In this document: piece after piece, positions 1-64,000 of the stretch | How the letters are laid out: each line of letters starts with the position of its first letter | Numbering within the stretch: position 1 is the first letter of the stretch | NCBI GenBank assembly: GCA_963971405.1 | Contig: OZ020492.1 | Location: 10,528,151-10,592,150 of the forward strand | Origin: Psococerastis gibbosa | Taxonomy: Eukaryota; Arthropoda; Insecta; Psocodea; Psocidae | Reading direction: 5' to 3' | DNA: 64,000 bases | Translations under genes and position numbers: made by a program | Notes under the pieces: generated by a model | What the model was told of the DNA's origin: nothing | Databases searched by the model: none | Seen by the model: only the letters and a program-made list of their open reading frames with translations

Positions 1-468
1 TCACTTACTGATTAGAGAACCACATTTTACTCCTCAAAGCAAAACCTTCTCATCAAGCATTTGCTCCAAATTTATGAGTCCTCTGATTGCATAGACGTTG
101 AAAATGTCTATATCAGTAACACGGGATTATTTTATTTTTAATTTATTATATTAATAATAATAAACACGGGGTAGAATGTAGTCTCCTTAAAGAAATCTTT
201 CAAGGCAGAATTATCCGAGCCGTTAGGATGCGGTCACAATGGGGTATTTGCACATGACAGGTATCTTCAGACTGCAATGCTAATACCACAAGTAGCAGCA
301 TTGGAATGAAATCCTCTACTACAGTAGTCCCGATGCAGAATACACGTTCTTATTTACTATCTCCAAAATCCTATATAGTAGGCTACAGTATCCCCAAGCG
401 TTGGTACCGAATTGAATTAAAAATAAATAAATATCAAGTTAAAAAACTGGCGCCTTTGTTGAACTTAC

Positions 469-10933
<10,465 letters not shown>

Positions 10934-10984
10934 ATTGGGTGCCCAGCACTTCTCTTCAGGCAAATGACGGGGACGGCTAGTTTC
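10934..10984 (-). other. Tao: Tao 5' UTR at the head of coding exon 1
   Basis: A TTGTTGCAG acceptor lies immediately upstream at 10985. The 51 bases between it and the ATG are therefore probably 5' UTR spliced to an unseen upstream leader exon. The frame is open here (it adds [17 protein letters not shown]), but the conserved family start is at 10933. Confidence 0.6.
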
Positions 10985-11252
10985 CTGCAACAATTCAAGT
11001 ATTCTAAATTATGTTCATCCCAAAATTTAAATAACTGTATACCAGTTATACGAGAACTGAAACTTGAAACTTGGAAGTTCATTCTGTGAAAAAATGAATA
11101 AATACACATACATGTCTAGGATTGGGGAATGGTGTAGAATCCTCCTCCTTGACTCCCACTCTATTTGGGATGCTGTAGTCAGCAACATGTCCGGAACCTG
11201 GGTTTTTCTTCGAACGGTATATATTCGGTAAACCTAGGCTTATATGAATAGT

Positions 11253-11345
11253 CGACTCGTATTTGTACTTGTTTAAGTCATGCTTTCGCCTGTTTCAGTG
11301 CGTCAAGGGTAAGTTAGTCTCAACTTGTCTATTATCGCTGTCACA
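11253..11345 (+). repeat. R245 dispersed repeat, 5' portion
   Basis: Begins GACTCGTATTTGTACTTG and runs through AAGTCATGCTTTCGCCTG to TCTATTATCGCT. The same ~88 bases recur almost unchanged at 11674-11760. The 330 bases between the two (11346-11673) show no gene or family I recognise. Confidence 0.7.
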
Positions 11346-11673
11346 GTGTCTGCGAAGTCAACTTCATCAAGTTCATGCAAGGTTAGTTGAAGGCCTACAA
11401 TTTCAGGGTTATGCAATAAGCCAATATTGCATGGCGTGTAGAAGCAGAAATAGAAAGCAAGCTACCAACTTTTCAACCGGAGACCATCTCTGGGTTCGTT
11501 CAGAAAAAAAAGACATTATTTATTTACTCTGCAGGTATGGCTTTCTTAGGAGCAAACTAGGACCATGCCTTCCTTCAGATATCATATCATGAGCATGAAC
11601 TCTCAGCAACCGAGACCCATGAGCCAATAAGTAATAAGCCTTGAGCTTCTAAAAACAATGCTGAATAAAAAGC

Positions 11674-12745
11674 AGACTCGTATTTGTACTTGTTCAAGTC
11701 ATGCTTTCGCCTGTTTCAGTGCGTCAAGGGTAAGTTAGTCTCAACTTGTCTATTATCGCTTGTAGCCGGTGTAGGTTGACATCGAGAACGTGTGCCAGTT
11801 CGCCAATGGCAAAAAATTCATACGGGAACAATACAAAGATCCAGTCCGAGTTTACTCGAACATGCTTTCCAATTTATCAAAATTAGCATAGAGAAAATGA
11901 ATAATTTCATGGTAAATAATTTTCCTATGGTTAAATTTCCGATATTTCGGGGGGGGGGGGGGGGGGGGGTTCCCATATGACGTCACTGGAAGTGAGGTAA
12001 TTTCTAGATAGGTCAGACCAACACATCACCCAGCAATAATGGCAGGGCACGCAATGCATTTAAGCGTGAATTTTCTATCATTTTTTCAAAAAACAAAATT
12101 TTTGCACAAAGGAAAGCAACCTGTTCGGTTTCGTTACTCAATTTAACACCTAAAACATGCCTGAAGGTAGAAATAATCGATAGGAAGGTTTCGCAGAAAA
12201 ATTATTTTTTAATCATTTTTCATGAAAATTTAGTTATTTTTATTTTTTTACCCCCAGAAGCAAACTATCAAGGGGCAAGCGACCCCCTGCATTTTGTTAA
12301 CATTAATAACGACTACAAGATATGTGAATTTAAAAGAAATCGTTGGAGCCGTTTTTGAGAATAAAACCCCCCAAATTCAGTTAGCCCAAAATAAAATAAA
12401 ATAATCTCGAGTTATGATTTTTGTGAACCTACATGCAAAATTTCTTCTAAATCGGCCGAGTAGTTTGCGCGGAAATCGATGAACAGACAGACAGACAGAC
12501 AGACATACATACAGACATACAGACAGAGCGACTGACAGACATTTCGTAAAAACCACTTTTTTGGGTTCCTGGGACCTCAAAACGTGTAAATACGTTGAAA
12601 TCTCGGAATCGAAAATTTCGACCATCACAAAGCTTTCCTAATACTACATATAAATTGGAAAGCAATAATGTCCGAAATCTATGGGGTCGTTGGCCTTGGA
12701 CAACGGACTTATGGGCCACTATAAGTAGGCCTGGATCCATAAAAA
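11674..12745 (+). repeat. R245 dispersed repeat, full copy split by a HINE insertion
   Basis: The two halves are 11674-11837 and 12664-12745. Read across the gap, they restore the uninterrupted order seen at 56495-56742 (..GGAACAATACAAA then TAATGTCCGAAAT..). The 826 bp between them is a complete HINE copy, so the HINE arrived later. Confidence 0.8.
11838..12663 (-). mobile_element. HINE-like Helentron-derived element, copy 1
   Basis: A non-autonomous element of 826 bp. On its own sense strand (minus here) it begins TGCTTTCCAATTTATA, carries a GTCT/GTCY microsatellite about 150 bases in, and ends with ATAAATTGGAAAGCATG followed by a hairpin with CGAG/CTCG arms. The first and last 14-base blocks are inverted copies. 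A run of 21 G (11949-11969) lies near its 3' end. It is inserted in an R245 repeat at a short T run on the element's sense strand, which fits Helentron target preference. It codes for nothing. Confidence 0.8.
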
Positions 12746-12952
12746 GTCCTTCAAAAATTACATGCTATACCTTCATCTAACCATTGTTAGGTCTAAATTA
12801 GATTACGGATGTTTTATTTATAGCTCCGTTTCAGAAAATCTTTTGCATCACAAACTTCATTTTGCACTCCTATTGGGCATCCTCTCATGTGGCCATATGA
12901 GGGAATAGTACTGCGGTTGCCGCAGAGGCGAGAATCATGGTCGCTGCTCTTA

Positions 12953-13332
12953 GGCGCCCATTCCACTGACCGGCTAGGGCTATTTACAAAAACAGTGACG
13001 TGGTAGCAGACATTCAAAACTTAGGCGGGGTTTCCACCGACCTCGCATTGCAGAATTGACGGAAATGTTTATTTTCCTCTATGTCATAGTTAAAATTGAT
13101 CAATGATCATACAGTAAAATCACAAACAAACTAAAATTAAAAAATGGCGTCATGGGATATGTTAAGTACAAACATTTTAATAGATTTCTATAAAAAGAAA
13201 AATTCAAATTTCCGTCAATCTCATTTGCATTCTGCAATGCGAGGTCGGTGGAAACGCCACCTAAGTCTTGAATGTCTGCTACCACTTCACCGTTTTTGTA
13301 AATAGCCTTAGCCGGTCGGTGGAATGGGCACC
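12953..13332. mobile_element. 380-bp fold-back MITE, copy 1
   Basis: The inverted ends start GGCGCCCATTCCAC and are flanked by TTA on both sides, a 3-bp target duplication. A second inverted pair (GGCGGGGTTTCCACCGACC) sits inside the first. The outer arms contain GACGTGGTAGCAGACATTC. The ends and 3-bp duplication are compatible with PIF/Harbinger, but no transposase is present. Confidence 0.85.
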
Positions 13333-13954
13333 TTAGCCTACTACCATTTCTGCAGACGTACGTAAATAAATGCAGACGCATAAGGGCACCCCCAGAACAA
13401 TAGAAACAAGGTACCGTTAACCATATTGGGGAATGCCAAATCCATATCGCCCGAATCGTGCAGAAGTAGCAACCTTAACCAGGCTGCTGTAACAGGTGTC
13501 TTACACACCGATACTTAATGTCTGGAGACCAACCCCCTTTATGGGGCGTGCCTATTTTAGTTCACCACATGATTCGCGAATGCCATGTTTACTCAACAGC
13601 CAGACTCATTCTGTCGAAACCTTACATGCTGCAGCCTTAAATTGTATCATGCCTGTGACTATTATGAAACACGCATAACAAATAACAATCACACACTAAC
13701 CGGCGTATAGTTACCGAAAGAGTCCCGCATCAAAATAGAATTAAAAAATGAATAAATGTGTAATGAACGTTTGAAAACGACAGCTGACTCATTGGGGCGT
13801 CAGAGTGACTGACCGTATGATTGGAATGGGCGACTGAATTATATGATTTTTTTAAAGATAGCTTTTGAGTACCGTGTGATTGAAACCTCACCATTTCTCG
13901 CAACATGTTTTTTTATAATTTTGTTTCTTGGCCTAATGAAACACACATATTCTG

Positions 13955-14065
13955 TTGCATCCTATGTTCGTATAAGTCTTGCTTCCATCTGTTACTGGAA
14001 AGCTTGTTTATTATCATTTTTAACCGGTGTAGGTTGACATACAGGACGTATGCCAGTTTTCCAAT
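13955..14065 (+). repeat. R245 dispersed repeat fragment
   Basis: Contains AACCGGTGTAGGTTGACAT and TATGCCAGTTTTCCAATG, the middle section of R245, preceded by a diverged 5' part. A run of 15 C follows at 14189-14203. Confidence 0.6.
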
Positions 14066-15059
14066 GTCAATGGAAATGAACGATTTCAAGATGGCGGCCA
14101 GTCAAAGTGAAAATAATGTGATACTTGCACAAAAGTTTATATAGTCGTCTACATAGCGTTTTGAAAGGGGGAAAGCGAGAAGAAACCGCCCCCCCCCCCC
14201 CCCGCGAAACGTTGGGTCGGTGTCTTCATGAAATCTCCCTACATCTGATAGGCTAGAGCCAATAAGGGTTTTTAATTATTTGTTATTATTTTCTTTTACT
14301 TTATTTATATTTATTATTTCTTTACATTTTATGACAAATAAAATGTCGATTTTAAATTTTAGCAGGACTATCTACAACAAACTATCTTCTCGTATTTATA
14401 TTTCTGAATTTAAAATTTGAAACATTTAACATGCTGAATCACATAGTAAATACCCCTTATATTTAAGGTTTCGAGGGATGCTCAAGAAATAGTTTGAAAT
14501 AACTAGTAGACAATCATCTGTCAATTGCAATATACAGAACAGTGCAGGGCGTACCGGGAATGCCTAGCTCTTGCTACCACAGTACTACTTAGAAATGAGA
14601 CAAGGGCCGCGCTTCGAGCTTCTTCATTCCAAATGTGGCTGTTAAATAATTTAGAATAAATAGAAAAAAATAACAGTGACAAGAAAAAAGTACTATACTG
14701 ACGATACTCACACTCTTACCGAGTTATTCTTATAGAGTGAGATGTTTTCAAATTACGACATGTTTTCTCGTTGTGCTGGTTAACCTGTTTTACTTATGGG
14801 GACTCCAAGGGTAAAAGACAACCTAACGAGGGTCTGGAGGGCTGGCAAATGACCCTATCTCTTGACCACTGCTGTGTTAGAGATGTGGTGGCCAGTGACA
14901 AGCCGGGCAGCCTCGTTTTTCTCCACTCCCAGACCAGGAAATTTTTTCCTTCTATATCGAGCCTCTACCGCCAACCATCCCTTTTATAGTCTAGTTCTCT
15001 ACCCACCGGACTCCTTCTGACCATTAGGAGGACATTAAAGCTAGGTTTTTTCGTACTTC

Positions 15060-15345
15060 AGACTTGCGGCTGAGTATTACTACTACTAGTTCCTCAATAT
15101 TGTGTTCCTTAATAAAAGGCAAGGTTCTTGCTGGAATTTCGACCTTTTTCAGGTTACACTTTTCTTGTCACTGCTCTTGCCAAAGCACTACTGCTAGTTT
15201 TTCAATCAGGATGTTCTTCGTCTGCCTTTCCTTGGATTATAACATGCAGAAGGCGATATTTTTCGTCCCTCATCATATTATGGCCGAGGTATTTTAGTTT
15301 CCGTATCTTAACCGTGAACAGCAACTCGGCTTCTGTATGTATTCG
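15060..15345 (-). pseudogene. LINE 3' fragment (RTE/L2-like C-terminus)
   Basis: The minus strand reads TVKIRKLKYLGHNMMRDEKY then RLLHVIIQGK. This is the conserved KIRRLxYLGHxxR..KY.LL..IxQGK block after the reverse transcriptase of many arthropod LINEs. Stops follow soon after. On the plus strand a GAAAT microsatellite (15427-15450) lies nearby and may be a separate element tail. Confidence 0.7.
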
Positions 15346-16107
15346 CTTTAGGACCTCGGATTAGATATGCGCAGCATTCGTCCGTATATCCATATTGCAA
15401 ATGCACTGATTCTGTTCTTCATAGCTTAATGAAATGAAATGAAATGAAATTATAATAGGCCATTTTAACCACATACAGTAAAGTGTTACAATAAAAGTTA
15501 CTGCATGTGCTCGGCACCGTCAAAAATTATAAATAGCTATATACGAGTACATATATAGATTTAAAAGAAACCTACGTACAATCATCAATAATACATCAAT
15601 ACAATCCTTATCCATTAAAATCCACAACTTAATAATAATAAACAATATAGGCACTTATGACTGTGATGGGAATGTCAGCATGGAGGGAGGAGGTTGGTCA
15701 CTAGAAATTCATTGACAGAGTAGGGGCTTAGGTCAAAGTCCATTCATCTGGGAACACATAACATTTCATTCTCAATCGAAGGTCCAACTGCAGATTCCGG
15801 CACCGAAGTATAGTAGTTGCATTGTTATGAAAACATTACGAGCCTATTCAATGTGGCTCACCTCCCACTCACTATTTACAATCCGGCTTACCGGTATTCC
15901 TTATATTGTACAATAGGCGTACCTTCCAGAATAATATTACGATTTATCTTTGCTATCTTACTGACTATCTTACTTCGCTTGGATTATGTGCACGTTAAGA
16001 AAATTTTCCACTTATTTTCTATTGAAAAATTCGTTTTTGCTCTATTATATAGGTACAGGCAATTGGCTATACCAAGTTTGGTGGCATGAGGGTAGTAGTA
16101 GTAGTGT

Positions 16108-16380
16108 TCGTCGGGTTAATAACGACTTAGGCCTCATATTTGGGCCCATATAGCGACCCCGACTTGACTGTCCTATGCCAGCCCATAGGACAGTGGACCT
16201 CCTGATTATAGTGGATTCCGAACCACTTGGGAAACACAGTGAAGTCACACGATTAGTTCGGGGGTGACCAGGACAAGTCCTACCATGTTTCCCTACCGGC
16301 AATGTGCACACGACCAAGTTATCTGCAGCTTTGAAACTGCTCTGGTCCCCTGGATTCAACTTGGTATGGCGGCCGGCACT
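16108..16380 (+). repeat. Dispersed repeat also present inverted at 40440-40700
   Basis: Contains GTGGACCTCCTGATTATAGT, GGATTCCGAACCACTTGG and CACACGATTAGTTCGG. The reverse complement of 40440-40700 carries the same blocks in the same order. No terminal structure or coding sequence is evident. Confidence 0.65.
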
Positions 16381-16519
16381 GGCATGAGGGTGGTCAGAGG
16401 TGTAATTGTGTTATCTTCCTGTGTGTGTGGGCTCACAGTATACAGTGCTTGCCTCTGTTTTTCCTACCATAGACGTCAAGGAATGGCAGTTAGACTCTGA
16501 TTCCATTGTGAATTTGATG

Positions 16520-16935
16520 GCTGGCTTAACGGAGTTGAGGTGATTTAAGAATTGTAGGACCATCAGTCCTTCTAATGAATAACGCTGATGATGGGAGTAG
16601 CATCCACTCCCGAAACGTCCGCTCCCATTTCCCTGACAACGGGTTCCACCCTAATTGTTCAATTACTGTGAGGCCCCTGCCTCTAATGACAGTCAATACA
16701 ACAGGCAATGTAAGTCCAACGAAGCCTTTGTTAAATCCACTTAATCTATTTAATAAAGACTGCATTTGTTCTTCTGACAAAGCAACCAGCATAGTGCCAT
16801 CAGCATACCGCAGATTGTTAACAAGGTCTCAATTGATAACAATTTCCTCATGGCTGCTTCCAAAACCTCTGCCATTATCCACTCAGCATATAATATGTTG
16901 AACAGGTTAGGTGGATAACCCACATGACACATCCC
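16520..16935 (-). pseudogene. LINE reverse-transcriptase fragment
   Basis: The minus strand carries LFNILYAEWIMAEVLEAAM and, in another frame, NLRYADGTMLVALSEEQMQ. These are the SPxLFNLYxE and F/YADDT..L.S boxes of a LINE reverse transcriptase. The catalytic YADD reads YADG, and frameshifts separate the blocks, so it is dead. Confidence 0.75.
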
Positions 16936-17399
16936 TGCCTGAATGAATGAATGAAAAACGTCTTTATATTAGGCGACTCTACCAGCTAAGCCTGACACCC
17001 CATTTAACCGTAGTCTACTGTATTTTATCGTTTATCTGAGAACATTCCACAAGTCGACCGACACTACTACTACGGCCGCCCCCCCCCCTTCCCCTAAAAA
17101 AATTCAGACACTAGATAAAATTAGCAACATAGCGCTGTTTCTCCATTTTTTGAACCCAAAATTAGTAAGACCAAGCGCGGGACCTATGAAGGTGGTCGCT
17201 TTATTCGCTTAATCGACAGGGGCACCTGGACACCAGAATTTACCCGTCCTTTGCCAAAATAGAACATTTTAAAGCAGAGTCAACGAGAGAGTACTGCACT
17301 GAGAGAACGTTGCAGCAGTCTTAAATTAAATTGTGTTAAGATTAATAATTAAACTCCGCCAAAGACGGTCCTAAGCCTGTTTGAGCAAGGTTTGTCAGC

Positions 17400-17532
17400 A
17401 AGGCCGTGCCCAGGGGGGTGGTCCGAGGGGTCCAGACTCCCTCCGAAATAGAAGGGCTGTACACTGAATAGAATGGACTTCAATTAATAAAAATTAATAT
17501 ACCCCTCCAAAACAAAAACCTGGGCACGGTCT
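17400..17532. mobile_element. Short inverted-repeat MITE with AAGGCCGTGCCCAGG ends, copy 1
   Basis: The left end AAGGCCGTGCCCAGGGG and the right end CCTGGGCACGGTCTT are reverse complements over 15 bases. The 133-bp unit belongs with 36697-36872 and 50877-51047. Confidence 0.75.
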
Positions 17533-18239
17533 TGCATGTCAGGGAACAGTACCGAGTCTTAAACCGAAATCGGAGAGAATTTTGAGAACATGCTTTGGGC
17601 CCTTTAGGGGGCACTTACCCGGCATAAGGAAAGAACTGACTATGTTCCAATCAAGCGCTGCGCTGCGAGAAATTTTATGATAACGATTAAAATTTTGATT
17701 TGAAACCGTGGAGGCCCTCTCGCATTGCGTGACCTGCTTATTCTTTGTTACGTCACTACTTCTGTCACTGTAAAAGCGGCTTATCTGATCAGTCGCAGTT
17801 CAACCTAATGGTATATACTATATAGTAAATGCTTGTCAAAATACAGCAGTCAAAAAAGTACGCACCATGTAGTGTTGTTTCCAGAAACGAGGCTCACGTA
17901 AAACTAGAAGGCAGCTTCCGTTCTTAGGCACATGCCTTATCTTACCTCCATAACTTTTTTCAATGGTGCAGACGTAGAATGCCGTCATGTGCAACATAAA
18001 AATGAATAATGGGTGGTCTATGAATACTGATAGAGCACGAACAATGCCGCGTCTCAAATTACAAAAATGGGCCTTAAGTCCAGATAGTTCTAGATTTGAA
18101 CAACAACCGCCAAGTTGGGCTGGACCGAAAGAACAAGACCCAATAAATAGAGTGCCACAATGACAATAATTATTTAATATGACAACGCTTAACTCATGAG
18201 GCATCTGAAGACCACTATTGTTTGGGGGCCATTCCCATA

Positions 18240-18345
18240 GTGCTCGTCCGAGACCGAGACGAGACTGCGGGGTCTCGGTCTCGGTTTTTATGGTCTCGAA
18301 AAAATGACCTGGTCTCGGTCTCGTCTCGAAAGTCTCGGATTTCAT
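18240..18345. repeat. GTCTCG-rich inverted cluster
   Basis: About a dozen copies of GTCTCG or CGAGAC in ~105 bases. CCGAGACCGAGAC at the left faces GTCTCGGTCTCGG, so the start can fold back. It is probably a degenerate satellite or transposon end; its origin is not clear. Confidence 0.7.
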
Positions 18346-19348
18346 ATAGGCGTGGTTGCATTATATTATTGTAATAACCGCTTGGACTGCTATACTTCTT
18401 GTGGCCAACGCCCACTGAATTGCAATGCATGCATAAGCATGTTTTTTCCTCAGATTCTGGCCATCACAAACCCAGTAAGGGCCTGTCCCACCCCGACCTC
18501 GGCTTATCCTAGTCCTAAGCTCGAGTTGGCATCCCTATCCATGCTTAACTTATGGCGTTTGGCTTCGCCTAGAATAAGCAGAGATCATGGAACAGCCCCT
18601 AAAAGCCTGCTGTCCGAGCACTTCTACTTACAGTAGGTGGACCTCAAACAGTGGCGCCATTGCAGAATTTCCATAAGGGTGGCTTTGGGGGGCAAAAACG
18701 GTTAAAATAGGTACACAGTGCATATTATTCATAGGGTCATAGGGCTACCACCACCACCACCACCCCCCCCCCCCCCAAGAGACCCAAATGGCGCTACTAC
18801 AATTGTGACAGAGCTTAAGCACACGCCGGGTACCCAGAAATATTTCTCGAGGGGGGGGGGTGCGGTTTCATGCTATAGTAACTATTTGAATTGTTTTACG
18901 TGGGAAGTTTATCTATAGTCTCCACCCTTGGGACCCTCACTGGCACACATACAGTATATACTGCATATGGATAAATGCTGATACAAATGTAATAATGATA
19001 ATGACTGTCACAAAAAGAAAAGATTGAATATTGTCACTAAAACAATCATTAAAATGGGTCCAAAATATTTTTTTAATGGGGTATAAAAAAATTGGACCAA
19101 CAAACCCCCTGGCAACATCGAGAATCATAATCTGTAAGCTTTTCTGAGTTGAAAACTATTTACAGAATGCGGTCCTCATATTTTGCTTACTCAACTACCT
19201 ATAGCGCCTGCACTGACCAGGTCATGCTGGCTCAGGGCTGCCTCATTAGTGTTCATATTAGTCTAAGATCCGAAGTAAGATCGACCTTTACCGATCTGGT
19301 TAATGGATGAAAATTGTTTTATAAGCAATTTAGTAAGTTAAATTAAAT

Positions 19349-19674
19349 AAAAGTTGCCTGAAAAAATTCTGGCCAGGCTATCATTAATTCAAAATTAAAA
19401 AATCACTTTTTTGTTGAATTTTCAACGATGTGTGTAACGAATAATTTTTGCACTAGCCATTAGTACTAAGCCTATAGATTATGAAAACGTAGGGTTGCCT
19501 ATATTTTTCTTGGCCAGACATAGGGTTGCCCGGGTTTAAACAGGTACTAAAAATATAGGTATCTTCACCTACTTGTTTAATGGATAAATCAAACATAGAA
19601 ATAAGCGCTGTTTTTTTGCGAATATGATGATATAGGGTTGCCTGCAAAAATCCTGTCCAGAATGAGGGTTGCCG
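19349..19674 (+). repeat. Irregular tandem repeat of a ~41-bp GGGTTGCC unit
   Basis: AGGGTTGCCT, a short A/T tract, then TGGCCAGA and AGGGTTGCC occurs at 19491-19531 and again at 19634-19674, 143 bases apart. A partial copy is at 19350-19378. The paired GTTGCC cores are 31 bases apart in both full copies. Confidence 0.6.
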
Positions 19675-19699
19675 AATCTAAAAAAAAATGAAATTGTGA

Positions 19700-21940
19700 A
19701 CGTACGACAAAGAGATCCGAGAATAGGTCTCGTGCGATAGACGAAGACACAGTTTTCTAGCTGCTGGTGGCTCTATTCCTGGAAGTAATTAATAAATATC
19801 GAAATGAGTAAACCCACACTATACTATTTTGGGCCTATGTATCACTTTTATTTATTTATTTATTTTTATTCACTGGGGAGACCCCCCCCCCCTTTGCAGT
19901 GTATAACATGCGTATTAGTTCCTTATACTTGGAAGTTGATTACATAGGCAGCAATTTTACTACAATATTGTACTATGGACCTTATTTACCTTATATTACA
20001 TATAATTATCTATATGTAATTATGATTGTTCAATTAATTGAATTAATTAATTAAATTAATTATTATAATTATATTATAATCTACTTTTTCCTTATAATAT
20101 ACCTATGTATTTATTTTTAGATTCAAACCCGTAACAAACGGGAAACAAAAATAGTTATGGCATGTATTTGTTTGGGCCTAGTGCCTCATTGGGTGTTGCA
20201 TCCGGAGGTACCTGCGCCGATACATAATTTGTTCAATTTTATTATTTTTTCAATATATTTCCCTCACTTGGTGGAGTAACCAGTGAGGACAAACAAAAAA
20301 AATCCCCCCCCCCCTCTCTCAAAATTCCTGGGTTCAGCCTTGGGTTCGTTCATTTACCGAAATTGGACAATGCAATTGTTCCAATGATCATTCCAATGGT
20401 ATAGGATAGTAAAAATAAATCTGATATACCCCTAGGAATATTTATCCGCCATAGCCAACTCTCATTCACTATACTAATATATTAAAAGGAAAGAATGTAT
20501 ACGTTCTTTTATGGTTGAAGTAAGCAGTAATTAATTATAAGAGATTTCAGTATTTCCACCAGACACCAGTCTTAACTAAGCCAACCGCCTAGGCATGTCG
20601 TCTTAGTTTTAGGCATCGTCAAAATTATAACAAAATTCCCCCCGGTAAAAATTTCTAAATCTGCGCCCATTTTTCTGATTTTGAGTGAAATGCCAGAATG
20701 TTAACAATGGAATGTTTTATGAGCGTATAAATAATAATCACAGAGGGCGTAGTAAATTGAGTCATTCCACTTATTCCCCTTAAGTTTTATGAAAATAGGC
20801 AGCAGTCTTGATTTGACAGAGCACTTAATTAATAATTGAAAGGAAATGTCAACTTATCAAAGCGTCAAGGTCATAATAATAAACAAATTGCCAAATAGGC
20901 CTACACGACAATTAAAACTTCCTAAAATGTATCAGAATAGCAGTAGTATTGATCATAATTTCAATACTTACATGAAAAAATGGTAAACTTGCGTCAAAAA
21001 CGCGGAAGACCCCTCCCTGTGTTGCAGACAGATATTAGTCAGTGCCATAGTCCATCCAACAAGACCCAATTTCAACTAGTCGACACTAACGTCTACGTCA
21101 ATGCAAGTTTATGTTACTATATACTGACTAACTATCTTCCATATTAATTACTTTTCCTTATCATTATGTAGAATAGCCTACATGAATCTTTTAAAAATGT
21201 AGATAGGAAATGTCAGTGAAAACGACAGGAAGTAGTGAAAATCTGTGGTATCGTCTAAAGCTCCGGTTGAAATGTATCTTTTTTTAGTTCATAGTATCTC
21301 AAACAATCTGAAAAAAGTCTGTTTCTACCGTTTTTATGGTAAGTAACTAGGAAAGGGTGTATTGAAGGCTGAATGAAATTGAACAATAAATTGGTGAAAA
21401 GAAAACAAGGGGTAGAAATCACTACGAAAATGACAGTGCTTACCTGACACGCGGCGTTGTGCTATCATCCGAAGCAGGTAAAATAACATAAATTATTACA
21501 AAACATTTCAACCTTACATTAATTAAAATAGACTTTTTTTTAAAACTTAATCACTAATATTTAAAATGGCCGCCAACTAGGACATGCGCAGTTGCTCAGT
21601 GGAGTTTTAAACACTGTCCATTTATCCTTTGACGCGCGCAATTTAAAATTCCTCCTACAAAAGTTTAGTTTATTCTGGTTTATTTTTAATAATTAATTTC
21701 TCTATTTTTAAATTGATGCATTTCAAGAATTAATTTTATTCTTGTTTAACTTAACTTGTTCTGCACATATATCGAGCCAGTAACTTGGAAAAGTTCCTCC
21801 TCCATGTGGCGGAGATGAGGATGTTACACTGGGCAGCTGGACTAACCCTGGCCGACAGGCGAAGATCAGAGCTGAGTTGAAAACTGCCGACATCAGCTCA
21901 GGGAAAAACGCCTGTTATGCTATGGACATGTGACCGCATG
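19700..21940. other. Intergenic DNA without recognised genes
   Basis: AT-rich sequence with short C runs (around 19882 and 20305). No long frame, SINE or HINE copy was seen. Some parts resemble scraps of G/C-run MITEs, but I could not pair their ends. Confidence 0.4.
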
Positions 21941-21946
21941 TCCATA

Positions 21947-22108
21947 GGCGGGTATTCCACATACGTCAATCGTCAATGAAAAATTGAAAAATGACGTAAC
22001 AATGACGTAAATTGACGAGGTAGCCGAATTTTTAGTATGTCTTTAATGTCCGCTAAAACGTCATTTTTCAATTTTTCATTGACGATTGACGTATGTGGAA
22101 TACCCGCC
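21947..22108. mobile_element. 162-bp fold-back MITE, ATA target duplication
   Basis: The ends GGCGGGTATTCCACATACGT are inverted and nearly perfect. ATA flanks both sides. The centre holds GACGAGGTAGC and TTTTTAGTATGTCTTTAATG, the core shared with 29576-29721 and 60643-60783. Confidence 0.88.
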
Positions 22109-24734
22109 ATAGGCGAGCCTACAATCATCTCTTGAGAAAAGTTGAGGAAGTGCCAGGAAACAGGAGTACAAGAAGACCGAAGATGGCCCTGCCGAGAAAG
22201 ATTCAGACAGATAAGAAACAACTCAAATTATCCCACCAAGACGCCTTTGATAGAGAGCTGTCTTGTGCCAATGGTGTTCCACTGTAGGGGAAAAAGCGCG
22301 GAAAAAGTAGATGTTTCTTTGTTTAAAAAAGGTTAGTTGCGTACAAACAATTTAATGAATGTATCCGACTATAATCTCTCCAATCGCCCCACTAAGTAAC
22401 CTGATAGGTACTTGTATCGAGTTACGACACGTCTCCGATTGCAAGGTGTGTAGAGACGCACAAGTACAAGCACCCTACCACCTTGCCACCGAAGTCGCTT
22501 CGATGTAGATTGTAGAGTAACTTTTCAGAATTATTTACATGGAACAACATTTAAACACTTCCCAAGATAAATTTGAACTTTCCTTCTTCTATTCTTAATT
22601 GCCAACCTGTCGTAACCCAAAATTCAAGTTATTAACAAAACCGAGTTATAAAATTATCATTGGCATAACCATCTACAGTACTTCTGTTACGCAGTCGGCG
22701 ACAGCAGTGAACTCAGCTTCATAGCTGGAGAGCGCAATAATGGGTTGTTTCGCCAATTCCATAACATATTACTATTACTTTATATAGCACAAAAGAAAGA
22801 AGAAAGAAAATTGTCTTTATTTTCCATACGGGCGAATTTTGGGCCTAGCAAAAGTGTTGTCTCGGTTTCACGAGTATCTGCAAACTGTCTCGAAATTTCT
22901 TCCGTCAATAGCAGCTTCTGATTCGACTGGATCTGCGAGAAACCCGTTCAGCAGTGGCATGAACATTTCTCCTAAATCACCTACTATCACCATATGCGGT
23001 AGACAACTTCTTCAGGTTTTAATATTGCTTGCTTGCTTGAAGACATCGGCGGGAATAGCATTTATTTTATTCTACAGGGCGCAGGTAGGCATGAATTGCA
23101 CATGTAACGCATAGGGTAGCAAACTGCTTTTTATAATAGCAAACACAATAATTTGGCGCATAAATAGTTACATTGAATTTGTACTAGTAGTACAATTTTG
23201 TAGTAGTTTTTACAATTTTCAACACACAGTTACCATGCCTACGGCTCTATACTTAACAAACCTTGCGGTGAAATAAAATATGTAATAAATAATTTGATTT
23301 ACTCTGAGATAAAATTGCTTAAAAGTTATCAGTTTAAAACTAAATTAAAATTAATGTACAACAACTAATGATTGGCACTCAAACCCCGGCTGTAGGGATT
23401 CTACATTCAACAAACCAGGCATTGGGTACCAACAGGACATTTTTCTCCGCAACCAACTCACCGCAAATAATAATTAAAATTATAAAAAACATTAATTAAT
23501 TGGCTGACTATATTCTTGAGCTAATTTCCTGCAACTTTGTCGCATAGAAAATGAACTCAAAAGATACTCCATCGCAAATTTAGGAGCAAAATACGAACGT
23601 ATCGTTAACTAGAGCCTAGGACGAATTTTCAAGCCTGTATTTAGGAAAAAGGCGATATTCGAACTACAAAATTCTGGCGCTAAATAAGTTGATATTTGAC
23701 AATACGCGTCCGTTCCGGGACACAGCTTTTTATAGCCTCAGGCCGACAAGAAGGTGGTTATTGTCAACCCTTCCCCACCTACATAAGCTCGCGCGGCATC
23801 GTGCGACCTCAGTTCTTAACCTATTGAGGCTCCACCAGGTGGGGTAGGGTAATTAAGCTCCAGGAGCAATTTCTTCCTTGATGGTAGTGTCACGGCCAGG
23901 AGTTAAGTTCATCCATTTTTGGGTGCTACTTTAGTAGGGTATTTTCTTGAGATCGACACACGATACCTGAAACAAAAAGATTAGTGTAAGATTTGTGTAC
24001 ATTGATTAGACTTTAGATGATTCCATTAAATAAACAGCTTATAAGATGTTCCATAAAGGGAAGGTTTGGATTAAAAAAAAAAAAAAATTACACGATTTAC
24101 TGTAAATGAAGAGAATATATCATTATTCTTCAATAATATAATGCCTAATTAACCAATCGGGTTAGTTTTTCACTCACATCAGAAGATTACAGACTTCAAG
24201 GGCAAGAGTGTGGCAATTTTTTTTTTTTTTAATATTAGCTGGTTTTAGCAATGCGCGCCTGAATAGGGTATATACTGATAGTGATTTGTACTAAAAGCCG
24301 CGGAACACTCATTAAAATGTGAAACCCCATTCAATTATTGCATTGAACCGACTTTTTCGAAATATCTCTGCAGCAAGTCAGGTTCTGGGGTTGATGTGAC
24401 TTGAAAAGTTCGCTCCAAAATAGTTTGCATATTTGTTAAGTTAGGTAATCGTTATTTTTATTCTAGAGAGCAGATACAAACAACATTTTCACGACAAAAA
24501 ATAATTATTGTAGCAGCTATTTTTTAGATAGGCTTTTTTAATGAAAGATCGAGAAGATAGCTCAATTTTTAAATAAAAAATCACATCACCATTATTGCTG
24601 ACATTCACTGTACAATAGATTATTAACTGGCTAGCCAAAAAACTATTTTTTGTGTAAATTAACTAGTACAAGCCTCTTCACGAAGAAACTCACATAAAAT
24701 AGTAACATCGAATCTAGTAGAACAGCAGAAGCCT
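22109..24734. other. Intergenic DNA downstream of the 139-aa gene
   Basis: No exon or complete mobile element is recognised. A GAAA-rich tract near 22793-22813 resembles an element tail. The GC-richer stretch 23700-23960 (TATAGCCTCAGGCCGACAAG) has no frame or partner that I can identify. Confidence 0.35.
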
Positions 24735-25007
24735 TTAAACAGTATTGACACTTTCAATAGCTTTGAGGTGTTTCTTTGCATATTTCAGTTTTGCCCAAAC
24801 GCCTTTGCACATATTCCTTAGCTTGGTGTCCTTCAACTCATGAGCGACCAGGTGCTGTTGCACGATGATTTCCTTGGCTACGGTAAATTGTCCTTGCTGA
24901 AGGAGACTGAGCGCCAGAAACAGTCGGCATCGAGCAATAAGCGGTTTGTCACCAAGATGTAGAGCTATCTGGAATTGCGCTTTGGAAATATTGCCCGCTG
25001 TTTCAGC
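24735..25007 (-). CDS. Exon 2 of the 139-aa conserved protein
   Basis: 90 codons from AETAGNISKAQFQIALHL to HLKAIESVNTV, then TAA. It includes LRNMCKGVWAKLKYAKKH. It has no in-frame stop and its codon use looks like real coding sequence, unlike its surroundings. Confidence 0.87.
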   Translation of the reverse strand, partial: AETAGNISKAQFQIALHLGDKPLIARCRLFLALSLLQQGQFTVAKEIIVQQHLVAHELKDTKLRNMCKGVWAKLKYAKKHLKAIESVNTV

Positions 25008-28000
25008 CTGGAAGAAATAAATTGTTTTCGAATTAATCGTCAGTATTAATTGTGCACAAAAATGAGAATTTAAAAATTTACGCTTTCATAATCAGGCGCG
25101 GATACAAGGGGGGAGGCAGGGGGCGGAGGAAGCAGCTGCCTACTCTTATACCCATATAAGTTATTCATTTCCGTTGGCGCTAGGTCTGCGGAGTCACGGA
25201 GGCTAGAGTATGTTCTAGCCAGGGTCTAAGAACCCAGTAGGATCTGGTTATGGTGTACCATGCTCTTTTTCACAGCCACGGTATACTCTGCAGGAGTGAT
25301 CAGTGTTTTTCTGCTACAAAAAAGCTTTCAGGATTGTAGCGTCCGGTAGCTGGAGGGACAACTGCAGGCCTCTGTTTGCATCTATGGGCATACTAACTGT
25401 GTATAGCCAATATATAATAATAATGTCCTCTTTTTACTGTAGGTACATAAAAGCAAATCTAGATCTAGAAATACTATCCATACACAATACAAGGAATACT
25501 GAACTTTTTAAATTAGTCCATTTCTTCCTTCTCCAATTCGGCAATGAGACGCTATAACGCCATACCCAGTAGCTAGATTTAATAAAGATCTTTCAGGATT
25601 CAAGTACGAATTGAGCAGAAGATGATGGAATACCCACTGTATAGTAAGGAAGAATTTGGGGAAATAAGTTGGGGTACAAAAAACATAACTTGGTAAAGGT
25701 AAAGCTACCCCGCAGTTCAAAAAGTCTGATGAAAATGCATATAACGTGGAAGGCAAACGTCCCATTGGCAAGATAATTTATATTTTAAGCAAGGGTTAGT
25801 TTAATAACATGCCTCTGACCTTTTCCTTTCACAAAATTTGCCAATCCCCCCAATTACACACTCGAATATTTATTCGGTCGAATAAATATTCAACCGAAGA
25901 AATATTCAGACCAATTATTTTGAGAAATGAAAGTATCACACACTTGAATATTTCTTGGCTTGTGCTACGTTTATTAAATGTCAAGGGAAAGAAATATAAG
26001 CAAAATCAACTTTTGTTGACGTCGGAGAACGAAAAAAAAAACCTTAAAGTCAAAGATCTTCTAATAAAACTTTTTAAACCATGGATGAAAATATTAATGA
26101 ATACATTTAATGCGGAGAGTTGCTCCTACTCTGTGCAGGAATTTATAATTTAGACTATTTAGGACAACTAATTTTTTTGGGCAATTTTTTATTGACAACA
26201 TCTAGAACCTACGTCCTACATTGTATTGTACCTTACGGTTAAAAATGAAATCAATATTCTATTGTAACTTCGTCACGCTGTTAGTGACGATAGTAACTTT
26301 TTACTTTAGGCATTGTCGATTGTGGCTAAGCCCCAAAGACAAAAGGTGACGAACGGACGAGTAGACAGAAATCACGGGGAAATAAATGCATCATTAATCT
26401 TTCTATTAATTTTCTCTTGCGAAGCGAGACGCTTAAATTTATTTATATAATTTGGGATTAGTTTATCTTATAAATGCTCCTCTAGCTGGTTTAATTCAAA
26501 TAATAATTTGGTCATTTCCATTATCCACTTCACATTAGGCGCCATATTGAAAACGTTTGTTTATGTGTTGGCGTTGGTCCTTGGTTGCCATCAATGCCAT
26601 GGTTGGTTTGTTTAAAAAATTATTGGATCGAATTTAAGGCGTGTGTCTTATATTCGATCGAATATTCAATTGAATCTCAATTTTTGTTATTACACGTTCC
26701 AATTTTTATTCAACCAATATTTATTGGATCGAATATTGGACCATTGTCCATGATTCGAGTGGGTAATTGGGGGGAATGCAATAATTCTACATAAAATGGG
26801 TTGTAAGTAAATAATTATGCTTCGCCGACCTTTAATTTATTCAGAAATGTGTTTCTCTAAATAAAAGAACCAGTCCGAATTTACACGAACATGCCTTTCA
26901 ATTTATGAACTAGTAGTTAGAGATAATGAGTTTTTCCATGGTAAATACTTTCACTATGGTTAAATTTCGGATCCCTCGAGGGGAAGGGGGGAGTCCGGAC
27001 CCCTGGACGCCCTCTGGATACGGCTCTATCCCTAAGCACTGAATAAATCGTTGGCATTTCATATTATAGGACGGGCAGACCAATACATTACCACTATGGC
27101 GCCCATTCCACCGACCGGCTAGGGATATTTACAAAAACAGTGACGTGGTAGCAGACATTCAAGACTTAGGCGGGGTTTCCACCGACCTCGCATTGCAAAA
27201 TTGACGGAAATGTTTATTTTCCTCTATGCCATAGTTAAAATTGATCAATGATCATAGAGTAAAATCACAAACACACAAACTAAAATTAAAAAATGGCGTC
27301 ATGGGATATGTTAAGTACAAACATTTTAATCGATTTCTATAAAAAGAAAAATTCTAATTTCCGTCAATGTCATTTGCATTCTGCAATGCGAGGTCGGTGG
27401 AATCGCCACCTAAGTCATGAATGTCTGCTACCACGTCACCGTTTTTGTAAATAGCCCTAGCCGGTCGGTGGAATGGGCGCCTAAGTAATAATGCCACGGC
27501 ATTTTATATAATTTCTTCAAAAAATAATTTTTTGCATAGAACCAAATATTTTTTTTGGAAAGCAACCTATTTGATTTTGTTACTCTATTGAACACCTAAA
27601 ACATACCTGAAGGTATCATCGATAGAAAGGTTCCACAGAAAAATTATTTTTTAGTCCTTTTTCATAATAAATAATTAAAATCGACTTTTTTCATTCTATT
27701 ACTAAGCCAACCTAGCGGAGTTAGGGCTATAAGCCCTCTCTTACACTCAACTAGGAAAGCCCGGGACCACCTGCTTTACATGCCCTCCGAGGCATGGCCA
27801 GAAAATGTAGCAAGTGTGGGACTCGAACCAACAACCTTTTGGGTGAAAGTTGGAGTCCGTTCCACTACTCTACATGTCCTGACAATAACTCAATTTCTTT
27901 TTTTTTACCTTACTACTATCAAGGAGCAAGCGACCCACCGCATTTTGTTAACATTAATAACAACTACAATGTACGTGAATTTAAAAGAAATCGTTGAAAC

Positions 28001-28996
28001 CGTTTTTGAGAAATAATTGTTTTAGACGTTTTGTTTTTTTGTTTTTTTGAGAATAAAACCCCCCCCAAAATTGAGTTAGCCCAAAATAAAAAAAAGTACA
28101 GTCTCGAGGTAGGTATGCTTTTTGTAAACCTACACGCCAAATTTCATCAAAATCGACCGAGTAGTTTGCCCGGAAATCGATGAACAGACAGACTTTAATT
28201 GTCTAATGGTCGTAAAGATGACTCCTGGATTGCCAGCTCGGAGTACAGTGCACTCCAATAACACACGATCGGCAAAAGGGTTTGATATGCCTAGGTGTCG
28301 CCTAAACAAGTTGAGGGAGTCTTATCCGATACTTGCACACAGGCTTTACAATAAGCTACCATTTTTAGTAAGTCAGTTGGATCCAGCTTGTTTCAGAATA
28401 TACATTAAGAGCAGACTTATTGACGCCTCACTATATAATTTGGATGATTGCGACCCCAGGAGCTGGACTATTTAAGTACCTCCTCCTTCTTTTTACAAAA
28501 CCCTCTCGGGTGGCTATTTTTGTTTGACACGGTCGATCCGGCTCTGGCTGGTCAGGGACTCTAATTATTGTATTGTATTGTATTGTACAAAGCGACAGAC
28601 GGACAGACAGACATTTCGTAAAAACCACTTTTTGGGGTTCCTCAAAACGTGTAAATCCGTTGAAATTTCGGAATTGAAAATTTTGACCATCACAAAGTAC
28701 TTGTACTAGGCCTACGTATAAATTGGAAAGCAATAATAATAATAAATAAACGATACATAATTATTTTATAAGGGGTAGCTTAACTAGAGCTTTACCCATA
28801 ACTCCTATCAGTTGGTCATAAAGTATAAAAAGGAAAAGCGTCAACTTACAAAGTTAGGAAACATATCTCCCAGTGATGAGAAGGCACCGCCGAGAGTGGA
28901 CAAATATGCCATGACTGAGTCCAAAATAAAGCGCTTGCCAACCAAATGTAGCAGTCGTTTGTTCCAAGCATAGTCTATAATGGCGAACTCGCTCAT
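24735..28996 (-). CDS. Small conserved protein of unknown function, two exons, 139 aa
   Basis: Exon 1 is 28850-28996 (49 codons, starting MSEFAIIDYAWNKRLL) and exon 2 is 24735-25007 (90 codons plus TAA). The donor is GTAAGT and the acceptor TTCTTCCAG, joining in phase 0. The protein is mostly helical. Exon 1 has VGKRFILDSVMAYLSTLGGA; exon 2 has SKAQFQIALHLGDKPLIARC and LFLALSLLQQGQFTVAKEII. The helical hairpins of the second part resemble a TPR-like repeat. I think it belongs to a small animal family named only by ORF numbers, but I cannot name it with confidence. The ATG follows a TTACTTCCAG acceptor-like site, so an upstream 5' UTR exon is likely. The 3.8-kb intron is filled with transposons. 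Confidence 0.85.
25846..26774. mobile_element. 929-bp inverted-repeat element, AAT target duplication
   Basis: The left end CCCCCCAATTACACACTCGA matches the reverse complement of the right end at about 20 of 22 positions. AAT flanks both sides. The subterminal sequence is a cluster of palindromic TATTCGNNCGAATA motifs. I identify no transposase; the 114-codon frame inside is AT-rich and unlike known families. It lies in the intron of the 139-aa gene. A 169-bp deletion derivative is at 35906-36074. Confidence 0.8.
27098..27481. mobile_element. 380-bp fold-back MITE, copy 2 (inside HINE copy 2)
   Basis: Same outer ends (GGCGCCCATTCCACCGACC) and inner inverted shell as 12953-13332. The flanks are TAT on the left and TAA on the right, an imperfect 3-bp duplication. 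It interrupts the HINE where intact copies are continuous. Confidence 0.87.
27665..27885 (-). mobile_element. tRNA-derived SINE-1, copy 2 (inside HINE copy 2)
   Basis: On the minus strand the head has a box-A-like GTAGAGTAGTGG and a box B GGTTCGAGTCCC. The body ends in AGGTTGGCTTAGTAATAGAA with an AT-rich tail (27665-27680). Confidence 0.87.
28194..28587 (+). mobile_element. LINE 3' end with TTGTA tail, inserted in a HINE
   Basis: The open frame 28206-28475 reads LRESYPILAHRLYNKLPFLV then FRIYIKSRLIDASLYNLDD and a stop. This resembles the extreme C-terminus after a LINE reverse transcriptase. A 3' UTR of ~110 bases and an ATTGT microsatellite tail follow. The insertion point is inside the HINE GACA repeat. 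Confidence 0.7.
28850..28996 (-). CDS. Exon 1 of the 139-aa conserved protein
   Basis: 49 codons from MSEFAIIDYAW to SSLGDMFPNF, ending at a GTAAGT donor. The frame stays open upstream to 29308, but that part lacks the conserved look and is preceded at 28998 by a plausible splice acceptor, so I place the start at 28996. Confidence 0.82.
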
Positions 28997-29575
28997 ACTG
29001 GAAGTAAGATCCACCTTGATGTATATGTATTTCCTATGCATCGAAGAGCAAAAACGTTTCAAGAGCAAGGCTCTGAACGAGCCCGATGATTGTATGACAG
29101 AAATAAGAGCGTGCCAATTAGCGGGTGTGTAAGTGGCAATGATGCCAAAAATATAGCTACACTCCTGCGGATATATTAAATCACAATATGTAGCACATTC
29201 TCTGGAAATAAACCATGTTCCGGCATTAAAATCACATTCATAGACACAAAACACACACAATTCTTCCATAGATTTCAGACAATACATTGTTTTTTTGAAG
29301 ATAATCAATGCTATATCACAGCTTAAATGGACTAGTTATACATTAAATCAATAGTTTTGTTAATTCCACTTTATTTTCTTTTACTAAAATGCAATTCACT
29401 TGTATATTTAAATTTAAAATTTTCATTTGACGCCATTGGCGTCCTCGCCCTTGCGATTAGTCATCAACCACAGGCATAATAAGCAGTGAAAATAACTTTG
29501 TTGAATACTTTTATGTTGAAAAGCTATGTGCAAGCTTTTAAACACATATACAGTTTGTAAATATTTTTAAAATGT

Positions 29576-29721
29576 GGCGCCTATTCAACCTACGTCAATA
29601 GCGCATAGTAAATGTGGTATTGACGTGGTAGCAGATATTTTTAGACTGTCTTTAATGTCTGCTACCACGTCAATACCACATTTACTATGCTGCACTATTG
29701 ACTTAGGTGGAATATGCGCCT
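29576..29721. mobile_element. 146-bp fold-back MITE, nearly perfect hairpin
   Basis: Arms of about 65 bases begin GGCGCCTATTCAACCTACGT. The centre holds TATTGACGTGGTAGCAGATA and TTTTTAGACTGTCTTTAATG, then the inverted TGTCTGCTACCACGTCAATA. It lies just upstream of exon 1 of the 139-aa gene. Confidence 0.87.
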
Positions 29722-29892
29722 ATGTCAATTTTCATTTCTGACACGTATTAATTGCAATCCATACTTATACTCATATATAAGACCCACGGATAAACTCAAC
29801 GCCGGCGACTGGCGACCAAAGAACTTATATAATTGTGGCGACACAATTTGGGAAATTTTTCAGTAGAGCAAACTCTGCAAAGGGGTATTTAA

Positions 29893-30276
29893 GGCGCCCA
29901 TTCCATTGACCGGCTAGGGCTATTTCCAACAACGGTGACGTGGTAGCAGACATTCAAGACTTATGTAGCGTTTCCAACGACCTCGCATTGCAGAATGCAA
30001 ATGACATTGACGGAAATTAGAATTTTTCTTCTTATAGAAATCTATTAAAATGTTTGTACTTAACATATCCCATGACGCCATTTTTTAATATTAGTTTATT
30101 TGTTTGTGATTTTACTGTATGATCATTGATAAATTTTAACTATGGCATAGAGGAAAATAAACATTTCCGTCAATTCTGCAATGCGAGGTCGGTGGAAACG
30201 CTACCTAAGTCTTGAATGTCTGCTACCACGTCACCGTTGTTGGAAATAGCCCTAGCCGGTCAATGGAATGGGCACC
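29893..30276. mobile_element. 380-bp fold-back MITE, copy 3 (reverse orientation)
   Basis: The outer ends GGCGCCCATTCCATTGACC and the inner GTTTCCAACGACCTCGCATT shell match copies 1 and 2. The central sequence is inverted relative to them. The flanks are TAA and TTA. Confidence 0.87.
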
Positions 30277-31352
30277 TTAGGAGAAGGTGGCTATAGACAG
30301 TAGACAATAGACAATATTATAGTTATTTCACTATTACCTCAATGCACAATGCAATGCAGGTTCTCGACGTCGCCAATAGTAAATAGCCTAAAATAATTAG
30401 TTGTCTTAAATAGCCTTAAGATAACAAAAAAAGTTGTTAAAAATTATCTACTCAATCTTAGAACCATCTATAAATTAGTGCACGGAAATTAGACAACTGC
30501 ATGGCTCTCATTCTCAATATAATGTAATCTTGTAATCAATCTAAGCAGGTAGGCGACAAGCATATTGCAGTTTCGTTCAAAGCTCCTGCAATTTTTTGGT
30601 TCTGCACTTTTTTGAAAGATGTGTTTCAATAAGTAACTTTGGAGCAGAAAAACTAGACTGTCAAGTTTAGGGACTCCATTAACTCACTCACGGAGTAAGG
30701 ACAACACCCCTGGAACATTGCCTTATATATATATATTGTGGACTTAAAGGGAACTTAAGCCTATATTGATTGAGGTGCTCACGGAGGAATTTATACATAT
30801 ATATATATATTTAGTAGGAACATTGTTAATTTCTTAGTGGGTTTGTTGTATAATTAATTTATTTTTGTATTGTATGAAATATATTTCTTTCTTTCTTTCT
30901 ATAAGGGGCTTGAAGCTGACTGCACGCAGTTATACAGTTTTCCCTTCGACACACCTAGGTATGAGTGTCTCAGCGTCGGAAATGTTTTGAGATGCCTTTA
31001 GAAATAGACGGTTTTTTTCACAAGCTAATCATCAACCCATTGGCTATAATTTTCCAAGCGCGTCGCCGGCGTTGCAACCGTCCGTGTCTACCGAGCCTCA
31101 GTTCCAATTAACTTTCTTCTACTATAGCCTACTCTTGTAGGCATCGGCTTACTTAAATTACGCAACAGCTCTTCCCTAATAGGCTACATTATAAGGCAGT
31201 AAATTAGAATATAGCCTACAATTTGTTCTATGCTATTTTGACAACGGTACCTTCCTAGCTATATACTAGACCTAGATTTATTATATTTTAATGCATCAAT
31301 CGCGACACATGGTAATTTATCTAGTATGACTTAACACTCACTTGTAATTCAA
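30277..31352. other. Intergenic DNA with microsatellites
   Basis: No gene. TA repeats lie near 30725-30737 and 30798-30812. A CTTT run at about 30882-30900 follows GTATTGTATGAAATATATTT and looks like a LINE or SINE tail. Confidence 0.4.
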
Positions 31353-31580
31353 ATAAATAAATAATGACTTTTGTGCAATTAATAAGCCAACTCTGCGGAG
31401 TTAGGGCTATATAGCTATTAAACCCTCTCTAATACTCTACTAGGAAGACCCGGGACCAGCTGCTTTACATGCCCTCCGAAGCACGGCCAGAAAATGTACC
31501 AAGTTTGCTGGGGCTCAAACTAAGAACCATTCGGGTGTAAGTAAGAGTACATACCACTGTACTTTATATTATGTCCTGCT
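31353..31580 (-). mobile_element. tRNA-derived SINE-1, copy 3 (diverged)
   Basis: Same body as the other copies (GCCAACTCTGCGGAGTTAGG, GACCCGGGACCAGCTGC), with many changes and a worn box B. The tail is an AAATA repeat. Confidence 0.8.
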
Positions 31581-33613
31581 CAACCAAGTAGTAATAACAT
31601 AAAAAAGTACCTTCTGATTTACGGATAGGTACGTTGGCATATTATGATGATTCAATGGGCAAGTTCAGGTCTACAGAACGCCCTGCAATTGAATATATTA
31701 ATAACAGTGCTGCCTACGATGAATGAAAAACGAGAAATAATTGTAGTTTTTATTACAAATCACAAATCGGTACAACGAAATGATTTATGATTAAATATAT
31801 CGCCATTCATTAAACTTACTTTGCCTGAAGTTTTATTTCTGTTCAATAAAAAGATTTAGGCCTATTTACAGTATTCACAGCTTATTTAATAATTCTTAAA
31901 GTAATATTAAGTAGTACATACTAATGTTTTTTTTTGCATACAATATGATTTACAATGAACGGTCTTGAGAACTGTAGGACAGTAGGACCTACCTGTAGAG
32001 GAATGTAGGTACACAAAAAGGAGGCATGCAATTAGGCAGGAATCTGCAAAAACTAGGTTATACAACCATGTAAATTTCGCTGTTTTACATGGTTTTTTTA
32101 ATTTATAAATTCGTGGGGTTACTACTTACGCAACTATGACACGGGCTCACTCGCAGTGATTTTCTCGCAATTGTGACGTACACAGTCGCGGCACTATGAA
32201 TAAGGTTAAAATACACTGGCAGCGGCGTAACAGCCATTGATCGTCTTCGCGGACTTGGAGTCAGTTTATTATTTTATTTATTTATTTTTTATTATTTTTA
32301 CCGCATTACAGAAATAGTCTATTTGTCGGAAAAGGTCTTTGCCAAGAAGACACGTCAGCTGCTAGGCATAATCTGCCCTTTTCACGTTCAAAAATTAATG
32401 GACCATTAGTGTTTATTTGATTTCATGACATGTTTGTTAGCTAGTAAAATTTTCAGTAGTGGGCTAATATGAAAATTTTTCCCAGACCTTTCATAATATG
32501 TTTAAATACTTCAGCTATTGAAGGAAAAATTTTCTGCAGTATCGGTAGTACTTGATTTTTTGGATGGCTATTAACCTACCTACATCTAGTAATTTTGTAG
32601 AATTTTATAATAATTGAATGTTAATTCATTACGTTTTTCACAATTTTGGGGATCCTTTGACACACCAGTAGTATGGGCTTGATTAAAAGTACATATTTCT
32701 ATTGTAAAAATATTTCACGCCACCGATAAACTATTGATTTTCAATGTTTCCAAAAAATGTCTGTATAAATTATTAAGCTATTACTTTAGTGAATGAAGAA
32801 CCACCAAAAACGCGTACATAACCAAAAAAATTCAGGAATTCTAAGAATTACAAAAGCATGAAAAATCCTCTCTGTCAGACGTGGGGAAACTACTATATTA
32901 GTTGACTGTCTTTGGTAGAACCGGATAACCGTGTTTTTCTTTATCTAGCAATGGAGGTTTAGTACGGCATATTTCAGTCCTGGAATAGCCTACAATCCTA
33001 GCCTACAATGCGATAGGTGGGGTTGTCTTTTGGTTGAAAGAACGGAAAACGCCATGCTCGACAACGCACTGAGGGTCTAGACCTGAGGACTAGTGGAGTG
33101 TCCTCTTTCATGTCCACTGTTCATTAAGGGGTGTTATGGCCTTTCATTTTCTATTTTATTTCCCCTATCGATGAAGATGGCTCCCATTAGTGTCGAGTGG
33201 ACCCATCAATCTGGCCCTGGTTCACATAGTAAGAAAGAAGAAAAAAAAAAGAAAATTGTCTTGCCCATTTGCCCACTCTTACAATTAACCCATAATAAAT
33301 TATACAATACCTAAACTATACAAATTTAACCAAATAATAAAAAGAGTAAATAGCCTATTCAAAAATTAAACTAACAGACCATTTACTTAGTTGGTTTATC
33401 TCAACCAACTGGCCTGAAATACTGAAAGAAGGTAGTTTTATTTATTTACACGTTCATGTCGTGGGCTCGATAGTAGACGATTCCTGCTCATACCGTCTCC
33501 ACGCAATGGCCTGCTCCAATTTGGTATGATAAAGCGGATCATAACCTACAACTTAATTACGAATTTGCGATAATTAATTAGCGATAAGAATGTTTGGAAC
33601 CAATAACTCTTTT
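31581..33613. other. Intergenic DNA without recognised genes
   Basis: No exon was recognised in either strand. A GAAA-rich tract with AAAATTGTCTT near 33226-33260 resembles the tail at 22793-22820. The rest is AT-rich unique-looking sequence. Confidence 0.35.
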
Positions 33614-34440
33614 TGCTTTCCAATTTATACGTAGCATAAGGAAAGCTTTGTGATGGTCGAACTTTTCGATTCCGAGATTTCAACGGATTTACACGTTTTG
33701 AGGTCCCACGAACCCAAAAAAGTGGCTTTTACGAAATGTCTGTCTGTCGCTCTGTCTGTGCGTCGATTTCCGGGCAAACTACTCTGTCGATTTAGATGAA
33801 ATTTGCCGTGTAGGTTTGCAAAAATCATACCTCGGGACCATTTTTTTATTTGGTGCTAACTCAATTTTGGGGGGTTTTATTATCAAAAAACTCCAAGAAA
33901 CGTCTAAAAAAATTATTTCTCAAAAACGGCCCCAAGAATTTCTTTTAAATTCACATATATTGTAGCCGTCATTAATGTCAACAAAATGCGGTGGGTCGCG
34001 TGCCCCTTGATAGTTTGCTTCTGGGGGTAAAAAATAAAAATAACTAAATTTTCATAAATTTTCACTAAAAAATAATTTTTCTGTGGAACCTTACTATCGA
34101 TGATTTCTACCTTCAGATATGTTTTAGGTGTTCAATAGAGTAGCATAACCAAACAGGTTGTTTTTCCAAAAAAAATTTGGTTCTGGGCAAAAATTTCTTT
34201 TTTTGAAGAAATTATGGAAAATACATTGCCTGCCTTGTCATTGTTACTACTGTTACTGTTCGTTCCAGAATATGCAATTGAGTTTTAAGGGGTTTTTAAT
34301 ATATTGAGATGACCCCCCCCCCCCCCCAAGGGATCCGAAATTTAACCATAGTGAAATTATTTACAATGAAATGAACCATTATGTCCATCGAATACTTTAT
34401 AAATTGGAAAGCATTTTCGAGTAAACTAGGACCGTTTCTT
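33614..34440 (+). mobile_element. HINE-like element, copy 3 (complete)
   Basis: Uninterrupted 827 bp, from TGCTTTCCAATTTATACGTA to TAAATTGGAAAGCATTTTCG and the CGAGTAAACT hairpin region. It has a GTCT microsatellite near 33738 and a run of 15 C at 34313-34327. It is a good reference for reading the interrupted copies. Confidence 0.85.
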
Positions 34441-34535
34441 GGTAATTTGCAGTCAGCCTACCATGTACTTTATTGCACTGATTTTACACTAATATCACTA
34501 AGTAATGAACCTAACCCATAATGAGAAACGGTGAA

Positions 34536-34745
34536 CACGAGTTATGAGCCTGAATAGTCCAGTTGTTAGAGAACTGAGGACGACGCAACGGAAGGAGAAG
34601 GTTCGAAACTGGGCATGAAAGGAAAATGTTTTCACCTGGCCTGTATCCACCCAACACTATAAGGTACCATACAAAAACCCGGCTGCCGGGCACGTTACTG
34701 ACCATAACATCCTAAAGAGAGCAGTGGTCAAGTCTTTGAGACCTA
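34536..34745 (+). mobile_element. SINE-like repeat (family SINE-3)
   Basis: A tRNA-like head (AGTCCAGTTGTTAGAGAACT, then AAGGTTCGAAACTGGGC) is followed by a body with TTTTCACCTG and GTTACTGACCATAAC, then GCAGTGGTCAAG. Related blocks are at 37698-37830 and 38085-38165. Confidence 0.55.
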
Positions 34746-34869
34746 GACCCTCGATTGGTTGATTTGCCATGGTGCTTTTTTGCTTTGGCATACTTAGCTT
34801 AGGCTTGTTGTTACGAACAGGACCAGATGCAAAGACAGTTCTTTTATGCTCTATAATGTACATAAACCC

Positions 34870-35052
34870 TTAATCATCATTTTGTGCCAAAGTAAAAACG
34901 GATCCAACTGAGCAGTCAACATTCTTAAAAGTACTATTACAAACTTTCTCAGACGCTACCGTGGAATTGACGATGTCAGCGTTATTCTTATGCTTAATCG
35001 CTACAATTTCACATTGGAGAGCTAACTTAGCATCGCTCTCCATATCTTTATG
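34870..35052 (-). other. In-frame open extension after the K2P stop codon
   Basis: After TGA (35053-35055, next base C) the same frame stays open for 60 codons to TAA at 34870-34872. It reads HKDMESDAKLALQCEIVAIK and onward with a soluble, mixed composition. It could be a readthrough extension, a recently truncated C-terminus, or chance. Confidence 0.4.
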
Positions 35053-35523
35053 TCAGGAATTGGAATACAAATCAGGAGACGGCTCATCCAGTGTTTTCAA
35101 AATTTTGCTCACATCCTTTTTCACCTCCAGCCCTTTCATGATTTGCTTCTTTAAGCGTTTCAATAATTCATCGTGTAATATGTGAAAACACATTGCAGTC
35201 AACGCTAATCCAGTAAGAATGTATATAGATGAGACCCAAATTGTGATAGTTTTGACGTCGTTTTGGAACACTAATGAGTCAGTGAGGTTTATCGTGCTGA
35301 GGCTCATGAAGCAGAAGTAGCAGCAATCGAGGAAGGGCCAGGACTCGAGGCGGACTAGAACCACGGACCCCACGATGATGTAAGAGAACATGATCATCAG
35401 GCAGAGTGCTAGTGGTGCGAGTATGCTTCCGGTGCTTTGAAAATTGACACTCCACTCTTCTTCGCAGTCTTTGCCGTCGGTATTACTGGAACTGGTTCCT
35501 CCAGATCGCACGTAGAATGGTTC
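35053..35523 (-). CDS. K2P channel exon B: M3, altered pore 2, M4 and C-terminus
   Basis: Starts EPFYVRSGGTSS after a TTGTTACAG acceptor and runs 156 codons to TGA. Membrane helices and spacing are normal; only the filter TINLTD is unusual. The open frame continues upstream past the acceptor into a HINE remnant; that part is intron. Confidence 0.9.
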   Translation of the reverse strand, partial: EPFYVRSGGTSSSNTDGKDCEEEWSVNFQSTGSILAPLALCLMIMFSYIIVGSVVLVRLESWPFLDCCYFCFMSLSTINLTDSLVFQNDVKTITIWVSSIYILTGLALTAMCFHILHDELLKRLKKQIMKGLEVKKDVSKILKTLDEPSPDLYSNS

Positions 35524-37331
35524 CTGTAACAATATAGCGGAAATTTCATTTGGGCTCTTAGAGGTAACAATCAAAGGCCATGTCCCCATGTTTCGGAAAT
35601 TATACTGTACGGTGCCCGTTATAATCATGATTATCTTATTTTGGGGTCCGTTTTTTGGCTTCCATATAGTATAAAGAAAGCATTGGATGGTTGAAATGTT
35701 TGATTTCAATATTTCAGTGGATTTACATGCTTTGATGTCCCATGAACCCAAAAAAGTGCATGTTCGTCGATTTTTAGGCAAATCAATCGGTGGATTTAGA
35801 TAAAATTTCAAATTTGCCATGTAGATTCACTCAAATCATGTTAGGGGAACTTATTGTGAGCTAACTCAAATTTGGGGGCTTTACAAAAACTAAAAAAACT
35901 ATCAGCCCTGATTACATACTGGAATATTTATTCGGCCGGAGAGATATTTGGAATATCTATGTTGAAGTTTACGTTTTTTAATCTGAATTTACTTATGTCA
36001 TTACACTATCGAATTTTTCATAGACCCATATATTATATTGAATGGAATATTATTCGAGTGTGTAAAATGGGGGGAATAAAAGCTTTTTTCTCAAAAATGG
36101 CTGAAATGATTTCTTTTAAATTCCCATACATTGTAGTCATCATTAATGTAAACAAACCCTAATATGTCGCTTGCCCCTTGATAGTTTAGTTCTGCGAGTA
36201 AAAAAACTAAAAAAACAACTCAATTTTTCATGAAAAATGAATAAAAAATAATTTCCAGCTAGACCTTTCAATCGATGTGTTTTAACTTCAAGTATAATCT
36301 AGGTGTTAAGTAGAATAACAGAACTGAATGGATTGCTTCCCCAGAAAAGATTTTTTATTGAATAAAAAATTTCTTTTTGAAGAAATTATTTATCATTCAT
36401 GCACATTGCATACCATTATTACTGTGTTGAATAATATTGCTCAGCCCGTTGTAGACTATGCGATCATCCCATCAATCAATTCAGTGCTTTGTGATAGGGA
36501 AACTCGAGGCATCCGAATTTCAACCCTAGGACAACTATTTACTAAAGACCTATTCTAATTGATAAGTTGGAAAGCATACACGGGTTCACTCGTAACAGTC
36601 CTTTTATTTTATTATTAATCATTATATATTTTTATTATTTTATATATTATAAATCATTAATTATTAATTAAAGAAATCAATAAATATATTAAAATGAAGG
36701 CTGTAGCCAGATTTTTTTTTTTTGGGGGGGGGGGGTTTAGAAATTTTATTGGGCATTACATAGTGGTTTTTAGTTTTCCTCTCAAAATCCGAATCTATCT
36801 AGTATCAAGCCATTTCATTTCGGGGGGGGGGGGGGGGTGAAACCCCATGAACCCCCCCTTGGCTACAGCCTTGATTCAAATAATCTCATCTGTCGTCTCA
36901 GTATAGGTATACCTAAGTTCAGTTACAAGTCTCCAATCCCACGCTGTATATAGACATAATTTGTTATATATATTATATATTATAGCCTATAAGGAGCAAG
37001 TTAACGATTATGCAGTGTGTAATTTTATTTGCAAATGAACTATAATTATATTATTTATTTACCTGCAGCTGCTTACTCTGTAGCTCCTCTAGTTCCCTCT
37101 TCCTCTTCATACGCCTCTCCTTCTCAAGCATGCGCTTTTCGTCGTAGCAGCAATAACCGCAGTTGCTGCACAGACAGCAGCACAGCGCTTTGGAGCAGAC
37201 TCCTCGCGCACAGCGCGACAGCACGGACCCGATGCTGGAGAGATACAGCAGCATGAGCGGAATGCCTATCACAGCGTAGATAATCGTCACAAGTTTCCCC
37301 ATTGTGCTCCGTGGTGAGAAACCCCCGAATC
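35053..37331 (-). CDS. Two-pore-domain potassium channel (K2P), last two exons; second filter altered
   Basis: K2P subunits have four membrane helices and two pore loops and normally pass background K+ current as dimers at the plasma membrane. Exon A (37063-37331) begins inside pore 1 with GFGGFSPRST, a normal GFG filter. Next come helix M2 (TIIYAVIGIPLMLLYLSSIG), a Cys-rich turn (CCCLCSNCGYCC) and a basic cytoplasmic loop. Exon B (35053-35523) holds M3 (ILAPLALCLMIMFSYIIVG), pore loop 2 and M4 (IYILTGLALTAMCFHILHDE), then a short tail and TGA. Pore 2 reads FCFMSLSTINLTDSL where the family has TIGFGD, so both filter glycines are gone. The exons join in phase 0. The N-terminus, M1 and first pore helix were not found in the window. 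Confidence 0.9.
35657..36603 (+). mobile_element. HINE-like element, copy 4 (old, in the K2P intron)
   Basis: A diverged copy with the GTCT microsatellite lost. It runs from CCATATAGTATAAAGAAAGC to GATAAGTTGGAAAGCATACA and GGTTCACTCG. A short derivative of the CCCCCCAATTAC element (35906-36074) interrupts it. It fills most of the intron between K2P exons A and B. Confidence 0.78.
35906..36074. mobile_element. 169-bp derivative of the CCCCCCAATTAC element, inside a HINE
   Basis: The left end matches the 25846 element (GATTAC, then GGAATATTTATTCGG). The right end carries ATTATTCGAGTGTGTAAAAT and GGGGGG. It lacks the middle ~750 bases of the long copy. Confidence 0.7.
36697..36872. mobile_element. 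Short MITE with AAGGCTGTAGCCA ends, copy 2
   Basis: The left end AAGGCTGTAGCCAG and the right end TTGGCTACAGCCTT are inverted. The 176-bp unit holds G runs of 12 (36724-36735) and 16 (36822-36837). It lies in the K2P intron. Confidence 0.8.
37063..37331 (-). CDS. K2P channel exon A: pore-1 filter, M2 and cytoplasmic loop
   Basis: Starts after a TATTGCAG acceptor with two bases of a split Gly codon, giving GFGGFSP. It ends LQSKQLQ at a GTAAAT donor. A hAT-like inverted-repeat element begins only 19 bases upstream of the exon, at 37350. Confidence 0.9.
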
Positions 37332-37349
37332 CTGCAATAAATTAATAGT

Positions 37350-37679
37350 CAGAGGCGGTCCAAGACCTCATGAAAGGGGGAGGCACTTCTCAGTAGCGTA
37401 ACGATAGGTTTTGAAAAATAGGGCCGAGATATTGGGGTTTTACACATTTTCAGAGCAATAAGGTTTCTATATTACAGGGAATTTAATAACATTGTGCACA
37501 AGGGGGGCCCGGAGGTCTCCCCCGCGAGAAAAATTTCTGAAGAATAGAGCTGAAATAGTGGGGTTTTACTCATTTTGAGTGCAGTTAACACTTGGATTTT
37601 AGAGGCAAAGAATATAACTGCCTTCCAAGGGGGGGGGGGGGGGAATTGCCCGCAGTGCCGGTCGCTGTGTCCGCCTCTG
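37350..37679. mobile_element. 330-bp hAT-like inverted-repeat element next to a K2P splice acceptor
   Basis: The ends CAGAGGCGGTCC and GTCCGCCTCTG are inverted repeats of hAT type (CAGNGGCGG). No 8-bp duplication is recognisable. A run of 15 G lies at 37629-37643. A single matching end (CAGAGGCGGACAC) occurs beside HINE copy 5 at about 43158. Confidence 0.7.
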
Positions 37680-37697
37680 AGTTAAGTAACATAAAGT

Positions 37698-37830
37698 TAT
37701 TTATGGTCAGGAATAGTCCCGTTGCTAGAGAATTAAACTATGAGAGTTCAGGCCCAGGTCCGAGACCCCACATATAAGGAAAAAGCTTCCACCCAACTCT
37801 AATGGGTACCGTACCTGTATTGTAATTTCT
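37698..37830 (+). mobile_element. SINE-3-like fragment
   Basis: AGGAATAGTCCCGTTGCTAG, a box-B-like GGTCCGAGACCC, then CTTCCACCCAACTCTAATGG. It parallels 34536-34680. Confidence 0.5.
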
Positions 37831-37837
37831 GAAGGGC

Positions 37838-38057
37838 TATTTATGGACCCAAACCTTCTTAAGTGGCCCAAAGGTCCCTTGTCCAATGCCAACGACCCCC
37901 AGGATTTCGGACATTATTTGTATTGTTTCCGTATGCATTTTTTGTATACGTTCTCGATGTCACCGGCTACAAGCGATAATGGCCAAGCTGAGACTAGCTT
38001 ACCATTGACGTAATGAAACAGGTGAAAGCATGACTTAACCGAGTACAGTATACGAGT
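37838..38057 (-). repeat. R245 dispersed repeat copy
   Basis: The minus strand runs from TCGGTTAAGTCATGC through CGCTTGTAGCCGGTGACATC to GGTCGTTGGCATTGGACAAG and TTTGGGTCCATAAA. It aligns with 56495-56742 and 60237-60480. Confidence 0.75.
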
Positions 38058-38164
38058 CAGTACATTACCTACATCAGTTGGGGGAAAACGCGGCAGCAGG
38101 CCACGTTGCTGACCACTACGTCCCGAATAGAGCAGTGGTCAAGAGAGAGGATACTCCTAATATA

Positions 38165-38525
38165 GTCTTTTCTTGAGTTGCAATCTAGGGATTGGTTTGC
38201 AGCGAATGTTGCACTTTTCTCCTCCACTCTTGTATATTTTTTGCGGTCTTTTTCAGTCCTTTATAGGAGTCGCACCCTATAGGTCCTTCATGACATCCTC
38301 AATGTACTCCTTCCTCTGTCATCCTCTTGAGTTGGTGCCTTCAACCATACCCTCAATGATGTTCTTGAAGAGCCCTTCGTGTCTGAGAATATGTCCCATC
38401 CATTTGTCTCTTCTTGTTGAAATGGTGGCCATAATAGCTTTTTTCGTTTATTCTATGGAGCACTTCTTCGTTGGTTATGTGGTCTCTCCATGGGATTTTC
38501 AAAATTCTTCCGTATAGCACCACAA
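38165..38525 (-). pseudogene. RTE-like LINE C-terminal fragment
   Basis: The minus strand reads KIPWRDHITNEEVLHRINEK, then RDKWMGHILRHEGLFKNIIE and GMVEGTNSRG with a stop shortly after. This is the standard block after the reverse transcriptase in RTE and related LINEs. A parallel fragment is at 63540-63715. Confidence 0.8.
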
Positions 38526-40274
38526 CTCAAAGACTAATATAGTATCTTGCCATATCCAAACACATTTTATAGATACAGAGCACCTATTTAACATTGTAGA
38601 AAGCCTCTACGGGCAGGGGGTTTGTCACACTCCAGTACTACTCAGGACCTTATAAGATTAGGGTATACTATCAACCTAGGACGATATGCAGGGAGTTGCT
38701 GCCAACCAATCGCTAAGATTGTAACCTTAAGAAGAAGATCAACCTATCAATGCATAATGGTGCCGTGCAGTTTTCCCTACCGAGACTTTTCAAGGGGTAG
38801 AATAAATCAGGAAGCTTTCCAAGTAAATTCTATGGGGGGCATAAATTAGGGAATATGTGCCCTGTTGCATATCTATACTCGTATACAACGGACCCTTGAC
38901 CCTTCTTTCTCCCACCCTATTTTTTGGGGAAAAGGCACAGGTCTAAATATTTTTTAAACAATTATTAACCATGAAATGAAATAAAGTTTTTCAACTTTTT
39001 AATATGCGTCGTCATTTTGAAGGAAATATAGATGGATGCATACATGGAAAGTGCTGTAGGCATGAAACTGCGTAAGCTAAACAAAAAAATGAAAATAAAA
39101 GCAGTTGAGTAAGGGCTTTTTTTAGACGTCAATACGAAAGTTCCATGATTTTAGAAAAGGTTCAAAACTTCCCATAAACGCGTTAACGCTCTTACAAAAA
39201 AGGAACCAATACGTCCTGAGGCGCACCGGAAAAACAATAAAGAAGCAGTATATTACAGCGCACAGCGTCAAATAATCTCCAGTTTCAAGTTTTCGCTCCA
39301 CTTTTCTAATATCCACGCCAAAAAGCCGACGTATGGTGGTCACAAAATACAACCCAACCCTGGCAATTTCCTCCAAAAAGGGTTTGTCACCCGTCCCCAT
39401 TCCCTATGTTTCCTGAAAGCGTACCGTACTTTCTACAATATTTTTTAGTCTATTGAAATTTTTTATTAAAAATTGTGAGGGAGTCCCCCTCCCCCTCTGA
39501 AAACCCGGAAATGGGAGAATTCAATTGAGTTGATACTGTATAATGTATTGATCATACGATCGAGTGAGCTCGTTTTTTGGAATTTGTGTTATTCATGTTT
39601 TTTGCGGTATCTCCTTTATGGGTTTATATCTGCCACGACTATAGGAAGAACAGTCTTATCTTAAAACCACTCTAGGTTACATTATATTTTAGTGTAGCGG
39701 TTTCCAAAGTGCGCACAGCTGTGCCCTTAGGCCACCGACTTGTAAAAACACTAAACGCATTATTAAAACTAAAAAAAAGTTCTATCTATGGCGATTTTTG
39801 ATTGAGGGGAGAATGGGCGCAAAAACAGGGAAGTTTACTGTTGTGCCATTTTTTAACCCACCACTATCTAATTTTGTGAAAATCATGGATATTTGATTCT
39901 TAACAGGTTGTTGCGGAATTTATTTTAATAGGGCTTATTTGGGGCAAGAAGTTTTTATGGAAATAATATTTAGAACAGGGGGGGGGGGCTGTTGCAATGG
40001 TGATGGTAGTGTGATTTACTGTTCATCCTGAACCACTAGTTAAATAGGTAGGTAGGTTGTAGCTATTAACAACCTGCGGGTACTTGCCGTAAGAGCACCG
40101 CCAATTGAATATCTATAGCTATGGAACTGAGGCGTTTGAAAAGTTTGGGAACTACTGCATTAGCCCCTTTAAAAGAAATAAGTTTATACAACAGTATTAG
40201 CAGAAAAGCTGGAGGTACGTTTTCGCTAGGTCGAAATCGGTTGCGTTTACAACGTGCCTCTTTTCGTAACATGA
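38526..40274. other. Unassigned intergenic DNA
   Basis: No gene identified. A 92-codon minus-strand frame at 39122-39400 has one hydrophobic stretch (LTLCAVIYCFFIVFPV) but no family signature and does not resemble the missing K2P N-terminus. A G run is at 39978-39988. Confidence 0.35.
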
Positions 40275-40439
40275 GGTTTCACATTCTGTCCCTCTGGTTA
40301 CAATTTTCCTTAGGTTCGGAATCGACTATAATCAGGATGTCCACCCTGTTAGTCTTGTAGAAGCTAATGTGGGGTAAAGATACACAACGCTTGCGTGTGA
40401 GTGTTGATCAACTGCATAAATAACTGAATAGAAAGGTAA

Positions 40440-40700
40440 AGTATTGTATTGCTGCCAATGGCCAATGACCACGTTGAATCCATTAGAGCAGAGCATGTTT
40501 CAAACTGCGGCAAAACATGGTAGTGTGCACAGCGTTGGCAGGGGAGCATGGTGGGACATGATAACGCACTGAGACTAAACCAGTCCGTCTACGTGTGTGT
40601 CGAGTCCTGGTCACCTCCGAATTAATCGTGTGACTTTACCTTGTTCCCCAAGTGGTTCGGAATCCACTATAATCAGGAGGTCCACCCTGTCATTCAACTG
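40440..40700 (-). repeat. Dispersed repeat, inverted partner of 16108-16380
   Basis: On the minus strand: CAGGGTGGACCTCCTGATTA, GATTCCGAACCACTTGGGG, CACACGATTAATTCGGAGG. A second short piece of it is at 40310-40350. An AAC microsatellite follows at 40821-40842. Confidence 0.65.
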
Positions 40701-41620
40701 CCCTTTCGCCGAGGTGAAAGAGTCTGCCCTTAGGGTGTCTTAAGTTAACAAACAGACTCACTACCCCGCCAGGCTGACAGGGTTGCTTAAAGCAGAAATG
40801 CTGAAAGCAGGCGTTAGAAACAACAACAACAACAACAATTTTCTTTAGGTCATTGTTTACTCTTGTCGGAGCTAGGGGTTCATACGCTGACTTCCAAGTG
40901 CTGCAAATGCACATTTAGACTTAATATTAATTGATTAAAAGCCAATGTGTCCCAGTGACATTTTATTTTATTTTTTGAGATAAGTGCACCATGACAGTCT
41001 CCGGGACCCAATCCATGGGAGAAGCCCAACGGTATGTCACTTAGATACAGGTACAATGATCTATAAGGGGTTACAAATATTGTCAACCGTTAAAAGGATA
41101 CAGACAAACAGTATCTACCCTTTTCCCCAAAATCGGCCTGACTCCACTTGCCCACATTGGCTTTTGACCCATTCTTATTGCTTTTTAGATTATAATCCTC
41201 CAGAGTTTTTCTTTCGAATTGCAGCTGGAACGGACGAAAAAATATGCAGGCTACGTATTAAAAGAAATCAGGGAAACCAGAATTCTAGAGAGATTTCCCT
41301 AGCGATGAAAAGGAAAGGAGGTGGGCCATCAATAAGAAATGCGGCCAGAGAACTCTCACAGGGAACCTCGTCAATAACCTAGTAACCTGCGTCAGACCCA
41401 CCGCATATCTTTTATTTCATATTTTCAGCAAAAAATTTGATAAATGGTTGAGTGAGTTGGTTGAAAGTTTTTATGTCAAGGTGGATCTTCCGAATCTAAG
41501 AAGTATTGTGGTAAAGACTTCGATTCTCATCTTATCATTGCTTTGCGCCGAAATGAAGCTGTTTTTTAATAAACCAACTATATCCACTTTTCCAAATGGT
41601 TGAGGAACAAAAAGAACTTC
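40701..41620. other. Unassigned intergenic DNA
   Basis: A 132-codon plus-strand frame at 40984-41382 has no recognisable motif. The stretch 41430-41600 reads KFDKWLSELVESFYVKVDLP in one frame, vaguely transposase-like, but too short to call. Confidence 0.3.
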
Positions 41621-41624
41621 CTGG

Positions 41625-41765
41625 ACCTGACCAAAATTAGAGGATATGGAAGAAACTGGATTTGGCGGGGTTTGAACCCACCATCTACGCCTAACTGGGA
41701 CGTCGTCTTAACCGCTGGACCACAAGCCCCGACAAGTGCAGCAATCTCCAAATCCTCTACTTATG
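41625..41765 (-). mobile_element. tRNA-derived SINE-2, copy 1
   Basis: The minus strand has GGTCCAGCGGTTAAGACGAC, GCGTAGATGGTGGG and box B GGTTCAAACCCCGC, followed by AAATCCAGTTTCTTCCATAT. The paired copy at 42490-42625 lies on the other side of a hAT-like element. Confidence 0.75.
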
Positions 41766-41829
41766 CTCTGATTGACATGATTCGTAATGCTAGACAGGTT
41801 AGCACAGCTACTCAACTATCTAACCGAAC

Positions 41830-42389
41830 CATTGGCGTAAATAGGGGGGCCCTGGGGGGGCTAAGCCCCCCAAGCGGTACCCGTTGCCCCCCCTCCCACC
41901 CCGCAGGATTTTTGGTGACAAAGACGTTATGGAGGCGAAATGCATAGCAGCCACAATAACGAAGGGGAAATTGATTCTTGGTATGCTTATTATACGTGAA
42001 AGACATCATTTAAAAAAATCTACATATTGACCAAGTACATTCACAAAAAATATATTTTTCTACGGGGCAGACCCCCGGGCCCCCCTCCGTGGTAGGTTTA
42101 TTCGTCGGTGAAAACTCAACTTTGCTGCTTGGAAAACGCGAAAAACCTCACGGATTTGGGCTCATTTATCGATTTTTTTCTCGGGCCCCCCTTTTACTAG
42201 GGTATAACAAGCGCAAAACCTCACTAATTTGGGCCTACTTATGCATTTTATTTTCTCCGGGGGAGACCCCTGGGCCCCCTTTCTGCTGGGTTTAATATGC
42301 GTATAAATTCACTAATTTGGGCCTATTTATCAATTTTTTCTCCCAAAGACCCCCCCCCCCCCCAGAAATGTTGGGAATTTGCGCCAATG
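41830..42389. mobile_element. 560-bp hAT-like element with perfect 8-bp target duplication
   Basis: The inverted ends CATTGGCGTAAAT and ATTTGCGCCAATG (one mismatch) are flanked by AACCGAAC at 41822-41829 and exactly AACCGAAC at 42390-42397. An 8-bp duplication is characteristic of hAT transposition. Inside are three imperfect ~85-bp tandem units (about 42060-42362). There is no transposase frame. Confidence 0.92.
42060..42362 (+). repeat. Three imperfect ~85-bp tandem units inside the hAT-like element
   Basis: Each unit has a C/G-rich block (GACCCCCGGGCCCCC or a variant), a variable middle, then CTCACTAATTTGGGCCTAYT and an ATCGATTTTTTTCTC-like end. The last ends in a run of 14 C (42350-42363). 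Confidence 0.75.
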
Positions 42390-42489
42390 AACCGAACAGG
42401 TCTCTTAGCTTACTTTATTGCATAAAAGCAATGCTCTATTCAATACATTGCAGTATTATATGGTATAAATAACACTGACATTAAATTAA

Positions 42490-42625
42490 TCTTTATTGAA
42501 GAGGTTACCTCCACGTTATAACCAAAATTATAGGATATGGAAAAAACTGGACTTCGCGGGATTCGAACCCAAGATCTACGCCTACTGGGGCATCGTCTTT
42601 GCCGCTGGATCACAAGCCTCGACAA
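42490..42625 (-). mobile_element. tRNA-derived SINE-2, copy 2
   Basis: The minus strand has GTGATCCAGCGGCAAAGACG, TAGGCGTAGATCTTG and box B GGGTTCGAATCCCGC, then AAGTCCAGTTTTTTCCATAT and GGAGGTAACCTCTTC. The box B is intact, but it is not a functional tRNA: there is no acceptor stem. Confidence 0.8.
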
Positions 42626-42954
42626 GTGATAGTGTTATACCTATATATATATATATAATATAATACAGCAATGTATATCTTGGATCTGAGTTATTTCTTA
42701 ACTAAACGATATTATCAACGCCCTACTGTGCCAAAGCCATATTCTGTGCTATAGTATGTCAGTACTGTACTAGTACTGTCCGTATTACTACTACGGAGAT
42801 AAAAATTTCCGGATACCCATTTATTAAAAAATAGCAAATAAACAAAAAACAAAATTAGCTTAACTCCCGACAATATTGGAATGTATTCCCTCCTTCACGA
42901 ACTCGGTTAAGCCGGGCTCAAGCCTGCTAGGATGTCACACCATATCCATTGTCA

Positions 42955-42995
42955 CTTGTGACCGGTGTGGGTTGACATCGGGAACTTGTACAATT
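42955..42995 (+). repeat. R245 fragment
   Basis: A short piece, GTGACCGGTGTGGGTTGACA then TCGGGAACTTGTAC, from the middle of R245. Confidence 0.5.
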
Positions 42996-43174
42996 TTGAT
43001 CAATTGATGCAAATGCAATAGCCAAAAAATTCAATGAGTTCGTTATCAGGTTCAATGGACCACTAGCAATACAAGTATCCCTACGCACATAAAAGGAACT
43101 TGAAAATAGGAAAACTGGTGCATTGCCTACTAGCCATACGGTGGAATTTTTCAGTGTCAGAGGCGGACACAGTT

Positions 43175-44026
43175 GTTTTCCAATTTATACGTAGTATAAG
43201 GAAAGCTTTGTGACTGTCGAAATTTTCGATTCCGAGATTTCAACGGATATACACGTTTTAAGGTCCCAGGAACCCAAAAAAGTGGTTTTTACGAAATGTC
43301 TGTCGTTCTGTCTGTCTGTGCGTCGATTTCCGGGCAAACTACTCAGTCGATTTAGATGAAATTCGGCATGTAGGTTCACAAAAATCATACCTCGGAACAT
43401 TTTTTTTTTTTTGGGCTAACTTGATCTAGGGGGGTTTTATTCTCAAAAAACTCCAAAAAAATGTCTAAAAAAATTATTTCTCAAAAACGGCTCCAACGAT
43501 TTCTGTTAAATTCACATATATTGTAGCTGTTATTAACGTTAACGAAATGCGGGGGGTCGCATGCCCCTTGATAGGTTGCTTCTGGGGGTAAAAAAATAAA
43601 AATAACTAAATTTTAATGAAAAATTACTCAAAAATAATTTTTCTGCGAAACCTTTCTATCGATGATTTCTACCTTCAGGTATGTTTTAGGTGTTAAATTG
43701 AATAACGAAACCGGACAGCTTGCTTTCCCAGAAAAGTATTTGGTTTTGTAAAAAAAAATGTTTTTTTTTTAAAAATTATAGAAAATTCACGCTCAAATGC
43801 ATTGCGTGCCCTGCCAGTATTGATGTGTGGTAATGTGTTAGTCTGACCTATCTTGAATTTACCTCACCTCCAGTGACGTCAGGTGGACAACCCCCCCCCC
43901 CCCCCCCCCCCGAGATATTGGAAATGTAACCATAGGAAAATTATTTACCATGAAATTACTCATTTTCTCTATCTACTAATTTTGATAAATTGGAAAGCAT
44001 GTTCGAGTAAACTCGGACCGGTTCTT
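43175..44026 (+). mobile_element. HINE-like element, copy 5 (complete)
   Basis: About 852 bp from TTTTCCAATTTATACGTAGT to AAATTGGAAAGCATGTTCGA and CTCGGACCGGTTCTTT. It has GTCT repeats near 43299-43320 and a run of 21 C at 43891-43911. The 14-base inverted blocks and the 3' hairpin are intact. Confidence 0.88.
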
Positions 44027-44639
44027 TATAGGAGGGTCAGCCCTCAACATGCCGCCTCAGGTATAAACTGAGAATAAAAGCAATACAGTATTTGATTTAA
44101 GTAACTGATTTCATTTTTCCGGACAAGACTGGTTGGTACATACAAAACCACAAAAAAAATTAAGTTGTTATTTTGCCACCTTTTTCAAATTTTTGGACGG
44201 GATCATGACCCTCCCTGACCCCCGCCACTGTTCAGTGTTTGGTAATACTGAAAAATGACGCCTCCTTACCAATAACCTTAAAAAAAACCAATTATGTCCA
44301 AAAAATCAAATAAGTCTTGGACGGGGCAAGGTTCAATGGACACGACTATGCGTTAGCCTACGTACGTTCATAAAATAAGTCCTTAAAATATAAAAAAAAA
44401 ACATTCATCGGCATGTACACTGAGAGCGTTCACAGATCGTGCAAGAACGGTTTCATGGTATTGTAAATGCATGCATTGCTGTATGGTTAGAAGTCCAGAA
44501 CATGGGGGTGCAATTTGTGTAAATCAGGCCAGGAAAAAGGAAGCAGCGGCCCGAACAAGTTGGTGCCGCGGGGCGACCGAACCCTCCATCCCTCCCCTAT
44601 TTCTCCACAAAGCAACCTGTAAGTTTCCCAACTTCTAAA

Positions 44640-44991
44640 AGGTTCAGGGCCGTATTCAGATAAGAACCGTAGCCAGAACAGAATGATTATTTCTGACAAA
44701 AAAACCTTATCATACCTATTGCAACATACGGAAACCTGGAATCTTACTGTCAATGACGCAAACAAGAACAAACTGCGCTTATTCGAAAGAACGATAATGA
44801 GGAGGCTCTATGGACCCCTATGCGAAGACGGAGAGTGGCGTATAAGAAACAGCGCTGAAATATACGTAATACTCAACGGAGAAGACATAGTCCGGTATAG
44901 AAAAGCACATCGCTTAAGATGGTTGGAACACGTATGAATGTCAGGAAGGCGACTGACGTGACGTCCTCGAACACGCTGGAACTGCTGGAAG
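44640..44991 (+). pseudogene. LINE C-terminal fragment, left half (split by HINE copy 6)
   Basis: Reads ETWNLTVNDANKNKLRLFER, TIMRRLYGPLCEDGEWRIRN and ILNGEDIVRYRKAHRLRWLE, a standard post-reverse-transcriptase block of RTE/L2-like LINEs. In-frame stops follow at 44935. It continues at 45857. Confidence 0.85.
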
Positions 44992-45856
44992 GACCGATCC
45001 GAGTTTACTTGAACATGCTTTCCAATTTATCATAATTAGTAGACAGAGAAAATGAGTAATTTCATGGTACATAATTTCCTATGGTTAAATTTCCGATATC
45101 TGGGGGGGGGGGGGGCGTCCATCCATCTAACGTCACTGGAGGTGAGGTAAATTCTAGATAATTCAGACCAACACATTACCACACAGCAATAATGGCACAG
45201 CACGCAATGCATTTGAGCGTGAATTTTCTACAATTAAAAAAAAAAAAAAAAAAAACATTTTTTTCCACAAAACCGAATAGTTTTTTGGGAAGCAACCTGT
45301 CCGGTTTCGTTACTCAATTTAAAACCTAAAACATGCCTGAAGGTAGAAATCATTGATGGAAAGGTTTCGCAGAAAAAAATTTTTTTAGTTATTTTTAATG
45401 AAAATTCGGTTATTTTTATTTTTTTACCCCCAGAAGCAAACTATCAAGGGGCAAGCGACCCCCTACATTTTGTCAACATTATCACAACTACAAAATATGT
45501 GAATTTAAAAGAAATCGTTGGAGCCGTTTTTGATAAATAATGTTTTTGACGTTTTTTTTTTGGAGTTTTTTGAGAATAAACCCCCCCCCCCCAAATTGAG
45601 TTAGCCCAAAATAAAAAAAAGTGGTCTCGAGGTATGATTTTTTTAAACCTACATGCTGAATTTTATCATAATCGACCGAGCAGTTTGCCCGGAAATCGAT
45701 GAACAGACAGACAGAGCGACAGACAGACAGACATTTCGTAAAAACCACTTTTTTGGGTTCCTGTGACATCAAAACGCGTAATTCCGTTGAAATCTCGGAA
45801 TCGAAAATTTGGACCGTCACAAAGCTTTCCTTATACTACGTATAAATTGGCAAGCA
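44992..45856 (-). mobile_element. HINE-like element, copy 6, inserted in a LINE
   Basis: About 865 bp on the minus strand. The 3' hairpin end is at the left (CCGAGTTTACTTGAACATGC) and TTTATACGTAGTATAAGG near the right. Runs of 14 G (45102-45115) and 12 C (45581-45592). The LINE halves on both sides are contiguous parts of one protein. Confidence 0.87.
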
Positions 45857-46010
45857 AAAAGAAGCCAGAAGGATACCACAGGCCGAGACTGCGATGGGAA
45901 GCTGGGGTGAGAGAAGTGCTCAGGCAGATAGGAATACGAGGATGGAGGATCCAAGTACAGGACTGTGCCTCATGGGGAAATGTTGTCAAACCCGTACCCT
46001 CCATGGGTTG
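45857..46010 (+). pseudogene. LINE C-terminal fragment, right half
   Basis: Reads KPEGYHRPRLRWEAGVREVL and RQIGIRGWRIQVQDCASWGN. This is the GRPxxRWxDxVxxDLxxxG..W...A.DR..W block that follows LRWLEHV in these LINEs. Only the HINE separates the two halves. Confidence 0.82.
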
Positions 46011-46210
46011 TAGAACGACAGCGTAAGTGTAAGGCTACGACCCCCTAGACAGTCTCCGCCTCTTGGCTCATAGGCTAGTTCCCAGCACCTAACAATGCGT
46101 GGCAGCGAAGTATCTGTGACCGATGATGGGAGCCTCCCGGAAAAAGTTCCAGCATCTGCCGATGGACAGCAGTCTGGCTTTCTGCCACAGGTCCGGTCTT
46201 TCTGTTTATT

Positions 46211-47048
46211 GCTTTCCAATTTATACGTAGTATAAGGAAAGCTTTGTGATGGTCGAAATTTCCGATTCCGAGATTTCAACGGAGTTACACATTTTGAGGT
46301 CCCCGGAACCCAAAAAAGTGGTTTTTACGAAATGTCTGTCTGTCTGTCTGTTCATCTATTTCCGGGCAAACTACTCGGCCAATTTTCATGAAATTTTGTA
46401 TGTAGGTTCACAAAAATCATGCCTCACGACCATAATTTTTTATTTTGGGCTAACTCAATTTGGGGGGGGTTTTATTTTCAAAAAACATCAAAAAAAGTCT
46501 AAAAAAATTATTTCTCAGAAACGGCTCCAACAATTTCTATTAAATTCACATATATTGTAGTCGTTATTAATGTTAACAAAATGCGGGGAGTCGCTTCCCC
46601 CTTGATTGTTTCCTTCTGGGGGTAAAAAAATAAAAATAACTAATTTTTAATGAAAAATGACTAAAAAATTTTTTTCTGCGAAACCTTTCTATCGATGATT
46701 TCTACCTTCAGGCATGTTTTAGGTGTTAAATTAGTAACGAAACCGGACAGGTTGCTTTCCCAAAAAACTATTTGGTTTGTGCAAAAAAAAAAAAAATGTT
46801 TTTGATAAAATGAAAATTCACGCTCAAATGCATTGCGTGCCCTGCCATTATTGCTGTGTGGTAATGTAATGTAATGTCTGACCTATCTAGAATTTACTTC
46901 ACCTACAGTGACGTCAGGTGGACAACCCCCCCCCCTGAGATGTCCGAAATTTAACTATAGGAATATTATTTACCATGAAATTACTCATTTTCTCTATCTA
47001 CTAATTGATAAATTGGAAAGCATGTTCGAGTAAACTCGGACCGGTTCT
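46211..47048 (+). mobile_element. HINE-like element, copy 7 (complete)
   Basis: From GCTTTCCAATTTATACGTAG to AAATTGGAAAGCATGTTCGA and ACTCGGACCGGTTCTTT. GTCT repeats are at about 46335-46350 and a run of 10 C at 46926-46935. It lies opposite in orientation to copy 6, 355 bases away. Confidence 0.88.
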
Positions 47049-47914
47049 TTCCATACTCTTTCATTTTAGGAGTGAACTCAGCTAAATCATGCATGCAGCG
47101 ACATGGCAATTGGCAGGAGCATGATCTCAAAAGTGTCCATGGGCAGATTGCTCCCTGAGTTTCGGAATATAAATATAAATAAATGAATAATAGTGTTTAT
47201 TCAGTAATCAGTAAATCCTTATCACTAGTCTACATTACGCTACATTAGGCGGCTTCGATCAAATTAATTCTATTAGACAATTAAGTAGCCTATTTTTCAG
47301 TAAAGAAAGAATTTTAATGCTGCTTTCGTAATATACCAGGCTCCCATTTAATTAAGGAATTAAACTTAATTCTGAAACAAGCTTGAATTAAACTAAAAAG
47401 GCTGGCAAATTTTTTAATGATTACACCTCGAAACGGGTTGCAAAAATATGGAAAAAGGGCTGAAGCGAAAGGGTTTAGGTGGTGGAAAATTGAAATAGGG
47501 GAGTTTGGTGCCAGTCGAAAATGGGATGGGATGAAATCACAGGGTTCCACAGCAATTCTCGCTATGGCTATTTCAAAATACTTTTTTCCTATTCCAAGCA
47601 TGAACCCATCTATCTGTCGGGCATTTGAATTCTCTTACATTTTTATAAAATAAATGTTTCGAAGGAGTTATTTTATTTCTTTTTACTTGCTCATCTGAAG
47701 CGTAAAGTGAAAGCATAGAAAATGTAAGCTAAATATAGATTTGCTAAGTTATTAAAATTATGACAATAAAATATTGTAAATAATACCTTATCGAAAGCTG
47801 TATTATAATCAAATCAAATCAATTGTATTTAATTCTAACTCAAAGTACAGGATACAAATCAACAATTCCCAGCCCCAAAATTAATGTTCCTAAAAATGTG
47901 CTTGAGGAGGGAAC
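47049..47914. other. Unassigned intergenic DNA
   Basis: No gene recognised. The stretch 47320-47640 has open frames on both strands and looks less repetitive, but no family is evident. A CAAAT repeat near 47815-47830 may be an element tail. Confidence 0.35.
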
Positions 47915-48050
47915 ACGTTGCCCCGGAAAGGTATAGGTCGTGAGTTCGAGCCCCGGAGCGTCCGGTTTTTATTGCCTGTTTTCGGATATAGTGTCTTGAG
48001 AAGGCTGCCTCTTTAGTCTAAGCCAATTTAATGATAACTATTGATAAGCC
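47915..48050 (+). mobile_element. SINE-2-like copy
   Basis: TATAGGTCGTGAGTTCGAGC with CCCGG provides a box B, then TCCGGTTTTTATTGCCTG and AGAAGGCTGCCTCTTTAGTC. It follows the order of 53985-54110. Confidence 0.6.
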
Positions 48051-48114
48051 AAAATGAAGATTGTTTAATGTTCCTTTCATTCAGGCTGATTTCTCACTTC
48101 ACTTCACACATATT

Positions 48115-48272
48115 AAATAAATAAATAAGGACTTTTTATGGTTTCTATTACTAAGCCAACCTAGCCGAGTTAGGGCTATAAAGCCCTCTCTTACACTCAA
48201 CTAAGAAGGCCTGGGGCCACCTGCTTTACATGCCCTCCGAAGCATGGCCAGAAAATGTAGCCAGTGTGGGAC
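48115..48272 (-). mobile_element. tRNA-derived SINE-1, copy 4 (5'-truncated)
   Basis: The body from GTCCCACACTGGCTACATTT to AGGTTGGCTTAGTAATAGAA and the AAATA tail is present. The tRNA-like head is missing, and the break is sharp at 48272. Confidence 0.82.
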
Positions 48273-48465
48273 ATATTCCGCAAAAGCCACTCTTTTGATT
48301 CTCGATTAAAAATGGTTTTATTAAGTGCAGCAGCACGTCAGAGAACAATGAATCAGTTATTGTTTGAGTGAAAGAAGAAGAAACCTTGAATAAGTGAAGA
48401 CGTTCCGGTCTGATTTTCTAAGATCTGTAGACTGTTGGTTAGGAAATACCATGAGGAATATTTTT

Positions 48466-48503
48466 GTGACAAAATGACAAAATGACAAAATGACAAAATG
48501 ACA
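48466..48503 (+). repeat. GACAAAAT short tandem array
   Basis: Five near-perfect copies of an 8-base unit. It may be the tail of an adjacent element. Confidence 0.85.
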
Positions 48504-49570
48504 CCAATTCCCAGGTTCGCCCCTATTTCACTGGGCTAAAAATTGATATGATTTATAAAATAGATACATCAATTAATGTAGGGGAACACTTTTTCTATCT
48601 ACTTATTCCCAAATGATAGCTCTTTTATCGAAATTTCCCGTGGCAAGGGATATTTTACTCCTATCAGGTTTTTATCTCTGAGGCTTTTATCTTTTATGTC
48701 CCTCAAAGATTGCATCCATTGATTTTGAGCAAAATCCCCGTCCAACCCATATAGAAACGCAAACACGAAATACGTGTAATTCTCATGCAGGGAGAAACGG
48801 TTAGTTGGGGAGAAAGTGGTTTACATTTATCAAGCGTAACCTACCCCCCCCCCTCCCATGATAATTTAGGTTCAAAAAATGTCCCATTTTTTCCAGAGGG
48901 GAGAGATGTTGCAAAGTGTCGGAGAATTCTCTAGTTATCATGCAATCATTTACAGGCTGGGCCTTATTTTCATCCCTGCCAAATTTTTCTTCCTCTCTTG
49001 TATGCGAGAATCCTCTGTTCATTTATATTTTTGTCTGTTTCTCTTTCAAAGGGGGTTCTTTTGTGTAGTTTAAGGGATAGGGTTGCATTTTATACTATAC
49101 CTTCACATATCCCACTTTATTGGATAATTGTAAGAGCAAGTCGAAACGCACAAAATTCACCAAATGTTAAACTTATGAAAGCCAATTTTCTTACTATCTC
49201 TTGTTATTTGGCAGAGTATTAAAAAAAAAACATATATTAGGCTACTTTAAAAATTATTAGCTATTATTTCGAGAATCACAATCAGAATATGGTACAATTA
49301 ACATGACCTTTAAACTAATTTAAGTGTTACACACACTAATAGCGTCTACTAAACAAAGTTCTGATGGTGCAAAAAATTATTTTACAGGCATCAAGATTGA
49401 GATTGAGAATATGATGGTGAAGTAGAAGAAGATGAAGGGGAAGTAAAAGAAAAGAGGAAGCCGAAGATGACGATGATAAAGAAGAAGGTTATGAAGGAGA
49501 AGAAGCAGAAGATGACGATGAAGGAGGGGAAGAAGAACATCGTGGTGAAGGATAATAAGATGAAGAAAGA
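48504..49570. other. Unassigned intergenic DNA with a GA-rich tract
   Basis: 49410-49560 is a purine-rich GAA/GAT/GAG low-complexity tract that produces spurious open frames. The remainder shows no gene. A run of 10 C lies at 48844-48853. Confidence 0.4.
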
Positions 49571-49577
49571 GAAGTAC

Positions 49578-49799
49578 ATGTCAGGACATGTAGAGCAGTG
49601 GTACGGACTCTGACTTTCACCCGAAAGGGTGTTGGTTCGAGTCCTACACTTCCTACATTTTCTGGCCATGCTTCGGAGGGCATTTAAAGCAGGCGGTCCC
49701 GGGCCTTCCTAATTGAGTGTAAGAGATGGCTTTATAGCCCTAACTCCGCTAGGTTGGCTTAGTAATAGAACAAAAAGTCATTATTTATTTATTTATTGA
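49578..49799 (+). mobile_element. tRNA-derived SINE-1, copy 5 (best preserved)
   Basis: The head has ACATGTAGAGCAGTGG (box-A-like) and box B GGTTCGAGTCC. The complete body follows (TTTCTGGCCATGCTTCGG, GCGGTCCCGGGCCTTCC, GGCTTTATAGCCCTAACTCC) with a TATTT tail. It can serve as the family reference. Confidence 0.9.
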
Positions 49800-50876
49800 A
49801 GTAGAAGAAAAGAAGAACCAGAAGATGATGATGGTGATGAAGAAGAATAAGAAGTAGATTCCGGAATTTAGAAAGAAATTTGAAGGATTTGAAAGAGAAT
49901 TTGAAGCACTGAGAAGCCCCTCCCCCTCCCCATTACCCCATTTCTTCTGTTCCATTGAACATTTTATTTTTTCTACTTCAAGAAGGTCGTAGGCTATGTA
50001 ATAATTCTATCACAGAGAAAAAAGTATAAATGTATATCTTGGGTATTAGGCTATATCTTTCTCTGTGATTCCAAGATAAAAAATATCAGACCGCCCCCCC
50101 CCCCCCAAAACATTTAGAAAACTCCCAACTTATATCTAGTTGATGCTGATGAAATGTAATCCTTAGAAGCCTAGAGTACATAAATAAGCCAAAAAACTTT
50201 CAATCCAAAAACTAAGGGAAACAAAAATTCCTGACTGAGTTTTAAGAGGACAGCTTTTACAGCAGGGTAAAAGTCTTTTTTATGACTTTCCTTCGACTCG
50301 AAAGCGATATTGTGCCTTTCTTCGTTTCAATACTGAGAATCGTGGATTATTTAATTCAATTATTTAATTATAATCACAACGTATAATCCCGAATGAAAGC
50401 GAGAAACTTATAGGCAAATAATTTTGTAAAGTATTTTAAGTCCATTAGCTAATTTATTTAAACTAATAGAAGCCTGGAAAAAATATAAATTTGGTTTACT
50501 TTTGTTCTTATTATTGTTTTGGTACAAGATCCAGTCAACTGAAATAGTTTGTAGCGCAGTGGACATCAGTAAGTGAGGCAATGGACCGTGTCAAATCCGT
50601 TACGACGACGGGGATGGGGGGGGGGGGGGGTTTAGGGAGTTCAGGCAGGGGGGGGGGAGTGGTTAAAATTTAGTAGCACCTTTCTGATTCATCCGTTTCA
50701 AACTTTTGGGAAGTTGGATGAAAGCTTCAGAATTTAAGTTTTGATTTAACTTTTCCACTTATACGCGGCAGTATGATTTACGATAAAATAGAACAATAGG
50801 TTTATGCTCATTTGAATGGATTCACGACGTTAGCTATGGAACAATGACATAAGTATTGCCAATATACACTGTAATC

Positions 50877-51047
50877 ATGGCCGTGCCCAGGGGGGTGGTC
50901 CAAGGGGACCAGATCACCCCCCCCCCCCCGGAATAATTTTTTATGTAAACCTGTATTGTTTGAAGAATTCACCGATTAATTCATTAATACATTGAAATAA
51001 ATAAAAAAAATTGACCCCCCCCCAAATCAAAACCTGGTCACGGCCTT
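50877..51047. mobile_element. Short MITE with GGCCGTGCCCAGG ends, copy 3
   Basis: The left end TGGCCGTGCCCAGG and the right end CCTGGTCACGGCCTT are inverted. A run of 13 C is at 50917-50929. Same family as 17400-17532. Confidence 0.75.
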
Positions 51048-52399
51048 GACTGTAATACTAATTGTAACATGCTGTACGATATATGCACGCCACTCACCAA
51101 TAAGTTGAGATATTTTCAAAACTTTTTCATGAAGAGGTCCATGAAAACAAAACAACGCTTAAAATGAGGAGTCACGTGCGGAAACCTTTCCTCTAACATT
51201 TCCCCTTGTACAAAAGACTTCAAAATTGCCTTTTTCCTTTTGTGCGCTTATTGCTTAACCTTCGAACCCTTCCCATTGTTTCTATCTCTGCCTACGAAAA
51301 AAAAAAAACGTTAGAAATGTCACCCAGCAAAATAAAATGGTCTTTGAGCCCTTTATTGGTCAAGTTCCCCGAGTGCCTTCTAATTTTGTGCGTCACCATT
51401 TTCTACACTCTCTTAAATTGAAGTTAAATGTCAAATTCGAAAGGTGAAAGGTGAATAAGACCGGCCAATTCGGATGTGTCGAGAAGTTCAATTCGAGGTT
51501 CACATTGGGTCCCTCAGGTTACATTTTTCCTTAGCTGAGATAGCTGTGTCAGCCTTTGGACTAGGTCCTGATTTTGTGTCGCTACAGTTTGGTTATCATA
51601 CGTCCCCATATCGCAGCCAGGACTCCGCCTCAAAAATTTGCCTAATTCCTTAATAACCCCTTCAACATCGAAACGTGTAATTACGCTAAAATTTCGACCA
51701 CCACAAAGCTAACCTTAAAACGTATAAATCCTTGGAGAATTTAATTTGTTATAAATCAAGAAACTTCAAAATAAACTTGTATTTTTATGTGAAAAAAAAT
51801 TAAACAATTCTCATAATATATATACAATATGTCATTACGTAACTATACCATTGACCTGGCTATCTCCCCTGCCCCCCCCCCGTATCCGTCCACTATGTAG
51901 GATTCCCATGCGAAAGTTGTTCATTTAGTACATGAAAAAAGAGGACTCCAGGCTACTCCTCACCCAGCAGCCCCCCCCCCCCAACAAACTCCGACTGTGT
52001 TGAATGGATGAGCTCCCCGCGAAGGAAAGGACCATCGAAATTGCGAGAGGAAACCTTCGGAGCCTTCCGTCCTTTGATATGCAAATGGCCAGCAATCCAC
52101 CCTTAGTGTTATTAATGGCTAGAATGGCTCCTACCGCTAAACTGACTATTTCAAACCATTTCCAGCCACATGGAATTGCCCCGCAATTTCCTTTACTCCC
52201 CCTCCCCCAAGCCCATCCCTCCTTGCTTCACACAACCCTGAAGGCATTTAAATTACATACAACGCCCTGAGAGGTCTACGTCTATGATGACAGAGGGAGG
52301 GGCGGCCATTTTCTGGTTCCTTTACTATAAAAAAAGGCTGCCCGTAGACTTCTTTTCCTTCACGCGCTTGGTCAAGTGGAAGTATGAAGGTTAAACGAA
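51048..52399. other. Unassigned intergenic DNA
   Basis: Includes a 60-bp HINE 5'-end fragment at about 51668-51728 and C runs at 51872-51881 and 51971-51982. The GC-richer block 52000-52275 has an 88-codon frame with no recognisable domain. Confidence 0.4.
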
Positions 52400-52618
52400 A
52401 TAAATAGATAAATAAAAAAATCTATTACTGAGCCGAAGAAGCGGAGTTAGAGTTATAAAGCTCTCTCTTACACTCAACTAGGAAGGCCCGAGACAGTCTG
52501 CTTTACAAGCCCTCCGAAGCATGGCCAGAAAATGTAGCGAGTGTGGGACCAACCTTTCGGGTGAAAGTCGGAGTCCGTGCTACTACTCTACATGTCCTAT
52601 CCTGACACAAAACTGTAA
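52400..52618 (-). mobile_element. tRNA-derived SINE-1, copy 6
   Basis: The body is present. Box B is damaged by a deletion (GGTTGGTCCC). The head has ACATGTAGAGTAGTAGCACG and the tail an AAATA repeat. Confidence 0.82.
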
Positions 52619-52759
52619 TAAGTAAAAAGTTTTAAAAATTTCAATATACGCATGAGTGGGGGAATTTTTTTCCTTTAATGCCTAGTCTTGAATGGTCAAC
52701 CCTCGGTTCATAAAAATAATTTAACTATAGAAGATGCTAGCAGCGGGAAACAGCGGAAA

Positions 52760-53215
52760 TCACTCTCGTAAACCAGCCCATACCGCGTGATTTACCGAGG
52801 ACTGATGCAGTCGCAAAATTTAGACTCTACTGGGCACGACTACCTACAAGTGCACCTCCACCGGATCGGGTTGTAGACTCGGACACCTGTCCTCTTTGCA
52901 ACTTTGGGAGAATGGACGGTCTAGAACTTCAGGATTGCGCAGCCCTCTCCAACTACCAGGACAGAAACCCCTTGCGTCTTAACGGGGAAGCTCGTCAGCG
53001 TATGGCAGAGATGCCAAGAGCTGGCATTGGATAAAGTAAAGTAAGTTGTAGACTGGGACACCTGTCCTCTTTGCAACTTTGGGAAAATGAACGGTCTACA
53101 ACTTCAGGATTGCGCAGCCCTCTCCAACTACCAGGACAGAAACCTCTTGCGTCTTAACCGGGAAGCTCGTCGGCGTATGGCAGAGATGCCAAGAGCTGGC
53201 ATTGGATAAAGTAAG
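52760..53215 (+). pseudogene. LINE 3' end with its last ~175 bp tandemly duplicated
   Basis: One frame reads LPRTDAVAKFRLYWARLP and VDSDTCPLCNFGRMDGLELQ, then DCAALSNYQDR; another gives TGHDYLQVHLHRIG. These match the C-terminal CxxC zinc-knuckle region of an arthropod LINE, with a frameshift. Positions 52868-53040 and 53045-53215 are near-identical direct copies, each ending at GCTGGCATTGGATAAAGTAA. Confidence 0.8.
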
Positions 53216-53984
53216 TAAGGTTGATAATGTGACATAGTCGACTCTTCTACAAACTGGAATGCGGGCTCTCCCAACTGGCGGTTTTTGGGATTAATTTGAA
53301 TGGGCCTTTGATTGGTTAGGAAAGATAGATACCTCACACGTTCGACACCCCAGAAATATTTATTCAATTTAAAATCCTTTTTGCCATTCCTATCATGAAA
53401 TATTGAACAAAAAAACACGCACGAATAAGTTTCTATTTGATTTGAGGTCATCTGTTCATGATCGGAAGGGCAAACTGATGGCTTACAAAACCACTGGGAT
53501 ATTTCCCGACCCCCCTCCCTCCGGCCGATTTAACCCCATGACCCCCCTTATATTCCCCAATGTTTCCATTTCAATCATTTCATTTGACGCTCATTTGAAA
53601 CCTATAATGGGTGCTAAATCATGCAAAGGGATTGGCGGCAAAAAGGTCAGGTTTTTGGGAAATGCTATTATTTAATATTATGTGACTGTTGCGAGTAAGC
53701 AATGGTTGTAATAAAAAAAGGAAAGATATCTCAAATAAATTGAGTAGAGGCATAAGCTTTTGGTTTTCCGTATCAGCTTTTTAATGAGGACTGACCGAGG
53801 ATCCTATTACTTGACCACTGCTCTGTTTGTGAAGTTGTTGGCTGAAGCATAGCATCTTTTTCCCCTACCGTAAATCATCAAGGCATCCATTATATTATAG
53901 CAAAATCACATCAAATCAAATCAAATAAATTTATTCCAATTCTTCAACAATTCAGGTTTACATAATATCAAGGCCGTAGCCAAG
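53216..53984. other. Unassigned intergenic DNA
   Basis: The stretch 53225-53680 is open in places but matches nothing I know. A CAAAT repeat at 53907-53930 resembles the tail near 47815. Confidence 0.35.
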
Positions 53985-54110
53985 GGGGGCTCGCCCTGGA
54001 GAGGCGTAGATCGTGGGCTCGGATCCCGTCAAGTCCAGTTTTTCAAAATCCACTTATTTGGGATACAACGAGGAGGTTACCTCTTCAGCTTAACTTAGTT
54101 TAATGCCAGT
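53985..54110 (+). mobile_element. tRNA-derived SINE-2, copy 3
   Basis: GGAGAGGCGTAGATCGTGGG, box-B-like GGCTCGGATCCCG, then TCAAGTCCAGTTTTTC and GAGGAGGTTACCTCTTCAGC. Same order as the reverse complement of 42490-42625. Confidence 0.72.
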
Positions 54111-55307
54111 GTTATTAAACTACTCCAGTTGGATTGAAACGCATGTTGCTGACCACAACACACCAACTAGTGCAGTGGTGAATATAGAAGATCCTCTACC
54201 ATTCCTTTAGCCAAGATCCTTCACTTTTCATACCACCACAGTCTCCAGAGAATAAATTCAAAAAACGATACCAAGGAAACAGAACATACTTTGCGAGCAT
54301 TTCTGTTTCGCAGTAAAAAGACACTTTTCGTGGGAATTTCCAAAATATTGTGGTTACTTCAAAATACCATTCTTGAAAGCTTGAAGAAGTAAGCAGCTTA
54401 AAGACATCAGCAGATCTTGTAGGTAAACCCATACCTGGTAAACTTATTGTATGGAGCTTAGTTTTGAGACAAAATATGACATTTCCCAATTGAAAAGCGT
54501 GAAACAAATTGGGGCAAACATGTCTGGGAGAAAATGAGAGGTTGTGTTGAGTGTAGAGGAGAATGTATGGAATTCAGCGCTGCAGCAAAGTTCGTGTGTA
54601 ACCATAATAACACCATCTCTAATGCTAAAATTGCAAAAATCGTATCTCTACGAATTTCGCGTCAACACTTTGGGTAAATTTGATGTTTTTGCAAGTAATG
54701 GGGCCCTTGCAAGGCCGTAGCCAGAGGGGGAGGGGGGTTTCCATAAAAGGCAATTTGGAAATAAATTTGACTCAAAACTGATATTATTGTAGAGGTGAAC
54801 GATGTGGAACTCAAACGAGCTGCAACCAGGTGCAATAAATACCAATAACACATTCGAACAAAACTGAAACGTTCTTATATTATAGATCACTGCTCTACAT
54901 CTTGACGGACTACTGGTAGTCTGCCTTTTCTTCGGGCATGCCAGCCCCCCTCTCGATTTAGTCTGTAAGCTGTACTAATTCTTTTGTGTTTTGCTTTTCA
55001 TTTTCACATCCTACCTAAAACATTTGTTACTGCAACTGCTTTCTGTTTATTTAATTTTTAATTTTTAAATGAGGTTAATTGGATACAGTCATTAAATTGT
55101 TTGTACGCGAATTAACCTTTTTGTAAAATAAAAATAAAAATAAAAGTTCTAGCCCTTCCCAGTCTTTCTTCTTCCAAGAACCGGCCTCTGCTTTATGCAT
55201 TTTCTCTTAACTACCCCAGGCTACGGACAACAAGCTCCTACCAATAGCTAAAAGCTCCAAAAATCTGAGAATGCCGAGAAGTAGCAGAGGCAAGTCAAAA
55301 AGCAATT
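54111..55307. other. Unassigned intergenic DNA with a LINE-like tail
   Basis: The segment 54880-55145 ends in an AAAAT repeat (55125-55145), like a LINE 3' UTR, but no coding block is legible. The stretch 54200-54540 matches nothing recognised. Confidence 0.35.
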
Positions 55308-55642
55308 CAGTGATACCTTGAGATAAGAGTTTAATTCGTTCCGTAACCTTGCTTTTAAGTCAATTTGTTCGTATCTCAAAGCAATTTTCCCCACTGAAAT
55401 TAATTGAAATGCCATTAATCCGTTCCAGCCCCAAAAATCCTACCCCTAATTGTTTTTGTTACGTGTTTTTCAGTAATTTTTGAATGGTATTTTGGTTCCT
55501 TAATACATAATACATTAATACGTGGGATAATGCACGACGCGCAGGCGCTGTAAACTGGGTGGGTCGTGTGCAGCAGCTGGTGGTTCCTGGTATCTCGTAT
55601 GTGGGTCTTATGTAAGGACATTCGTATCTCGAGGTACCGCTG
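55308..55642. mobile_element. 335-bp MITE with CAGTGATACCTTGAGAT ends
   Basis: The left end CAGTGATACCTTGAGATAAG and the right end CTTTATCTCGAGG-type sequence (TATCTCGAGGTACCGCTG) are inverted. Just inside is AATTCGTTCCGTAACC, paired with ATTAATCCGTTCCAGCC. Such direct and inverted motifs are typical of a widely spread animal MITE type. The target duplication is not clear. Confidence 0.7.
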
Positions 55643-56308
55643 TAGGTGTCTGTTTGCCAAAATCACCCACAAATTGCAATAAATAAAACATTGAAAATCG
55701 AAAATCACCCGGAAATGCTTAAATTCCCAATCACATGAAAAGCTTAAGAAATAAACCAACACTGAACTATAAAATACAGAAATAGAAATTATAAACTATT
55801 TCAAAATAATAATTTAGGCTTATAAAACAAATTTTTGTTATCAGACAAGCTGTAAGCTTTGAGCTTGGAGGGTTGCCATGCGAAAATGAGAGGAACGAAA
55901 GGATGGTGAAAAACCTTTCTCTAAGGGTTATTACAAAAACCTTTCGACCTTAAAAAATTAAATTTACGCAGGTTCTGTCAGTAAATTGGTGAATAGTGAG
56001 CTTCCTCAATTTCTGATGAGGAGGCGGCTTGTGAAATGTAGGAGGTGAGAGGGTAGGTGAAAAGGGGAGCTATTACGAAAATTTTCTTCCATAGGCGGAT
56101 CTTAGTTATTTCCATTTGAGGGGGTCAAAATATCCGGCATTAATTAATTTTGCGTTGCCATCTAGGTACATGAGCTCCGAATTTTAAAACCAGCCTGTAG
56201 GATATCTTTATCATCAATATTCTTCTAAATAACAAAATCGGAGTAGGCATCCATTAGAACACAGCTAAAAATTGGTACACATTTAAGGACTACCATTATT
56301 ATTAGTAA

Positions 56309-56463
56309 GGGTGGATCCAGCGGAAAATTTAGGGGAGTCACAAGTTTTATATAAGTTTAAAAGATAATTTGTTTGTTGAAAAGTTGAGTTTTATTCAATT
56401 TTTTTATTATCTTATGAATTTACTCATTTACTCATGACCCCCTGACCCCTCTGTGGATCCGCC
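56309..56463. mobile_element. 155-bp MITE with GGTGGATCCNGCGG ends
   Basis: GGGTGGATCCAGCGG at the left faces CTGTGGATCCGCC at the right. The interior is AT-rich and noncoding. It is a single copy in the window. Confidence 0.6.
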
Positions 56464-56494
56464 ATTGATTATTAGTTACTATTTTTAAGGACCT

Positions 56495-56742
56495 TTTTAT
56501 GGACCCAGGTCTATTTATATAGTGGCCCATAGGGCCCTTGTCCAATTCCAGCGACCCCATGGATTTCGGACGTTATATTTTGTATTGTTTCCGTATGAAT
56601 ATTTGGCCATTGGCAAACTGGTATACGTTCTCGATGTCAACCTACAACCTACCGGCTACAAGCGATAATGGACAAGCTGAGACACGCTTACCAATGACGC
56701 AATGAAACAGGCGAAAGCATGACTTAACCAAGTACAGATACG
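56495..56742 (-). repeat. R245 dispersed repeat, complete copy
   Basis: About 248 bp. The minus strand begins GACTCGTATCTGTACTTGGT and ends GGGTCCATAAAAAGGTCCTT. It is uninterrupted and so shows the order broken by HINE copy 1. It has no terminal inverted repeats and no coding capacity. Confidence 0.78.
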
Positions 56743-57859
56743 AGTCCAGGAATACTATAATAAACCAACTGAAAAATCATCAACGACCCCAAGTATGCAA
56801 TGTTTCTTTATTTCTTTTTAGAGAAAAAGGAGGTCTTTCTCCACAAGAGAAATGCGGACAAAAGTCCACCTGGAAAATGGGGAATCTAGGTTTCTCCTTT
56901 CTTTGGAAAGTGACCCCTCCCCCTCGACAGCCCATTGGAATTCCCCCACCTCATTTAAATTTCTTGCTGACTGGGGTACTTCTGGAATTTCCATCCAGCA
57001 GGAAAAAACGGAAAGGGTGATTGATGAGATTTAGGCCACGGTTTCAAAATCGATTAATCTTCGACGCTTTCCGTATAGTGTTAGGTATAGTAATTCAGAA
57101 ATGTCATGTACCTGTCTTCAAGTTAAGAGAGTCTGAATTAATTATTCATTAGAGTTTTTGACTTTTGAAAGGTCTAAAGGGTGCGAAAAAGGCCCCATTT
57201 TGGCCCAAGAAATTAATTGATCAGATGCCCTTCAACTTGCGTTTCAACATGCAGGAAACCAGTAAGTGACATGGGCATTGGACGCATTTTTCACGTTCAA
57301 TACGCGTAAACATGGCGTCCATTCTTGCGACTTATATGCTACCCGCAGGTTGAAACGCGAAAGTGGTACGTGAAATTTGAAGGTCAAATTTGAATTGTGA
57401 GTGTCATAGGTAAACAAAAGTGAACAGCCTTTTTTGTCAACTTAAAAAGAAATATCTTAAAATGAAATATAAATCGTAAAGATATCATTGATGAATAAAC
57501 GGAAAGATGAATATTGTACAAAGGCTTTCACGGCCGGAGTTACGTGATGCAGCAGTAGTGTCCGTGAATGCCTCGCATTTCAAAAGCTAAGCATAGTTGC
57601 GGGTTGTTGTCGCAGAGGTACCTACCTACCCCTAAAATCTGCTAGATACTCTACCCCGCACCCTGCATTCAGTCTTAATATTGTATCGGCTCCGATAGGT
57701 TCTATATTTATTTAATTTTATACCTATTGTTATTTACATTAATTTTATTAGTTGTGGTTGTAGTGTCATTCGTGTTATTTTATATTATATAGTGTATATT
57801 GTGCTCGCCCCTGCTGTGATTCCTGCGGATACTTTGCAAGCCACGGACTCCAGCAGTAG
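56743..57859. other. Unassigned intergenic DNA
   Basis: No gene. 57530-57560 (GGCTTTCACGGCCGGAGTTA) resembles the edge of a retroelement, but no coding region follows. Confidence 0.35.
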
Positions 57860-58174
57860 ATAAGTAGCGTAGCCTATTCACTTAAAACACATACACCTAG
57901 ACACCTTATAGCACCACACTATACATTACATATTATAATAGGTCTACCTACTGTACTACACCTTCACCGAGTAAGCAGAGTACGGTAGGCTTATTCTCTT
58001 ATTTCTTATTCCCTTACCAAATCATATTATTTTCATACAGTCCACTCTATTTTCATAGGTACCTAAACCTTCAGGAGCGTAATTTGGAGTTCCTAGTTAT
58101 TAGCTTATTAGGATACGCCCCTGTTGTGAGTTAGGTACTTATTTTTATTTTACTGAGCTATCGCAGAAAACCAC
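57860..58174 (+). repeat. Dispersed repeat, inverted partner of 63711-64000
   Basis: Its reverse complement begins GTGGTTTTCTGCGATAGCTC, the same boundary sequence as 63711. Shared blocks include GTAGTACAGTAGGTAGACC and ACTCGGTGAAGGTGTAG. Both copies stop sharply at GTGG, so this is probably a true element end. Confidence 0.75.
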
Positions 58175-58207
58175 AAGTAGAATCAGGGACGGTTGATCTG
58201 CGAGCGT

Positions 58208-58313
58208 ACTTCCCAACGTTTCGTCAACATCTGCGGTCAACATCTTCAGTCTTCAGACTTCTAAGATTGTATCTCACAGGCTCAGCAGATGTTGACGAAA
58301 CGTTTGGAAGTAC
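58208..58313. repeat. Imperfect palindrome with CAACGTTTCGTCAACATC arms
   Basis: ACTTCCCAACGTTTCGTCAA at the left pairs with TTGACGAAACGTTTGGAAGT at the right, about 27 bases per arm. The right arm also opens a 69-codon frame. The motif resembles the terminal repeats of Penelope-like elements, which I can only suggest. Confidence 0.6.
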
Positions 58314-58471
58314 TCTTTCAGAACTCCCACGGTCTGTCATCCCGGATTCGACGGCTTCATCAAAGTTGAATATTGTTCCTCTACATTTTCACACGTGTTT
58401 GCAGCCTACTCAAAAAACGAAAATCTGGACTCCTCCCACCGGATACCCTGTGGCCATTCGGCATCAACACA

Positions 58472-58869
58472 TTTAAGAGTGAACAGCCCGCAGGAAGGTG
58501 GCAACTCAAAATTTAATACTTTTTATTTTTTATTTAATTGACTAAGCATGTTATTAAAGATTTGGCTCGTCAATGTTGTAGAAGACTACTTCATGCTTCA
58601 TATAATGAGGTATTTTTAGCTTTCAAAATTTTAGTTCTTTTTATAAAATCGATAATACGTGAAGAGTTATTGTTTATAAAATATTTGCATGTTTCTGAAA
58701 AAACTACAATTTCGAAAATTAAAAATATCTTATAATATGATGCATGAAGTAGTCTTCTACAACTTTGATGAGCCAAATATTTATTAACATGCTTAGTTAA
58801 TTATATAAAAAATAAAATGTATTAAATTTCGGGCTGCCAATTTCCTACGGGCTGTACACTCCTCTTAAA
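58472..58869. mobile_element. 398-bp long fold-back element (arms ~170 bp)
   Basis: The left arm (TTTAAGAG, ACAGCCCGCAGGAA, GACTAAGCATGTTATTAAAG, GTTGTAGAAGACTACTTCAT) is matched in reverse complement by the right arm over most of its length, with modest divergence. Only a short central loop is unpaired. It has no real coding sequence, although both arms give short frames. Confidence 0.88.
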
Positions 58870-59751
58870 ATGTAAGCAAACAGTACTAATTCCACTGCTA
58901 TACTAATATGAAAGCTTATTTTTTACAAAATGACGGTTATTCACGTATACACTTGCACAGTATGTCTGTCAAATTGTGATACCATGAAACCGTGATACAC
59001 TTGGGGGGCAAGCTCATTGCACTAAGTTTAAATTATTTAAGCACTCAATGAACAATTTTATTTTTATTTTCACATTTTTCTTCTGTGACGTCAGGTTCAA
59101 TTCAGTGCAGTTTACCAGTACCAATATTTTGAAATTCCTATTTTCCTATCAAATGCTATGCATCAAAATGAAAACGAACACTTTTCTTTATAAATTTCTC
59201 AATGGTACTATAGCTCTACGACCAATATTTCCTGGGAAATTTGATTTTGTACATTGGTATGTTTATCTCCTCCGTTTGCCCCTTAAATTAAAAAAAAAAA
59301 ATACAATTGTATTTTCATTTAAGATTAGGCTGGAGTCTCCACGGTGAAATATTGCGCTGAGTACAATAATATCCATCCAATTCAAAATCTGCTTTTATTA
59401 TTAAAAAAATTGCAATTTTGAATCGTGAATATAACTGGTTTTAACAAGGTGGATTGCTCGCATTCTTGTAGGGCTATATTACAAGAGTACCCTACACATC
59501 TTTTAAATTTAATAGATTTTCAAAATTGGAGCAAATTGGATGTCAACGTTCCATGGTAATCGAGTTGAAACATCCGCTTTTCAAATAAAATAAAATTCAT
59601 ATCCGACAGAAAATGAGTAATTGAATTTATTTCGTTCATTTTTTTTGGTTAAATATAAAATTTTATTTCCTGTTTATTAGTTACAAAATATATACGATGT
59701 AGACGAATAAGGCCGGCATAGTCCAATTGGTGGAGGAATGGGCTCTGAATA

Positions 59752-60168
59752 GGCGGCCTTTCCACATACGTACGACGTCAATGAAAATTATGAAATTGAA
59801 GGACATTTCAATTTCTCATTGATGGGGGCCATTCCATATGTTTTTCAAAAATTGACAATTTTCAATTGAAGCGTATGCGCCAAATTTTTGAAATTTGTTT
59901 GCATTTGTTTCTTGAAATTGTTTTTGTTTTCTTCGTCACCTTATTATTTAATCCTTATTATAATTTTTATACAGAAATGCTTTCTTTTCAGAGAAATCAA
60001 TTAAAATAGTTGTACTTTTTTAATTTTAGATTGTTTGTTTCATTGTTTGTGATCTTACTCTACTATCAATTGATCATTGATCAATTTTAACAATGGCATA
60101 GAGTAAAATTGAAATGTCCTTCAATTTCATAATTTTCATTGACGTTGTACGTATGTGGAATGGGCGCC
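59752..60168. mobile_element. 417-bp fold-back MITE, ATA target duplication
   Basis: The ends GGCGGCCTTTCCACATACGT and ACGTATGTGGAATGGGCGCC are inverted, with ATA on both sides. The right half contains GATCATTGATCAATTTTAAC and ATGGCATAGAG, which also occur inside the 380-bp MITEs. A second GGGGGCCATTCCATATG shell start lies inside. Confidence 0.86.
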
Positions 60169-60236
60169 ATAGGAAGGTGGCATATTTGCTGAAACCTTAG
60201 GCATTCAACTGGATGCGACTCCCTTGGCAAAGCCGT

Positions 60237-60480
60237 TGACTCGTACCTGTACTTGGTTAAGTCATCGCCTGTTACATTGCATCAATGGTAAGCTTGTCTC
60301 AGTTTTTCTATTATCGCTTGTAGCCGGTGTAGGTTGACATCGATATACCAGTTTGCCAATGGTCAAAAATGCACACGGTAACATTATAAATAATGCCCGT
60401 AATCCATGGGGTCATTGGCATTGGACAAGGGACCAATGGGCAATAAGCAGGCCTAAGTTCATAAAAAATTCCATCAGCAC
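60237..60480 (+). repeat. R245 dispersed repeat copy
   Basis: GACTCGTACCTGTACTTGGT through TTATCGCTTGTAGCCGGTGT to CATGGGGTCATTGGCATTGG and GTTCATAAAAAATTCC. It is nearly complete. Confidence 0.75.
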
Positions 60481-60642
60481 GTTATAGCAAAGCCGTTTTT
60501 TGACCACCCGTTCGGTTCGCTGTTCGGTGGCAGCAGGGTATTGTTGGGCTGTTTGTGGGGTTCCCCGGGGGTCGCAGCTCAGGGGTCTGTCATCTGTGTT
60601 TATGGGCAGACCAGGGAGCAGGGACACAATGGTATCTGGCAA

Positions 60643-60783
60643 GACGGGGTTTCCACATACGTCAATGGTCAATGGTAAATATGGTTTTGACGTGGTAGCA
60701 GACATTTTTAGTATGTCTTTAATGTCTGCTAAAAGTCAATTTCATATTTCTCATTGACCATTAACTTATGTGGAAACCCCGCC
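60643..60783. mobile_element. 141-bp fold-back MITE
   Basis: The ends (G)ACGGGGTTTCCACATACGT and ACTTATGTGGAAACCCCGCC are inverted. The core has TTTTGACGTGGTAGCAGACA and TTTTTAGTATGTCTTTAATG, then TGTCTGCTA, shared with 29576-29721. Confidence 0.86.
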
Positions 60784-62361
60784 TAAAGCACATGGCGATC
60801 TCCATTTCATTTTGGAGCGTCTATAGCCTAATCGCCTAGCCTAGGCCAACTAAATGTCCCCTTTTTGGGCCAAAATAAATGGATGTGAAACGATTAAAAC
60901 CCTATTGTCTACGTCACCTAAATGCCAAAGCATTGTTTTAAATTTCCAAAACTGAGATTTTATTTAGTTTCACTCCCACTACACGTTTTGCAGCCCTTTA
61001 AAGGCCAAACCAATCTTGGTTATATAATTGCATTTAAACAAGGAACCATAGAAGCAAAACCAGTCCTATTTTAGAGTTATTTTCGCAGGCCACTGAAAAA
61101 TTCCTTTAGCGTATTAGGAGGGTCAATTTTAGCTAAAAGTGTTTTTATGATTTTTAAGTTGTTTAAGTTTAAATAGCCGAGCTTAGGGGAGTTGAGTCAT
61201 ATTTCACTTTGGATCAGGGTTAGTGCCCCCCCCCCCCACTGACGAAGATCCTGGAACCACCCCTGTCTCTTGCCCCTACCGCATAGGGTTGGCATTACGC
61301 CACATACGGTCTCCCCGGGGGAATACTTTTGAAATTATAGATGTAAAACAGTGAGGGTGTATACATTTTTACAGCAAAGTAACGATCTTGCCGACGACGA
61401 TTGATTCATATTACTGCAAACAGGGGAATCTGTATCTCGAAAGAAAATTTTGGAAAAATAGGCGAAAAAGAGTGGGTTTCTTAACAGACAACAATAGGCA
61501 AAGCGCGAGGCCCACAAATACAAAAGCGCGAAGCCTGTAGCGGTCGCCCCGTTTTCCTCAAGGATAGGCCCTATAGGATTTAGGAACGCACATTTAATTT
61601 ATACACTGTAGGTTATTTTCCCTACTCGTGGACTACAATAAAATTACAATATTTAGCCTACTTTTATAAATCATTCTGGGACCTCAAAGGAAGGAATGGG
61701 GGGGGGGGGGGGCAGCTGTCCTGCCAAGAGAACTTTTAGGCTATAGGAATATCAATCATTAATATCGAACATTTTTCTCACAATCCCCAATTGTTTCTCA
61801 TTCTGAAAAAGCAAAAACCAAAATTAATCATTTTGGCATGACGTAAATTAAAAGGACTGTCATGTTTATGGAATATGTCGACAACTCAGCACTTTTCTTG
61901 CCGCTGAATTTTTTTTTATTGCAAAACTCACACACAGGCTAAAAAAAGATCACAGTTGCGTGGTTTGGGGGGGGGGGGGCGAGGAGGGGGTGTTTTTTGC
62001 TAGGGAAGGTCACTTTTCGCTTCGTGTCTAATAAATTGGATTTCCCCGACTAAAATTTCCGGCGGCTGGGCTTGATAATGAAAAAGTAAAAGCAGTGATT
62101 GATGGAAATGACCACATGTAGAGGTTGTGCGAGTTTTGCCCCACAGGGGGAGGGGGTTGAAAACTGAGAAGCAACCAAGTGAAAATTGTGGCGCCGCGTT
62201 GTCTACGCTCAAACGTTGTGATGATGTAGCTTTTCAGAATCTTTATGCTTTGTCATGTGCCTCTTATTCTAGACTTTCCTACTGAAGGATAGATTCTTGA
62301 CTCAATGATGTAGTCGATAAAGTATGATAGAGTGACAGCAACTGGCGAGGCATCATCTTCC
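60784..62361. other. Unassigned intergenic DNA rich in G/C runs
   Basis: No gene. Runs of 12 C (61226-61237), 15 G (61698-61712) and 13 G (61967-61979) occur in otherwise AT-rich DNA. Confidence 0.4.
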
Positions 62362-62970
62362 TTTCCTATTTATACGTCAGCAGTGGCAGGGTTAGAAATT
62401 TCAAAGCAGGGGGGGGCATGACTTCTATCTGGGGGGCCAATGAAAAACAAACCATTTTTCATTGGGAGTAGGTATAATGAAAGTAAGTAACTTCTTTGTA
62501 ACCAGTTTTTATTCTGCTATAAAACATGTAAAATATCTCAAAAATGGGGGGGGGCAGGGGGACCGGAGAAACTCTCAGGGGGCCAGGCCCCACTGGAAAC
62601 CCCCGTAGAACCGCCACTGTACGTCAGTATAAGAAGAGTTTTGTGATATTCAAAATTTTTGATTTCGAGATTTTAACGGGTTTACATGTTTGAGGTACCA
62701 GGAACCTAAAAAGTGGTATTTACGAAATGTCTGTCTGTCTTCCCCTGAAAACAACAAAAAATGTTTTCTCAAAAACGGTCCGATTTCTTTTAAAACGCAA
62801 GAATTAAAAATTGTTAAAATATACGGAGACATTTTACATCGAAGCTTTCAAACTTCAGGTATATTTTAAGTGTTGAAAATAGTAACAAAACCACACAGGT
62901 TGCTTTCCAAAGCAGGGTTATGGTTTTGAATAAAACATATAGTTTTTGAAGAATTCATTGCATATTATTG
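62362..62970 (+). mobile_element. HINE-like element, copy 8 (partial), interrupted by a hAT-like MITE
   Basis: The 5' start CCTATTTATACGTCAG is at the left. After the insertion it continues AGTATAAGAAGAGTTTTGTG, GATTTCGAGATTTTAACGGG and GTCTGTCTGTC. A deletion removes ~150 bases, and the 3' part is cut before the hairpin. Confidence 0.78.
62381..62619. mobile_element. 239-bp hAT-like MITE with 8-bp target duplication
   Basis: The ends CAGTGGCAGGGTT and AGAACCGCCACTG fit the hAT terminal pattern CAGTGGCGG. TACGTCAG flanks both sides (62373-62380 and 62620-62627), a perfect 8-bp duplication. It sits inside HINE copy 8. The interior has several G runs and no coding frame. Confidence 0.92.
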
Positions 62971-63054
62971 CTATTGAATTGTTTGGTACTATATTCGTTC
63001 GCTCATTCTAGAGGAATTTCCCCATTGATTATTCCAGTGTTATACGATATAACC

Positions 63055-63115
63055 CTTAAGGTACCATGACATGCTAAGACATGCTTACCATTGGAAATTA
63101 AGTAACAGGCGTAAG
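63055..63115 (-). repeat. R245 fragment
   Basis: Plus-strand ATGCTTACCATTGG and AAGTAACAGGCGTAAGCA correspond to the minus-strand 5' section of R245. Confidence 0.5.
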
Positions 63116-63239
63116 CACAAATAAACCAAATCCGTTTACCACTAAGTTATTTAATAAAACAGTTTGAAAAGGTTTTGTATCAAATAAATAATGTTGTAGC
63201 ATCACAGCTCATTAGCGTACGCCACAATGTTGTTACCGG

Positions 63240-63440
63240 CACTGGACTCTGACTTTCACCCGAAAGGTTGTTGGTTCGAGTCCCACACCAGCTACATTTT
63301 CTGGCCATGCTTCGGAGGGCATGTAAAGCAGGCGGTCCCGGGCTTTCCTAGTTTAAAGTAAGAGAGGGCTTATAGCCCTAACTCTGCTAGGTTGGCTTAG
63401 TAATATAACAAAAGAAGTTTTTATTAATTAATTATTTATT
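63240..63440 (+). mobile_element. tRNA-derived SINE-1, copy 7 (5'-truncated)
   Basis: Starts at GGACTCTGACTTTCACCCG, with box B GGTTCGAGTCCCAC and a full body, then a TTTTTATTAATTAATTATTT tail. Box A is missing. Confidence 0.87.
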
Positions 63441-63539
63441 TTTATATTAGGCTTATGTGTGATACTGTGATATTGCTAAGTACAGCTGTACGATACAATA
63501 TATGGATATTGTATAATATTATGCAGAAACTGGAAGCCT

Positions 63540-63710
63540 TTGAGTGTTTGGTGTTACAGAAGAATATTGAAAATCCCATGGAGAGACCACATAACCAACG
63601 AAGAAGTGCTCCATAGAATAAACGAAAAAAGAGCTATTATGACCACAATTTCAAAAAGAAGAAGGGTCATATTCTGAGACACGAAGGGCTCCTCAAGAAC
63701 ATCACTGAGT
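63540..63710 (+). pseudogene. RTE-like LINE C-terminal fragment
   Basis: Reads KIPWRDHITNEEVLHRINEK and RAIMTTISKRRR, then a frameshift before HILRHEGLLKNI. It matches the minus-strand fragment at 38165-38525 and ends abruptly at the 63711 repeat. Confidence 0.8.
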
Positions 63711-64000
63711 GTGGATTTCTGCGATAGCTCAGTAAATAAAATAAAGTACCTAACTCACTACTGGGGCGTATTCTAATAAATTAATAACTATAGGAACTCC
63801 TAATTACGCTCCTGAAGGTTTAGGTACCTATGAAAAGAGAGTTGCCTGTATGAAATTATGATTACTTATAAGAGAATAAGGAATAAAAGAATAAGCCTAC
63901 CGTGCTTACTCGGTGAAGGTGTAGTACAGTAGGTAGACCTATTATAATATGTATTGTTTAGTGTGGTGCGTAAGGTGTCTGGGTACGCTACGCTACTTAT
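63711..64000 (-). repeat. Dispersed repeat, inverted partner of 57860-58174, runs off the window
   Basis: Starts GTGGATTTCTGCGATAGCTC and matches the reverse complement of 57860-58174 to the window end. It abuts a dead LINE, so it probably inserted there. Confidence 0.75.

Follow-up and report, generated by a model that had tools for sequence, protein, structure and literature searches.

K2P channels are dimers that pass a K+ leak current, and four loops, two from P1 and two from P2, form their selectivity filter. Silent K2P subunits, a group that includes KCNK7, TASK-5 and THIK-2, are expected to give no current alone and to change that of their paralogues. Natural non-canonical filters are reported for nematode K2Ps such as UNC-58, which has one atypical residue. 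KCNK7, KCNK12 and KCNK15 are termed silent K2Ps (PMC8616229), and human KCNK7 (K2P7.1) is a K2P subunit without a proven function of its own (PMC8616229, PMC11339754). TASK-5 (KCNK15) is silent alone, but modulates TASK-1 and TASK-3 in heterodimers, lowers the surface expression of both and changes conductance and pharmacology (PMC11364637). TASK-5 G95E gives no current, TASK-3 G95E is dominant-negative, and subunits in which filter 1 is changed from GYG to EYG are described as dominant-negative (PMC11364637). TASK-1 G106R and L214R, located near the filter, are described as reaching the membrane, carrying little current and being apparently dominant-negative (PMC6376074). In TREK-1 a change in the P2 filter, I267T, alters selectivity, but this is a one-residue patient mutation and not a fixed gene (PMC5376757).

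Here we analysed a stretch of 64,000 nucleotides from the insect Psococerastis gibbosa (the window; C20:10528151-10592150), which contains two of the three exons of a K2P gene whose model was predicted from genomic DNA alone (Table 1). In this gene both Gly residues of filter 2 are gone, whereas P2 of KCNK7, which belongs to a different subfamily, is said to read GLE, i.e. the second Gly is absent and the first is kept; UNC-58 in turn is from the nematode lineage. The likeness to TASK-5 that we propose below has to take into account that the common G95E variant of TASK-5 sits in filter 1 (PMC11364637). Both silence and atypical filters are already known among K2Ps, but in the open-licence PMC literature, queried by terms other than the peptide itself, we met no arthropod K2P that looks intact apart from a complete replacement of the P2 G-x-G by NLT, and no insect K2P with such a P2. 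Searches of exon 3 against IMG/VR viral contigs and GTDB genomes, and of exon 2 against IMG/VR viral contigs, returned no orthologue, an absence that means little as these are non-animal collections.

Table 1. Gene model, related loci and neighbouring elements. Plain positions refer to the window, C13 and C20 positions to the contigs.
Feature	Position	Strand	Remarks
Exon 1	C20:10598686-10599178	-	outside the window, 6.5 kb past its edge; encodes M1, the cap region and pore helix 1 and ends with TTI and one base of the split Gly codon
Intron 1, part in the window	37332..64000	-	total intron length 33 kb
Exon 2 (exon A)	37063..37331	-	acceptor GCAG/GA; donor CAG/GTAAAT; joins exon 3 in phase 0; encodes the latter half of filter 1 (GFG), M2 including the GIP hinge, and a Cys-rich, basic linker
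Intron 2	35524..37062	-	contains repeat pieces related to the copy at 46213-47035
Exon 3 (exon B; last coding)	35053..35523	-	156 aa and stop; acceptor TTACAG/GAA, phase 0; runs from the end of the M2-M3 linker through M3, pore helix 2, filter 2 and M4 to the C-terminal tail and stop
Filter 2 codons AAC CTC ACT (Asn-Leu-Thr)	35281..35289	-	Gly-x-Gly at this place in the paralogues
Open frame following the stop of exon 3	34870-35052	-	TGA-C, then 60 open in-frame codons; rejected as readthrough extension
Canonical K2P cluster g1-g3	C20:21512316-21562430		11 Mb from the window gene, same contig
K2P paralogue g4	C13:18770760-18771293	-	351-aa intronless open frame spanning both pores
Interspersed repeats of about 0.8 kb	11850-12661, 33617-34426, 43177-44012, 45003-45853, 46213-47035		query copy and four near full-length copies, 78-87% identity
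Fragments of the 0.8-kb repeat	between 26880 and 28729, between 35667 and 36369, near 51700, between 62620 and 62911
Open frame, 387 aa	3770-4930	-	PF00075 match (RNase H, E 1.7e-16); probable remnant or part of a non-LTR retrotransposon
Open frame, 164 aa	28844-29335	-	partial DUF4807 match (PF16065, E 1.4e-10); possibly an exon of a neighbouring gene
Open frame, 135 aa	6148-6552	-	weak, unrelated Pfam match; presumably resembles the Tao kinase coiled coil

The translation of exon 3 includes FCFMSLSTINLTDSLVFQNDVK / LESWPFLDCCYFCFMSLSTINLTDSLVFQNDVKTITIWVSSIYILTGLALTAMCFHILHDEL, the filter-2 stretch, and together with the three filter codons it confirms the second filter TINLTD given in the preliminary description. 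Exon 1 was found by a search beyond the window; its ATG is preceded by an in-frame stop, and a GTAAGT donor follows TTI/G. Joined, the three exons yield a single predicted frame of 410 residues, across which the reported lack of stops and frameshifts holds. Both introns are of the GT...AG type and the splice phases match across all three exons. The first Gly codon of filter 1 is split by the phase-1 intron between exons 1 and 2, a feature common to 10 of the 11 K2P paralogues (g1-g11) found in the genome. The pore 1 GFG placed in exon A by the earlier description is present, but the TTI before it and the initial base of its Gly codon belong to exon 1. After M2 exon 2 encodes a Cys-rich stretch (CSKALCCCLCSNCGYCCYDEKRM) followed by a charged one; this region contains more Cys than the equivalent region of g1-g3, and the Cys-rich stretch may be lipidated or metal-binding.

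That the gene is a true K2P paralogue, as had been proposed, is borne out by profile and structure-database matches as well as by the two pores of the predicted frame. Exon 3 matches Pfam PF07885 with an E-value of 6.3e-7 (29.6 bits, cut-off 22.5), and the full 410-aa protein contains two PF07885 stretches (total E 7.2e-23). In the PDB exon 3 matched 40 sequences at E <=1, the top ones being K2P channels with TASK-1 as the best (E 1.2e-9), and in the alignment NLT lies opposite the GFG of TIGFGD. TREK-1, TASK-1, TWIK-1 and TWIK-2 each align to the 410-aa protein in two stretches. The subunit is accordingly predicted from alignment to have four transmembrane helices and two pore loops. The long stretch between M1 and P1, where a K2P cap would lie, resembles that of g3, and the alignment with TREK-1 begins inside it. 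Pore 1 reads TTIGFGG across the predicted junction of exons 1 and 2 and contains G-x-G; pore 2 reads NLT and lacks the G-x-G of K2Ps. M2 has the glycine hinge with GIP (AVIGIPLMLL in exon 2), and the GIP hinge motif in M2 is described as a K2P feature in PMC6377628. Descent places the gene among the K2Ps, although its filter 2 is not that of a canonical K+ channel. An AlphaFold model of exon 3 alone, calculated without an alignment, had a mean pLDDT of 60.5 and a pTM of 0.36, with helices at residues 31-59, 62-82 and 91-145; this order fits M3, pore helix and M4, whereas residues 78-89, the filter included, have a pLDDT <50, i.e. the model is uninformative on the filter.

A PF07885 profile search of the 409-Mb genome (68 contigs, E <=0.001) gave at least 37 places, 22 of which belong to the 11 K2P paralogues; the non-K2P places include channels that are Kv-, Slo-, SK- and EAG-like by their motifs. 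Since the P2 blocks of the paralogues had first been found by a G-x-G regular expression, which is circular, the filters were read at all 37 Pfam places, whose detection requires no such motif. G-x-G occurs at 36 of these 37 places, although for eight of the 36, namely filter 1 in g1 and in g5-g11, an intron interrupts the first Gly codon and the base ahead of the intron was unread. The sole exception is P2 of the window gene, making its filter loss unique among the PF07885 places found. All 11 K2P paralogues have G-x-G in filter 2, and in all 11 filter 1 ends in Tyr-Gly. The first Gly of filter 1 was verified in g2, g3 and g4 and is presumed in the remaining eight; exon 1 was read for g2 and g3. 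Also divergent is g4, with TMIGYG in P1 and CKIGIGD in P2 (versus TTIGYG and TTIGFGD).

A close likeness is to a Sandman-related K2P clade, g1-g3 (C20:21.51-21.56 Mb), which shares the topology, the M2 motif and the position of the intron in the filter-1 Gly with the window gene and, with g4, is among the best matches of exon 3. In P2, however, g1-g3 have TIGFGD where the window gene has TINLTD, and tree support for the group is weak. The paralogue g2 carries the GMP motif that PMC6377628 reports for Drosophila Sandman. When the filter is left out, 20, 24 and 17 of 46 residues of exon 3 are identical to g1, g2 and g3, respectively, and 22, 21 and 25 of 44 in exon 2.

Several measures of constraint argue, in line with the preliminary description, against simple decay of the gene. 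In the M3-P2 block, which was aligned gap-free backwards from the filter, columns with fewer than eight letters being dropped, 15 columns reach an identity of 70% or more across g1-g11, with M3 columns doubtful for g7, g8, g10 and g11 and g5 lacking M3. The window gene retains 10 of these 15, and the five lost are the filter Gly, Phe and Gly, as well as an Ala replaced by Ser and a Val replaced by Leu. In a leave-one-out control the paralogues themselves lose none to five conserved columns (five in g8; four in g5, one of them a gap); the middle residue of filter 2 is altered in g4 and g8, but a filter Gly is lost in none of the 11. From P1 to M2 the window gene keeps 16 of 20 residues that are invariant in g2, g3 and g4, the remaining four being mild changes. 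In a tree calculated without the filter triplet and without g7 the end branch of the window gene (0.96) is near those of g3 (0.92) and g4 (1.07), and hence does not stand out as decaying. Its placement is weakly supported, as its fork (81/88) is in no starred set and one branch of eight is starred. As to the flanks of the filter, the pore helix and the trailing Asp are kept as described before, but M4 is weaker than had been implied, since from the filter Asp through M4 15 of 45 residues are identical to g1, the sole comparison for M4. Codon usage, trained on the small set of exons 1 and 2, identifies the initial 60 codons of exon 3 as coding, a score that 0% of non-coding open stretches reach, whereas two later 60-codon stretches are equalled or exceeded by 10.6% and 24.1% of them; the GC3 of exon 3 is 0.56 and the GC content of the window 0.385. 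Mild relaxation of exon 3 is thus possible, given that this exon is somewhat less paralogue-like than exon 2, with a low M4 identity to g1 and weak late codon usage.

The surroundings of the gene contain further open frames and a family of repeats (Table 1), the latter with TTTCCAATTTAT near both ends in inverted orientation. The open codons downstream of exon 3 were considered as a product of stop readthrough and rejected: 79 of 2212 TGAs in the window (3.6%) are followed by an equally long open frame, 58% of 631 non-coding open stretches match or beat the codon usage of this segment, and its GC3 is 0.35 as compared to 0.56. An alternative P2 exon was likewise discarded, as a regular-expression search in six frames detected the canonical filter motif nowhere in the window except in exon 2.

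The reading that we favour, and to which we give an even chance, is that of a K2P subunit that carries no current by itself but, in heterodimers, modulates canonical paralogues. Dimerisation, non-conduction and the choice of partners are what we infer here. Pore 1 is of the K+ type, whereas pore 2, although it retains the pore helix, the loop length and the flanking Thr-Ile and Asp, is without the signature that coordinates K+. In a homodimer two GFG and two NLT segments would make up the filter ring, and normal K+ conduction by this homodimer is improbable. Most likely the subunit would instead pair with canonical relatives, e.g. those of the g1-g3 cluster on the same contig, and may thereby lower or reshape their leak current or surface expression. 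We prefer this reading because P1 is normal and P2 is not, and because of the Gly-to-Glu precedents in filter 1 of TASK-3 and TASK-5 and the behaviour of TASK-5. This precedent is an analogy, as silence via filter 2 is not reported for TASK-5 in the passages cited (PMC11364637). The slower evolution of the paralogues g1 (end branch 0.26) and g2 (0.21) counts against a silent subunit.

The main rival is a conducting channel with changed selectivity, in which the filter, built from two GFG and two NLT segments, would be wider or less selective and would admit Na+, giving rise to a depolarising leak. The retained pore helix and trailing Asp and the gap-free alignment of the block are compatible with such a channel, and UNC-58 of C. 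elegans, which is said to be Na+-permeable via a Cys in its filter, also counts for it. It owes its rank to TREK-1 I267T, where exchange of the residue just before the P2 GFG gives a Na+-permeable channel with reduced current rather than silence (PMC5376757). Here, however, three consecutive filter residues are replaced, both Gly included, and the G95E variants of TASK-5 and TASK-3 are currentless and dominant-negative, respectively (PMC11364637), so that we consider changed selectivity fairly unlikely. Less likely still appears a membrane protein that is no longer a channel subunit at all and acts, e.g., as a scaffold via its Cys-rich linker; the unusual Cys-rich and then charged stretch of exon 2 would suit this role, but a pure scaffold would have no need for the filter 1 and GIP hinge that are retained.

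Early decay, i.e. a gene that lost its function recently and whose frame is open by chance, would account for the missing key functional motif, as expected of a null allele, and for the weak M4 and later codon usage of exon 3. Neutral simulations that take today's sequence as their start and allow neither indels nor multi-base events, with 2000 runs at each level, left the 410-codon frame open in 9% of the runs at 0.05 substitutions per site, in 1.3% at 0.1 and in none at 0.2. Yet a minimum of five base changes, none of them an indel, separates NLT from GFG (four from GLG), and no run at 0.05 or 0.1, but 1.4% of those at 0.2, altered as many as five of the nine filter bases; moreover, the start codon, the splice sites and the hinge motif are undamaged. 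The simulations thus suggest that the filter most likely changed while the remaining gene was under selection, unless one multi-base event was followed by recent relaxation, and we regard early decay as unlikely. An error of assembly or sequencing, or a post-transcriptional repair that restores GFG in the real protein, is the least probable alternative, a very small chance in our estimation, although the sequence rests on a single assembly. That five or more bases would have to differ, with the length unchanged, in a contig of 22.8 Mb makes a simple read error unlikely. A protein search with exon 3 scored 10 places, the others being at most 39% identical, which speaks against a close second copy or a duplicate exon, and no other P2 with a canonical filter is present in the window. 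A-to-I editing could turn AAC into a Gly codon, but ACT into Ala only, so that G-x-G is not restorable from the NLT codons and RNA editing was rejected.

A K2P with a hybrid filter, in which two strands are of the K+ type and two are Asn-Leu-Thr, might have been maintained for long and be conserved across an arthropod group, acting either as a native Na+ leak or as an inhibitory subunit for Sandman-like K2Ps, a thought that we offer tentatively and consider doubtful. Whether NLT is a shared old trait or confined to a single species decides how much the finding matters. K+ channels are defined by their G-x-G filter, and the window gene bears on whether the two pore loops, P1 and P2, have an equal share in selectivity as well as on whether silent subunits arise through filter loss. 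Genes of this kind should, as a matter of caution, not be annotated as leak K+ channels.
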